From: Armatimonadia bacterium | GTDB lineage: Bacteria; Armatimonadota; Zipacnadia; Zipacnadales; JABUFB01 | Direction of reading: 5' to 3' | Length of the DNA stretch: 43,182 nucleotides | Assembly (NCBI GenBank): GCA_039679385.1 | Contig: JBDKVB010000134.1 | Location: 1 to 43,182 of the forward strand | Shown: one piece after another, positions 1-43,182 of the stretch | How the letters are laid out: each line of letters begins with the position of its first letter | How positions within the stretch are numbered: position 1 is the stretch's first letter | The notes under the pieces: model-generated | Databases searched by the model: none | Told to the model about the DNA's origin: nothing | The model's input: only the letters and a program-made list of their open reading frames with translations | Position numbers and translations under genes: made by a program

Positions 1-46
1 GAAGCTCGCGCGCGAAATGGCTTTGCTGCCCTACGTAGTCGACTAG
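1..46 (+). CDS. rpsR: 30S ribosomal protein S18, C-terminal end (partial)
   Basis: The window opens inside a gene. Reading from base 2, the frame gives 14 residues ending REMALLPYVVD before a TAG stop. The string MALLPYV closes ribosomal protein S18 in many bacteria, for example RQMALLPYVSGE in Bacillus, where it packs in the small-subunit platform next to S6. Only the tail is visible, so the call rests on this short signature. A strong terminator follows 25 bp later, so rpsR appears to end its transcription unit here. Confidence 0.72.
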   Translation, partial: KLAREMALLPYVVD

Positions 47-70
47 CACCTTCAACAGGTGACGCATTGA

Positions 71-101
71 GCCGCGCGAGTTATCTGCTCGCGCGGCTTT
101 T
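71..101 (+). terminator. Rho-independent terminator after rpsR
   Basis: A perfect 10-bp stem (71-80 GCCGCGCGAG with 88-97 CTCGCGCGGC) encloses a 7-base loop and is followed by TTTT at 98-101. The T run lies on the plus-strand side, which fits termination of the rpsR transcript. The remaining bases to 186 hold nothing I recognise. Confidence 0.85.
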
Positions 102-186
102 GCTGTTTCCTCAGATTGGATTCCCCCCCCCTCAGGCGAGGCCCTGGTGTCGGTTGCTTCCGGTCACCGACCGGGAAGCTCGCAGG

Positions 187-2145
187 CTACTTGCCCCCGG
201 TCGCCGTCACGTCGTCATACCACACCGTGCCCACCGCAGCGTTGCGTAGCAGTAGCTCGTAGGCCACCACGCCCGGCTTGAGCTCGAAGCTCTGCTGCGC
301 CTGTGTCCAGTCCTTCGCTGCCGTCAGAACGGGGCCGTCGTCATACTGCAAGCGCTTGCCTGCGCCGTCGTAGCCCAGGATCGAGAGGCGTGGCACTGCG
401 GCCCCCTCGGTGCGATACCAGACAGTTGCCACGAGCCGGGAGGCTCCCGCCGGCACCTCGCGACGGGTCGACTGCACCACGAGGTTGACTTTGTCGCCCT
501 TGCCGACCAGGGCCACGCAGGCCTGACCGCCATGCCCGCCGGTAACCCGCTGCACCTGGCTCTGACCTGTGCCGGGAGACCAGTCTGACCCCGCCCACAG
601 GAGCGGGCCATCCGCGTCGCCGATCTCGAAGCCGGGGTTCAGGAGTACGGACTTGTCCGGCTTCGTCAGTTCGGCGGTGGTCTCGCGGCAGGCAGCGCGG
701 TCCTGCTCCGACACGCCGACTAGCTGGTCATACAGATACAGCATGGTCGGGGTCTGGGACGTGGCGTACTTCATGGAGCGGTACAGGGCCAGGCCGACCT
801 CCCAGACACGAAGGTCAGCGGGTGCCAGCTCGACCCAGTCCGACCAGGCGACCTGATCGCCCTGACGGGTGTTGACGGCCCTCCCAAAGCGCGGCGTTGT
901 GGAATCCTGATTCCACATCACGTCAACGTAGGTGCGGGCGAAACGCCGGAGGTCCTCCTCATCGAACACCACACCACGGCGGCAGGCCTCAAGGGCGAGG
1001 CTGATGTCGATCGTCGCGTGGCTGTAGTCCTCGGTATGCCGGCGGAGGTCCTCGGTCGGGAGTGGGTCCCAGTAGTACCAGTCGTAGGCGTCCTTCACCA
1101 GCCGCAGATTCTGCTTGAAGTAGCGGGCCATGGCGGTTGCACGCTGACGGCACAGACCCGCGTTCGCGTACCCGGGCAAGTCTGCCAGCACCAGCCAGGT
1201 GCGCGCCAGGGCGAGGTATTGGTTGTGTGGGAGGCTGCCGCCGGGGAAACGCTGCGTGGGGTTGTCGCTGAACTTGTACAGGCCTGCTCCATCAGGCAGG
1301 TCGAGCCAGGTGCTCTCCCACTTCTGCAGCACGTCGCGGTCGAGGAAGGCCAGGTACTGGGCTGCCTTCGCGCCGTACTTGGTCTGCAGCCCGGGGGACT
1401 TCGTCACCAGCTCAAGAAACTGCGCGAGGCGGTAGGTGACCATCCCGTCATGGACCTGGTACTCGCAGGGCTCGGGTGCAAGAGTGGTGACCTCGAAGGT
1501 CGCACCGGTCTTGGCCGGTCCGGCGAGAGTGAGCTGCGCGGGCGGAATCTGGGTGATCTGCACCGTGCCCGTGTAGGCCGCGCGAGCGATCTCCTGGCTC
1601 GTGGTCGCGTCGGTGATGACATAGGAGTCCGGCGCCGGGAAGGTGATCAGGTAGCGGTGACCGGTCGCCTTTGGCTGATCTGCTCGCGACCAGGGTCGCT
1701 GAGAAGTCGGTGTCAGCGTCAGAGCGCCGACGTCACCCACGGGCTTGGCCTCGATGACGCTTACCGAGTAGTCGGCGTCGCTCCAGGCCCGGAAGCCCTG
1801 GGGATTGGGCCTGAGGCTCTCCAGCATCCGGTCCCAGTGGCTGACGAACTTGTCGAGCCAGTAGGTGTCCTGGCTGACCTCGTAGCAGTAGAGGTAGTCG
1901 CGCAGGTAGCTTGCCTCACCCCAGCCCAGGCCGCCGGAGGTCTTGGCATCGGAGTTGCCCATACCGTTGCGGTTGGTGGCGTCCCAGAGCTGGTAGCGCC
2001 CGAGCAGCCCAGGCACTCGCCCCTGCAGGGAGGAGGCGATTCGTGCGCGGTCCTCAGGGGAGAGGTTGGCTGCCTGTGAAGGGGCTAGAGTGGGCAAGAG
2101 GGCGACGAGGGAGAACAGGGCTGACAGCCGGAAGACAGGGTCCAT
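187..2145 (-). CDS. Exported protein with all-helical glycosidase-like core and C-terminal carbohydrate-binding-like domain
   Basis: 652 residues. The ATG at 2145 is preceded by GGGAGG about nine bases upstream. Residues 1-26 form a signal peptide (hydrophobic LSALFSLVALLPTLA, cleavage after SQA). The central part, about 30-490, is rich in Trp, Tyr and Asp with repeating helical segments such as LGWGEASYLRDYLYCYE and HNQYLALARTWLVLADL, which resembles the alpha/alpha-toroid fold of polysaccharide lyases, epimerases and heparinase-like enzymes. From about 503 (NPGFEIGD) to the end is a beta-rich domain with the look of CBM4/9-type modules (opening NPGFE, ending VWYDDV). I cannot name the substrate. 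It lies 113 bp after a GH172-like gene on the same strand, suggesting shared polysaccharide processing outside the cytoplasm. A non-catalytic or lyase role is equally possible. Confidence 0.6.
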   Translation of the reverse strand: MDPVFRLSALFSLVALLPTLAPSQAANLSPEDRARIASSLQGRVPGLLGRYQLWDATNRNGMGNSDAKTSGGLGWGEASYLRDYLYCYEVSQDTYWLDKFVSHWDRMLESLRPNPQGFRAWSDADYSVSVIEAKPVGDVGALTLTPTSQRPWSRADQPKATGHRYLITFPAPDSYVITDATTSQEIARAAYTGTVQITQIPPAQLTLAGPAKTGATFEVTTLAPEPCEYQVHDGMVTYRLAQFLELVTKSPGLQTKYGAKAAQYLAFLDRDVLQKWESTWLDLPDGAGLYKFSDNPTQRFPGGSLPHNQYLALARTWLVLADLPGYANAGLCRQRATAMARYFKQNLRLVKDAYDWYYWDPLPTEDLRRHTEDYSHATIDISLALEACRRGVVFDEEDLRRFARTYVDVMWNQDSTTPRFGRAVNTRQGDQVAWSDWVELAPADLRVWEVGLALYRSMKYATSQTPTMLYLYDQLVGVSEQDRAACRETTAELTKPDKSVLLNPGFEIGDADGPLLWAGSDWSPGTGQSQVQRVTGGHGGQACVALVGKGDKVNLVVQSTRREVPAGASRLVATVWYRTEGAAVPRLSILGYDGAGKRLQYDDGPVLTAAKDWTQAQQSFELKPGVVAYELLLRNAAVGTVWYDDVTATGGK

Positions 2146-2206
2146 GGGGTCAGGCCTCCCGTGGCCGAGGTGGGCGGTTCTCAGGCGGCTGCGGTTTTGT
2201 TACGAA

Positions 2207-2235
2207 GCGGCGCCTCCGAGTTCCGAAGGCGCCGC
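2207..2235 (-). terminator. Hairpin between the GH172-like gene and the downstream exported protein
   Basis: A 9-bp perfect stem (2207-2215 with 2227-2235) surrounds an 11-base loop, 23 bp beyond the stop of the upstream minus-strand gene. Reading on the minus strand the following bases are TTCGTAAC, so the T tract is poor. It may be a weak terminator or an mRNA-stabilising hairpin. Confidence 0.45.
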
Positions 2236-2258
2236 TGAGGCTCCAGCTTTGAGGGCGA

Positions 2259-3584
2259 TCAGGCTTCCCGCAATGGGATCGCCGGGTAGGTGGCGAACTC
2301 CATCTGCTCGATGGTTCTGCCCTCGCTGTTGGCGATGCGGAAGCCGATGACCCAGGTATGGGCATTGGTGTTCATGGTGTTGGTGGTCTCGATGCGGATC
2401 TTGTTCTCGCCGGCGGGGATCATGACCGCCACCGGGTCGAGACCGAAGCCATCGGTGCGCTCGCGCTCGAAGACCACACGGTCGTTGAGGGTGATGCGCA
2501 CCCGGTCATCGTAGCTGACATAGAGCTGTCCGCTTCGCGTCTCCGGGCAGTGGAAGCTCGTCCAGAGGACCTCTTCGCCGTCCTGAAAACGCTCCGAGGC
2601 CGACCGGTACTCGTTCAGATCGAGGACACTGAGACGGCTGATGACCTTGCGGGCACCGTCGCCGCAGAGCCATTCGATGGTCTCCTGGGGCCCTGGTGGG
2701 AGATCACGGGCTCCGGCCGAGAGGGTTGCCTCCGGTGCCAGCGCCTCGGCCTCCACCGGGGTCATGAAGTCGCGGTGCGGCTCGTGCTGGTACCAGAAGG
2801 CGACGGAGCGGCAATCCCCTGCGGGCACACCCACCTGGGAGAAGAGACTGGAGCGGAACTGGAGTGGGCTGCCCAGGTGGAAGCGTCGCAGGGACCAGGG
2901 ACCCTCGGCCTGCTGCTCGATACCCTCGAAGTAGTCAGCGGCCCGTGTGCCCGACAGGGCATGGGTGCGACCCAGGCCGTCGATCACATGGAGCTCGCCC
3001 GTGAGCTCCTGCCAGTCCACGTCGGCGAAGGAGGGCCGAACCTGGAGGACGGCGCCGACGAAAGCGCCCTGGCCCTGTGCACGGGCAAAGCAGAGGCTGT
3101 GGGGACCGGTGCCGGAGGTCGTCTCGCGATTCCACTGGGCATGGAGCATTCCCGGGCTGTGCGTGAGCTCCTCGGGTTTGTGGACGTCGTAGTCGAGATG
3201 GACGGCGAAAGGCTCGTCGGGCTGGAGGCTATCCGCCGCCAGGTTGGCCACTTCGACCCGCGCCTGCCGAAGGAAGGGCATGGGCAGTCGGAGGGCGATG
3301 CCCCCGTTAGTCGTGGTGCCGAGAGCCAGGCTATCGAAGTTGCCGCCGCCGAGCAGGTCGGATATCGGTATCTCGATGCTGGGTGTGGCGTCCTCGTCCC
3401 AGGAGCAGCGGAGGACCACCCCGGGCAGGCTGCAGGAGGGACCAAGCCAGAGTCGGGAGATGACGCCAGGGCCGACCAGATTGGCTACCGGCCAGACCTC
3501 GCCAGGCGACAGGGAAGGCTTGAGAATTGCCACACGGCGTTGCCGGGGTTCATTGATTGAGGGCAAGAGCGGGTAGGATTGCAT
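2259..3584 (-). CDS. DUF2961 / GH172-like protein with C-terminal beta-sandwich
   Basis: 441 residues; ATG at 3584 with AGGAGGG about 12 bases upstream. The order of motifs matches DUF2961 (GH172, alpha-D-arabinofuranosidase, fructofuranosidase and difructose-anhydride enzymes): GPGVISRLWLGP (about 38-50), LRCSWDEDATPSIEIPISDL (58-77), LRLPMPF, a HAQWNRE stretch, GTRAADYFEGIE (about 213-224) and VAFWYQHEPH (about 263-272). Most family members have GTGTEDYF or GTGAEDYF; here the Glu of that motif is Ala. No signal peptide is evident. The last 110 residues (SGQLYVSYDDRVRITLNDRVVF onward) look like an extra PA14/jelly-roll-like domain. It sits between a sugar isomerase-like gene (36 bp upstream) and an exported protein gene. 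Family assignment is firm, activity is not. Confidence 0.75.
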   Translation of the reverse strand: MQSYPLLPSINEPRQRRVAILKPSLSPGEVWPVANLVGPGVISRLWLGPSCSLPGVVLRCSWDEDATPSIEIPISDLLGGGNFDSLALGTTTNGGIALRLPMPFLRQARVEVANLAADSLQPDEPFAVHLDYDVHKPEELTHSPGMLHAQWNRETTSGTGPHSLCFARAQGQGAFVGAVLQVRPSFADVDWQELTGELHVIDGLGRTHALSGTRAADYFEGIEQQAEGPWSLRRFHLGSPLQFRSSLFSQVGVPAGDCRSVAFWYQHEPHRDFMTPVEAEALAPEATLSAGARDLPPGPQETIEWLCGDGARKVISRLSVLDLNEYRSASERFQDGEEVLWTSFHCPETRSGQLYVSYDDRVRITLNDRVVFERERTDGFGLDPVAVMIPAGENKIRIETTNTMNTNAHTWVIGFRIANSEGRTIEQMEFATYPAIPLREA

Positions 3585-3620
3585 CGCGGCGACTGTCCCT
3601 CCTGTCCGTTGGGCCCGTGA

Positions 3621-4493
3621 TCAGGCCGTGGCGACGCCGTCGCCGAGTAGCACGCGGCAGACCTCCAGGGCATAGCGGATCGCTGCGTCAAGGATCACCA
3701 GGGGCCGACCGCGCTCGCCGGGAATCTCAAGGTTGAAGGGGCCATGATAGTCGGCCTGCCTGAGCGCGGCGATGATTGCGGGCCAGTCCGCCTTGCTGCC
3801 ATAGGCGAAGGGGATGCGATGCTGGTCGCCCGAGCCGTCATTGTCGGCGATGTGCAGCGCGATAAGCAGGTCGCCGGCGGTCCGCACGGCCTCGACATTG
3901 TCCCAGCCTTCGAGGATGGCATGACCGGTATCCAGGCAGATACCGAGCGCCGGCGAGCCGATCTGGCCGATCAGTTCGCGGACGTCAGCCGTTGAACCGC
4001 CCCAGCCGGCGCAGTCCTCAGGACCCTTGCTGCGCCCAGTGCCGTTCTCCAGGGCGATGCGGACGCCAAGGGACTTCGCGCAGTCGGCGAGGTCGCTGAC
4101 AGCCCGGAGGCGGATCTCCTGCTGCTCACGGACCTGCGCCGAGCTCCCCAGGTCTTTGTTGCCGCCGGTGTGCAAGACGCCGGTGGGAATGCCCAGGGTC
4201 GCCAGCACCTGCAGGTCGCGGCGGATGGTCTCCTGGTCATGCTGACGGCGCTCAGGGTCGATGTGCGCGACGTTGGCAGTGATCGTCAGATGGGCCTGCG
4301 GCATGGCGACCCCAAGTGAGGGGGCAAGCTGGCGCAGGGAGACCAGTCGGGCCTGGGAATCCGGCGCGTCGCGCAGGACCTCCAGGTGCTCGGTGGAGAG
4401 TTCGACGGCTTGCCAGCCGGCCTCTGCGATACGACGCAGGGCCTCTTCCGGTGAGAGTTCGTAGTAGATGCTGGTCCACATGCACGGACGCAT
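3621..4493 (-). CDS. Sugar phosphate isomerase/epimerase family (xylose isomerase-like TIM barrel)
   Basis: 290 residues, typical length for the AP-endonuclease-2/xylose-isomerase-like TIM barrel family that includes sugar epimerases and inosose isomerases. Visible family features are ELSPEEALRRIAEAGWQAVELS near the N-terminus, LGVRIALENGTG (metal-ligand Glu in strand 5), GICLDTGHAILEG (metal-ligand Asp and His), LHIADNDGSGDQH and a final FNLEIPGER with the last acidic ligand. All four metal-binding positions appear present. A cytoplasmic metal-dependent epimerase or isomerase acting on a sugar or cyclitol is likely, but the substrate cannot be read from sequence. Start chosen at ATG 4493 with GAGG upstream; the Met four residues later is an alternative. 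It lies between the FHA gene (45 bp) and the GH172-like gene (36 bp) on one strand. Confidence 0.8.
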   Translation of the reverse strand: MRPCMWTSIYYELSPEEALRRIAEAGWQAVELSTEHLEVLRDAPDSQARLVSLRQLAPSLGVAMPQAHLTITANVAHIDPERRQHDQETIRRDLQVLATLGIPTGVLHTGGNKDLGSSAQVREQQEIRLRAVSDLADCAKSLGVRIALENGTGRSKGPEDCAGWGGSTADVRELIGQIGSPALGICLDTGHAILEGWDNVEAVRTAGDLLIALHIADNDGSGDQHRIPFAYGSKADWPAIIAALRQADYHGPFNLEIPGERGRPLVILDAAIRYALEVCRVLLGDGVATA

Positions 4494-4538
4494 GACGCGA
4501 CACGCCTCGCAATCTAAGATAGTGATGGCCGGCTGGGA

Positions 4539-5549
4539 CTAGCCCAGGTAGATCTCAAAGGTGACGCTGATGTCGCCCATCTGGATCTGGTCGCCGGGTC
4601 TGAGAGTGACGGGACTGGCGATACGCTCGCCGTTGAGGAAGGTCCCGTTGAGGCTGTTGAGGTCGGACAGCACATACCCGGCCTCGGTGCGGGCGATTCT
4701 TACATGCTGCGGTGATGCCTTCGGGTCGGCCAGGCGCAGGTCGCAGTCGGCTGAGCTGCCGACCAGGAAGGGACTCTTCTGGAGGCTGATATTCGGTGCG
4801 CCCGGAGCGGTGAGATAGGCCCAACCGGCGGGCACCGCAGCTCCCGCAGCGGCAACCGGAGCGCCTGCCGGAGCTGTCGTCTTCGCTCGCTGTGCCGCCA
4901 TGACCCCAACCACTGCGGCGAGGGCAACAAGCAGCACGGCCAGGACGATTAGGCCCACAATGATGGCTGTAGCTGGAGAGCCTGCCGGGGCCTCCGGCGC
5001 GGTCGGTGCCGCCAGGTTGGCGCTCTCGGGAGTGATCGAAGCGTCTGCCGCGGGCTGCTGGGTCTGCGGCATACGGTAGTCGTTGATCGGGACCTGCGGC
5101 GCCACAGGCTGCACCGTGGCGTTGTCCTGTGCAGGTGGGAGCGGAGCAAGCGGCTGAGCAGGAGCCGGCGCCATGGGTGTCGTCGGGACCGCAGGCACCT
5201 CGGGCACGGCCGTCCCGGTGGCGCCTTCGGTGCGAGAGGTGGAAGAGGGGCGCGACGTAGTCGTGCGGCTGCTATCGCGAGGCGCTGCCGGCTTGTGGGT
5301 TGAGGTGGAGGAAGGCTTGCTGCCGTTGCGGGTGGTGGAGGTCTCGGAGCTGCCGGAGCGGGGCTTCGCGGACTCGCCCATGAGTGCGCGCACCGCTTCG
5401 GAAGCCCGGTCACTGTCGGACCGAGTGGCCTCCTGGCGGTCCGACGAGGAGCTCGACGTGGTGCCGGACCCCTCGTCCTGCTGAGCCCCTAGCGGCAGGC
5501 ACAGGAAGGGAAGAGCCAGGATCAGGAAGGCGGGCGCGATGCGTCGCAT
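4539..5549 (-). CDS. Membrane-anchored FHA-domain protein with Ser/Thr/Pro-rich extracytoplasmic region
   Basis: 336 residues from ATG 5549; a TTG nine bases upstream is in frame, but the GGGGG ribosome site at about -12 favours the ATG. Order of parts: signal peptide (APAFLILALPFLCLPLGAQ), a 150-residue Ser/Thr-rich then Pro/Ala-rich low-complexity segment, one membrane helix (TAIIVGLIVLAVLLVALAAV), a short Ala-rich linker and a C-terminal FHA domain (about 250-336). This order puts the linker outside and the FHA domain in the cytoplasm. FHA domains normally bind phosphothreonine. Here SDLNSLNGTFLNG is conserved, but the usual GR is GS (FLVGSSADCD) and the SRxH motif is SPQH, so phosphopeptide binding may be altered. 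A partner kinase is not adjacent. It has its own promoter-like site upstream. Confidence 0.8.
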   Translation of the reverse strand: MRRIAPAFLILALPFLCLPLGAQQDEGSGTTSSSSSDRQEATRSDSDRASEAVRALMGESAKPRSGSSETSTTRNGSKPSSTSTHKPAAPRDSSRTTTSRPSSTSRTEGATGTAVPEVPAVPTTPMAPAPAQPLAPLPPAQDNATVQPVAPQVPINDYRMPQTQQPAADASITPESANLAAPTAPEAPAGSPATAIIVGLIVLAVLLVALAAVVGVMAAQRAKTTAPAGAPVAAAGAAVPAGWAYLTAPGAPNISLQKSPFLVGSSADCDLRLADPKASPQHVRIARTEAGYVLSDLNSLNGTFLNGERIASPVTLRPGDQIQMGDISVTFEIYLG

Positions 5550-5626
5550 GGAACACAACCCCCATCAGGGATGACCACCCGGCTGCCCGTGCAACCATGG
5601 CGGCGTAGTCACGAATGTCTATGCAT

Positions 5627-5654
5627 ACAATACCAGTAACACCGGGACGGTCAA
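5627..5654 (-). promoter_or_regulatory. Sigma-70-type promoter for the FHA gene
   Basis: On the minus strand, TTGACC (5654-5649) is followed after 16 bp by TATTGT (5632-5627), about 78 bp before the FHA start codon. The -35 box matches five of six consensus bases and the -10 box four of six. A palindrome covers the -35 box. Confidence 0.5.
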
Positions 5655-5673
5655 GGGGATTCCCCTGACCGTC
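5646..5673. repeat. 28-bp near-perfect palindrome over the FHA promoter -35 box
   Basis: The left arm begins GACGGTCA and runs AGGGGA; the right arm is TTCCCC then TGACCGTC. Pairing is complete except for one extra A at 5654. It overlaps the TTGACC element, so it is placed like an operator for a dimeric repressor. An RNA role is less likely because there is no adjacent T run. Confidence 0.5.
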
Positions 5674-5701
5674 GGCAGAGGCACGGAGACACTCGTCGCA
5701 G

Positions 5702-5737
5702 AAAAACACACCCTGACGGCTAGAAGCCGTCAGGGTG
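5702..5737 (-). terminator. Rho-independent terminator of the response regulator gene
   Basis: A perfect 12-bp stem (5709-5720 with 5726-5737) has a 5-base TAGAA loop. On the minus strand it is followed by TGTGTTTTTCT. It lies 34 bp after the response regulator stop codon. The TTT on the other side could give weak plus-strand activity. Confidence 0.88.
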
Positions 5738-5771
5738 TTTCGCTGAGAAGCCGGAAACTACCTGCGGGGGG

Positions 5772-6464
5772 TCAGGCAGCGGCCTCCAGCTTATATCCGA
5801 CACCGGGCACCGTGATGATGAGCTTAGGGCTCTTCCGGTTCTCTTCGAGCTTGCCGCGCAAGCGCCCGATGTGAACATCGAGGGTACGGGTACGAATGCC
5901 CTCCGGGTACGCCCAGACTTCCCACAGCAACTGTTTCGACGGAATGACCTCCCCAGGACGCGAAGCAAGAGCACAGAGCAGGTCGAATTCCTTGGGCGTG
6001 AGCGTAACCTCGTGCTCGTCGCAGGAGACCGTGCGGCGGTCACGACGGATGACCAGCGGGCCTGCCACGAGTTCGCGTTGCGGCTGCCGCTGGGAGTACT
6101 CGCGGACTCTTCGCATCAGAGCCCGGACCCTGGCGACCAGTTCGGCACGCTGGAAAGGCTTAACAAGATAGTCGTCTGCGCCCACCTCCAACCCAACCAC
6201 TCGGTCGATGTCGCCCCTTCGTCCCGTGAGCATGATGATAGGTACCACGGAAAAGCGTCTCAGCTCACGGCATACGTCCAGCCCGTCCATATCCGGCAGA
6301 CTGAGATCAAGCAGAACGAGATTCGGCTGTTCGTCGTGCATTCTGGCCAAGGCCTCCGCCCCGCTGCTCACTGCGACAGAGGCCAACCCCGCGTCCGTAA
6401 GGGCATCTGTTAAGGCTTCATGGAGGTAACGATCGTCCTCCACAATCAAGGCCGTACCGTTCAT
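5772..6464 (-). CDS. OmpR/PhoB-family response regulator
   Basis: 230 residues from ATG 6464, chosen over an in-frame GTG at 6482 because GGGGAG lies about 11 bases before the ATG. The receiver domain (1-120) has the acidic pair D10/D11 (VEDD), the phosphoacceptor D53 (LLDLSLPDMDG), T80 (MLTGRRGD) and K102 (YLVKPF). The C-terminal winged helix (about 135-228) has VTLTPKEFDLLCALASRPGEV and the recognition-helix region TRTLDVHIGRLRGKLEEN. All phosphorylation residues are present, so it should be a phosphorylated DNA-binding transcription factor. No histidine kinase gene is next to it, so it is an orphan in this window. It has its own terminator. A possible -10 box, TAGAAT, lies at 6517-6512 without a good -35. 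Confidence 0.93.
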   Translation of the reverse strand: MNGTALIVEDDRYLHEALTDALTDAGLASVAVSSGAEALARMHDEQPNLVLLDLSLPDMDGLDVCRELRRFSVVPIIMLTGRRGDIDRVVGLEVGADDYLVKPFQRAELVARVRALMRRVREYSQRQPQRELVAGPLVIRRDRRTVSCDEHEVTLTPKEFDLLCALASRPGEVIPSKQLLWEVWAYPEGIRTRTLDVHIGRLRGKLEENRKSPKLIITVPGVGYKLEAAA

Positions 6465-6630
6465 GAGGGCATAACTCCCCACTCAGTGATCTGCCCCCAC
6501 CCAGCAGGTCTATTCTAGCCGCCAGGAGGGTGGAGGAAACACAAAACCTGACTTGGGCGGGTTGTGACAAGCTCTCTCGCGTCTGTAACGGGACGGCGAC
6601 AGACGAGCTACGGAGTGGATATCGGCCAGC

Positions 6631-6716
6631 GTACCCCGGGGTTTAGTGCGGGGTACGGACTGCCCGCCGACGGCAGGACAGGGGATTGCGGAAAGGGTAC
6701 TTGACAAGGGGGGTAC
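6631..6716. repeat. GGGTAC repeats around the GNAT promoter
   Basis: GTACCCC (6631-6637) and GGGGTAC (6650-6656) form an inverted pair. Further direct copies of GGGTAC lie at 6695-6700 and 6711-6716, directly flanking the TTGACA box. This arrangement could be a set of operator half sites. GTAC-containing words can recur by chance, so the reading is tentative. Confidence 0.35.
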
Positions 6717-6729
6717 ACGACGGGATAAG
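6701..6729 (+). promoter_or_regulatory. Sigma-70 promoter for the GNAT gene
   Basis: TTGACA (6701-6706) matches the -35 consensus fully. A 17-bp spacer leads to GATAAG (6724-6729), four of six bases of the -10 consensus. The start of transcription would fall near 6736, about 115 bp before the GNAT start codon. Confidence 0.7.
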
Positions 6730-6746
6730 GTGAAGGGGAGTGCAGG

Positions 6747-6875
6747 ATGCCCAGCGGCCACGGACTGCTGGGCCTCGTTGTGTGCTTGCCCCTTGTGAAG
6801 CCACGACGCATCGGCGCCGCAGACGAGTTGACGCCGTTCCGAGGACGACCCAATGAGCGATTCACCCCGTGTTGA
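6747..6875 (+). CDS. Possible 42-residue leader peptide upstream of the GNAT gene
   Basis: An ATG at 6747 has AGGGGAG about seven bases upstream and opens 42 codons ending TGA at 6875. The frame overlaps the first 23 bases of the GNAT gene in another phase. Residues are MPSGHGLLGLVVCLPLVKPR and then a charged tail. It has no recognisable domain. The position fits a leader peptide with translational coupling, but an ORF of this length is expected by chance in GC-rich DNA. Confidence 0.22.
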   Translation: MPSGHGLLGLVVCLPLVKPRRIGAADELTPFRGRPNERFTPC

Positions 6876-7440
6876 ACTCCGTCCCGCCATGCCCGAGCAG
6901 GTGGCGCTGATGGCCAGGATCATCCGCAAGGCCTTCTGCCCTGTTGCCCAGCAGTGGGGGATTACCCGAGAGAAGCTCCCCAACTACGCCAGTTTTGAGA
7001 CTGCCGCCCACCTTCGTAAGCACATGGTGGAACGCCGGATCACCATGTTTGTGTTGTATGAAGATGACCTTCCTGTTGGCTGCGGTGGATGCTCACCCGA
7101 CCAGGAGGTGCCCGCCAAGGGCTGGCTGAACCGTGTGGCTGTGCCCCCGGCTAACCAGGGGCAGGGCCGAGGGAAGCTCCTGGTGCGGCTTCTTGAGGAG
7201 GAACTGCGCAGACGCGGCTACACCCGTGTGCGCCTGGGTTGCCTGCCGCATCTGAAGGGCTTCTACGAGGCCCTGGGCTACGAAGTGATGGGGTCTTGGC
7301 ACATCGAGAACTGGCCTGCTGACTTGCTGCAGATGGAGCGCGACCTGGTACCCACGACGGAGGTGCAGGCTGTGGCGGAGACCGAAGAACAAGAAGCTGT
7401 GTGCAGCGAAGAGGCACCCTCCGACTGCTGCACCAAGTGA
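6853..7440 (+). CDS. GNAT family N-acetyltransferase
   Basis: 195 residues; ATG 6853 follows GAGG by nine bases. Gcn5-related acetyltransferase fold: N-terminal ELRPAMPEQVALMARIIRKAFCP, a central strand VLYEDDLPVGCGG, then NRVAVPPANQGQGRGKLLVRLLEEELRRRG with the acetyl-CoA pyrophosphate-binding QGQGRG loop (about 101-106), and GFYEALGYEVMG at the end of the fold. It transfers an acetyl group from acetyl-CoA to an unknown amine. The last 30 residues are an acidic extension ending CSEEAPSDCCTK, with three cysteines, which is unusual for the family and could bind metal. It is followed 73 bp later by the FAD oxidoreductase gene. Confidence 0.85.
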   Translation: MSDSPRVELRPAMPEQVALMARIIRKAFCPVAQQWGITREKLPNYASFETAAHLRKHMVERRITMFVLYEDDLPVGCGGCSPDQEVPAKGWLNRVAVPPANQGQGRGKLLVRLLEEELRRRGYTRVRLGCLPHLKGFYEALGYEVMGSWHIENWPADLLQMERDLVPTTEVQAVAETEEQEAVCSEEAPSDCCTK

Positions 7441-7513
7441 GTGGCCCTACGGCCTGGCGCTGGAGGAGCGGGACCTGGTGGTGTGCCTTGCAGGCCTTCT
7501 GAGGAGTTGGGAC

Positions 7514-9523
7514 ATGTCCGCTATCAAAGAACTTGAGGTAGGCGGCCAGCGGTTGCCTGTGCAGGAGTTCCAGGCAGTCATCATCGGATCCGGCGCCGCC
7601 GGCCTGAACTGCGCCGAGCACCTCCACGAGCTGGGTGTGACGGACATCGCACTACTCACCTCGCGGCTGGGAAGTGGGACCTCGGCGAACTCGGGCTCCG
7701 ACAAACAGACCTACTACAAGATGGGGGTCTTCGGCGACGTCGCCGACAGCCCGATGGAGTTCGCGCAGTCGCTGGTTGCCGGAGGCATGTGCCACGGTGA
7801 CATGGCCTACGTCGAGGGCCTGGGATCGCTGCCGGAGTTCTTCCACCTGGTGCGCAACGGGGTGGGGTTTCCGCACAATCGCTACGGGGCCTACGTGGGC
7901 TACAAGACGGACCACGACCCGCGGCAGCGCGCTACCTCAGCAGGCCCGAAGACCTCGATGCAGATGGTCGAGAAGAGCCTGGCGAAGGTCCGGCGGAAGG
8001 GGACGCCCATCTTCGACGGCTTCGAGGCAATCCGGCTGCTGACCGCGCCCGTCGGAAGCGACCCGACAGCCCGCAGGATCGTCGGCGTGCTGGCCCTGGA
8101 TCGCTCACGCCTGGCGGAGAAGAGCACCGGTCTCGTGGTGTTCCTGGCTCCGCAGGTTGTTCTGGCCACGGGAGGTCCCGGGGAGCTGTACAAGACCTCG
8201 GTGTATCCGCCGGGCCAGGTCGGTAGTCACGGGCTGGCGCTGGAAGTCGGCTGCCAGGCGAGCAACCTCACCGAGTCGCAGTTCGGACTGGCCTCAACGG
8301 GATTCCGCTGGAACCTGTCGGGCACCTACCAGCAGGTGATCCCCTGCTACTTCAGCACCGATACGGCCGGCGGAGACGTGCGGTACTTCCTCAACGATTA
8401 CTTCCAGTCGATGCGCCAGGAGGCCACGAACATCTTCCTGAAGGGCTACCAGTGGCCCTTCCATGCGGAGCGGCTGTTGGACTACGGCTCCTCCCTCGTG
8501 GACATCGCGGTGTTCAACGAGACGCGGGCAGGGCGCAAGGTCTACATGGACTTCCTGCGCAACCCGGTAAGTGGCGGCAACCTGGAGGAGTTCAGCCTCG
8601 AGAACCTCGAACCGGAAGCTCGCGTCTACCTGGAGCGGTCGGGGGCGCTACAGGCGACGCCTTACGAGCGCCTGGAGCACATGAACCCGGCGGCGATCGA
8701 GATCTACACCGAGCACGGCGTGGACCTGCACGAACCGCTGGAGGTTGCGGTTTGCTCGCAACACTGCAACGGTGGCCTGACGGTGGACCTGTGGTGGCGG
8801 ACGAAGGTGGACGGCCTGTTTGCGATTGGTGAGGTCGCCGGAACCCATGGCGTGCGACCCGGCGGGAGTGCACTGAATGCCGGGCAGGTCGGCGGCCTGC
8901 GAGTGGCTCAGTACATCGCGCACCAGCAGTCAACGGGGAAGACGGGGGAGCTTCCGTCCCCGGAGGAAGTGCGAGCGCAGATTGAGGCGGAGAGGGAAGA
9001 GATTGGCCGGTACCTGAAGGCGGGTGCCGACGCGCCGAACGTGGGCGAAGTCCGGCGAGAGATCCAGGAGCGCATGACCGAGTACGCTTCCCAGGTGCGA
9101 AGCCGGGAGGGTGTGGAGAAGGCCCTGCGGGAGGCGGAAGTGCTCTGCGAGAGGATTGCTACGGTAGGGCAGAAGCTGCACCGACGGGAGCAGTTGGTTG
9201 CGGCGCTGGAGAACGAGCATCTGTGCCGCACTCACCTCGCTTTCCTGACGGCCCTGCAGAACCTGATTGAGCGTGGCGGAGGGTCACGAGGCGCCTACGT
9301 CGTCCTGGACGAAGAGGGTGACCGGGTGGTGGCGACGCCGAAGGGCGAGAGCCTGCGGCACCGAAGCGAGAATCTGCCGATGCGCCAGGAGGTCCTGGAG
9401 GTCCATGCGGAGGATGGCAGGCACTTCAAGGCCCTGGTGACGCCCGTGCGTCCGCTTCCGGAGGACGACTCGTGGTATGAGACGACCTGGCGGGAGTGGC
9501 GAGAGGGCACCGTGTTCGATTGA
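7514..9523 (+). CDS. FAD-dependent oxidoreductase of the succinate dehydrogenase/fumarate reductase flavoprotein type
   Basis: 669 residues from ATG 7514. An in-frame GTG at 7478 is possible, but GAGGAG lies seven bases before the ATG. The FAD-binding fold starts with VIIGSGAAGLNCAEHL (G25-G30). Other family marks are LGSGTSANSGSDKQTYYKMG, the second dinucleotide motif VVLATGGPGELYK and the C-terminal FAD contact GLFAIGEVAGTHGVRPGGSALNAGQVGGLR (about 424-453). The last 220 residues form a long charged helical region like the C-terminal domain of succinate dehydrogenase flavoproteins. No iron-sulfur or membrane anchor subunit is adjacent, so it is probably a soluble flavoenzyme acting on an unknown substrate. 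L-aspartate oxidase is less likely given length and divergent motifs. Confidence 0.82.
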   Translation: MSAIKELEVGGQRLPVQEFQAVIIGSGAAGLNCAEHLHELGVTDIALLTSRLGSGTSANSGSDKQTYYKMGVFGDVADSPMEFAQSLVAGGMCHGDMAYVEGLGSLPEFFHLVRNGVGFPHNRYGAYVGYKTDHDPRQRATSAGPKTSMQMVEKSLAKVRRKGTPIFDGFEAIRLLTAPVGSDPTARRIVGVLALDRSRLAEKSTGLVVFLAPQVVLATGGPGELYKTSVYPPGQVGSHGLALEVGCQASNLTESQFGLASTGFRWNLSGTYQQVIPCYFSTDTAGGDVRYFLNDYFQSMRQEATNIFLKGYQWPFHAERLLDYGSSLVDIAVFNETRAGRKVYMDFLRNPVSGGNLEEFSLENLEPEARVYLERSGALQATPYERLEHMNPAAIEIYTEHGVDLHEPLEVAVCSQHCNGGLTVDLWWRTKVDGLFAIGEVAGTHGVRPGGSALNAGQVGGLRVAQYIAHQQSTGKTGELPSPEEVRAQIEAEREEIGRYLKAGADAPNVGEVRREIQERMTEYASQVRSREGVEKALREAEVLCERIATVGQKLHRREQLVAALENEHLCRTHLAFLTALQNLIERGGGSRGAYVVLDEEGDRVVATPKGESLRHRSENLPMRQEVLEVHAEDGRHFKALVTPVRPLPEDDSWYETTWREWREGTVFD

Positions 9524-9585
9524 GGTTTGCCTGCAGCGGCTCACAGAGAGTCCCACACGTCACGGCGATACGGAGCGCGTTCATC

Positions 9586-10749
9586 GTGCCTAGAAGCAAG
9601 CTTGTGATCGCTCTTGCAGTGCTGGTGAGCCTGACGGTGACCTGCTGGGCTCAGGCCCCGGAGTCTGCCGTCAAGCGTTACCAGAAGGGTATGAGCCTGA
9701 AGCGGACGGGGGCGGTGAATCAGGCCCTTGCGGAGATGAAGGCGGCGGTCCAGCTCTACCCCAAGTACATGGAGGCGCACTACGCTCTGGGCTGGCTGTA
9801 CCGGCAGGTAGGAGCCGGTGACAAGGCAGTGGAGGAGTTCCGCGAGGTCATCCGCATCGCCCCGCAGAGCCCGGAGGCGATTGAGTCGGCGCGCGCGATC
9901 CAGCGGATTCGGCTGGGGCCGGACTACAGCGGAGGAAGGGAAGCCGGTCGGATTGCCTTCGCCTCGGAACGGGGAGGCAACACCGATATCTATGCGATGG
10001 ATGTGAACGGTGGCGGGCTGATTCGGCTGACGGCCCATCCGGCTGTGGACGATTCGCCGGCATGGTCGCCCGATGGTCGCCGAATCGCCTTCGTGTCGGA
10101 GCGCGACGGGAACCGCGAAGTGTATGTGACCACCCTCGACGGCAGTGAGGTACAGCGCATCACCGACAACTCGGCGGCTGACAGCCACCCGGTGTGGTCG
10201 CCCGAGGGCCGACAGATTGCCTTCGAGTCGAACCGTGGGGGAGCCTGGGACGTGTATACTGTGTCGCTGGACACCGGCTTCACGAGCCAGATCACGCGGG
10301 GTGCAGGGAACAACCGGGTTGGAAGCTGGTCACCCGATGGGCGACGGCTCGCGATCCTGAGCGACCGGGACGGGGTGCAGAAGATATACCTGGTTGAGCT
10401 GGGCACCGGGACGGTCCGGCGGCTCAATGCAAACCCAATCGCCGAGGGGCGGCCGGTGTTCAGTCACGATGGTCAGTATGTGTACTTCTCCTGGCAGTTC
10501 GAGTCGAACCTGCAGGTGTGCCGCGAGAGCATCGACGGGAAGAACCTTGCGAATGTGACCCGCAGCCCCTATAACGATGAGTTGTGCGATGTCTCGGCGG
10601 ATGGCAAGCAGTTGCTGATCGTGTCGGATCGGCAGAGCGACCCGGAGCTGTACCTGGTGGAGGTGGCTTCGGCTTCAGTGCGTCGGCTGACGCTCAACCC
10701 GGGTGCAGATCGAGATGGAGTGTTTGCACCGCGCCCGAAGACAGACTAG
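9586..10749 (+). CDS. Exported TPR and TolB-like (PD40) beta-propeller protein
   Basis: 387 residues from GTG 9586, which follows GGAG by ten bases and directly opens a signal peptide (SKLVIALAVLVSLTVTCWAQA); longer in-frame starts would bury that peptide and overlap the flavoprotein gene. Residues about 25-110 hold two TPR-like helix pairs (AVNQALAEMKAAVQLYPKYMEAHYALGWLYRQVG). From about 125 onward there are about six PD40 blades with the repeated pattern RIAFASxRxGNxxIYxMDxxG and SPAWSPDGRRIAF. This is the propeller of TolB and related periplasmic proteins. It probably serves as a periplasmic scaffold for protein binding. A full Tol-Pal gene set is not present here. The next two genes also encode repeat scaffolds. 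Confidence 0.85.
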   Translation: MPRSKLVIALAVLVSLTVTCWAQAPESAVKRYQKGMSLKRTGAVNQALAEMKAAVQLYPKYMEAHYALGWLYRQVGAGDKAVEEFREVIRIAPQSPEAIESARAIQRIRLGPDYSGGREAGRIAFASERGGNTDIYAMDVNGGGLIRLTAHPAVDDSPAWSPDGRRIAFVSERDGNREVYVTTLDGSEVQRITDNSAADSHPVWSPEGRQIAFESNRGGAWDVYTVSLDTGFTSQITRGAGNNRVGSWSPDGRRLAILSDRDGVQKIYLVELGTGTVRRLNANPIAEGRPVFSHDGQYVYFSWQFESNLQVCRESIDGKNLANVTRSPYNDELCDVSADGKQLLIVSDRQSDPELYLVEVASASVRRLTLNPGADRDGVFAPRPKTD

Positions 10750-10851
10750 AGCTGCGCAGAGGGACCCAGAGGGAGCACCACCGCAGAACGCGCCCGGTTC
10801 GTGTGGGCGCTTACACCACACATGACGCACTTTAGGGGAGTGGGTACGGGC

Positions 10852-12132
10852 ATGGACGAACAGCACGCGCTCTGCCTGGCACTGGTACCCTTCGATCCAT
10901 TCTACGCCGAGGTCTGGTCCGCCGGCGTGGCGGCGGCCTTCGGGACGCCACCCTTGTCGAAGACTTACCGCTGCGTGCGAGGAGAAGACCTCTTCCTTGC
11001 CGCACCCTTCACCGACACGATCCACCAGAGCATCGACCGGGCTGAGCTGATTGTCGCGGACATCACCGGCCGGGACCCGAGCGTCATGTACCAACTGGGG
11101 TACGCCGTCCATGCCGACCGGCCGATCCTGCTGGTCGGCCGCGAGGGCTCGCAGAGCCCGCTGCCTCCCGCCCGGGCACAGCTCATCACCTATCCTCTCG
11201 AGCCGACCGCCGATGGCCTGGCGTCCTTCGCTGCCCGTCTGAGCAAGGTCGTCAGTGAGATGCCGCCACCGGTGCCGCAGGAGACGCTGGCGGCGCTGAT
11301 GGAGGGCCTCAAGTCACGGGAATGGAACGAGCGACGCGAGGCGGCACGAGGTCTCGGCCGTCTCAAGGCCCGGGCGTCGGTTCCTGCGCTGGTGGATGCG
11401 CTCTCCGACGAGAACTGGAACGTGCGTGCAGCGGTCTCCTGGGCACTTCGTGAGATCGGCGATCCGATGATTGTGGAGATGGTGGTGGCCCTGCTGCACG
11501 ATCCAATGCCCTTCGTGCGTCGCTCGGCGGCCTGGACCCTGCGTGAGATCGGCGGCGACACGGCAATACGGGCCCTGCTGACGCACTTCGACGACCCTTC
11601 GCCCGGTGTGCGTGAGACGGTGGCCTGGGCCTTCAAGGAGCTTCAGGATGCGCGCGCGATCCCGAAGTTGATTGCGGCGCTGGATAACGATGAGTATGCA
11701 GTGCGACGCGCAGCCGCTGAGGCCTTGTGCGTGAACACCGATCCGGCGGCGCTTCCGGTGCTGCGGCTCGCGCTGACCAGTCCGGATGCGGGAGTTCGGG
11801 GTGCCGCGGCGCGAGCCGTGGGGATCATGAAGGACCTCGCCAGTGTGGAGCTGCTCGTGCGGCTGCTCAACGACCCCGGGTGGCCGGTGCGACAGGCGGC
11901 TGCCCGTGCCCTGGGCGAGATCGGCGACGCTCGTGCGGCGAAGGCCCTTGGACGCGTTCTGGCCGACCCCGAGGAGGACGTGCGCTGGGCAGCGATTGAG
12001 GCTCTGACGCGCCTCGACTGCCCCGAGGCGCAGGAGATCGTGACGAAGGCGGCCCAGGACGAGTCGCAGCCGGAGTTGGTACGGGGTGTTGCTGAGGCCG
12101 CCGTGGCTGCGCGTGAGGGTAAACCGTCCTAA
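10852..12132 (+). CDS. Nucleotide-binding-like (TIR/deoxyribosyltransferase-like) domain fused to HEAT repeats
   Basis: 426 residues from ATG 10852, preceded by AGGGGAG; an earlier in-frame ATG at 10822 lacks a ribosome site. Residues about 5-130 contain LALVPFDPFYAEVW, then IHQSIDRAELIVADITGRDPSVMYQLGYAVHADRPILLV. That ADITGRxPxVxYxLGYA signature marks a family of Rossmann-like domains related to nucleoside 2-deoxyribosyltransferases and TIR-like effector domains. From about 150 to 420 follow about eight HEAT/PBS-lyase repeats of 31 residues (for example DENWNVRAAVSWALREIGDP, DPGWPVRQAAARALGEIGDA). No signal peptide, so it should be cytoplasmic. HEAT repeats bind proteins or, in some families, nucleic acid. 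Fusions of this kind occur among signalling and defence proteins, but nothing else here shows defence. Enzymatic activity is uncertain. Confidence 0.78.
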   Translation: MDEQHALCLALVPFDPFYAEVWSAGVAAAFGTPPLSKTYRCVRGEDLFLAAPFTDTIHQSIDRAELIVADITGRDPSVMYQLGYAVHADRPILLVGREGSQSPLPPARAQLITYPLEPTADGLASFAARLSKVVSEMPPPVPQETLAALMEGLKSREWNERREAARGLGRLKARASVPALVDALSDENWNVRAAVSWALREIGDPMIVEMVVALLHDPMPFVRRSAAWTLREIGGDTAIRALLTHFDDPSPGVRETVAWAFKELQDARAIPKLIAALDNDEYAVRRAAAEALCVNTDPAALPVLRLALTSPDAGVRGAAARAVGIMKDLASVELLVRLLNDPGWPVRQAAARALGEIGDARAAKALGRVLADPEEDVRWAAIEALTRLDCPEAQEIVTKAAQDESQPELVRGVAEAAVAAREGKPS

Positions 12133-12218
12133 GGGTCGTGCCCGGCTGCAGGCCGCGTCGCCCGCACCGCTTCTGAGACAACTGATACAGCCGTCATTTT
12201 CTCGCGCAGGAGCACCTT

Positions 12219-14558
12219 ATGACCCCATCGTGCAGGCGGACCGGCCTCGTCACCCTTCTTCTCGTGTTGTCCTGGTGTGTCTGTTGCCTTCCGTCGATGG
12301 CGGCTCCGGGACGGCTTGCCCAGGTCAAGGTTCTCGGCAACCAGGAAGTGAAGACGGAGACGATTCGACAAGCGGCCGAAGCGGCCCTTGCGCAGAGTCC
12401 CAAGGATGCAACGCTGCAGGACGTGGCTGAGCCCGTCCGCCAGGCCATCATGAAGCTGGGGTACTTTGACAGCGTTCAGGTGGTGCCCTCCCCGATGGCC
12501 GGAGGCGCGGGCCTGTTGGTGACGGTTAAGGAGTTGCGGCGAGCATCCAAGATCACCTTCGTCGGGAATGCGCTGATGTCCAGCGACGACCTGACGGCGG
12601 CCATCACCACCAAGCCGGGGCTGTTCCTGAATGAGCGGCTTCTGCAGCGTGACGCCCAGCGGGTCGCAGAAGCCTATGCCCAGAAGGGCCTGAAGGCTTC
12701 GGTCAGTGACCTGAGGGTATCGACGGCAGGCGAAGTCGTCTTCACGGTGGCTGAGCCGCAGATCAGCGAGTTGTGCGTGACCGGGCTAAGGGTCGTCAAA
12801 CCCGAAGAAGTTGCCGGGTTGGTGACGGTCAAGGCCGGCGGGCCGCCGGTGGAGGACAAGATCGCGGAGTCGGTCTCGGCACTCCGCCACACCGGCTGGT
12901 TCAGCGAAGTGAAACCCCGCCTAACCCCTGCCCCCGACGGACAGACCGGGCTCGTGCTGGAGTTTGTGGTGAGTGAACGCCCCGGGATCTTCCCCGAGCG
13001 TGTTGGGGCGCCGCTGGAGAAGATTGACGTGGCGCGGTTGAGGTCGGACATCTCTCCCCCCAGATTGGACATCCAGTACCAGGCCTCCGTCCGCCTCAAT
13101 GAGTACCTTCTCGATACGAAGGAAGAGGTGCCGGTCGCACTGACGAGGCTCGAAGCGGCCGCGAAGAAGGTCGAGGCAGCCAAAGCCGGTCGCGATGAGG
13201 CGGCCACCTTGCTCGAGTACGGGCGCGCACTGGAGGCCGCGGATCGCGGCACCGAGGCAAAGGCCGTGTTTGGTGCCGCCAGTGAGGTCTACGGGCGGCT
13301 GTCACAGGCAGACCCGAAGGACTATGCGCTGCTGGTGGCCCTGGGTGAGGCCCTTGGCTCCAGCGGGAAGCGGCCGGAGGCGCTCGATGCCCTGCGCAAG
13401 GCCTGCGAGCTGCAGCCACAGAAGTGGGAGGCGCACACGCGGTTTGTGCAGACGGCTGCCAGCCATCTGTACACTGAGCTTGGCCACTGGATGGCGGCGC
13501 AGCAGGGACCGGTGACAACGGAGGCCCTGCGGCAGTCTGCGCCGATTCGGGCGATGGTCGAGTTGGTGCCCTGGGAGAAGACTGCGGCGGCGATGCGGGC
13601 CGTCTGTCCCCCGGGAGCGACGGAAGACGATCTCAGTAAGCTCGGTCGCGAAGCCAGGCAGCACTTGGCCGAGGCCCTGCGTGTGGCCCCTGAAGAGCCC
13701 CGTGTGCGCCGGGCGGAGTTTGAGACAGTGATCGGCACCCTGTTCGCGGCGCTGGGCGCTGCCGGCCAGGAGGAATCCGTGTGGCAAGCTTTGGGTGCCG
13801 ATGCCGAAGTCGCGGCGGCGAAGGTGCAGAAGCTGGCTGATTCCGACGCGGGCGTTGCCCTGTGGTCCAGCTTCGTCCAGAGCACCTCGGCGGTGCTGTT
13901 CCTGACCGGTGCGCCCCAGGTGGCGGTCTCGGAGGAGCGCATCAACCAGGAGTTCCGCTCGCTGGCGGAGGCCCTGACGAAGATCACCGAGCGCTGGCCG
14001 AACTCCCTGCGTACCACGGGCAGCCTGCTGGGGATCATGCAGTTCCTGGCGGGCCAGAATGAGCTGGCGAAGGCGACCTTCGACAAGGCAGTGACGCTGA
14101 ACCCCTTCGACCGCCAGAACTACAATGCCCTGCTGGGGCTGGCCTATCAGGCGGAGGACTGGGGAGAGATGGACCGTCTGGTGCGGAAGCGCATGGCTGT
14201 GATGCCGGCGCCCGAGGACCTGATTCTGCTAGGCAAGATCGCCGACCGGCAGGGGAACCAGGAAGCGGTCGGCCAAGCCTTCGAGCAGGCGATGACACAG
14301 TTCCCGCAGGAGGCGCTGGGCTACCTGGCGATGGCCGGGTACAAGCTGCGAAGGGGCGACGATGAGGGCGGAGGGAAGCTGCTGGAGCAGGGCCTCAGCC
14401 TGGCTCCGCACTCGGGGTATGGCTACGCCCTGTGCTGCGCCCTGAGTCTGGTGGAAGGCAAGGCCCAGGAGGCCGGCAGCGCGCTCCGTCAGTCCCTTAA
14501 GCTCGACCCGGAAGACGAGCTGGCGAATCTGTTGCGGTACCGGTACTTCGTGCAGTAG
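12219..14558 (+). CDS. Exported POTRA-domain and TPR protein
   Basis: 779 residues; ATG 12219 follows AGGAG by seven bases. A signal peptide (LVTLLLVLSWCVCCLPSMAA) leads into three POTRA-like modules: about 31-106 (LAQVKVLGNQEVKTETIRQAA, ending LLVTVKE), 107-180 (RASKITFVGNALMSSDDLTAAI, ending VVFTVAE) and 181-255 (ISELCVTGLRVVKPEEVAGLV, ending LVLEFVVSERP). These are the periplasmic modules of BamA/TamA-type proteins. However, no outer-membrane beta-barrel follows. The rest, 270-779, is helical with TPR pairs such as YALLVALGEALGSSGKRPEALDALRKACELQP and QNYNALLGLAYQAEDWGEMDRLV. It is thus a soluble periplasmic scaffold, perhaps an assembly factor for outer-membrane proteins or lipid transport. 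It follows the HEAT gene by 86 bp. Confidence 0.8.
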   Translation: MTPSCRRTGLVTLLLVLSWCVCCLPSMAAPGRLAQVKVLGNQEVKTETIRQAAEAALAQSPKDATLQDVAEPVRQAIMKLGYFDSVQVVPSPMAGGAGLLVTVKELRRASKITFVGNALMSSDDLTAAITTKPGLFLNERLLQRDAQRVAEAYAQKGLKASVSDLRVSTAGEVVFTVAEPQISELCVTGLRVVKPEEVAGLVTVKAGGPPVEDKIAESVSALRHTGWFSEVKPRLTPAPDGQTGLVLEFVVSERPGIFPERVGAPLEKIDVARLRSDISPPRLDIQYQASVRLNEYLLDTKEEVPVALTRLEAAAKKVEAAKAGRDEAATLLEYGRALEAADRGTEAKAVFGAASEVYGRLSQADPKDYALLVALGEALGSSGKRPEALDALRKACELQPQKWEAHTRFVQTAASHLYTELGHWMAAQQGPVTTEALRQSAPIRAMVELVPWEKTAAAMRAVCPPGATEDDLSKLGREARQHLAEALRVAPEEPRVRRAEFETVIGTLFAALGAAGQEESVWQALGADAEVAAAKVQKLADSDAGVALWSSFVQSTSAVLFLTGAPQVAVSEERINQEFRSLAEALTKITERWPNSLRTTGSLLGIMQFLAGQNELAKATFDKAVTLNPFDRQNYNALLGLAYQAEDWGEMDRLVRKRMAVMPAPEDLILLGKIADRQGNQEAVGQAFEQAMTQFPQEALGYLAMAGYKLRRGDDEGGGKLLEQGLSLAPHSGYGYALCCALSLVEGKAQEAGSALRQSLKLDPEDELANLLRYRYFVQ

Positions 14559-14615
14559 AGGGGCACCGGCAAAGCCGCAGCACGGCCGATTCAGGGCGTA
14601 GATTGGGCCTTCAGA

Positions 14616-14634
14616 CCGGCCCTCGGCCGGGTTT
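14616..14634 (+). terminator. Weak terminator-like hairpin
   Basis: CCGGCC (14616-14621) pairs with GGCCGG (14625-14630) around CTC, followed by GTTT. It lies 58 bp after the POTRA gene. The stem is short and the T run is brief, so efficiency is doubtful. Confidence 0.35.
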
Positions 14635-14690
14635 CACAGCCTGCAGATAAGGTATCTTCGCAAGTGTGAACAGGGCGGGGCCGACGCGCG

Positions 14691-14720
14691 TTGACAACGC
14701 GATTCGCCTTCCCGTATAAT
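14691..14720 (+). promoter_or_regulatory. Consensus sigma-70 promoter for the dehydrogenase/isomerase pair
   Basis: TTGACA (14691-14696) and TATAAT (14715-14720) both match consensus fully, with an 18-bp spacer. Transcription should start near 14727, 41 bp upstream of the Gfo/Idh/MocA start codon. It is the strongest promoter-like sequence in the window. Confidence 0.88.
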
Positions 14721-14767
14721 CCTCGTGATGGCCGTTTCGTTCTGCCGTGATATCGGGAGGGATCCGG

Positions 14768-15826
14768 ATGTCGTGCGCCAAGAAGGGCTTTGGCATCGTC
14801 GGACTTGGTGTGTGGGGGGAGACGCATCTTCGGGCCTACACTAGTAACCCACTGGCGGAGCTGCGGGGGATCTGCGACCAGAACGAAGCACGGCTCAAGG
14901 ACCGGAAGGCGCAGTTCGGTGTGGACTTCGCGACGACCGACTACAGGGAACTCCTGGCTCGCGAGGACATCAACGCCGTCTCCGTTGTCACTCCTGATTT
15001 TCTGCACCGTGAGATCGCCGTGGCCGCCTGTGAAGCGGGCAAGCACGTGCTCCTTGAGAAGCCGATGGCGACCAGTGTGGCTGAGGCGCAGGCGATTGCC
15101 GATGCTGCGAAGGCCAACGGCGTAATGGTCATGACGGACTTCCACAACCGGTGGAATCCGGCGATCTGTCAGGTGAAGGCGGCCATCGACCAGGGCGAGC
15201 TTGGCGAGCCGCAGATGATCAGTCTCCGGCTCAACGACACCATCTATGTCCCGACAGGCATGCTCTCCTGGGGCGGGACCTCGACGGTGGTGTGGTTCCT
15301 GGGGTCGCACACGGTCGACGTCGTGCGCTGGTTGTTCAACGATGAGATTGTGCGGGTGTATTCCGTGAGCCGGTCGCGTGTTCTGGCAGCCCGCGGGGTC
15401 AACACCCCGGACTTCTTCCACACGATCTGTGAGTTGAAGGGCGGCGGCGTCGCGCACATTGAGAATTGCTGGATCATGTCGGATGCCTTGCCCACCGTCT
15501 GCGACTTCCGGGGCGAGGTCATCGGGTCTGAGGGTACCTGCCTTCTGGACTGCATCGCACACCGGATGGTGGAGAAATACTCGAGCCAGCCGGTCCTGCC
15601 GATCTCCTCGACGCCCGGCGCGGTCTATCCCGATGTCTCGGTCGCGATGGAGATTCACGGGCAGCCCAGGGGCTTCGGGTTCGAGAGCATCTGGCACTTT
15701 GTAGATTGTGTAGCGGGCTTGAGGAAGCCCTTGGTGACCCCCGAAGACGGAGTGCGGAACACGGCGGTCTTGGTGGCGATCCACAAGTCGGCGGAGTTGG
15801 GTCAACCGGTGGAGGTGGAGGTCTAG
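14768..15826 (+). CDS. Gfo/Idh/MocA family NAD(P)-dependent oxidoreductase
   Basis: 352 residues from ATG 14768, which follows GGGAGGG by six bases; an in-frame upstream ATG at 14747 overlaps that ribosome site. The N-terminal Rossmann fold has FGIVGLGVWGETHLRAY (glycine loop G12-G17), NAVSVVTPDFLHREIAVAACEAGKHVLLEKPMA with the EKP signature whose Lys is the usual catalytic/cofactor-contact residue, and VMTDFHNRWNPAI. The C-terminal alpha/beta domain continues with WFLGSHTVDVVRWLF, carrying the conserved Asp/His region. It should oxidise or epimerise a sugar or cyclitol using NAD(P). The neighbour 86 bp downstream is a sugar isomerase/epimerase, a pairing known from inositol and rare sugar catabolism. 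The substrate is unknown. Confidence 0.9.
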   Translation: MSCAKKGFGIVGLGVWGETHLRAYTSNPLAELRGICDQNEARLKDRKAQFGVDFATTDYRELLAREDINAVSVVTPDFLHREIAVAACEAGKHVLLEKPMATSVAEAQAIADAAKANGVMVMTDFHNRWNPAICQVKAAIDQGELGEPQMISLRLNDTIYVPTGMLSWGGTSTVVWFLGSHTVDVVRWLFNDEIVRVYSVSRSRVLAARGVNTPDFFHTICELKGGGVAHIENCWIMSDALPTVCDFRGEVIGSEGTCLLDCIAHRMVEKYSSQPVLPISSTPGAVYPDVSVAMEIHGQPRGFGFESIWHFVDCVAGLRKPLVTPEDGVRNTAVLVAIHKSAELGQPVEVEV

Positions 15827-15911
15827 CCTCACGTCAGTCTGTGGCAAAGCAGTGTGCCGATCAGCACAGACAGGGCCCTTGCGCCCACCCTATGCTCAGT
15901 GAGAGTCAGCC

Positions 15912-16748
15912 ATGACGAACACCAACATGCCTGGCGAGGCAAGTCCGAACGGGATTAGGTTGCTTCTGTGCACGATCGCGTTCCGGGACAAGCTCCTGGA
16001 CTACGCGCTCGGCGTGTCCAGGAAGCTCGGCTTCGACGGGATCGAAATGTGGGGACGCGAGCCTCACGTGTCTGAGCGGTTTGACGAGACGCGCATGCGT
16101 GCGTCGCGGAAACTGCTGGACAGCCGTGGAGTGACTCCCTACGTGCTGGGGTCGTATCTGCGCTTTGGTCGGACCCGCAACGAGGCTGATGTCAACCTCA
16201 GCGACACGCTTCACGTGGCGCGCTGGCTCAAGACCAACCTGGTGCGCGTCTGGGCCTCAGATGTTGGTTCTGCACAGGCTACGGAGGAGGTCTGGCGCAC
16301 CACGGTCAGTGAGGCCCGGGAGGCCTGCGACCGTGCTGCGAAGCTGAACACGACCCTTGTGGTAGAGATGCATGCCGGGACGCTGGCAGACACCGGTCCG
16401 TCGACGATTCGCCTGGTCGAGGCGATCGGGCGCGACAACTTCAAGGTCAACTTCCAGATCGCCTCGCACAAGGACGGTCAGTCGTGCGAGGAGCGGCTGT
16501 CCATGGTGATGCCCTGGGTGGCACACGTCCATGCGCAGAACTACGTCGACATCCCTCAGCATCCCTCTGACCCTGTTCGGCGTGTCCCGCTGGCAACGGG
16601 AGTTGCCAACTACCCGGTCCTGATCGGTATGCTCAAAGAGGCGGGATACCAGGGCGCCATCGCCCTCGAGTTCCCCTATGACAACTGCGAGGATCGGGCG
16701 TCGGCCCTGGAGGAGGACCTGAGTTTCCTGCGGTCGATCTGCGGCTGA
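15912..16748 (+). CDS. Sugar phosphate isomerase/epimerase family protein
   Basis: 278 residues; ATG 15912 with GAGAG upstream. Xylose isomerase-like TIM barrel. Visible marks are LGFDGIEMWGREPHVSE in strand 2, a VRVWASDVGSA segment, LNTTLVVEMHAGTLADTG carrying the strand-5 metal-ligand Glu, FKVNFQIASHKDG, VAHVHAQNYVDIPQ and a closing GAIALEFPYDNCED with the last acidic ligand. The usual DxxH in strand 6 is replaced by FQIASHK: the His is kept and the Asp is Gln, as in some members. A metal-dependent isomerase or epimerase acting with the preceding dehydrogenase is the simplest reading. It is only distantly similar to the minus-strand protein ending at 3621. Confidence 0.82.
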   Translation: MTNTNMPGEASPNGIRLLLCTIAFRDKLLDYALGVSRKLGFDGIEMWGREPHVSERFDETRMRASRKLLDSRGVTPYVLGSYLRFGRTRNEADVNLSDTLHVARWLKTNLVRVWASDVGSAQATEEVWRTTVSEAREACDRAAKLNTTLVVEMHAGTLADTGPSTIRLVEAIGRDNFKVNFQIASHKDGQSCEERLSMVMPWVAHVHAQNYVDIPQHPSDPVRRVPLATGVANYPVLIGMLKEAGYQGAIALEFPYDNCEDRASALEEDLSFLRSICG

Positions 16749-16824
16749 GACGGTCCCTGACAGTCGAGGACCGGCCTTCCCTGGTTGGCCGAGGCGGCTC
16801 TGTGCAGCGCTGCGGGAGGTTGCG

Positions 16825-16974
16825 GTGAGACGTCATCTGTGGGTCGTGGCGGCAGTGGCAGCGGTGGCCCTGATGGCTGCCGGGCTTAGCCGGGGTGAGT
16901 GGAAGGTCGTGTTCCGCCACGCGACTGCCCTGTGCACCGCGTGCATCGGCCTCACGGAAGCTTCCTCTGAGTGA
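16825..16974 (+). CDS. 49-residue membrane micropeptide with CXXC motif (CD1871A-like)
   Basis: A GTG at 16825 follows GGGAGG with a five-base gap and opens 49 codons ending TGA. The peptide has a membrane helix (LWVVAAVAAVALMAAG), then the pattern GLSRGEWKVVFRHATALCTACIGLT with C37-T-A-C40. This matches the small CD1871A-type CXXC proteins of anaerobes, whose pattern is a helix, then YRGE, then NICLECIGIG. Those genes are commonly next to a polyferredoxin-like membrane protein, as here (48 bp to the next gene). The CXXC probably takes part in thiol redox or metal binding at the membrane. Its biochemical role is not known to me. It was found by reading the DNA, not by length. Confidence 0.75.
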   Translation: MRRHLWVVAAVAAVALMAAGLSRGEWKVVFRHATALCTACIGLTEASSE

Positions 16975-17022
16975 GCGGGCTCGATCTGACGGTGCAGTTC
17001 CCGCAGAGGCCGTCCTACGCGC

Positions 17023-17997
17023 ATGAGCGATCCACAGGTCGGCAACCAGGATCGAGGGTCCAATCCGCCTGGGGTATCACCGGGCGACGGATCGATTGCA
17101 CCGCCGGCACGACGTGGGCGTTCCCCAAGGCAGCTCCCCTGGGTATTGCGGAATCGGCTTGCAGTGCAGGTTGCCTCTGTGGTCTTCGCCAACTCCTTCT
17201 TTCTGCGGGGCTGGAAGGGTTTCTGCTACCCGGTACTGAACTGCTGGTCCTGCCCGTCGGCCAACTTCGCATGCCCGATTGGGGCGCTGCAGAACGCCTG
17301 CAGTGACGCTGGCTACACGGTTCCCGGTGCGACGAACCCGGTCCGGGCTGTGCTGGCTGCGCTGCCGGTGTACGCTCTGGGCACGCTGCTGCTATTCAGC
17401 AGCCTGTTTGGCCGGATGATGTGTGGGTGGCTGTGCCCCTTCGGATGGCTGCAGGAGCAGGTGGGGCGGCTGCGGAAGGCCAAGGCACCCTTACCGCAGT
17501 GGCTCAGTTACCCGCGCTACCTGATCCTGGTCGCGCTGGTCTTTGTCATCCCGTACTACACGCACACGCCGTGGTTCTCGAAGCTGTGCCCGCAGGGAGC
17601 GCTGGAAGGCGGCCTGCTACAGCCGCTCCTGCACCCTGAGTTGCGCCCAATGATGCGCGAGTGGTGGTGGCTCAAGCAGGTCATCCTTCTCGGCACGCTC
17701 GTGGCGATGCTTTTCTGGCGGCGTCCGTTCTGCAAGGTAGTCTGCCCGCTGGGTGCGATCTTTGCGCTCTTCCACCGGTTCAGCGCCTGGGATATCCGGT
17801 GGGAGCGGGCAAAGTGCGTGGATTGCTTGTGGTGTGTGGAGAACTGCCCGCAGGGGATTGATCCGCGTCGCGAGGTGAACAGCCACACTTGCGTGGATTG
17901 TCTGGAGTGCCGGAAATGCCCCTACGACGCGATCTACTCCGCGCCGAAGTGGGCGCCGCCACGCGAGGAGACAGAGCCGGAACTCAAGGGGAGTTAG
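17023..17997 (+). CDS. NapH/NosR-like polytopic membrane 4Fe-4S protein
   Basis: 324 residues; the ATG at 17023 has only a weak ribosome site, so the start is less certain. After a polar N-terminus come several membrane helices (about 110-130, 165-185 and 215-235). Cysteine motifs in order: C68-Y-P-V-L-N-C74-W-S-C77-P with C84-P in the first loop, MMCGWLCPFGWLQE, LCPQGALEGG, FCKVVCPLGAIFALF, then a ferredoxin-like tail with C265/C268/C271/C275-P and C290/C293/C296/C299-P. The tail should hold two 4Fe-4S clusters. In the second, the spacing between the third and fourth Cys is two residues rather than three. The protein likely moves electrons through the membrane, and the adjacent CXXC micropeptide suggests they act together. 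Donor and acceptor are unknown. Confidence 0.87.
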   Translation: MSDPQVGNQDRGSNPPGVSPGDGSIAPPARRGRSPRQLPWVLRNRLAVQVASVVFANSFFLRGWKGFCYPVLNCWSCPSANFACPIGALQNACSDAGYTVPGATNPVRAVLAALPVYALGTLLLFSSLFGRMMCGWLCPFGWLQEQVGRLRKAKAPLPQWLSYPRYLILVALVFVIPYYTHTPWFSKLCPQGALEGGLLQPLLHPELRPMMREWWWLKQVILLGTLVAMLFWRRPFCKVVCPLGAIFALFHRFSAWDIRWERAKCVDCLWCVENCPQGIDPRREVNSHTCVDCLECRKCPYDAIYSAPKWAPPREETEPELKGS

Positions 17998-18052
17998 GTG
18001 GAGCCAGGACCCCGGGGGGCAGGCGTGTCGGGGTGCCGCCACCAGTAGCGAT

Positions 18053-18754
18053 ATGGCTGATCCTTTCGAACGTTCGCAGATCGATAGTCTGACCGTACGC
18101 GTGCTGCGTCCCGGGGAACGAGCGCGTCCCGATGTTCGCCTGCTTAACCTGGACGGCAAGCTGTGCGTGATTAAGGACTACGCGAACCAGGGGCCGCTGT
18201 TCAAGCGGGTCCTGGGTGCGTATCTGGTGTGGCGCGAGAAGGTGGCCTTCGAGCGTGCGGCCGGCATCGAGGGCATTCCGCGAGTGGTCGGCACGATCGG
18301 TCCCTCCGCGCTCGTGACGGAGTACCTGGAGTCGGTCGAGATAACTTCGGCGCCGCGGGAGTTGCTCACGGCGGAGTTCTTCGAGCAGTTGTCGGCCCTG
18401 GTGGAGGCCCTGCACGCACGCGGCATCGTTCACGGGGACCTCAAGAAGCTGGAGAACACGCTGGTGACGCCCGACGGCAAGCCGGCGCTGGTGGACTTCA
18501 CGGCAGCCTTCGTGACGGGGTCGAGCCCGCTGACGGCCGTCGCATTCCCGTGGATCTGCGATGACGACCGGCGGGCCGTGGTGAAGCTGAAGTCACGGCT
18601 GGCGCCGGAGTTGGTGACGCCGGAGGAGGAGGCGTTCCTGGAGGAGCGCAGCGCGGTCGAGAAGGCCTTCCGGTGGTCACGACGCTATGTGCGCTACGTT
18701 GTGAAGCGGTACTCGACGCCCGAACAGGAGCGGGCCTCGATTCGTCTCAAATAG
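18053..18754 (+). CDS. Protein kinase-like (Kdo/RIO-type) small kinase
   Basis: 233 residues. The kinase-like core has VIKDY with K41 as candidate ATP lysine, ERAAGIEGIPRVVG, LVTEYLE as hinge, ALHARGIVHGDLKKLENTLV with catalytic D129 and N135, and PALVDFT with metal-ligand D148. The usual DFG is DFT. The HGDLxxxN signature is as in lipopolysaccharide (Kdo) kinases and RIO/Bud32-like kinases. No membrane segment. Substrate could be a lipid-linked sugar or a protein. It lies 55 bp downstream of the 4Fe-4S protein gene, so it could belong to that operon. The start has no clear ribosome site. The tail is basic (RYVRYVVKRY), which could bind membrane. Confidence 0.75.
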   Translation: MADPFERSQIDSLTVRVLRPGERARPDVRLLNLDGKLCVIKDYANQGPLFKRVLGAYLVWREKVAFERAAGIEGIPRVVGTIGPSALVTEYLESVEITSAPRELLTAEFFEQLSALVEALHARGIVHGDLKKLENTLVTPDGKPALVDFTAAFVTGSSPLTAVAFPWICDDDRRAVVKLKSRLAPELVTPEEEAFLEERSAVEKAFRWSRRYVRYVVKRYSTPEQERASIRLK

Positions 18755-18818
18755 GGTCTGCTTATGTATGGTAGTGGTGGCCGGCGGGTATGATGTAGTC
18801 GTTGGGGGCTTGGATTGA

Positions 18819-18847
18819 CCGCGGCAGGGGTTCGAACCCGGCTGCGG
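18819..18847 (+). other. 29-nt stable hairpin with T-arm-like loop
   Basis: Eleven-base arms at 18819-18829 and 18837-18847 pair with one mismatch and one G-T pair around a GTTCGAA loop. The core 18828-18839 is also a 12-bp DNA palindrome. It lies immediately before the tandem ECF-like promoter boxes of the sigma gene. No T run follows on either strand, so it is not a simple terminator. Confidence 0.45.
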
Positions 18848-18849
18848 GA

Positions 18850-18905
18850 GGGAACGGCACGCAAAACTGTGGAGGTCGGGAACTCGGCGGCTGTGGGGCA
18901 ACGTT
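18850..18905 (+). promoter_or_regulatory. Two tandem ECF-type promoter boxes before the sigma factor gene
   Basis: GGGAAC at 18850-18855 is followed by 19 bases and GTC (18875-18877). A second GGGAAC at 18878-18883 is followed by 19 bases and GTT (18903-18905, within CGTT). The two units repeat every 28 bp and resemble ECF sigma promoters (GGAAC near -35, CGTC or CGTT near -10). The start codon lies 62 bp downstream, which fits autoregulation by the encoded sigma factor. Confidence 0.5.
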
Positions 18906-18966
18906 ACTGAGGTTGTAGCGATGACCGAACCCGCCACCGATTGTCCCATGCAAAGAGGGAGTTAGG

Positions 18967-19551
18967 GTGGGCCTTTTCTCCGGCAGGGAAGAGAAAAAGC
19001 AGCGGGCGAGACGCGAGCAGTTCGAAGCGTTAGCCGGCAAGTATTACCGTGACATCTTCAACGCGGCCTTGCGAATGACAGGCAGCTATGCGGATGCGGA
19101 AGACCTGACTCAGGAGGCCTTCATGAAGGCCTACGTGGCCTTCGATCAGTTCACCCTGGGCACGAACTTCCGGGCCTGGCTGTTGCGGATCGTCACGAAC
19201 ACACATATCAACCGGTACCGACGGGCCTGTCGCACGCCAGACACCATGGCGTGGGAGGACCTGACCGACGGCGGGACACGTCGCGTGGCGGAAGAAGCCT
19301 CCAAGGACCCACTTCCGGAGGACGAGGTTCTCGCCGGGATCCCGGACGAGACCATCGGACCTGCGCTGGCGGCGCTGCCTGACGAGTTCCGTGAGGCCGT
19401 CATTCTGTCGGACATGCACGAGCTGTCGTACAAGGAGATCGCCGAGAGCCTCGGCATCCCTCTGGGTACGGTACGGAGCCGGATCTTCCGTGGCAGGCGG
19501 TTGCTGCGGGAGTCCTTGGCCGAGTACGCCAGAGCCAACGGGATCATCTAG
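18967..19551 (+). CDS. ECF-type RNA polymerase sigma factor
   Basis: 194 residues from GTG 18967 with GAGGGAG upstream. Region 2 (about 20-90) contains YYRDIFNAALRMTGSYADAEDLTQEAFMKAYVAFDQF and FRAWLLRIVTNTHINRYRR, the core-binding and -10 recognition helices. Region 4 (about 130-185) contains IGPALAALPDEFREAVILSDMHELSYKEIAESLGIPLGTVRSRIFRGRRLLRE, with the helix-turn-helix. There is no region 3, as expected for extracytoplasmic-function sigma factors. The nearest resemblance I recognise is to SigR/RpoE-like ECF groups. The gene lies nine bases before a zinc anti-sigma gene and downstream of tandem ECF-like promoters, indicating a self-activating pair. Confidence 0.95.
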   Translation: MGLFSGREEKKQRARREQFEALAGKYYRDIFNAALRMTGSYADAEDLTQEAFMKAYVAFDQFTLGTNFRAWLLRIVTNTHINRYRRACRTPDTMAWEDLTDGGTRRVAEEASKDPLPEDEVLAGIPDETIGPALAALPDEFREAVILSDMHELSYKEIAESLGIPLGTVRSRIFRGRRLLRESLAEYARANGII

Positions 19552-19560
19552 GTTTGCGCT

Positions 19561-20343
19561 ATGAGTCCTGAGTGCCCCATCACCGAAGACGAGATCAACG
19601 CCCTCGTGGATGGTGAGACATCTGGTCGTGAGCAGAAACGGATCGCGGCACATGTGGTGACCTGCCCGATCTGCAGCGCCGTTGCCGGCGGTACCCTGGC
19701 GAGTAAGCGGCTCCTCGGAGCTCGCGCTCAGCCGGTGGAAGCTCCGGCAGGTTCCTGGGAGCGTATGCTCAGTGCCCTGGATGCTGCAGACGGCGTTCGG
19801 CGTGCCACCTGCGTGCACGGTTCGCACTGGCGCTTTGATACGACGCAAGCGCTGGCCTTTGCGGGACTACTGCTGATCGTGGCCGGGGTCTGGCACTCCT
19901 ATGGGCTGCAGTCGGCGAGCAGGTACAGCTCGGTCTTCCTGCGCACCCACTCGGCCGCCTTCTCAAACCTGCGGGCTAGTACACCACCGATGCCAAACGT
20001 GCGCGACGTGGTGACGCCCAGTCCGGGTGGCGTGCAGTGGGTCCCGGTGGCCCGAGCGCTCTTCCCGCTTGAGGGTGAACTGGCGGAGCACACCCTGTAC
20101 CGGGTCGACCGCACACCTATATCCGAGTTTGTCGTATCGCCCAAGATCCTGCACTCGTGTGGGCTGACGCCGGTCAGGTACCGTGACGTCGAGTACTCAG
20201 TGCGCAGCGATCCGAGGGGCACGATGGTTGCGTGGCAGTCGGCAGGGGTGACGTATATTCTCGTCGGGCGCACCGGCCCCAGTGATCTGCTGGCGCTTGC
20301 CTCGGCGAGACGATCCCAGGCCTCGACCGTCCGCAGCTTCTGA
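19561..20343 (+). CDS. Zinc-finger (ZAS/zf-HC2) transmembrane anti-sigma factor
   Basis: 260 residues, starting nine bases after the sigma factor stop. The N-terminal domain has the ZAS zinc motif H31-x3-C35-x2-C38 (HVVTCPIC), preceded by DEINALVDGETSGREQKRIAAHV, the typical sigma-binding helices. A membrane helix follows (ALAFAGLLLIVAGVWHSYGL, about 99-118), then about 140 residues outside, rich in small loops and with no domain I know. It should hold the sigma factor inactive at the membrane and release it on an envelope or redox signal. The zinc cysteines could also respond to oxidants. The outside part may be the sensor. Confidence 0.9.
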   Translation: MSPECPITEDEINALVDGETSGREQKRIAAHVVTCPICSAVAGGTLASKRLLGARAQPVEAPAGSWERMLSALDAADGVRRATCVHGSHWRFDTTQALAFAGLLLIVAGVWHSYGLQSASRYSSVFLRTHSAAFSNLRASTPPMPNVRDVVTPSPGGVQWVPVARALFPLEGELAEHTLYRVDRTPISEFVVSPKILHSCGLTPVRYRDVEYSVRSDPRGTMVAWQSAGVTYILVGRTGPSDLLALASARRSQASTVRSF

Positions 20344-20369
20344 GGCTGCACAACTACACTCGACTACTC

Positions 20370-20393
20370 GCCTCCGGCAGAGATGCCGGAGGC
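20370..20393 (+). terminator. Hairpin after the anti-sigma gene, possible terminator
   Basis: A perfect 10-bp stem (20370-20379 with 20384-20393) closes a GAGA tetraloop. It lies 27 bp after the anti-sigma stop codon. The following bases TTGACTG are poor in T, so termination may be inefficient. Confidence 0.55.
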
Positions 20394-20464
20394 TTGACTG
20401 TGCCCGGAGGTCTGCGGTACCGTCTGCCTTCGGAGACCAAGACACGCAACAGAGGATAGGGCCC

Positions 20465-21250
20465 ATGACCTTCTTTGACTGCCACTGCCACACGGAACGC
20501 TCTGCCTGCGCCGAGGACGTCAGCCTGGCCATGTATGTGGAGATCGCGCGCACCAGTGACCGGGTGTTTGCGGTGACCGACCATAGCGCGCAACTGTTCT
20601 ACGGCCCGGAGCACCCCTGGGGCTTCTGGCAAGACGATGCAGAAGAGAAGTTCGCGGAAGGCTACGACGAGGGCATGGCCCGCTGCCAGGACTACGCGGA
20701 GTGGGTGAGAGGTGCGCAGACGGGTGGGATGCTCGTCGGCACGGAGCTGGATGTCTTCTACGATGGCACGCTGGTCTTCGACCCGGAGCTGCTCGGCGAA
20801 CTGGACTTCGTCATCGGGGCTGTCCATGGCGCCCGGGCCCTCAAGAAGGAGCTGCCGCTCGAAGACGTCATTGACGAGTTCAAGACGCGAACGCTGCACC
20901 TGTGTGAAGCGGGCGTGGATGCCCTGGCGCACCCCTTCCGGGAGTGGAAGCAGAAGGAACGCCCGGTACCGATGGACCTGATTGACTGGCTGGTCACGAC
21001 GGCCGCCGATGCGGAGACGGCGATCGAGCTCAACTGCCACTACAAGGTTCCGGAGTGGGATCTTCCGATGCTGCAGAGGTGTGTTGAGGCGGGTGTGCCG
21101 ATTGCGATTGGCACCGACACACACCGCAAGCGGGAGTTTGGCGAGTTCAGCTACCACGAGGAGTTGCTGGCGCAGGCCGGGATCGCTGAGGCGGACTGGG
21201 GCACCGCGCTACTGGGCGCTCCTCAGGTACAAAAGATTCCGGCATCCTAG
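20465..21250 (+). CDS. PHP-domain metal-dependent hydrolase
   Basis: 261 residues from ATG 20465, which follows GAGGATAGGG; in-frame starts further upstream overlap the hairpin. PHP motif I is FDCHCHTE (H7 and H9), then VFAVTDHSAQ (D and H), GTELDVF (motif II Glu), GAVHGAR (motif III His), DALAHPFR and GTDTHRK near the end (motif IV, Asp and His). All metal-ligand groups are visible, so it should bind two or three divalent ions. Relatives are histidinol-phosphate phosphatases, trinucleotide 3'-to-5' hydrolases and many uncharacterised phosphoesterases. The lack of histidine biosynthesis genes nearby argues against naming it hisK. Confidence 0.85.
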   Translation: MTFFDCHCHTERSACAEDVSLAMYVEIARTSDRVFAVTDHSAQLFYGPEHPWGFWQDDAEEKFAEGYDEGMARCQDYAEWVRGAQTGGMLVGTELDVFYDGTLVFDPELLGELDFVIGAVHGARALKKELPLEDVIDEFKTRTLHLCEAGVDALAHPFREWKQKERPVPMDLIDWLVTTAADAETAIELNCHYKVPEWDLPMLQRCVEAGVPIAIGTDTHRKREFGEFSYHEELLAQAGIAEADWGTALLGAPQVQKIPAS

Positions 21251-21390
21251 TGGCTAACAGGTGAAACCAAGGGGCTCGAGGTCTGTCTATTGAGTCACGG
21301 AACAAGTGCCTTGCATCGTGGCTTACAACGCACCCTTAGGCACGTATCGAAACGAATGGGGCTCGCCCTTTCGGCGGGCGAACGATACGG

Positions 21391-22764
21391 ATGCCCACCT
21401 GCCCACATCCCTATGAGTTGCAGAGCCTGATCGACGGCGCCGCGAGCGACGAGGAGTTGCGGCGGCTCCGCGAGCATGCGGCTGGCTGCGATGCGTGCGC
21501 CAAGCACCTGGCGGAGCTCGAACGTCTGCGCTGGCTCTTGCGGGCCAAGCGCCTTGAGCCGCCGGCCGGCCTGCTTGAGCACATCCTGCAGTTTGTGGCG
21601 ACGGCGATTCCCGTACGGAAGCTCGCCTGCAAGGAAGCGCGCGAGCTTGCCAGTGCCTACATCGACGACGAGCTCAATGAGCTTGAGCGTGAGACCCTCG
21701 AAGCCCACCTCTTCGCCTGTGATGACTGCTTCTACGAATACGTTGCGATGCGGACAGCCGCGCAAGCCATGCGCGAGGCCCCGCCTGTGGTGGCCAGTGA
21801 GGGGCTGAAGGCGCGGATCCTGGCGGCTGTGGCTGCTGATGAGGTATCGGCTGCACCGACACCCGCTCCGCCGATGGTGCGTGTCCGTTTTGCGCCGGCA
21901 TCAGGATGGCGCCGCGTCCTTGTTCCGACGATGGCGATTGCTGCGATGGCGGTTCTGTGCTTCGGCGTGGTGCAGGTCATGAACCAGCCGAGCGCTCCTG
22001 GAGTTCCCGGCCCTCAGCCTGCGGCCACGGTGGCATCAGCCCCGTCTGTGCAGCCGGAAGCGTCTGCCACCGTCCCGTCAGATCGCCTTGATACTGAAGC
22101 GCCGGCAACGCCCGCACCGGGGACGCCGGTCGCCGCACCTTCTGTGAACACGCCGCCTGCCACTACCCTGGCGAAGCCGGAAGAGGCACGACTGGCAGCA
22201 GGCCCCGCGGCAACTGTGGGGCTTCCGAGAGCCACGACGAACCGTGGCGTAGCAGCGCCCTCACGTGGTACCAAGCCTGTCTCGAGGATGGTGGCGAGTG
22301 CGGCGACGTCGGCTGTCCGGGGCGGCAGTACTTCGGCTCCGCGTCGGGTTGCCGTCCTTGCGCCGCCGGTCACTCGCGAGGCACCGCGACTGGCTTCCGC
22401 CGGTCGAACGGCCAGCACTCCGCGAGCGGGTTACCGCCCCAACGTCCTTCGCACCTTGGCACCTTCGGCGAGCATGGCCTCGACGGGCGTCACCGGTGTG
22501 CGGTCGCTGGGCTCCGGTGGGCCCTCTGCGCCCCTGACGCGCCCGGAACCCCGGATCGCCCGAAACGATGGTCTTGAGGAGACGCCGGCGGACCGGCTGG
22601 AGAGCCGCCGTCTGGTGAGGACAGTCTCCGGTTCGCACCGGGTATACGAGGGGTCGGGCGACGTGCGTGAGAAGCTGGCGGCTGTCTCGAGCCGGATCAA
22701 TGAGGAAGCGAACTCCGGACGCCGCCTGAGCGGTGGCTCCGGGATGGCGCTGGGTAAGGACTAG
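21391..22764 (+). CDS. Membrane protein with two tandem zf-HC2 anti-sigma-like zinc motifs
   Basis: 457 residues. Two zinc motifs of the anti-sigma type occur in tandem: H29-x3-C33-x2-C36 (HAAGCDAC) and H106-x3-C110-x2-C113 (HLFACDDC), each after a run of helix such as ELQSLIDGAASDEELRRLREH and ELASAYIDDELNELERETLEAH. A membrane helix lies at about 172-190 (VLVPTMAIAAMAVLCFGVVQV). The remaining 260 residues are Ala, Pro, Ser and Thr-rich and probably unstructured outside the membrane. A sigma factor gene is not adjacent, the nearest being that at 18967. It may bind a sigma factor encoded elsewhere or the same one. Start at ATG 21391 has only a weak ribosome site. Confidence 0.75.
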   Translation: MPTCPHPYELQSLIDGAASDEELRRLREHAAGCDACAKHLAELERLRWLLRAKRLEPPAGLLEHILQFVATAIPVRKLACKEARELASAYIDDELNELERETLEAHLFACDDCFYEYVAMRTAAQAMREAPPVVASEGLKARILAAVAADEVSAAPTPAPPMVRVRFAPASGWRRVLVPTMAIAAMAVLCFGVVQVMNQPSAPGVPGPQPAATVASAPSVQPEASATVPSDRLDTEAPATPAPGTPVAAPSVNTPPATTLAKPEEARLAAGPAATVGLPRATTNRGVAAPSRGTKPVSRMVASAATSAVRGGSTSAPRRVAVLAPPVTREAPRLASAGRTASTPRAGYRPNVLRTLAPSASMASTGVTGVRSLGSGGPSAPLTRPEPRIARNDGLEETPADRLESRRLVRTVSGSHRVYEGSGDVREKLAAVSSRINEEANSGRRLSGGSGMALGKD

Positions 22765-22847
22765 CCGGAGACCGGACCGATACGTGGCAACCCCGGGCGA
22801 GGCACACCGGGGCTGAGTTCGTCGTGTTCACCTTTGGAGACCACCCC

Positions 22848-22876
22848 TTGCGGACACGGCAGTAGCGTGGTATACT
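22848..22876 (+). promoter_or_regulatory. Sigma-70 promoter for rpmE
   Basis: TTGCGG (22848-22853), a 17-bp spacer and TATACT (22871-22876) lie 58 bp before the rpmE start codon. The -10 box matches five of six consensus bases and the -35 box four of six. Position and spacing fit a housekeeping promoter. Confidence 0.75.
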
Positions 22877-22934
22877 CCAGCCTTGCTTTGGGCAGGAGCC
22901 CGCGAGGCTGCTGCAATCGAGGAGACGAGGCACC

Positions 22935-23156
22935 ATGAAACCGGATATCCATCCCCAGTACGTTGAGTGCAAGGTAATCTGCGCTTGTGGCGAGACCTTC
23001 ATGACGCGCTCCACGAAGCCCGAGATCAAGGTGGAGATCTGCAGCAAGTGCCACCCGTTCTTCACCGGCACGCAGAAGATCGTTGACACCGAGGGTCGGG
23101 TCGAACGCTTCATCAAGCGTTACGGTCTGCAGGAACGCTACACAAAGAAGTCCTAG
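22935..23156 (+). CDS. rpmE: 50S ribosomal protein L31 (zinc-binding form)
   Basis: 73 residues; ATG 22935 follows GAGGAGACGAGG. The sequence [22 protein letters not shown], then [10 protein letters not shown] and [17 protein letters not shown], is that of L31. The four zinc cysteines are C16, C18, C36 and C39, so this is the C+ type that carries zinc. L31 sits at the central protuberance and bridges the subunits. It heads the rpmE - DUF1385 - prfA - prmC cluster, a conserved arrangement in several bacterial phyla. A terminator 22 bp after the stop may limit read-through into the next gene. Confidence 0.97.
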
Positions 23157-23177
23157 CTGCGCGAGGCTAACCGACAG

Positions 23178-23204
23178 GCCCAGGCGTCATGGCGCCTGGG
23201 CTTT
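23178..23204 (+). terminator. Terminator after rpmE
   Basis: GCCCAGGCG (23178-23186) pairs with CGCCTGGGC (23193-23201) around a six-base loop, then TTT. The short T run suggests partial termination, which would let some transcripts reach the DUF1385 gene 26 bp further on. Confidence 0.68.
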
Positions 23205-23229
23205 GCGCTACCCCTGAGGTATGTGGACG

Positions 23230-24306
23230 ATGGACGAGACACCCACGGGCGAGGCGACGACCGAGGACCGCGACACGCAGCCTGCAGGAGGTGCTGAGAA
23301 GCACTTCTACGGCGGCCAGGCGGTCATTGAGGGCGTCATGATGCGCGGGACCGACCGGTATGCTGTTGCGGTACGCCGGGAGGATGGGGAGGTCGTCGTC
23401 GGCGAAAAACCCATCGAGAACTACACTGACAAGCACAAGTGGGCCAAGTGGCCGCTGATCCGCGGCAACGTGGCGATGGTCGACAGCCTGATTCTCGGCT
23501 TCGCGGCGCTGCAGTTCTCGGCCGATGTTCTCGCCCAGGAAGAGAACGAGAAGGCGGCCGCAAAGGCCGTGGAGGAGGGAAAGGCGGCCCCGGAGCCGGA
23601 CAAGCCTGCCACAGGAATCGGCCCCGTGCTCATGACCCTCACCACGGTCTTCGCGACGGTGCTTGCGCTGGGTCTGTTCGTGATCCTGCCCACCTGGGCT
23701 GTGGACTGGACGATGGGGAAGATGGCCACCGGTGCCTCCTACGGCGAGTCCGTGCTGCGCAACCTGGTGGAGGGCTGCATCCGCCTCTTGGTGATCGTGT
23801 TGTACATCGTCTGCATCAGTGCGATGAAGTACGTGCGGCGCGTCTTTGAGTACCACGGGGCGGAGCACGCGACCATCAACTGCTTCGAGGCCGGCGAGGC
23901 CGTGACCGAGGAGAACTGCCTGCGCCACAGCCGGCTGCACCCTCGCTGTGGCACGGCCTTTCTGCTCGTGGTGGTTGTGGTCAAGATCATCCTTGGCTGC
24001 TTCTTCGGCTGGCCCACACCGCTGATTCGCTCCGTGATCCGTCTGGCGCTTCTGCCTGTAGTTGCCGGGATTGCCTACGAGGTCATCCGCTGGGCCGGAC
24101 GCCACCGCGAGTCGTTGTTCTCTCGGATCTTGGCGGCGCCGGGGATGCTGATGCAGGTGCTGACCACTCGGAAGCCGGAAGCTACGCAGATACAGGTGGC
24201 CATTCATGCTCTGGCTGCCGTTGCCTGCGAGTTCGACCTGCCCTCCGGCTGGCAGACTGCCCGTCGCCTTCCCGTTCCACTCAGCGCCCAGCCGAAAAGC
24301 GAGTAG
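23230..24306 (+). CDS. DUF1385 family membrane protein (YqhQ-like)
   Basis: 358 residues from ATG 23230; an in-frame ATG at 23221 lies only one base from GAGG, so the later one, ten bases from it, is preferred. The family signature FYGGQAVIEGVMMRGTDRYAVAVR starts at about residue 25. Other family motifs are KWPLIRGNVAMVDSL, MKYVRRVFEYHGAEHATINCFE with conserved His and Glu, and LHPRCGTAFLLVVV. Four or five membrane helices lie at about 135-160, 180-205, 238-258 and 263-290. The segment at about 100-128 between DVLAQEENEK and TGIGPV is unusually Ala/Glu/Pro-rich. Function in bacteria is unknown; the gene is often next to prfA/prmC, and a conserved His/Cys set suggests metal or thiol chemistry. 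Confidence 0.9.
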   Translation: MDETPTGEATTEDRDTQPAGGAEKHFYGGQAVIEGVMMRGTDRYAVAVRREDGEVVVGEKPIENYTDKHKWAKWPLIRGNVAMVDSLILGFAALQFSADVLAQEENEKAAAKAVEEGKAAPEPDKPATGIGPVLMTLTTVFATVLALGLFVILPTWAVDWTMGKMATGASYGESVLRNLVEGCIRLLVIVLYIVCISAMKYVRRVFEYHGAEHATINCFEAGEAVTEENCLRHSRLHPRCGTAFLLVVVVVKIILGCFFGWPTPLIRSVIRLALLPVVAGIAYEVIRWAGRHRESLFSRILAAPGMLMQVLTTRKPEATQIQVAIHALAAVACEFDLPSGWQTARRLPVPLSAQPKSE

Positions 24307-24462
24307 GACCTTCCCCGCAACGGCTCTCCCACTGAGGCGGCCCAGGGTGTGTCCCGGGACCGCCCTTGCCAGACAGTTGGCTGTCGTAGGTCGACGCAAT
24401 ACATACCTTCGCCGGTGACGCTCTCGCGACACCGGATATCCCAGAGGCGAGCTGGACACCCC

Positions 24463-25542
24463 ATGGACCTGACAGGCCCCTTTGACAAAATGACGGCCGA
24501 GTTGGATGAGCTCGCCCACAGGCTGAGCGATCCCGCGGTCATTGCCGACAACAACCTGTTCCGCGACCTGTCGCGACGGCACTCCGAGTTGGAGCCCGCT
24601 GTTGCGTTGTGGAAGGAGTACCAGCAGGCGCTTCAGGACAGCGAGGAAGCCGAGGCGATGCTTGCCGAGGCCGAGGACGATGAGATGCGTGAGTTCCTCG
24701 CTGCGGAGCATCAGGAAGCGGCCCAGAAGGTGGAGAAGCTACACCACCGACTGCTGCGCGAGTTGCTCCCGAAGGACCCGCGGACCGATCACAACGCGAT
24801 CGTGGAGATTCGGGCCGGCACGGGTGGTGAGGAAGCCGGGCTCTTCGCCGGCGACCTGTTCACCATGTACTCGTGTCTGGCGGAACGCCGGCGCTGGAAG
24901 CTGGAAGTCCTCGATAGCAACGAGTCGGACCTGGGCGGGTACAAGGAGATCACCTTCATCCTCGAGGGGCGCGGCGTGTTCGGGATCATGCGGCATGAGA
25001 GCGGTGTTCACCGCGTCCAGCGAGTGCCCAAGACCGAGTCACAGGGCCGCATCCACACTTCGGCGGCCAGCGTTGTGGTGCTTCCCGAGGCCGAAGAGGT
25101 CGACGTGGAGATTGACGCGAGCGACCTGCGGATGGAGAACTTCCGAGCGGGTGGCCCCGGCGGACAGCACATGCAGAAGAACGAGACCGCCGTGCGGATC
25201 ACGCACATCCCGAGCGGCATTTCGGTAGCGTCCTCCAACCAGCGCAGCCAGATGCAGAACCGCGACCAGGCCATGCGCATGCTGCGTACGCGGCTGTATG
25301 AGATGGAGGTCGAGAAGCGTCAGGCCGAGGAGTCGGCGGCCCGTCGTCTGCAGGTGAAGAGCGGCGACCGGAGCGAGAAGATCCGCACCTACAACTGGCC
25401 GCAGGACCGCGTCACCGATCACCGCATCGGGATGACGATCCACAACATCCCGGCCATCTTGAACGGCGAGGTTGACGACCTGCTCCTGGCGCTGCAGGAA
25501 AACGAGGACGCCGAGCGGCTCAAGGAGCTGTCAGAAGCCTGA
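24463..25542 (+). CDS. prfA: Peptide chain release factor 1
   Basis: 359 residues from ATG 24463, the usual RF1 length (Escherichia coli has 360); upstream in-frame starts would make it too long. The codon-recognition tripeptide region reads [14 protein letters not shown], with P189-K-T191 in the place of PxT, which marks RF1 (UAA/UAG) rather than RF2 (SPF). The peptidyl-tRNA hydrolysis motif is G233-G-Q235 within [21 protein letters not shown]. The N-terminal domain is a coiled region rich in Glu and Ala. Gln235 is the residue that PrmC methylates, and the prmC gene overlaps this one by one base (TGATG), so the substrate and its modifying enzyme are translationally coupled. Confidence 0.97.
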
Positions 25543-26420
25543 TGACGGTCAACCAGGCCTTGAGGCAGGCGGAAGACACTTTGCGGCAGTCAGGCGTCGG
25601 TTCCCCGGGAACCGACGCCTGTGTGCTCATGGCCCACGTGTTGGGGGAGACGCTAAGCCACCTGCCGACACGGTTCCGCAGCGAGCTTGGGCCAGTGGAG
25701 CAGGAACGCTTTGATGCGCTGGTCGCGCGGCGTGCCCAACGGGAGCCCCTGGCGTACATCACCGGCGAAACCTGGTTCATGGGCCTGCAGTTCCACTGTG
25801 ATCCGCGAGCCTTCGTGCCGCGTCCGGACACCGAGATACTGGTGGAGACCGTGCTCAAGCAGATGGGCAAGATGGGCGCGGCAACTGCTCAAGAGCCTGT
25901 GCTGATTGGCGAGGTTGGCACCGGAACCGGGTGCATCGCGGTTTCGCTGGCGCATCACTTGCCCGCAGTGCGGCTGTTTGCCAGCGATGTGTCTGCAGAG
26001 GCGTTGGAGCTGGCCCGGGAGAACGCTCGCATGAATGAGGTCGAGGCACGGGTGCAGTTCGCCTGCGGTCCTGACCTGGAGCCGTTGAAGGCCGCCGGGC
26101 TGCTGGACCGAATCGCTGTACTGGTCTCGAATCCCCCGTACATACCCGCGGGCGAAGTGCCGACGCTGGAGCCGGAAGTCTCGCAGGCGGAGCCCCGTGT
26201 GGCGCTGGAAGGCGGTCATGACGGCCTGGAGTTCTACCGGCGGATACTGCCCCAGGTGGCGTCCTTGCCGTCACTGCGGCTGGTGGCCTTTGAGTTCGGA
26301 GTGGACGAAGACGAGCCGCTGGGGCGGCTGTTCGAGGAGTTGCTGCCCGGCTGGTCCTGGCACGTAGAGCTAGACCTGGCGGGTCTGCCGCGGGTCATCT
26401 GGGCTGCGCGGAACGCCTGA
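25542..26420 (+). CDS. prmC: Release factor glutamine methyltransferase
   Basis: 292 residues, starting at the A of the prfA TGA stop. It N5-methylates the glutamine of the GGQ motif in release factors with S-adenosylmethionine. The N-terminal helical domain (DACVLMAHVLGETLSHLPTRFRSEL, then RREPLAYITGETWFMGLQF-like segment) is followed by RAFVPRPDTEILVETVL, the SAM-binding loop LIGEVGTGTGCIAVSLA (about 121-137), and the substrate Gln-binding motif N197-P-P-Y200. Next comes EPRVALEGGHDGLEFYRRIL, typical of HemK/PrmC. Nothing is odd except the missing usual D in the G-E-V-G loop, where members have DLGTGSG. It ends the plus-strand cluster and converges on the CHAT gene 46 bp away. Confidence 0.96.
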   Translation: MTVNQALRQAEDTLRQSGVGSPGTDACVLMAHVLGETLSHLPTRFRSELGPVEQERFDALVARRAQREPLAYITGETWFMGLQFHCDPRAFVPRPDTEILVETVLKQMGKMGAATAQEPVLIGEVGTGTGCIAVSLAHHLPAVRLFASDVSAEALELARENARMNEVEARVQFACGPDLEPLKAAGLLDRIAVLVSNPPYIPAGEVPTLEPEVSQAEPRVALEGGHDGLEFYRRILPQVASLPSLRLVAFEFGVDEDEPLGRLFEELLPGWSWHVELDLAGLPRVIWAARNA

Positions 26421-26466
26421 GTCCCTCCACCTGTTGTCCGTCGTTCCCCTGTGTTTCCCCCTTGCC

Positions 26467-29400
26467 TCACGATCCAAGCAGAGAGAAGGCCGCCCAGTAG
26501 TAGGGATGGGCGTACCTGGCGGCGGCTGAGTCTGGAGCCCGCTGGTAGGCCTCTCGTGCCTGCCGGAGGAAGACGCGCTGAGCCTCGCACAGGGCCAGAG
26601 GCGGGTCAGCGCCGCGAAGAAGCAGAGCGTGGTAGCGGCCCACCAGGTCGGCAGTCGCTTCATCCGGAACGCCCCAGAGGGTGGCGGTGACGGCCTGTGA
26701 TCCAGCGAGCATGAAGGCGACGGCCAGGCCGAGGATGCCCTCACCTCGGGCATAGGCTCCCTGGGCGGTGTCGCAGGCTGAGAGGGTCACCATGCGGGCG
26801 TTCAGCCGCAGCCCCAGGATCGCGGGGGCGTAGAGGCGTCCGTCACCGGGCGAGGGGAGACTCGCCTGCGAACCACGCAGACCGGGATTCGTGAGGGCCA
26901 GGAAAGAGTGCTGCGGCCGATCGGGGTAGAGGACGCAATGGGTCGCGAGGAGCAGGAAGCCGAAACGGTCGAGCTCTGGCGCCTGCAGCAGCGAGGGAGA
27001 AGCTGCCCAGGAGAGCAGGCCGAGGTTGCCCTGCCAGCGCACCTGCTCAGGCGTCTCGTAGAGGCTTGCCGGGCCTGGGGCCGCTGAGAGAGCCGCCTGG
27101 GCCTCAAGACGCGTGCCGGGCAAGGGCGGCAGCGGATCCAGGGAAGCGGGAGAGAAAGCCAGAACCTTCGGTGTCGGGATGGGCCGGTCACGCGTCCGAG
27201 CCCGCGCATCGGCCAGGGTCAGGACGGGATCGGCGAAGGCACACAGGTTCGGTGAGGGCGCAGGCCTGGTAGCCCAGGCCTCCTGCAGCATCTGATAGAC
27301 CGTGACCGAAGGCAGCACGTGGAAGGCCCAGCGCTCGGCGGCGAACTGGACTGAGGGCGCCGCGAAGACCCGTCCCGCAGGGGCCTCGTCCACCTCGGGT
27401 GCGAAGGTGGTCACCAGGGCTCCGAAGGGCAGGTAGCACAGCGGACCATCGGGCACGACGGCGACCGTGGCGGCCCCGGTCTGCTGCAGCTCATCCTCCA
27501 CTGGGCGCAAGGTCAGGTCATAGAGAGCAGCCGCGACGCGCAGATGCTGGTCTTGCCAGGTCAGGGCCTCGGTGCGCTGCGCTTCTGTGCCCTTGCCGAG
27601 GGCCTCCATCGGCTGTCGCAGCAGCCAGACAAGCTCCTCAAGGGTGAACTGGGCGGCCAGCTCCTGCGGAGTCAGGAGCCCCTCGGTGTCGGGTGGCAGA
27701 CCGGCCGCCTGTCCTGCCCGGAGACGCGCCTGATGCAGTCGGCCCAGGACCTGTTGGCCCACCAGCTCGCGGACGTGACCAGTGAAGAGCTCGTCGCCTG
27801 CTCCGGCTGAGAGGGTTGGGGTTTCGCGGAGGCTGAGACCGTCGCGGGTGACGAGGATCGCGAGAAGCCGTCCGCGGAGGAGCTTGAGTTCCAGCAGCGC
27901 CGCGCTGGTCGGAAGGCTGCGGCGCAGTCCGTCGAGAGTGATGAGGTGCGGCGCGAGCGGCCGGGTGAAGAGTGTGTCGGACCAGGCCATCTCCGCGCTG
28001 CGACGCCGAGCACTCACCTCCTGAAGCTCCGTGCGAAGGGCGAGTTGCTGCGCCGGGGCGCCGGGCGTGCTGAGCAGCCGGGAGGTTAGCAGCGCCTCGC
28101 GGTCGGTCAGGTCGGCTAGCTCTGTCCAGGGGCTCTGGGCTCGCGCGTCCGGCGACAGGGCCGCAAAGGCGAGAAGACAGTCGCCGAGGACCCGGGCACG
28201 GGCGCTCTCGGAGAAGTGCAGAATCGCTTCCTCGTAACTCGACCAGCCCTGCCACAGTGAGGGGACGGGCAGGCCGAAGCCGGTCCAGAAGCTCGGCTCC
28301 TTCTCGCCGAGCTCCTGCGGGACCAGCGGCAGGCCGCTGTGGCGCATCTTGAGGAGCAGTTCGAGGAGCTGGTCGTAGACCCAGCTTCTCTGGCCGAAGT
28401 GACCGGCACGCAGGGCAGGCGTCGTGGCGGCACGGGTCCGCAGTTGCTCGATGAGGTTGACCGCGCGGGCGAAGTGCCGGTAGCTTGCGTAGTAGTCGCC
28501 GGGTTGTCCGCGACGGCGCAGGACCTCACCGAGACCGGCCTCGACCTTGTACAGGTCCTCCGGGAGCCAGGTCGCACCGGCAGCAGTGAGTGTTCGGGCC
28601 ATCTCACGCAGGCTGGTCTCCGACTGGCGCAGGGAGTTGAGCGCCTCCTCGTTGCGTCCGGCCCGCAGCAGAGCGATGCCCAGGTTGCTGTGGCAGGAGG
28701 CCTGCTCGAGGACCGTCCCGGGCACCGACTGGTAGAGGGCAAGCGCCTTCTGGTAGGCCTGCAACTCTCCGGCGGCATCGCCAAGGTCGCCATAGGCCGC
28801 GCCAAGGTTCTGCAGGCAGGAGGCCTGTTGGCGGGCTGTGTCGGGGAGGGACTGATACAGCTCTAGGGCCCTGAGAGTGGTGTCCACGGAGCGTTGCGAG
28901 AGCCCCGATTCACAGTAGGCGCTGCCAAGGTTCTGGAGGACTTCAGCCTGCTTGCGGGCCGAGTTCGGTTGGCCTTCGGCAAGACGCAGCGCCTCCTGCG
29001 TGAGAGAGATCTTGCGTTCCAGATCGCCCAGTCGCCCATAGGCGACGCCAAGGTCCCGCAGTGCGTCGACCTGGAGGGACTCCGTGCCCGGCGTCTTGCG
29101 GCCCAACTCGACGGCCTGCTCAAGCCACTCGATCTGCCGCTGGTGTTGCCCGCGGTCGCCTGCCAGCACGCCGAGGGTGAGGAGGCATTGGAGTTGCTCC
29201 GTTTCGGCTTGTGGGACTTGCCGGTAGAGGCTGAGGGCCTGCTCGCAGGAGGACTCCTGCCCGGCGCTGTCCTTGAGGTGTCCGCGGGCGTCTCCGGTCG
29301 CCTGGAGACACTGGGCCTGCTCCCAGGTCGTGTTCGGAACGCGCCGGTACAGGTCCAGCGCCTCGGAGAGACGCTGAAGACCCGCTGCGGGCTGACCGGT

Positions 29401-29640
29401 TCGGGTCTGGGCGGTGCCGAGGTTGTACAGGCAGCCGGCTTGAAGGGCCTCGGTGCCCACAACTCGCTGGAGGCTGGTCAGGGCGGCGGTCCAGTGGGCG
29501 ATAGCGGCCGGTGTGTCTCCGGCCCGGTCGGCCTCCAGCCCGGCACGGAACTCGGCGCGAGCCTGCTCAACCTCGTCAGCCGCGCAGGCGACGAAGCCGG
29601 TGAAGCCTAACAGAAGCGTGCAGATCAGGGCGCGCAGCAT
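26467..29640 (-). CDS. Exported TPR-CHAT (caspase-like) protein
   Basis: 1057 residues from ATG 29640 (AGGGGA about ten bases upstream); longer in-frame starts carry an Arg-rich run with no signal. A signal peptide (LRALICTLLLGFTGFVACAA) includes a possible lipobox FVAC. Residues about 30-400 form about nine TPR units of 40 residues, repeating LxNLGxAYxxxGdlxxxlxxxxxALxLYxxxP. A helical linker follows, then a CHAT domain (about 730-1057) with the candidate dyad His901 (LLLATHCVL) and Cys956 (VTLSACDTAQGAYARGEGILGLAVAF), then GSQAVTATLWGVPD and the closing YYWAAFSLLGS. Both catalytic residues are present, so it is probably an active caspase-like protease, in the periplasm or anchored to the membrane. 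It is the last gene of the ECF-sigma operon, 44 bp after the YbjN-like gene. TPR-CHAT proteins occur in CRISPR type III-E (Csx29) and gasdermin loci, but those are cytoplasmic and this one is exported. Confidence 0.9.
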   Translation of the reverse strand: MLRALICTLLLGFTGFVACAADEVEQARAEFRAGLEADRAGDTPAAIAHWTAALTSLQRVVGTEALQAGCLYNLGTAQTRTGQPAAGLQRLSEALDLYRRVPNTTWEQAQCLQATGDARGHLKDSAGQESSCEQALSLYRQVPQAETEQLQCLLTLGVLAGDRGQHQRQIEWLEQAVELGRKTPGTESLQVDALRDLGVAYGRLGDLERKISLTQEALRLAEGQPNSARKQAEVLQNLGSAYCESGLSQRSVDTTLRALELYQSLPDTARQQASCLQNLGAAYGDLGDAAGELQAYQKALALYQSVPGTVLEQASCHSNLGIALLRAGRNEEALNSLRQSETSLREMARTLTAAGATWLPEDLYKVEAGLGEVLRRRGQPGDYYASYRHFARAVNLIEQLRTRAATTPALRAGHFGQRSWVYDQLLELLLKMRHSGLPLVPQELGEKEPSFWTGFGLPVPSLWQGWSSYEEAILHFSESARARVLGDCLLAFAALSPDARAQSPWTELADLTDREALLTSRLLSTPGAPAQQLALRTELQEVSARRRSAEMAWSDTLFTRPLAPHLITLDGLRRSLPTSAALLELKLLRGRLLAILVTRDGLSLRETPTLSAGAGDELFTGHVRELVGQQVLGRLHQARLRAGQAAGLPPDTEGLLTPQELAAQFTLEELVWLLRQPMEALGKGTEAQRTEALTWQDQHLRVAAALYDLTLRPVEDELQQTGAATVAVVPDGPLCYLPFGALVTTFAPEVDEAPAGRVFAAPSVQFAAERWAFHVLPSVTVYQMLQEAWATRPAPSPNLCAFADPVLTLADARARTRDRPIPTPKVLAFSPASLDPLPPLPGTRLEAQAALSAAPGPASLYETPEQVRWQGNLGLLSWAASPSLLQAPELDRFGFLLLATHCVLYPDRPQHSFLALTNPGLRGSQASLPSPGDGRLYAPAILGLRLNARMVTLSACDTAQGAYARGEGILGLAVAFMLAGSQAVTATLWGVPDEATADLVGRYHALLLRGADPPLALCEAQRVFLRQAREAYQRAPDSAAARYAHPYYWAAFSLLGS

Positions 29641-29684
29641 CGCCAACCATCCCCTGAAGGGCGTCGGGCGTCCTTCCCGCGCAG

Positions 29685-30227
29685 CTACTCCACGGCGAGC
29701 AAGTCCTTGAAGACGGGCTTGAGCTCGTCGGCCATCCCCGCGACTTCCATCACCATCGCGCGTAGCAGCTTGTCGTTGATGTGCGTCTCCTCGACGCCGC
29801 AACCGGCGAAGAACATGCCGTCCTCATAGCCCACATGCGACAGCCAGGGCCCCGCGTTCACCTGGGCGACCTTGCGCCACAGGGCAGTCGGCACGTCCTC
29901 GTCTTTGGCCGCCACGATATCGGCGTAGGCCACCGCTCGGTTCTCGTGAAGGCGGACAACGACCAGTTGCAGGCCGTTGTCGCCGCGCATCAGCAGGCAG
30001 CCGGTGGTGGGGTCCTCCATCATGTAGTGGAGGCCAGTGGCCTTGAGGAGCGTCTCCAGCTTGCCCGGCGGAGGTGGCGTCGGCGGAGTCGTTGCCGCCG
30101 GTTCCTCGCACCAGGCAAGCTGAGTCAGGGCACCCAGTATCGCCACCAGTGCAAGGGCGAGGCATACGACGGCCCTGGTGCGGTTGCCCTGCGATATTGA
30201 GCTAGGAGCGCGGTTGGGCGCGAGCAT
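29685..30227 (-). CDS. Exported YbjN-like (type III chaperone-fold) protein
   Basis: 180 residues from ATG 30227 with AGGGTG six bases upstream; a GTG nine bases earlier is in frame but overlaps that site. A signal peptide or anchor (RAVVCLALALVAILGALTQLAWC) is followed by a Pro-rich spacer and a compact domain (about 50-180). It reads LETLLKATGLHYMMEDPTTGCLLMRGDNGLQLVVVRLHENRAVAYADI with pairs of beta strands, then WRKVAQVNAGPWLSHVGYEDGMFFAGCGVEE and a final long helix. This alternation resembles YbjN and type III secretion chaperone-like proteins, which bind partner proteins. An interaction with the downstream TPR-CHAT or upstream metallopeptidase is possible. Assignment is by pattern only. 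Confidence 0.55.
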   Translation of the reverse strand: MLAPNRAPSSISQGNRTRAVVCLALALVAILGALTQLAWCEEPAATTPPTPPPPGKLETLLKATGLHYMMEDPTTGCLLMRGDNGLQLVVVRLHENRAVAYADIVAAKDEDVPTALWRKVAQVNAGPWLSHVGYEDGMFFAGCGVEETHINDKLLRAMVMEVAGMADELKPVFKDLLAVE

Positions 30228-30242
30228 CGCAATCACCCTGGA

Positions 30243-32117
30243 CTAGGAGATTGGGCCCTGGGTCAGGGCCAGAGCCTTGATCTTGCCGGCGTCGACTAGA
30301 ACCGCCAGACGGGCGCCGGAGTAGTAGCGGTACGGGCGACCGTCGCCGAGACGCACCGTGGCATCGAAGGTCGGGAGGAGCTTGTCCAGACTCGCCACCG
30401 GGTCGCCGAGGCGCAGGCGACCGGTCTCGGCTCCATCGACCGAGACGACGGCGACCGCTGTGCTGCTCCCCGTGAGGCGGGCGCGGATCAGCGACTGGTG
30501 GAAGAAGGTCAACTCGAGACCGTCGGACAGGTAGCGCCAGCTCGCGAGCGGAGCAGACGCTCCCGCAGCCGCCGGTCCAGACTTGCCGCCAAAGGGCACG
30601 ACTGCTTCGGGACTTCCCAGTCGGCGCACCACTGCCTGCAAGCTCGTGCCCAGGTACAGCGCCGCCTCGCGGCAGAGGAAGTGGACGCTGACCTCCCTGG
30701 GCCGAGGCGCAAGGAGCTTGCTCTCGGGTCTCGGCTCACGCCCCAGGCTGCGGCAGAGGGAGAGATAGCGCGGGTAGGTGTACTGCCACTGTGCGCTCGG
30801 GTAGGGGAGCTCACGTAGTGCGGTCTCGAGTTCACCGGCGGCCTGTTGGCGCTCGGCCTCCGTGCCCTGACCGGCCAGCAGAAGGGCCAGGTTGATAGTG
30901 GGCGACTTGGCCAGAGCTGCGGGCGCATCGCTGGACACCAACTCCGGCGCCAGACGGAGCAGCTCCAGAGCCTTGTCCGGCTGGCCCAGCAGCTTCAGCG
31001 CCAGCGCCATGTTGTTTGCCATCGCCCAGCGAGTGTCCTCGGCATGGCGCTCCAGCGGCACGGCCGCCATGGTCTCCTTCGCGATGGCCGCCAGAGGACC
31101 GTCCGGTGCGATCAGATAGGCGTAGGCAAGGTTGCCCATCGCAAGCGGGTACTCGGTCTGGAGCGTCAGCGCTTCCTTGAGGTGACCGACGGCCTCTTCC
31201 CACTTCCTGCGCAGGGCAGCGAGTTGCTCCGGCGTGAGACCTGCGCGTCGCGGCTCGACCGGAAGGAAGGTGGCATACCCGATGGGCACCGGCTGGCCGA
31301 GATCACAGCGCTCCCAGTAGTCGCCGGGGAGCTCGCGGTAGTACTGCAGCAGCAGGCAGTAGCCAAGATTGCAGTGGACCTCGGGCGACTTGGGGAAGGT
31401 CTCGAGAGCGCCACGGAAGCACTGCTCGGCACAGGGGTAGTTGCCGGCGCGAAGCAGGTCCACGCCGACCTCGAAGTCAAGGGCCGCCTGCCAGAGCTCT
31501 GCGCTGATCTTGTCAAGGGCGGCGAGACGCTCGGTGTAGGTGGGATGGTCGCCGCCGAGGGCTTCCCAGAAGCTGTTGTCGCCAAGACGCTCGCGCAGGT
31601 GAGAGAAGGCCAGGACCGTGCCGCCGGGGTCATAGCCGGCACTGGCAGCGAGCTTGGCCCCGAGAGCATCGGCCTCGATCTCCATCTCCCGCGAGGTGGC
31701 CAGCTCCAAGACGACATCCTCCTGCTGGAGAGCGCGGAGACGGTCGCGGGACTCCTGCAGGTGGTGTCCGAGAACCACATGGGCCAGCTCGTGGGCCAGG
31801 ATACAGGCCAGGGCATCGACGCTGTCATCGGCAGCCTTGTCTATCAGGCCGAGGTTCACCGAGATGCCAATCTCCAGGTGATCCGGCGTACCACCCAGTA
31901 TGCGAGAAGCAGCGTTCGGGTCGTCATCGGGACGGATGGTCACCGTGGGCCGTCCGGCAAGCCAGGCAGGTGCCTCCGTAGCGGACCACAGCCGAGCGAA
32001 GGCCTCCTCCGCACGAGCCTGCCACCACGAGACCGGGTGCGTGGTCTCGGCGAAGGTGGCCGTGACGACGGTTGCGAGCAGGGACAGAGCCAAAGCCATC
32101 TGTGCCAGGCGGCGCAT
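30243..32117 (-). CDS. Exported M48-family metallopeptidase with TPR repeats
   Basis: 624 residues from ATG 32117, which follows GAGGAGGTGAG; longer in-frame starts are rejected because they overlap the upstream gene. Signal peptide MRRLAQMALALSLLATVVTATFA. The M48 peptidase domain (about 45-230) has H109-E-L-A-H113 (HELAHVVLGHH) and the third zinc ligand E146 in SREMEIEADALGAKLA, as in BepA/LoiP and HtpX-type enzymes. Next, TPR repeats (about 235-480: NYPCAEQCFRGALETFPKSPEVHCNLGYCLL, HLKEALTLQTEYPLAMGNLAYAYLI), then a beta-rich domain (about 500-624). The M48-TPR order matches the periplasmic protease-chaperone BepA, which acts on outer-membrane proteins, but this protein is longer with an extra C-terminal domain. 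Fifteen bases separate it from the YbjN-like gene. Confidence 0.9.
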   Translation of the reverse strand: MRRLAQMALALSLLATVVTATFAETTHPVSWWQARAEEAFARLWSATEAPAWLAGRPTVTIRPDDDPNAASRILGGTPDHLEIGISVNLGLIDKAADDSVDALACILAHELAHVVLGHHLQESRDRLRALQQEDVVLELATSREMEIEADALGAKLAASAGYDPGGTVLAFSHLRERLGDNSFWEALGGDHPTYTERLAALDKISAELWQAALDFEVGVDLLRAGNYPCAEQCFRGALETFPKSPEVHCNLGYCLLLQYYRELPGDYWERCDLGQPVPIGYATFLPVEPRRAGLTPEQLAALRRKWEEAVGHLKEALTLQTEYPLAMGNLAYAYLIAPDGPLAAIAKETMAAVPLERHAEDTRWAMANNMALALKLLGQPDKALELLRLAPELVSSDAPAALAKSPTINLALLLAGQGTEAERQQAAGELETALRELPYPSAQWQYTYPRYLSLCRSLGREPRPESKLLAPRPREVSVHFLCREAALYLGTSLQAVVRRLGSPEAVVPFGGKSGPAAAGASAPLASWRYLSDGLELTFFHQSLIRARLTGSSTAVAVVSVDGAETGRLRLGDPVASLDKLLPTFDATVRLGDGRPYRYYSGARLAVLVDAGKIKALALTQGPIS

Positions 32118-32122
32118 CGATC

Positions 32123-32521
32123 TCACCTCCTCAGTCCAGGCCCGGTTGGCTGCCTCGTTACCTGAAGCCACCTCAGAGCCGTCAGATCGTTGGTGCGCAA
32201 GGTCACACGTGTTGGTGACGCGCTGAGCGTCGTCAGCAGGGCACCGGCGTGCGGAAGTGTGTTGGGAACCAGCGACGCCGTCAGCCCGGTAGGACTGAGC
32301 CTGCAAGGCGACTTCGAGAGCGCGCAGGGACGCGGGCAGGGATTGCAGGCGAAGGCGGCTTCGACTGCGAGGCCGCTCAAGGTCCAGCCATGAGGTCCCG
32401 GCGCTTCGACCGCGGGGAAGACTTGCGTGGTCGTCGGAGTTGCCGGCAGCGAGACCTCCTCAGCGTAGCCTGACCCGCAGAGGAGCGCAGCGGCCACCAT
32501 CACCAGGGCGATGCGTGTCAT
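32123..32521 (-). CDS. Small exported orphan protein with four-cysteine cluster
   Basis: 132 residues. Its ATG overlaps the stop of the anti-sigma gene (ATGA) and its stop lies five bases before the M48 start. Signal peptide MTRIALVMVAAALLCGSGYA. The mature part is Pro and Thr-rich with a cluster C59-x2-C62-x3-C66-x6-C73 (ACNPCPRPCALSKSPC) that may bind metal or form disulfides. The rest (HAGALLTTLSASPTRVTLRTNDLTALRWLQVTR) is beta-like. I know no family for it. The gene position, between the anti-sigma factor and the protease, suggests a periplasmic ligand, sensor or substrate of the system. The coding case rests on the ATGA overlap, short gaps and signal peptide. Confidence 0.62.
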   Translation of the reverse strand: MTRIALVMVAAALLCGSGYAEEVSLPATPTTTQVFPAVEAPGPHGWTLSGLAVEAAFACNPCPRPCALSKSPCRLSPTGLTASLVPNTLPHAGALLTTLSASPTRVTLRTNDLTALRWLQVTRQPTGPGLRR

Positions 32522-33315
32522 GGCTGGCGCACCTCCGCGTTCTCGGCGGCTTCGAGGGACTGCAGCAGCGCCGTCGCCCGGGGCGTGTCGCGGCGAAGGC
32601 CTTCGGTCTCCTCCACATCGAAGCGCCTTACTGCGCCCTTGTCGAGGTCGTTGACGAGGCCCTCCCGGGCCATGCGGTCGAGGTCGACGGTCACGGGCTT
32701 GCGCGGGCTGGTTGGCTCCGCGAAGGCCAGGAGAGCGGAAGGTGCGATTGGGTTGACAAGCTCCTGGGGTGGTGTCGGCGTGGTCTCGGCCGGAGCTGAA
32801 GGCCTGACGCCTTGCGGTCGCGACGGCGCGCGCCGGGGTGCCCGACGCGTCCGAGGCAGCGGATGCCGGGCTGCCGCCATCTGAACTCGTGGTGCGAAAG
32901 CAGGCAAAGGAACAGGCGGTGCGACCTGGGGAGGACTCGGCGGCGTGACGGAGGGTGCAGTTACGTGAGGGGCAGTTGGCGGCGGAAGCAGGTACCGTCC
33001 GGGGCCGAGGACCGTCACCACGAGCAAGACCAGGGCCGTCGCTGCAAGGGAGGCGAGGGCCCAGCGACGTCCCACGGCCGGCTCGAAACGGTAGCGCACT
33101 GAGACCGGCGGCGCGACCTCCGCAGTGAGCTCGCCGACCAGGCGCCGGCACTGGTCGCACATCTGCAGGTGGGCCTTGATCACCTGCGCCTTGCCTTTGG
33201 GCATCCGTCCTTCGGCGTACCGCGCGAGTTCCTCGGCCGTGAAGGCGGGGCATTCGTCTCCCACCTGATCCGTGACGGCCTTCCAGAACCCGTCGTCCGG
33301 GGTAGGTGTGTCCAT
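32518..33315 (-). CDS. Zinc-finger transmembrane anti-sigma factor (zf-HC2 type)
   Basis: 265 residues, starting five bases after the sigma factor stop. N-terminal ZAS-like region: CPAFTAEELARYAEGRMPKGKAQVIKAHLQMCDQC with zinc motif H49-x3-C53-x2-C56. A membrane helix (LASLAATALVLLVVTVLG, about 87-104) follows, then about 160 residues outside, Pro-rich (PPPTAPHVTAPSVTPPSPPQVAPP) and Arg-rich segments before a helical end (RMAREGLVNDLDKGAVRRFDVEE). It should tether the adjacent ECF sigma factor to the membrane and release it when the outer part receives a signal. It may be cleaved or read by the following metallopeptidase; this is inference. Confidence 0.85.
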   Translation of the reverse strand: MDTPTPDDGFWKAVTDQVGDECPAFTAEELARYAEGRMPKGKAQVIKAHLQMCDQCRRLVGELTAEVAPPVSVRYRFEPAVGRRWALASLAATALVLLVVTVLGPGRYLLPPPTAPHVTAPSVTPPSPPQVAPPVPLPAFAPRVQMAAARHPLPRTRRAPRRAPSRPQGVRPSAPAETTPTPPQELVNPIAPSALLAFAEPTSPRKPVTVDLDRMAREGLVNDLDKGAVRRFDVEETEGLRRDTPRATALLQSLEAAENAEVRQP

Positions 33316-33320
33316 GGCTC

Positions 33321-33938
33321 TCAGCTCCCGACCCCAAGGGTGTCGGCGGTGAAGCCCTTCTTCTCCAGACAGTCCCGCAGCTTTCGGTCGGTCCGGTACA
33401 CGCGCGTGCCCACGGTGTTGATGCTCAGGTGGAGCGCTTCGGCGATCTCGTTGTGCTGCTGACCGTGGAAGCGATGCCTGACCCAGACTTCGCGCATCTC
33501 GAGAGCGACCGGCTGGAGGCAGTCGGCTAGAGCCTGTCTGAGCATCGACTGCAAGGTGAGGCGCTCAGGATTGCCGGTCGATCCGTTGGCTCCGCCGACC
33601 CGCTCGAAGGCCTCCGGGTCCTCCTCGGCACCCATCTCGCTCTCGAGGGTGTAGCGCTGACTGCGTGTCGCCTCCTGCTGGTGGAACCGCATCTGGGTCT
33701 TGAAGAGAACCGCCAACGCCCAGGTCTCGAAACGCGCTCGCCACTGGAACCCGGCAAGCTGTCGGAGGATGACGAGGAGCGTTTCCTGAAGGATCTCCTC
33801 GCGGGCCTCGGGCGGCACGCCTCGCTTTGAGAGTGCGCGCTCGAAGATGCCCCGGCAGTGCTGGGTGACCAGCTCGCAGGCGGCCTGGTCGCCCTGCTGG
33901 GCTCTCCGGACGTCTCGTGGGCTGAGCTCCTGGGCCAT
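33321..33938 (-). CDS. ECF-type RNA polymerase sigma factor, operon leader
   Basis: 205 residues from ATG 33938 with GGAGGA six bases upstream. Region 2 includes ARRAQQGDQAACELVTQHCRGIFERALSKRG-like segments and EILQETLLVILRQLAGF, with the -10 helix ARFETWALAVLFKTQMRFHQ. Region 4 (about 145-200) includes LTLQSMLRQALADCLQPVALEMREVWVRHRFHGQQHNEIAEALHLSINTVGTRVYRTDRKLRDCLEK, carrying the helix-turn-helix. A Glu/Gly-rich spacer (MGAEEDPEAFERVGGANGSTGN) separates them, which is typical for ECF types. It heads a six-gene minus-strand unit of anti-sigma factor, exported small protein, M48 peptidase, YbjN-like and TPR-CHAT. An extended -10 element lies 40 bases upstream. Confidence 0.92.
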   Translation of the reverse strand: MAQELSPRDVRRAQQGDQAACELVTQHCRGIFERALSKRGVPPEAREEILQETLLVILRQLAGFQWRARFETWALAVLFKTQMRFHQQEATRSQRYTLESEMGAEEDPEAFERVGGANGSTGNPERLTLQSMLRQALADCLQPVALEMREVWVRHRFHGQQHNEIAEALHLSINTVGTRVYRTDRKLRDCLEKKGFTADTLGVGS

Positions 33939-33977
33939 AGCGGTCCTCCGCTGATGGTCAAGCCACGAACTCCCACT

Positions 33978-33986
33978 ATTGTATCA
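33978..33986 (-). promoter_or_regulatory. Extended -10 promoter for the ECF-sigma/protease operon
   Basis: On the minus strand TGATACAAT lies at 33986-33978, an extended -10 (TGn) with TACAAT matching five of six consensus bases. No good -35 box precedes it, as is common for extended -10 promoters. Transcription would start near 33971, about 33 bp before the sigma start codon. No ECF-type boxes were seen here. Confidence 0.5.
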
Positions 33987-34069
33987 TCCGGGGCCGCGAT
34001 TCGTTGGTGCAGTCACGGCGGCTTTTCTTCCCGGTAGACGGAGGAATCTCTGGGAGCGAAGCAAGGAGG

Positions 34070-35518
34070 CTAGGGCTGGGTGATGCGGTAGGTGGCGAGG
34101 GTGGTCTGGTCAACCACACGCTTGCCGCGGGTGGACCAGGCGCGGATCATGAAGAAGCCCGGACCGTCGTCGACGGCCGGCCAGGGGGCAATCAGAGCGA
34201 CGCCGGTGGAAGTGTAGGCGACCTGGCAGGCTTCGGGCGGCACCTCGGTGAGGTCGCCGTTGCGAAACAGAACGCCGCGCAGGCTGTCTCCCTGCCAGTC
34301 GTAGGCTGCGGCCACCCGGCTCTTGGCGCTCGTACCACCGAAGTTGATTGACAAGTGGTAGCCGTAGGACCGCGAGGGCTTCCGCCGTGTGATGAGATCC
34401 ACGATGAGGTGACGGTTCGCCCGCGACACGGTGACAATGCGCAGGTCGGCCCTGGGGTACCTGGCCGAGGAGTCTGTGTCTGCGATGGGATCGTTGATCA
34501 CGACCTGCGGCGGGACGAAGCGTCGACCGGGCCAGGTGCGGACCCCGACCTCGCCAAAGAGCTCGTTTGCGCGGGCGAAGGAGGTCAGCAGTGGGTCGAT
34601 GCCTCCGCCCTGCGTACGGTAGGACAGGATGGCCTTGCGCTTGTCGATGGTCTGCCCCAGTGTGAGCGGGAAGGCAAGCCACCGGGTGTCGCTGCCGGAG
34701 GCCAGGCGCGCAGGCGGTTCCAGGGCAAGCCAGGGCCGGTAGCGCCTCGGCGTCGGCCAATGAGGACGATGGATGAGGTAGCTGTAGGTGCGACAGCGGC
34801 CGGCAAAGCTCTCGCCCTCCAGTGTCAGCTCCTCCAGGGCGTAGCGGACGAAGGCGTAGGTTGGCCAATGGTCGACGTGTATGTCGTTGGGGTGGAGCGT
34901 GATGACGGCGTCAGGCTGCAGACGCTTCAGCAGCGTCTTGATGTCGGCAAGGGCGCACTCCCCGGCGTAGGGCGTGCTACGGGAGAACGTGTTGGTGTAG
35001 GGTGAGCGTGTGGTCCGCGTTCTCACTGATCGCACGGGGTACTCCCGGGACCAGTGGTTGGGAAGCCACATCTGGTTGAGGTAGTTGTTGGGATAGCCCA
35101 GGAAGGTGACGGCGGACTCGGGCAGCCCCAGGTACTCCATCGCCTTCAGTGTTTCCTGCTGACGCCGATAGCCCAGGCGGACGAAAGCGGCAGAGCTTGG
35201 CCGCAAGGCCTCCTCGAAGAGCACCACGGACATTTCGGGGTACTCACCGTTGGTCATCAGGGCGATGTGCACTTGCGCCTTCGTCAGCAGGGAACGCTGG
35301 ATCAGCCCGGCGCAACTGAGGGTCTCGTCGTCGGGATGGGGAGCGAAGATGAGGATCCGTTCGCCCGCCCGGGGCTCCTGCATCAGCTCCAGCGGGGGCT
35401 CCGAGTGCCGGTTCAGCTCGTAGAGGGAATGAGACAGGGCCAGACGGCGCCCTGCCTCGCCGAGGAGCATGACAAGGACCACCGGGATCAGCCAGTATAG
35501 CCAGCGACGCCTAGGCAT
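34070..35518 (-). CDS. PIG-L/LmbE-family deacetylase, membrane-anchored
   Basis: 482 residues from ATG 35518, with GAGGAG eight bases upstream; a longer in-frame start would overlap the GNAT gene further. An N-terminal anchor helix (WLYWLIPVVLVMLLGEAG) is followed by the LmbE fold (about 50-290): FAPHPDDETLSCAG with H61, D63 and D64 of the zinc site, EEALRPSSAAFVRLGYRRQQETLKAM, and LHPNDIHVDHW carrying the remaining His ligands. This family removes N-acetyl groups from GlcNAc-type substrates. The C-terminal 190 residues are an unassigned beta-rich part (VVINDPIADTDS to end). It follows and overlaps by eight bases a GNAT acetyltransferase gene, so the two are translationally coupled. Confidence 0.85.
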   Translation of the reverse strand: MPRRRWLYWLIPVVLVMLLGEAGRRLALSHSLYELNRHSEPPLELMQEPRAGERILIFAPHPDDETLSCAGLIQRSLLTKAQVHIALMTNGEYPEMSVVLFEEALRPSSAAFVRLGYRRQQETLKAMEYLGLPESAVTFLGYPNNYLNQMWLPNHWSREYPVRSVRTRTTRSPYTNTFSRSTPYAGECALADIKTLLKRLQPDAVITLHPNDIHVDHWPTYAFVRYALEELTLEGESFAGRCRTYSYLIHRPHWPTPRRYRPWLALEPPARLASGSDTRWLAFPLTLGQTIDKRKAILSYRTQGGGIDPLLTSFARANELFGEVGVRTWPGRRFVPPQVVINDPIADTDSSARYPRADLRIVTVSRANRHLIVDLITRRKPSRSYGYHLSINFGGTSAKSRVAAAYDWQGDSLRGVLFRNGDLTEVPPEACQVAYTSTGVALIAPWPAVDDGPGFFMIRAWSTRGKRVVDQTTLATYRITQP

Positions 35519-36179
35519 GGTCGGTCTCCTCTGAGGGAGCGCCGCCGGCTGTACGGAGGTCACGCAACATGATCAGCCATTCGCCCTGAGTGTCCCTTGT
35601 GGTGCCACGCTGGACGAAGCCCACGCGCTCGTAGATGCGGATCGCGGGCTCATTGCCCGGCCGCACCTCCAGGCGGATCAGGTGAGCGCCAAGGCTCTCC
35701 AGGTATTCCACGGCCTTCGCCACCAGTTGCCCGCCGAGCCCCTGGCCCTGAAGGTCCGGACGTACCGCGACGGAGAAGATACGGGCGTCGCTGTGCAGTT
35801 CGGGCTGTCGGGACTCGTGCCACAGGGCCAGCCAGTTCCTCACGGCCACCACCGCGGGACGAAGACCGATCCCGTACCTGAAGGTGAGCCAGCGGAGGAG
35901 CAGGCGGAAGATATGGCCACGGAACACAGCCACGCGGAAGACGCGCGAGAGACGCCGTGGGGCAAAGACGTAGCCGGAGACTACACCCTCGACCGTACCG
36001 ACCAGGAGCGCCCTGGGCTCGGCCTCAAGGCAGATGGCGAAGACATCGGCCATCACCTGGGGCCCGATCGGGTGGCCGACGTAGTGCTCAACGCTCTCGG
36101 GGAAAGCAGCCAGGAAGACCTCTGCGATGGCCGGGAGGTCCTGCACGGTGGCCTGTCTGATCTCGAGGGACTCCTGCAA
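35511..36179 (-). CDS. GNAT family N-acetyltransferase
   Basis: 222 residues starting at a TTG (36179), chosen because AGGAGA lies six or seven bases upstream and no ATG fits. It has the N-terminal strand LEIRQATVQDLPAIAEVFLAAFPES, the hydrophobic stretch RVAVFRGHIFRLLLRWLTF, then IFSVAVRPDLQGQGLGGQLVAKAVEYLESLGAHLIRLEVRPGNEPAIRIYERVGFVQRG. The QGQGLGG loop (about 154-160) binds acetyl-CoA. Length and pattern suggest a RimI-like enzyme or a small-molecule acetyltransferase. The middle region is longer than usual and could touch membrane. It overlaps the PIG-L deacetylase gene by eight bases, pairing an acetylase with a deacetylase. Confidence 0.88.
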   Translation of the reverse strand: MQESLEIRQATVQDLPAIAEVFLAAFPESVEHYVGHPIGPQVMADVFAICLEAEPRALLVGTVEGVVSGYVFAPRRLSRVFRVAVFRGHIFRLLLRWLTFRYGIGLRPAVVAVRNWLALWHESRQPELHSDARIFSVAVRPDLQGQGLGGQLVAKAVEYLESLGAHLIRLEVRPGNEPAIRIYERVGFVQRGTTRDTQGEWLIMLRDLRTAGGAPSEETDHA

Positions 36180-36305
36180 GGCAGGTCTCCTGTCTGAGGC
36201 CGGGGCCTGGAGTTGCGGACTGGTGTACGTGTGGGAAGTCTAGATGTCGGCGGAAGGCGTTACCGGAAGGATGGGAGTACCCTCCGGGGGACCAGGAAGT
36301 GCAGC

Positions 36306-37304
36306 ATGAACTGTGAGTTGCGACCTTCGCTGCCTGCCATCACCTGCAGCGCCCTTAGTCTACCTCGTAAACGCGGCCTGGGACTGCTACTGTTCCTGGC
36401 GGCCTCGATGCTGTGGGTGCTCCCTGGATGCTACCATACCGGGGCTCGTGGTGCCGACTCCCATCCTGGGCCTGCGGCACCGGGTGAGGCCAGTCCCGCA
36501 CCGACGGCAGCGGAGCCGCCGACCCCTTCGGTACTGGAGAACTCGCTTGAGCCTGCCGCCTCGGGGCCGGCAGTTGAGGCACCGGTGCGACGAGCACCGC
36601 AAGTGGCGAAGGTGGTCCACGGTCCCCGCAGTCGGCACTGGGTCGCGCTCACCATCGACGACGGCCCGCATCCGGGGTACACACCCCGACTGCTGGCGAC
36701 CCTCAAGCACTACAAGGTGAAGGCCACGTTCTTCGTGGTCGGCGAGATGGCAGACCGCTATCCTGAGTTGGTGCAGCAGGAGATTGCGGACGGGCACAGT
36801 ATCGGCACCCACACCTACACTCATGCTAACCTGCGCACGCTGAGCGAGAAGCAAGTGCAGAACGAGATCCGGGAAGGTGGGGCCTCGGTGAAGCGGTTCA
36901 CCGGGTCGACCCCGACGATCCTGCGCCCGCCCTTCGGGTTCTACAACACCTACGTGGCCCATGCAGCCAACGCGCTTGGGTACACCGTCGTCCTGTGGAG
37001 CCTGCACTCCGGAGACAGCCAGGGCCTCAAGCCCGACCGGATCATGGAGCGGATTCACGGCGTGAAGGATGGTGACCTCATCCTCATGCACGACGGCTAT
37101 GGCTACACGCCGAGGGTCCTGCCGCGAGTGCTTGAGTACCTCAAGAGCCGTGGCTTCGAGTTCGTCACCGTGCCTGAGATGTTGCAGCAGATGCCGCCTG
37201 ATGCCTCCAAGCCGAAGGTGAGTCCCCGGAGTGCCCTCAGCTCTCTGTCCACTCCAGCATGTCGGTTTCCACGAGCTTGCGGTCTTGCAGCACCAGGGTC
37301 TTGA
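36306..37304 (+). CDS. Polysaccharide deacetylase (NodB domain) lipoprotein
   Basis: 332 residues from ATG 36306 with AGGA eight bases upstream. Lipoprotein signal with lipobox LPGC (C42), after a long charged N-region. A Pro/Ala-rich spacer (about 48-100) leads to the NodB domain (about 108-310): T116-I-D-D-G-P (catalytic and metal Asp at D118/D119), H169-T-Y-T-H173 (metal His pair), RPPFGFYNT, and LILMHDGYG near the end. The protein should remove acetyl groups from a polysaccharide or peptidoglycan at the cell surface. The last 23 codons overlap the 3' end of the convergent GH38 gene, which gives a low-complexity tail (SPRSALSSLSTPACRF). The next gene may use the same envelope glycan, but this is not shown. 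Confidence 0.9.
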   Translation: MNCELRPSLPAITCSALSLPRKRGLGLLLFLAASMLWVLPGCYHTGARGADSHPGPAAPGEASPAPTAAEPPTPSVLENSLEPAASGPAVEAPVRRAPQVAKVVHGPRSRHWVALTIDDGPHPGYTPRLLATLKHYKVKATFFVVGEMADRYPELVQQEIADGHSIGTHTYTHANLRTLSEKQVQNEIREGGASVKRFTGSTPTILRPPFGFYNTYVAHAANALGYTVVLWSLHSGDSQGLKPDRIMERIHGVKDGDLILMHDGYGYTPRVLPRVLEYLKSRGFEFVTVPEMLQQMPPDASKPKVSPRSALSSLSTPACRFPRACGLAAPGS

Positions 37305-39693
37305 TCTCACAGGGGCCGAAGTGCAGCGGGTAGACCGCATCGGGGCCGAAGCGCATGCTGGTCTCGGTCTCGGCGCCGGTGGTCTCGTAGGCCCGCAGGC
37401 ACCAGCCTCGACCATCCTCCTGCTGCTTGAGGACTTCGAGGATCACGTTCGGCGCCTCGATCTCGGCCAGTGAGGCGGCGGGTGGCAAGGTTCCGCAATG
37501 GGCCGGCTCCTCGCGCAGCAGGCACGGGTGGTTCAACTGCTGACCCTGGCGGACGACGTCGCCTTCACGCCAGTCACCGGCATGCGGCAGGAGCGCGTAG
37601 GTGAACTCCTGGACGCCCTGGTCGGTGAACTCGTAGCGGCGGCGCGGGTCGACCTTGGCCGGGTCGTGGAAGCAGTAGATCGGCGTACGCAGAACGCTGA
37701 GCCGCAGCTGCCCCTCGCAGACGTCATAGCCATACTTCGCGTCGTTGAGGATGGCGAGCCCGGCCTGCACGTCCTCAGCCAGCCTTCCACTGACGTCGGC
37801 CCAGCGCTGGGCAGGCTCCTCGTTGCCCGTGGGCTGACGGGTCACGTAGCCGTAGGGCACCTCGTAGGTCGCCTCGGGCTCCGCAAGGCGAGTGGGGAAG
37901 TCGAGCTTCAGGAACTCGTGGTGTCCGTGGTAGTCGACCCAGAGCCGCACGTCGATCCGCGGCACGGCGGCATAGAATCGGATATCCTGACGCAATCGCG
38001 AGTCGCCGTGGGCCATCTCCACGATCATGCGTGCCCGCACGGGACCGGCCTCGACGATCTCCGGCGGCCTGACTGCCCGGAAGCGCCCAATCTCCTCGCG
38101 GAAGGCGGGCACACCGTGGCTCCAGGTGTCTGAGGGGTCGTCGATGACCACCGGCACGTTTGCCGGACCCGCCAGGAGGTCCTTCCCGGTACGTCGGTCG
38201 AGCAGGCGCGTCAGGTAGCCGCTCTCCGCGTCGAACTCCACGCGGTACAGCGGGGTCTGCAGGTAGCTAGTCCCGAAGCTGAAGGGGCAGTTCGTCTCGG
38301 GCGTCTCGGCCTCCGTCGTGGCCGGCACCATGCGGTAGGTGCGATAGCCGCAGGCCGGCACCTCAGCCAGGAAGGCCACACCGAGGGTCATGCCGCGTCC
38401 GCTGATGGTGCTGTGGAGGATCTGGAAGGGAATCGGCTCCCCGGCGTCGTCGACCATACGGACGCGGTCGTCCTGATTCGGCCAGGTCACTTCGGTCTCG
38501 ACCACTTCCGTTCGGCGCCAGGAAAGGGTATTGTAAACAACAAGAGGACGTCCCTGACCGGCGGTGTTGATGGCTGCCGAGACCCGTGTCATGGCGCCGC
38601 GGGCGATCCTGGTTGCCGTGGTCTCGGCTTCGCGGTAGTCTTCGATCGCATCATCACAGGCAGGCCGGATGCTGGTTCCGGCGAGGATGTCGTGGAACTG
38701 GTTGAAGAGCACACGTTTCCAGGCCGCCTGCAGTGACTCGGCCGGGTACTGGAGATCGGTGAGCTGGTTCGCCAGGACCGCGAGCTTCTCAGCCTGCAGG
38801 AGCAGGTTCTCGCTGAGACGGTTGTGTTGCTTGATGGCGGAGACTGCGGTGTAGCAGCCGCGGGAGTGGTACTGCAGTTCCTCGGCGACAGTCGGCAACT
38901 TGTCAGCGCGCTCCGCGACCTTCTCGAAGTACAGGTCCGGTGTGCTGAAGATCGCGTCGGGACCCTTGGGGTCGGCCTGCACCTGCAGGATGCTGGCGAT
39001 GTTGGCCTTGGTGGGACCGCCGCCATGGTTGCCGACACCATAGAAGCACAGGACGTCCTGCAGACCCTTCGGAGTCTGGGAGACGGCGTCAAGAATCCGT
39101 TGCCCGATCTCGTCCGCCCATGTACAGTAATGTCCTGGCGCTCGTGCGGCAAGGACCCGGCTACCGTCGGGAGACTGCCACCAGAAAAGAGCAGAGGGTA
39201 GCTGCTTCTCGCCGGGATCGGGGCGGAAGAAGCAGTAGGAGCCCATGCGTTGCTTGCGGAGGATCTGGGGCAGCGTAGCAGCGTGGCCGAAGGTGTCGAC
39301 GTTCCAGCCGGTCCGGGCCATGACACCGAAGCGTGAGTGGAAGTAGCGTTGTCCGTAGAGGCCCTGACGAACGAGGGCTTCGCCACCAGGCACGTTGCAG
39401 TCCGGCTGCTCCCACCAGCCGTTCACCACACACCAGCGTCCCCTGGCTATCCAGCGCTTGATCTCGGCGAAGAGCTCTGGGTCGGTCTCCTCGATCCAGG
39501 CGTAGGAGGCAGCGCTACTGCGGCAGAAGATGAAGCCCGGGGTGTCGAGGATGCGGTCGATGGCAGCCCGGCAGGTGTCGAGGACCTCCTGGCGTCCTTC
39601 CTCCCATCGCCATTGCCAAACCGGGTCGATGTGGGCGTTGCCGATCATGTGTACCGTGTAGCGCGACAAGTCATGCTGTTGCTTTTCCGTCAT
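37237..39693 (-). CDS. GH38 alpha-mannosidase
   Basis: 818 residues from ATG 39693 with GGAGGGATAGGG upstream. GH38 zinc site: H21-I-D23-P-V-W at the N-terminus, D133 in WNVDTFGHAATLPQIL (catalytic nucleophile and ligand, H137 nearby) and a later His (QFHDILAGTSI-type motif, VLFNQFHDILAGTSIRPAC). The order HIDPVW, NVDxFGH and QFHDIL is as in family GH38. A middle three-helix bundle and long C-terminal beta domains complete the usual 800-1000-residue plan. No signal peptide, so it is cytoplasmic. It hydrolyses terminal alpha-mannosides, perhaps after import. The start is 122 bp from the divergent GT-C gene and its 3' end overlaps the deacetylase gene by 68 bp. Confidence 0.92.
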   Translation of the reverse strand: MTEKQQHDLSRYTVHMIGNAHIDPVWQWRWEEGRQEVLDTCRAAIDRILDTPGFIFCRSSAASYAWIEETDPELFAEIKRWIARGRWCVVNGWWEQPDCNVPGGEALVRQGLYGQRYFHSRFGVMARTGWNVDTFGHAATLPQILRKQRMGSYCFFRPDPGEKQLPSALFWWQSPDGSRVLAARAPGHYCTWADEIGQRILDAVSQTPKGLQDVLCFYGVGNHGGGPTKANIASILQVQADPKGPDAIFSTPDLYFEKVAERADKLPTVAEELQYHSRGCYTAVSAIKQHNRLSENLLLQAEKLAVLANQLTDLQYPAESLQAAWKRVLFNQFHDILAGTSIRPACDDAIEDYREAETTATRIARGAMTRVSAAINTAGQGRPLVVYNTLSWRRTEVVETEVTWPNQDDRVRMVDDAGEPIPFQILHSTISGRGMTLGVAFLAEVPACGYRTYRMVPATTEAETPETNCPFSFGTSYLQTPLYRVEFDAESGYLTRLLDRRTGKDLLAGPANVPVVIDDPSDTWSHGVPAFREEIGRFRAVRPPEIVEAGPVRARMIVEMAHGDSRLRQDIRFYAAVPRIDVRLWVDYHGHHEFLKLDFPTRLAEPEATYEVPYGYVTRQPTGNEEPAQRWADVSGRLAEDVQAGLAILNDAKYGYDVCEGQLRLSVLRTPIYCFHDPAKVDPRRRYEFTDQGVQEFTYALLPHAGDWREGDVVRQGQQLNHPCLLREEPAHCGTLPPAASLAEIEAPNVILEVLKQQEDGRGWCLRAYETTGAETETSMRFGPDAVYPLHFGPCEIKTLVLQDRKLVETDMLEWTES

Positions 39694-39759
39694 CCCTATC
39701 CCTCCGAGCCTGGGGCACAAGACGCGTCCTACTGTCTTTCGGCAGCGGCCGAGCATCAA

Positions 39760-39777
39760 CCTTCCCTGGAGGGAAGG
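39760..39777. repeat. 18-bp palindrome between divergent GH38 and GT-C genes
   Basis: Arms CCTTCCCT (39760-39767) and AGGGAAGG (39770-39777) are exact inverted copies around GG. It lies 39 bp before the GT-C start and 67 bp before the GH38 start. This location and symmetry fit an operator for a dimeric regulator. The two-base spacer is too small for an RNA hairpin of the full length. Confidence 0.45.
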
Positions 39778-39815
39778 AAGAGCCCTAACCCTCACGGATT
39801 GCATGAGTCACGTCA

Positions 39816-41528
39816 ATGATCGCACTGTGGATTGAACCCCTCTCCGTAAACCTGTCCAAGGCAGCTCTGTGCTTTATCGCGGCGGCGGCTTTCCTCGCCT
39901 GGGTCTCGCGCTTCGTGCCCGCACGCGTGCGCCGGTATGCGGGACCGATTGGTCTGGGCGTACTGATTGCCGGCACGCTGGTGGGCTTGTGTCTGTGTCG
40001 CGCGCCGGACTGGGACGAGATGGAGCACATGCACTCCTCGTGGCTTGTGGGGAACGGGCTGCTCCCCTTCAGGGACTTTTGGCAGCACCATTCCCCGCTG
40101 CTATGGATTTTGCTGGGGCCGGTCGTCCGCCTGCTGGGGCATACCGGCATCGTCTGCGACTTCGCCCGGGTTGTCGCCTTCAGTGTGAGCGCGCTGGGTT
40201 GTGTGTTGGTCGTGTTCCTGGCCCGCCGGCTGGCACGGGTCCCGGTGACAGTCGCCTGCACGGCCTTCCTGTGCCTGGGCCTGGCATCTCCCCTTGAGTT
40301 CCACGACCTGCGTCCCGATCTGTTCGCCAATGCCCTTGCTCTCGGCGGACTGCTCCTCCTGGTCTCCACGCGCTCGCCCTGGCCGGTGTTCGCCAGTGGT
40401 GCCTTGCTGGGGATTGCCGGGGCCTTCACGCCGAAGCACCTGCCGCTGGTAGCTGTGCTGCCGGTGGTGATTCTGTGGGAAGGCCTGGGAGCACGGCGGA
40501 CGGCCGAGGTGGTGGCAGCGCACCTGATGGGGTTCCTGGCCGGCCTCGCGCCGCTGGCGCTGTGGCTGGCCTTCCACGGACTGGTGGGCGACTTCCTGTT
40601 CTGGGTCGTGCAGTACAACAAGGACCCGAAGCTGCGCCTCGGCGGCGAGTTCCCGCTGCTGCTGGTGCTGCTCGTCGGGGCGTGGCTCGTGCGAGTCCGG
40701 GCAGACCGCTGGGGCAAGCTGCGCCCTGGGGACCGAGTGATGGCTGCGGCACTGGTGGCCTCGGTCCTGATGATCTTCGTCCAGCCCTTCCACAAGCTCC
40801 TGTACGGTGGCCAGGTCTTCGGCCTGCTATCCGTCGCCGTCGGGGCAGGCGAAGCTCAGCGGGCCCTGACCTACCTGTGGAACTCGCGGCGAGGCTGGGT
40901 GGTAGGCCTGATCGGCGCGGTCTACCTGGCGCCGACGCTTCTCGTCCTTGCCTACTTCGGCCCGAAGCTACCCTACCTGAGCGGGCGGGACGAGATCGCC
41001 ACTCTCAACGCCACGGCCGACGGCGCGCCGGTGGTCCTTGTGCCCTCAGAGCACCCGATCTCCGCCCGCGACGCCACGGATCTGAACCAACCCTGGCAGT
41101 GGTACAAGTGGGTTCACAAGCCGGAGATCAAGGCCCGGCTGATCGGTATCGTCGACAAGATCGTGGAGACGCGACCGGTGCTCGTACTGGCCGGGTCCAG
41201 CGATGCGACGCTGGTCGAGAAGGGCACCTCCACGGAGACGTCGACGAGTCAGAAGACCGAGGCGGAGAAGGCCGAAGCCGAGAAGACTGATGGCACCCTG
41301 GCGGACCGTCTCAGGATGGTGGGGATCATCGGGGAGAAGGACGCCACTCGTCTACGCTGCTTCCTCCAGGCGAACTACACGCTGGTTCGCATCAACCGGC
41401 ACTACTACTGGCTGCGCAACGATCGGCCGATGCTGGCCGGCGTCCTGCCTGTGGCCGGCGAGGGCGAGGAAGAGGAGGACGAGACGTCGACGCCGGGTTC
41501 GTCACAGCAGCAACAACAGCAGCAGTAG
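39816..41528 (+). CDS. GT-C-type polytopic membrane glycosyltransferase-like protein
   Basis: 570 residues; ATG 39816 lacks a clear ribosome site. About ten membrane helices (for example AALCFIAAAAFLAWV, GLGVLIAGTLVGLCL, SVSALGCVLVVFLARRL) are spread over residues 15-385. After the first two helices comes PDWDEMEHMHSSWLVGNGLLPFRDFWQHHSPLLW, with the acidic DE and following His pattern of GT-C (GT39/GT83-like) enzymes that use polyprenyl-phosphate sugars. The C-terminal 180 residues form a soluble part with a charged repeat (KTEAEKAEAEKTDG) and an acidic end (GEGEEEEDETS). It finishes in seven Gln encoded by a CAG/CAA run. It probably glycosylates a lipid or protein on the outer face, but the substrate is unknown. 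Confidence 0.72.
   Translation: MIALWIEPLSVNLSKAALCFIAAAAFLAWVSRFVPARVRRYAGPIGLGVLIAGTLVGLCLCRAPDWDEMEHMHSSWLVGNGLLPFRDFWQHHSPLLWILLGPVVRLLGHTGIVCDFARVVAFSVSALGCVLVVFLARRLARVPVTVACTAFLCLGLASPLEFHDLRPDLFANALALGGLLLLVSTRSPWPVFASGALLGIAGAFTPKHLPLVAVLPVVILWEGLGARRTAEVVAAHLMGFLAGLAPLALWLAFHGLVGDFLFWVVQYNKDPKLRLGGEFPLLLVLLVGAWLVRVRADRWGKLRPGDRVMAAALVASVLMIFVQPFHKLLYGGQVFGLLSVAVGAGEAQRALTYLWNSRRGWVVGLIGAVYLAPTLLVLAYFGPKLPYLSGRDEIATLNATADGAPVVLVPSEHPISARDATDLNQPWQWYKWVHKPEIKARLIGIVDKIVETRPVLVLAGSSDATLVEKGTSTETSTSQKTEAEKAEAEKTDGTLADRLRMVGIIGEKDATRLRCFLQANYTLVRINRHYYWLRNDRPMLAGVLPVAGEGEEEEDETSTPGSSQQQQQQQ
41505..41525 (+). repeat. CAG/CAA trinucleotide run encoding seven glutamines
   Basis: Seven in-frame codons, CAG CAG CAA CAA CAG CAG CAG, end the GT-C gene just before its TAG stop. 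Such runs can slip during replication. A change in repeat number would only change the tail length. Confidence 0.9.
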
Positions 41529-41576
41529 CGATGCCCAAGCGCTGTGCCCAGACGCCACGGAGAGAGGGCGGAACTC

Positions 41577-42653
41577 ATGGGTCTGACCCACCGGGAGAAC
41601 TACCTTCGCAACGCGCGCTTTGGCGGGCCGGAGTACCTTCCGTGCACGGTGAGCATTTCCGGGGCCTCCTGGAACCAGCTCCGCGGCGATCTGGAGGATG
41701 TTCTGGTGCGGCATCCCTGGATGTACCCGGGCTTCGAGAAGGGTAAGCGGGATTACGAGCACTGGGACTTCGGAAACGCCCACCGGGCAGGGGAGAGGTT
41801 CCGCGATGCCTGGGGTTGTGTCTGGGAGAGCGCCATCGACGGCCTGGAGGGCGTCGTCGTCGAGCATCCCCTAACCGACTGGGCGGCGCTGGAAACCTGG
41901 CAGCCGCCGGACCCGCTGGTGACCGGCGATCGAGGCCCCGTGGACTGGGAGCAGACAGCGCGTCGAGTCGCCGAGGCCAAGTCCCGGGGTAACCTGACGG
42001 TCGGCGGAGTGCCGCATGGGTTCCTGTTCATGCGCCTGACGTACCTGCGCGGCTTCGAGAACCTGATGATCGACATGGCCACGGAGGCCCCGCGGCTGCA
42101 GGGACTCCTTGACCTGCTGGTGGAGCACAATCAAAAGATCGTCGAGCAGTACGTGGCGATGGGCGTGGACCTGATGAACCTGGGGGAGGACCTCGGGGCG
42201 CAGTCCGCGCCGCTCCTCAGTCCGGCCATGTTTCACAAGTGGATCACGCCCGCCTACGAGAAGCTCATCGCCCCCTGCGCTGAGGCCGGGATGCTGGTGG
42301 CGCTGCACAGCGACGGCAACATCATGGGGCTGATGGACGAGTTCCGCTTCGCCGGCGTGAACATCATCAACCCGCAGGACCTGTGCAACGGCATCGAGAA
42401 CCTGGCCCGCGAGGTGAAGGGTCGGTTCTGCATCCGCCTCGATGTGGACCGGCAGAAGATCGTGCCCTTCGGCACGCGCAAGGAGATTCGGGAACTGATC
42501 GAGTACGAGGTCAGGACCCTCGGCGCGCCGGAGGGGGGCCTGGAGCTTATCTGCGGAGTCTACCCGCCGACACCGGCAGAGAACGTGGACGCCGTGCTCG
42601 AGGCCATGCGCGACTTCCGAACGTGGTGGTGGGACGGACGTGCCAAAGCGTGA
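41577..42653 (+). CDS. Uroporphyrinogen decarboxylase (URO-D) superfamily protein
   Basis: 358 residues from ATG 41577, with GAGGGCGG upstream; an in-frame start at 41544 has no such site. The fold and motifs are of the URO-D superfamily: GLTHRENYLRNARFGGPEYLP at the start, FLFMRLTYLRGFENLMIDMATEAPRLQGLLDLLVEHNQKI, VDLMNLGEDLGAQSAPLLSPAMFHKWITPAYEKLI, then GMLVALHSDGNIMGLMDEFRFAGVNIINPQDL. The last resembles the metal-binding HxxG region of cobalamin-dependent methyltransferases. Heme-pathway URO-D residues (the R-x-P-x-W motif at the N-terminus) are not apparent, so a heme role is unlikely. Possible roles include methyl transfer from corrinoid or a sugar-linked reaction. It follows the GT-C gene by 48 bp. 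Confidence 0.83.
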   Translation: MGLTHRENYLRNARFGGPEYLPCTVSISGASWNQLRGDLEDVLVRHPWMYPGFEKGKRDYEHWDFGNAHRAGERFRDAWGCVWESAIDGLEGVVVEHPLTDWAALETWQPPDPLVTGDRGPVDWEQTARRVAEAKSRGNLTVGGVPHGFLFMRLTYLRGFENLMIDMATEAPRLQGLLDLLVEHNQKIVEQYVAMGVDLMNLGEDLGAQSAPLLSPAMFHKWITPAYEKLIAPCAEAGMLVALHSDGNIMGLMDEFRFAGVNIINPQDLCNGIENLAREVKGRFCIRLDVDRQKIVPFGTRKEIRELIEYEVRTLGAPEGGLELICGVYPPTPAENVDAVLEAMRDFRTWWWDGRAKA

Positions 42654-42706
42654 GCGTCCTGGGCACCACAGGGTCCTCCCGCAGAAGCAGGCGGTCCGGC
42701 AGTCGG

Positions 42707-43182
42707 CTACTGCGTCTGGTAGGTCACGAAGCCCCGCGGAGGGACCTGGCGCCCCTCGGGTGACTGATACGCTCGTTCGGCACTGAAGTTCACCACGACG
42801 GCCCAGCCGTTGGCGAACCGCGACTCCTGCACAGTGCGGTCCGGCGTCAGGAAGCGGTGATCGGTCATCTCCACTCCCCCGACCTTCTCCAGAAACCCGC
42901 AGACATCGCGATAGGTCTTCAGGACGCGCTCAGCCTGGCTCGGGAGATCCCGGGCCGAGAGGATGAAGATCGGCATCTGGGCGTTGATCAGGTGCAGGAG
43001 GTCCCAGTCGTCCCAGTACTCGCGTTGTTCCCAGCGGTTTGGGGTATGGTTCCAGCGCCAGGTGACCCAGGTGCTGTCGTGATAGACCAACTCCCGCAGC
43101 GGGACACGGATCGCCGGGTCGAACTGGGAGCGTATGTACTCCTCCGGCAGGCGGAAGGGCGACGTGCCGACGTACACCCCGG
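42707..43182 (-). CDS. Glycosidase-like protein, C-terminal fragment (runs off the window)
   Basis: About 158 C-terminal residues are visible; the frame continues past the right edge. The visible sequence includes VGTSPFRLPEEYIRSQ, IRVPLRELVYHDSTWVTWRWNHTP and WDDWDLLHLINAQMPIFIL, ending with a short beta-strand tail (GWAVVVNFSAERAYQSPEGRQVPPRGFVTYQ). The RVPLxELVYHDxxxxTWxW string resembles the end of the catalytic barrel in GH101/GH129-like glycosidases and related DUF5696 proteins. The N-terminal catalytic part is missing, so activity cannot be judged. It is convergent with the URO-D-like gene, 53 bp apart. Confidence 0.5.
   Translation of the reverse strand, partial: GVYVGTSPFRLPEEYIRSQFDPAIRVPLRELVYHDSTWVTWRWNHTPNRWEQREYWDDWDLLHLINAQMPIFILSARDLPSQAERVLKTYRDVCGFLEKVGGVEMTDHRFLTPDRTVQESRFANGWAVVVNFSAERAYQSPEGRQVPPRGFVTYQTQ

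Follow-up and report, generated by a model that had tools for sequence, protein, structure and literature searches.

Small membrane proteins that end in a CXXC motif are gathered in the NCBIfam family NF040920 (CD1871A), whose name states the CXXC alone, without a function, and whose model misses many members; the micropeptide described here shares with this family its size, its helix and its CXXC end. The gene that follows it encodes an iron-sulfur (Fe-S) protein resembling NapH/MauN and the flavinylated NapH-like systems in its Fer4_5 CX3CP motifs, its ferredoxin clusters and its polytopic membrane part. It differs from NapH/MauN in an extra N-terminal NCxxCP...CPxG module, and the pair differs from the NapH-like systems in its partner, which is here a micropeptide with a thiol or a putative selenol and there an FMN domain or a cytochrome. 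One report describes related NapH-like proteins as suppliers of electrons to extracytosolic FMN domains (PMC8238504). The DUF4266 proteins of that report are likewise small and exported, with two Cys at the C-terminus, and occur next to a membrane electron carrier, although their motif is CXC and they are secreted and accompanied by DsbD and flavinylated partners (PMC8238504). The role proposed below, electron transfer across the membrane to extracytoplasmic thioredoxin-like proteins, is that of DsbD/CcdA, but the present pair is without DsbD_TM homology and would work with Fe-S clusters and with a single-pass peptide as a separate part. TsoA (LULAXC, NF045695) represents small selenoproteins with selenocysteine (Sec) in a short Cys-containing motif and a gene in an operon, with a motif spacing unlike that of the micropeptide. 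NF040920 is absent from the 2026 table of 119 prokaryotic selenoprotein families (PMC13188914), a statement about the table itself, since the papers that it cites may mention the family. A search of the open-access literature found CD1871A named nowhere and no selenoprotein of this kind.

The window, that is, the whole stretch of 43,182 nucleotides that was analysed, carries the two genes on one strand with the following features.

16814..16819, + strand: Shine-Dalgarno-like GGGAGG, read from the sequence, 5 nt 5' of the micropeptide GTG
16825..16974, + strand: CD1871A-family (NF040920) CXXC membrane micropeptide, 49 aa, GTG start, TGA stop
16837..16887, + strand: predicted transmembrane helix of the micropeptide, about residues 5-21 by hydrophobicity (helix 2-22 in the structure model)
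16933..16944, + strand: CTAC motif (C37, C40), followed by I and an invariant Gly; the site of putative Sec in 42 relatives
17023..17997, + strand: polytopic 4Fe-4S membrane protein, 324 aa, with Fer4_5 and two ferredoxin-type Cys clusters
17224..17274, + strand: N-terminal Cys module (C68, C74, C77, C84), outside the NapH homology according to the alignments
17422..17436, + strand: Fer4_5 CX3CP motif (C134, C138)
17815..17919, + strand: two ferredoxin-type Cys clusters (C265-C299)

The micropeptide reads MRRHLWVVAAVAAVALMAAGLSRGEWKVVFRHATALCTACIGLTEASSE, and TGC stands at both motif codons (16933-16935 for C37 and 16942-16944 for C40). The initial annotation had called it a CD1871A-like CXXC protein with a single helix and a CXXC tail, and this reading holds: the NF040920 model matches the 49-aa ORF with 36 bits against a cut-off of 32 (E 4.7e-9), and the translation shows the layout of one helix, a C-terminal CXXC and about 50 residues that is also the consensus of 137 relatives. 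The genome from which the window comes has a single NF040920 match. The gap of 48 bp to the polytopic Fe-S gene, which had likewise been pointed out, agrees with the coordinates of the micropeptide stop (16974) and the Fe-S ATG (17023).

For the Fe-S protein, Fer4_5 (PF12801) gives 62.1 bits against a gathering score of 22. The description "NapH-like" in the initial annotation stands loosely, because the NapH models do align, from residue 121 onward; the protein is not NapH itself, since NapH/MauN (TIGR02163), its best named relative, reaches 62.2 bits against a cut-off of 213. Within the 120 residues before this alignment lies the extra Cys module, GFCYPVLNCWSCPSANFACPIG, of which C74, C77 and C84 are invariant in both of our alignments (17 and 68 relatives). 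A locus of the window's own order (L035) has NCWASP and VTAP in its Fe-S ORF where NCWACP and FCxP are found elsewhere, so that two Cys of this module are lost, while its micropeptide still has CTAC. The Pfam scan of the window's Fe-S protein returned Fer4 families only, without DsbD_TM (PF02683) homology, and solved structures match only its ferredoxin part. A read-through fusion of a micropeptide with its Fe-S protein was modelled with AlphaFold at pLDDT 81 and pTM 0.78, the N-terminal Cys module being the weak part, and Foldseek found no solved fold at E<=0.001 for this fused model.

The two genes do occur together as a pair, in bacteria of several phyla. We collected Fe-S genes of this subfamily in three samples of 34, 80 and 108, or 221 after removal of one place common to two samples, and counted as a partner a small transmembrane protein with a [C/U]xx[C/U] end. 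Such a single-pass protein, ending in CxxC or its Sec form, accompanies 207 of the 221 genes (31/34, 78/80 and 99/108 in the respective samples), whereas an antisense control yielded a candidate of this kind in just 1 of 83 loci. The juxtaposition that the initial annotation had observed in one genome, a CXXC micropeptide beside a 4Fe-4S membrane protein, is thus confirmed by neighbour counts across genomes. Relatives that have retained the Fe-S gene but lost the CXXC, which would have spoken against the pair, are rare (1/32, 2/80 and 9/108).

The first sample covers 201 genomes of the window's phylum and comprises 34 Fe-S places, 33 fetched and that of the window itself; two loci at contig ends (L037 and L040) were dropped for the count of losses, leaving 32 testable. 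NF040920 matches occur in seven of the 201 genomes, each directly 5' of an Fe-S homologue. The idea of a rare pair, as this number alone would give, was rejected as an undercount when the upstream ORFs were read directly: a transmembrane peptide ending C-[TA]-[ASG]-C-[IV]-G-L precedes 22 of the 34 genes, and the model recovers only 7 of these 22 CXXC micropeptides. One locus (L022) has lost the motif through a broken 3' end, and nine genes (L042-L050) that seemed partnerless at first glance were found to have putative Sec partners; Sec forms in general score low with NF040920 or are read as truncated. The second sample consists of the best 80 of 586 confirmed relatives from 84,980 species genomes; the CXXC peptide lies directly upstream in 71, and in 7 it has a TGA in the motif, the exceptions being a peptide truncated after the helix (L075) and a locus without a micropeptide (L073). 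The third sample was drawn from 297 genomes belonging to the same phylum as a Desulfamplus MAG, where the 108 Fe-S matches score at least 201 bits and other NapH-like proteins at most 99, one partial match of 105 bits being set apart. Here 58 of 60 NF040920 matches lie directly upstream of a gene of the Fe-S subfamily and one directly downstream; because almost all of them directly precede the same subfamily in another phylum, the pairing goes beyond chance. When ORFs are read, 41 of the 50 remaining Fe-S genes also have a partner. No partner was seen for nine of the 108, including L170, which has just 201 bp of upstream sequence and was scored as a miss, and six of the nine are extra paralogues. 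Three genomes (G472, G270 and G425; loci L164, L167, L168, L191, L192 and L194) have three Fe-S copies each, some without a nearby micropeptide, and one micropeptide may serve several copies there.

In 41 of the 80 named loci the pair has a same-strand neighbour encoding a redoxin/AhpC-TSA (TlpA-like) protein with a CXXC (directly upstream in 32, downstream in 9), a linkage that is largely clostridial; in the third sample a WCxxC thioredoxin motif occurs in same-strand neighbours of 5 of 79 loci. No redoxin stands next to the pair in the window's own order, where, judging from the sequences, the upstream neighbours are sugar isomerase-like and Gfo/Idh-like genes and the downstream neighbours kinase-like and ECF sigma-like genes; L062 (Candidatus Zipacnadia, Armatimonadota) is a relative with the same neighbours as the window, and the phylum of the window was deduced from it. 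In the ORFs read for the five redoxin matches of the window's genome there is no evident TlpA, L229 being without a readable ORF and that of L228 probably in a wrong frame. In the Desulfamplus phylum, a gene of about 99 aa, MTH1187/YkoF-like by its sequence, precedes the pair in 14 loci (L140 and 13 others), and a gene likewise named XTP-pyrophosphatase-like follows it in 12 (L138 and 11 others).

The partner genes of relatives carry an in-frame TGA exactly at a motif Cys position in 42 cases, each a separate place (9 from the first sample, 7 from the second and 27 from the third, with one common to two samples; 7 of the 42 belong to the CPTU proteins described below). Most of these have the form UxxC; CxxU occurs in L048-L050, L111 and the CPTU group. 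Across 137 micropeptides, the first motif position is occupied by C in 108 cases and by U in 29, and the fourth by C in 136 and by U in a single one; the Gly after the motif never varies, and 110 of the proteins stop exactly four residues past the second Cys. Sec thus sits mostly at position 1, and the first position of the CXXC is the attacking Cys in CXXC oxidoreductases; because the replacement of Cys by Sec recurs, with at least six changes on a FastTree tree of 192 Fe-S proteins, a redox-active thiol is supported. In the CD1871A-type genes the frame runs on past the TGA with a conserved -xxCIGxG and then stops, and NF040920 was the sole NCBIfam match of the three Sec micropeptides that were tested.

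These genes also have a hairpin resembling a bacterial SECIS 3' of the TGA. Its score, which is limited to the published bSECIS geometry and was defined after the first ten Sec genes had been seen, is 10-20 (mean 16) in these ten, while 93 Cys genes give a mean of 7.3 (p=2.9e-7). Another 26 Sec genes, among them L200, which repeats the place of L091, were scored without any change to the method and average 15.8, compared with 8.8 for 45 Cys genes (p=5.7e-10). The bSECIS position, 16-37 nt past the UGA with a G in the apical loop, is found with some exceptions, the loop beginning 21 nt past the TGA in most Sec genes, and the stem pairs exchange G-C for A-T and C-G for T-A between genes. The 5' arm is coding and the 3' arm lies largely beyond the stop codon, so the hairpin is not explained by protein conservation. 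These data make the TGA-containing micropeptides putative selenoproteins with Sec in place of a motif Cys.

A second kind of partner was found in a divergent branch of the Fe-S proteins (L042-L047), each preceded by another small single-pass protein that ends ..CPT-TGA-x, with hairpin scores of 19-23; L225 of the third sample has a partner with the same ending. The one CPTU protein tested, that of L042, has no match in Pfam or NCBIfam. The partner of L048-L050 (..CYTU/CFTU) is encoded on the downstream side of the Fe-S gene, with selA directly after it in L048 and L050. Because different small proteins fill the same slot, the view that an outward thiol or selenol is a requirement of this Fe-S subfamily is strengthened, and the CPTU proteins can be taken as a putative second uncatalogued selenoprotein family in the slot of the micropeptide.

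On this basis we consider that the two genes probably encode a transmembrane redox relay running from the Fe-S protein through the thiol or selenol of the micropeptide to extracytoplasmic redoxins. Ferredoxin-type clusters would let the Fe-S protein pick up electrons in or at the cytoplasm, and its membrane Cys motifs would carry them across. The acceptor would be the disulfide or selenenyl-sulfide of the [C/U]xxC of the micropeptide, anchored by one helix with its C-terminus outward: the motif is predicted to face outside the cytoplasm, because the mean net charge of 137 relatives is +2.2 over the ten residues before the helix and -0.5 in the tail (positive-inside rule). The micropeptide might then reduce thioredoxin-fold proteins of the redoxin/TlpA type, so that iron-sulfur chemistry would do what DsbD/CcdA does by thiols alone. 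From this anatomy and the neighbouring genes we infer that electrons flow, which way they go and that the redoxin takes them up, and the relay interpretation of the initial annotation, electrons passed across the membrane to a micropeptide thiol, is as a whole partly supported.

If the TGA codons were ordinary stops or sequencing errors, the peptides would end before the motif; folding of the 60-nt stretches after the TGA showed no minimum-free-energy signal against shuffled sequences (z -1.3 to +1.6), the hairpins are weak or displaced in L057, L101, L204, L212 and L221, and few residues follow the TGA in the CYTU/CPTU genes. A control by codon kind, made without the CPTU group, counters this with 32 UC and 4 CU forms against zero TAA or TAG at the motif positions (a single "Cb" match was dismissed as antisense noise), and the CIGxG frame continuing past the TGA and the hairpins replicating in the second set with the score unchanged point the same way. 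Clostridium tepidiprofundi (L055), an isolate genome, has both the Sec form and selB, and its micropeptide scores 62.9 bits with NF040920 when the TGA is read as Cys. Over 73 chosen genomes, selB exceeds the cut-off in all 10 of the Sec genomes found first and in 28 of the 63 remaining ones (hypergeometric p=7.6e-4, confounded by kinship); in the third sample, compared for 80 of 91 genomes with the pair, it says little because it is nearly universal there (23 of 24 Sec and 53 of 56 Cys genomes, no contrast). We regard ordinary stops as most implausible.

The same anatomy would serve a flow in the reverse direction, in which the pair oxidises extracytoplasmic thiols as an anaerobic DsbB/VKOR counterpart and delivers electrons to a cytoplasmic acceptor or quinone. 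TlpA-like proteins can work in both directions, and PMC8238504 describes NapH as a quinone-linked family, but the AhpC-TSA/TlpA kind of redoxin partner is usually reductive, ferredoxin-type clusters would favour a low-potential donor and Sec is typical of reductive chemistry, so that we judge this unlikely. Rather improbable, in our estimation, is a structural role in which the Cys pair of the micropeptide, as a cluster subunit and not a thiol carrier, completes an Fe-S cluster with the NCxxCP...CP module. The three invariant Cys of that module look like an incomplete set and the micropeptide is almost always found with this Fe-S subfamily, yet Sec in 42 places, mostly at position 1, better fits a nucleophilic thiol, and the CPTU partners carry the motif quite differently placed and on another protein. 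A dedicated role, for instance in the handling of metals or selenium, instead of general thiol reduction, also appears quite doubtful to us: several genomes in the sample from the window's phylum do have selA or selB near the Fe-S gene, with putative selenoprotein genes in between in three genomes, but most loci have no such neighbours, and selA and selB often stand beside selenoprotein genes anyway.

If the relay from the Fe-S protein to the micropeptide is real, a micropeptide family whose name reflects nothing but its motif would gain a role. Many anaerobes must reduce extracytoplasmic thiols, and in 64 chosen genomes carrying the pair DsbD_TM/CcdA (PF02683, E<=1e-6) was present in 34 and not found in 30, including that of the window, and controls have it in 10 of 14; the gap left where CcdA/DsbD is missing would be closed if electrons reached a thiol or selenol along a ferredoxin-type route. 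The broader proposal has, in our opinion, a slightly better than even chance: that a widespread relay, with an Fe-S membrane protein reducing a micropeptide thiol or selenol, forms a third route beside DsbD/CcdA and the flavinylated NapH-like systems, and that its carriers, CD1871A and the unrelated-looking CPTU proteins in the same slot, are two uncatalogued selenoprotein families. Two small families would thereby be added whose genes seem cut short if TGA is taken for a stop codon, and the natural Sec/Cys pairs should make it possible to test the benefit of selenium in a minimal membrane redox peptide.

A further putative selenoprotein family was noticed near the Fe-S genes of L044 (+1390 from the start of the Fe-S match), L046 (+1575, +2498 and +3445) and L047 (+1322 and +2406). 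Four of its proteins were tested and none exceeded a cut-off in Pfam or NCBIfam. Their pattern is ..[FY]xYG-TGA-GG[TA]C.YSGxIP.., looser in two of those of L046, with the frame conserved past the TGA and SECIS-like hairpins scoring 15-20, and in L044 and L047 the genes lie between the Fe-S gene and selA. The window's genome itself has a selB match over the cut-off (325 bits, G000:C16:3175-4263) and may be able to make selenoproteins, though its own micropeptide uses Cys.

Follow-up and report, generated by a model that had tools for sequence, protein, structure and literature searches.

What would a cell do with an ECF sigma factor whose gene stands at the head of a cluster encoding two exported proteases, one of them a caspase homologue? 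The question is raised by an Armatimonadia bacterium (contig JBDKVB010000134.1), of which we analysed a window of 43,182 nucleotides, the whole stretch of DNA considered here. Six genes, all on the minus strand between positions 33938 and 26467, follow one another in the 5' to 3' order ECF sigma factor, anti-sigma factor, small exported protein, M48-TPR metallopeptidase, YbjN-like protein and TPR-CHAT protease, with intergenic gaps of 5, −4, 5, 6 or 15, and 44 bp, the fourth being 6 bp with the GTG start of the YbjN-like gene and 15 bp with its ATG start. The place and strand given in the initial annotation were thus confirmed, and profile scores largely bore out the families that it had named. 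The convergent prmC gene, ending at 26420, bounds the cluster downstream, and a same-strand PIG-L deacetylase gene, 131 bp away, bounds it upstream. The housekeeping genes prmC and prfA are among its neighbours. A promoter scan with sigma-70 type sites only gave nothing, and no ECF promoter was identified.

The first gene (33321..33938, minus strand) encodes a 205 aa protein that is, by its profile matches, a member of the ECF sigma factors, scoring 58.8 bits against TIGR02937 (cut-off 42.9) and 27.5 bits against the Pfam profile Sigma70_r4_2 (cut-off 25.7), with region 2 below its cut-off. Beginning 5 bp past it, the second gene (32518..33315, minus strand) encodes a 265 aa protein with a zf-HC2 score of 21.6 bits, marginally below the cut-off of 22.2, an HxxxCxxC zinc motif at residue 49 (HLQMCDQC) and a single TM segment at 86-104; the motif, the TM segment and the adjacency to the sigma gene point to a ZAS-type, membrane-anchored anti-sigma factor. 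Its outer tail is long and proline-rich and lies on the side of the membrane to which the proteases would go, and the genome also encodes an M50 (site-2 type) protease. Knowledge of these families suggests that the sigma factor would be released by stress.

The fourth gene (30243..32117, minus strand) encodes an exported protein of 624 aa that matched Peptidase_M48 (PF01435) at 47.1 bits against a cut-off of 20.3, as well as TPRs. Its HELAH motif at residues 109-113 and the distal Glu, Glu146, are invariant among relatives, and the His-Pro plug is conserved as well (ligands taken from BepA); the HExxH motif and the distal Glu mark the product as a predicted M48 peptidase. Among solved M48-TPR structures, BepA is its closest relative, and the two share an exported M48 domain followed by TPRs and the zinc ligands, including the plug His-Pro. 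Since the protein reached only 23.5 bits against the BepA equivalog model NF052400, far below its cut-off of 570, a BepA-like action is only an analogy. Unlike BepA, it also has an unannotated C-terminal domain (about residues 475-624), whose model (pLDDT 85) matched tandem BLIP-type proteins with Z scores of 10-11, as compared with 4.9 for BamE, which covered one repeat. No Pfam match of note was obtained for these repeats, the BamE/SmpA-OmlA family included, which leaves BamE unsupported by Pfam, and the predicted fold agrees better with tandem BLIP-type proteins.

The YbjN-like protein (29685..30236, minus strand; 183 aa, or 180 aa from the ATG at 30227) scored 13.0 bits against Pfam YbjN (PF10722), below the cut-off of 22, and is 10-18% identical to solved YbjN and class I type III chaperone structures. 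Its model (pLDDT 80 overall and about 81-95 across residues 51-180) resembled VecA (Z 13.9), ExsC (Z 13.0) and E. coli YbjN (Z 10.5), the next unrelated fold having a Z score of 5.9, which indicates a predicted YbjN/class I type III chaperone fold. The YbjN-like scaffold of the initial annotation thus keeps its family name by predicted fold, with a sequence score under the cut-off, while its role is better read from a chaperone-like fold than as that of a scaffold. With YbjN and the class I type III secretion chaperones ExsC and VecA the protein shares the predicted alpha-beta4-alpha-beta2-alpha fold; it differs from them in a hydrophobic segment at its N-terminus, a putative export segment, and in a cluster that holds no secretion-system gene. 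Like those of the other exported proteins of the cluster, this signal was judged by hydrophobicity.

A possible client is encoded by the third gene (32123..32521, minus strand), whose 132 aa product is of low complexity. Codon bias in this ORF is weak; we accepted it on the strength of a ribosome-binding site, an ATGA overlap with the anti-sigma gene, what looks by eye like a signal peptide, and the occurrence of similar small genes in relatives, where most M48-YbjN pairs adjoin small exported genes. The small exported protein is a candidate client of the chaperone-like protein.

The last and longest gene (26467..29640, minus strand) encodes an exported protein of 1057 aa with a CHAT domain (PF12770, 166.4 bits, cut-off 24) and TPRs (TPR_12, 80.8 bits). 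The catalytic His (in ATHC) and Cys (in SACDT) are both present, which, together with the domain, marks it as a predicted protease of the caspase clan; both proteases of the cluster, M48 and CHAT, thus retain intact active-site residues as judged from their sequences. The closest relative of the CHAT protein (40%) lies at locus L074, on a contig that starts inside that gene, and viral contigs scanned with CHAT gave no match. The 44 bp before this gene are the widest gap of the cluster, and sigma-antisigma-M48 trios (L205, L210) and a small-M48-YbjN run (L070) occur without CHAT, as would be expected if the CHAT gene were a downstream passenger of a unit made of sigma, anti-sigma, small protein, M48 and YbjN-like protein. 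We regard this as highly improbable: a PF12770 search found one CHAT gene in the 5.6 Mb genome, and it sits in this cluster, while elsewhere CHAT is part of the run at L109 and at L209, which belong to another phylum than Armatimonadota, adjoins M48-YbjN in L069 and comes after M48 in L099 and L118.

A search of relatives for the six-gene order showed that the gene set recurs and that its fixed order is not kept. All six gene kinds lie on one strand, in a different order, in the Ignavibacteria locus L109, and four Planctomycetota genomes have the arrangement small exported-M48-YbjN-Ser/Thr kinase-ECF sigma, accompanied either by CHAT in the vicinity or by a caspase (C14) gene within the run. 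In a sister M48 lineage of Fimbriimonadaceae, an exported C14 caspase adjoins M48 (13 of the 26 genomes), and L071 has sigma-antisigma-C14-M48. Trios of sigma, anti-sigma and M48 were found in L205, L210 and L073. The M48-YbjN-small-CHAT run of L209 showed no sigma gene, nor was one seen with M48-YbjN in L068, L069 or L070; several M48-YbjN loci are without sigma and without anti-sigma, and in several CHAT lies outside the run. YbjN-like copies in G261, G262 and G217 have neither M48 nor CHAT next door. Conservation among close relatives, raised in the initial annotation, was not supported: the nearest relatives lack the module, and the three remaining genomes of the family gave only distant M48 and CHAT matches. 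Some readings of individual loci were rejected. In L068, only TPRs were visible after YbjN before the contig end; in L072, the same-strand neighbour of M48 is a Laminin_G protein and a CHAT fragment lies on the opposite strand; sigma matches just after M48 in L097, L100 and L101 (profile E 1e-3 to 1e-6) were gone with a broader sigma profile; and a stretch of L099 (6458-7537), sigma-like by eye, had no Pfam match. Because these kinds of gene turn up as a group in three phyla, and because the sole CHAT gene in 5.6 Mb sits here, the grouping is more than chance, and the recurring cluster is probably an undescribed envelope-maintenance system.

Taken together, these data make it moderately probable that the cluster is an ECF sigma switch producing a periplasmic protease and chaperone set for envelope protein quality control or remodelling. 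The anti-sigma factor would keep the sigma factor membrane-bound as long as its own outer tail is uncut, the M50 protease of the genome would make the next cut, and the freed sigma factor would transcribe the whole operon, its own gene included. By analogy with BepA, the M48-TPR protein may bind misassembled envelope proteins and cleave or help them, the tandem BLIP-type domain providing an additional docking surface. The YbjN-like protein, whose predicted fold is that of chaperones for unfolded segments, could hold such a segment, be it the small exported protein or another, and TPR-CHAT may serve as a second, regulated endoprotease whose place is taken by C14 caspases in related loci. Omp85 proteins are also encoded in the genome.

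The two-protease envelope system under a sigma factor, as initially proposed, is consistent with the co-directional cluster, with the intact active sites of its two exported proteases and with the recurrence of the gene set elsewhere. The programmed damage proposed alongside it, in which the sigma factor would induce exported proteases harmful to the cell itself or to an invader, found no support. CHAT and C14 proteins do belong to the caspase clan, and a role in immunity is known for some bacterial CHAT proteins, as in Craspase; against this, PADLOC yielded no notable match to a defence family, no direct repeat families of at least 22 bp within 200 bp, as expected of a CRISPR array, were found at 15000-43182, the cluster has no pore-former or toxin gene, its neighbours are housekeeping genes, and the BepA-like partner is of a kind that maintains envelopes. 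We consider such a damage or defence role very unlikely.

How the quality-control switch would be thrown is a separate matter. In type III-E systems, Csx29 (TPR-CHAT) cuts Csx30 and thereby lifts the inhibition of an ECF sigma factor (PMC10028731), and one of the operon's own proteases might likewise be the site-1 protease that cuts the anti-sigma tail and frees the sigma factor. The long, proline-rich tail on the proteases' side of the membrane would suit such self-activation, as would L205 and L210, where M48 is the sole operon protease and its start overlaps the anti-sigma stop; if an operon protease does cut the anti-sigma factor, M48 is likelier than CHAT to do so. In Planctomycetota, however, a Ser/Thr kinase occupies the position of the anti-sigma factor, and the proteases therefore do not need it; this, and the M48-YbjN loci that have neither sigma nor anti-sigma, make self-activation rather unlikely. 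A broader version, which we hold to be unlikely too, would see in at least three phyla an undescribed periplasmic counterpart of Craspase, in which an M48-TPR and CHAT or C14 pair, with a periplasmic protein resembling type III chaperones and its small unfolded client, feeds back on the ECF sigma factor by cutting its membrane inhibitor.

As the initial annotation had supposed, searches of the open-licence literature turned up no described system that unites these genes. To our knowledge, few partners or substrates of exported bacterial caspase homologues have been described, and the recurring unit offers a defined gene set for testing their roles, with candidates for both a switch and a client. 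Craspase/CASP (type III-E: Csx29, Csx30, CASP-sigma) likewise encodes TPR-CHAT, an ECF sigma factor and a sigma inhibitor together (PMC10028731), whereas the present cluster has no CRISPR-like repeats nearby, its CHAT protein carries an N-terminal export signal, its inhibitor is a one-TM zinc-type protein, and its sigma factor is far under the cut-off of the type III-E sigma model NF041236 (39 bits, cut-off 100). In Myxococcus and others, sigma factor genes share operons with caspase-clan genes (PMC3501461), as here, although those are C14 metacaspases and M48 or YbjN partners are unmentioned in that work. The envelope stress circuit of E. coli, sigmaE (RpoE)/RseA (PMC8103513), has in common with the cluster an ECF sigma factor, a membrane-anchored anti-sigma factor with an outer tail, exported proteases and an M50 protease in the genome; here, in contrast, the anti-sigma factor is of the zinc type, the proteases are co-directional with sigma in one cluster, and a caspase-clan protease and a YbjN-like protein are included. 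BepA differs in turn from the M48 protein, whose gene is linked here to sigma, YbjN-like and caspase-clan genes. On the best reading, the module follows the pattern of sigmaE/BepA and adds a caspase-clan protease to it. Its recurrence suggests that envelope quality control of the sigmaE/BepA type is organised differently in Armatimonadota, Ignavibacteria and Planctomycetota.

The coordinates confirmed that the six genes described in the initial annotation as a same-strand cluster all lie on the minus strand, separated by 5, −4, 5, 6 or 15, and 44 bp. The first encodes an ECF sigma factor (33938-33321) that scored over the sigma-family cut-off. It is followed by an anti-sigma factor (33315-32518) with an HxxxCxxC zinc anti-sigma motif and one transmembrane segment (86-104), past which extend ~160 largely proline-rich residues. 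A small exported protein (32521-32123), whose signal peptide was judged by eye, is the weakest member, since one other reading frame shows codon bias at least as good as that of its ORF. In the M48-TPR peptidase (32117-30243), HELAH and the distal Glu are retained, as is a His-Pro resembling the BepA plug, and the cluster ends with a YbjN-like protein (30236 or 30227-29685), recognized by its predicted fold, and a TPR-CHAT protein (29640-26467) that retains His and Cys. A simple scan found a hydrophobic segment at the N-terminus of the M48, YbjN-like and CHAT proteins.

The YbjN-like model (pLDDT about 81-95 across residues 51-180) matched class I type III chaperones and YbjN (VecA, Z 13.9; ExsC, 13.0; E. 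coli YbjN, 10.5), after which the next match fell to Z 5.9. Since chaperones of this kind bind unfolded segments of their partners, and small exported low-complexity genes adjoin most M48-YbjN pairs, we infer that the small exported protein is the first candidate client of the YbjN-like protein. The C-terminal 185 residues of the M48 protein form two repeats (model pLDDT 85) resembling tandem BLIP-type domains (4IFA, Z 10.9; 4H0A, 10.4; 4YGT, 10.1), while BamE reached Z 4.9, spanning one repeat.

The window is a single contig within a 5.6 Mb genome, in which a PF12770 search found one CHAT protein, the operon's own. Omp85 proteins are encoded there, which points to an outer membrane, and so are M50 proteases. 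Upstream of the operon, 34070-37304 holds PIG-L type deacetylase and GNAT acetyltransferase genes that share the operon's strand, along with an oppositely oriented polysaccharide deacetylase gene; together they may form a separate envelope-glycan group. A second ECF-type sigma gene, with regions 2 and 4 strongly matched, lies at 18967-19551 (+).

The distribution of the module is patchy, as the three other genomes of the family gave only distant M48 and CHAT matches. Within Armatimonadota, the phylum to which named relatives assign the genome, the M48 protein was matched at E 1e-10 in 33 of 291 genomes, including the window's own. Three full-length relatives from outside the window's order (L068, Armatimonadetes CG06; L069, Capsulimonas sp.; L070, Armatimonadetes 341R) carry small exported, M48 and YbjN genes on one strand, and in L069 a CHAT gene is convergent with the YbjN gene. 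The YbjN-like family was detected in just seven of the 291 genomes; its gene is directly 3' of this M48 in four, counting the window's, and adjoins neither M48 nor CHAT in the other three (L193, 4346-4861; L194, 4939-5454; L195, 3084-3653). In L193 and L194, it is immediately preceded by another ORF that has a hydrophobic N-terminal stretch. Among other loci, L073 has sigma and anti-sigma genes ahead of M48, L071 has them ahead of a C14-WD40 caspase gene and M48, and L099 combines a membrane protein resembling an anti-sigma factor with M48 and CHAT. Many loci are MAG contigs, several of which stop inside the module; neighbour tables were built by simple ORF calling and home-made profiles, and genome sampling beyond Armatimonadota was partial.

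The M48 protein of Fimbriimonadaceae matches the window's in its full architecture, and an exported C14 caspase lies at most two genes away in 13 of 26 genomes, with CHAT adjoining M48 in one. With 0 to 8 C14 genes in each of these genomes, the two would adjoin by chance with a probability well below 1% per genome; shared descent leaves the 13 cases far from independent. Across Fimbriimonadaceae genomes G077-G161, C14 caspase genes were present in 68 of 85 (maximum 8), often encoding ~1000 aa. In the M48 tree, a branch with 100/99 support parts YbjN-linked proteins (three phyla) from C14-linked ones (Armatimonadota); the window protein is a long branch inside the YbjN-linked set, its exact position being unsure.

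An Ignavibacteria locus (L109, RIFOXYC2_FULL_35_21) also has six genes on a single strand: sigma (3880-4560), a one-TM protein lacking the zinc motif at the anti-sigma position (4561-5409), TPR-CHAT (5444-8671), M48 (8741-10597), YbjN-like (10611-11120) and a small exported protein (11142-11525). On the opposite strand, another CHAT/TPR gene pair is split between two ORFs (114-3064, −). A sigma-antisigma-M48 trio forms a second copy in the same genome (L205) and recurs in another Ignavibacteria genome (L210); a third (L209) has M48-YbjN-small-CHAT without sigma.

Four Planctomycetota genomes (L216-L219) share a one-strand run of small exported protein, M48, YbjN, Ser/Thr kinase and ECF sigma, its gene families checked for L216. 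In L216 and L218, a CHAT gene sits ~5 kb upstream of this run with the same orientation, and in L219 CHAT diverges from the run; CHAT genes are frequent in Planctomycetota, so their proximity counts for less here than it does in the window. In L217 (2634-15254), two tandem M48-YbjN pairs flank a WD40-C14 caspase gene, all on one strand with the kinase and sigma genes. That these genomes keep sigma while a kinase occupies the expected anti-sigma position argues that sigma controls the gene set, and regulation of ECF sigma factors by Ser/Thr kinases is an established mode (PMC8103513).

The analysis established which genes and active-site residues are present, the topology as judged from hydrophobicity, and the recurrence of the set. 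On the likeliest reading, the module is a sigma-gated periplasmic protease/chaperone set for the quality control or remodelling of envelope proteins; programmed damage, which the initial annotation had offered as the other possibility, gained no positive evidence here. Proteolysis would free sigma from the anti-sigma factor, and the operon would be autoregulated by its sigma. M48-TPR may act like BepA, the YbjN-like protein may serve as a chaperone paired with a client, and CHAT may be a second endoprotease. Cleavage of the anti-sigma factor by a protease from the operon would be reasonable given the precedent of Craspase, in which Csx29 cleaves Csx30, lifting inhibition of an ECF sigma factor (PMC10028731). 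For this step we favour M48 over CHAT, because sigma-antisigma-M48 trios exist.

All the parts fall within families or folds already described. The closest M48-TPR relative of solved structure is BepA, although the window's M48 protein falls far below the BepA model cut-off. Among the papers searched, we found no account of an ECF sigma factor governing M48-TPR and YbjN-like proteins together with either CHAT or C14. C14 metacaspase operons containing sigma factor genes have been noted in Myxococcus and others (PMC3501461). We rate the window's module as an ECF-linked envelope protease system whose pairing of a metalloprotease with a caspase-clan protein recurs and is worth testing.
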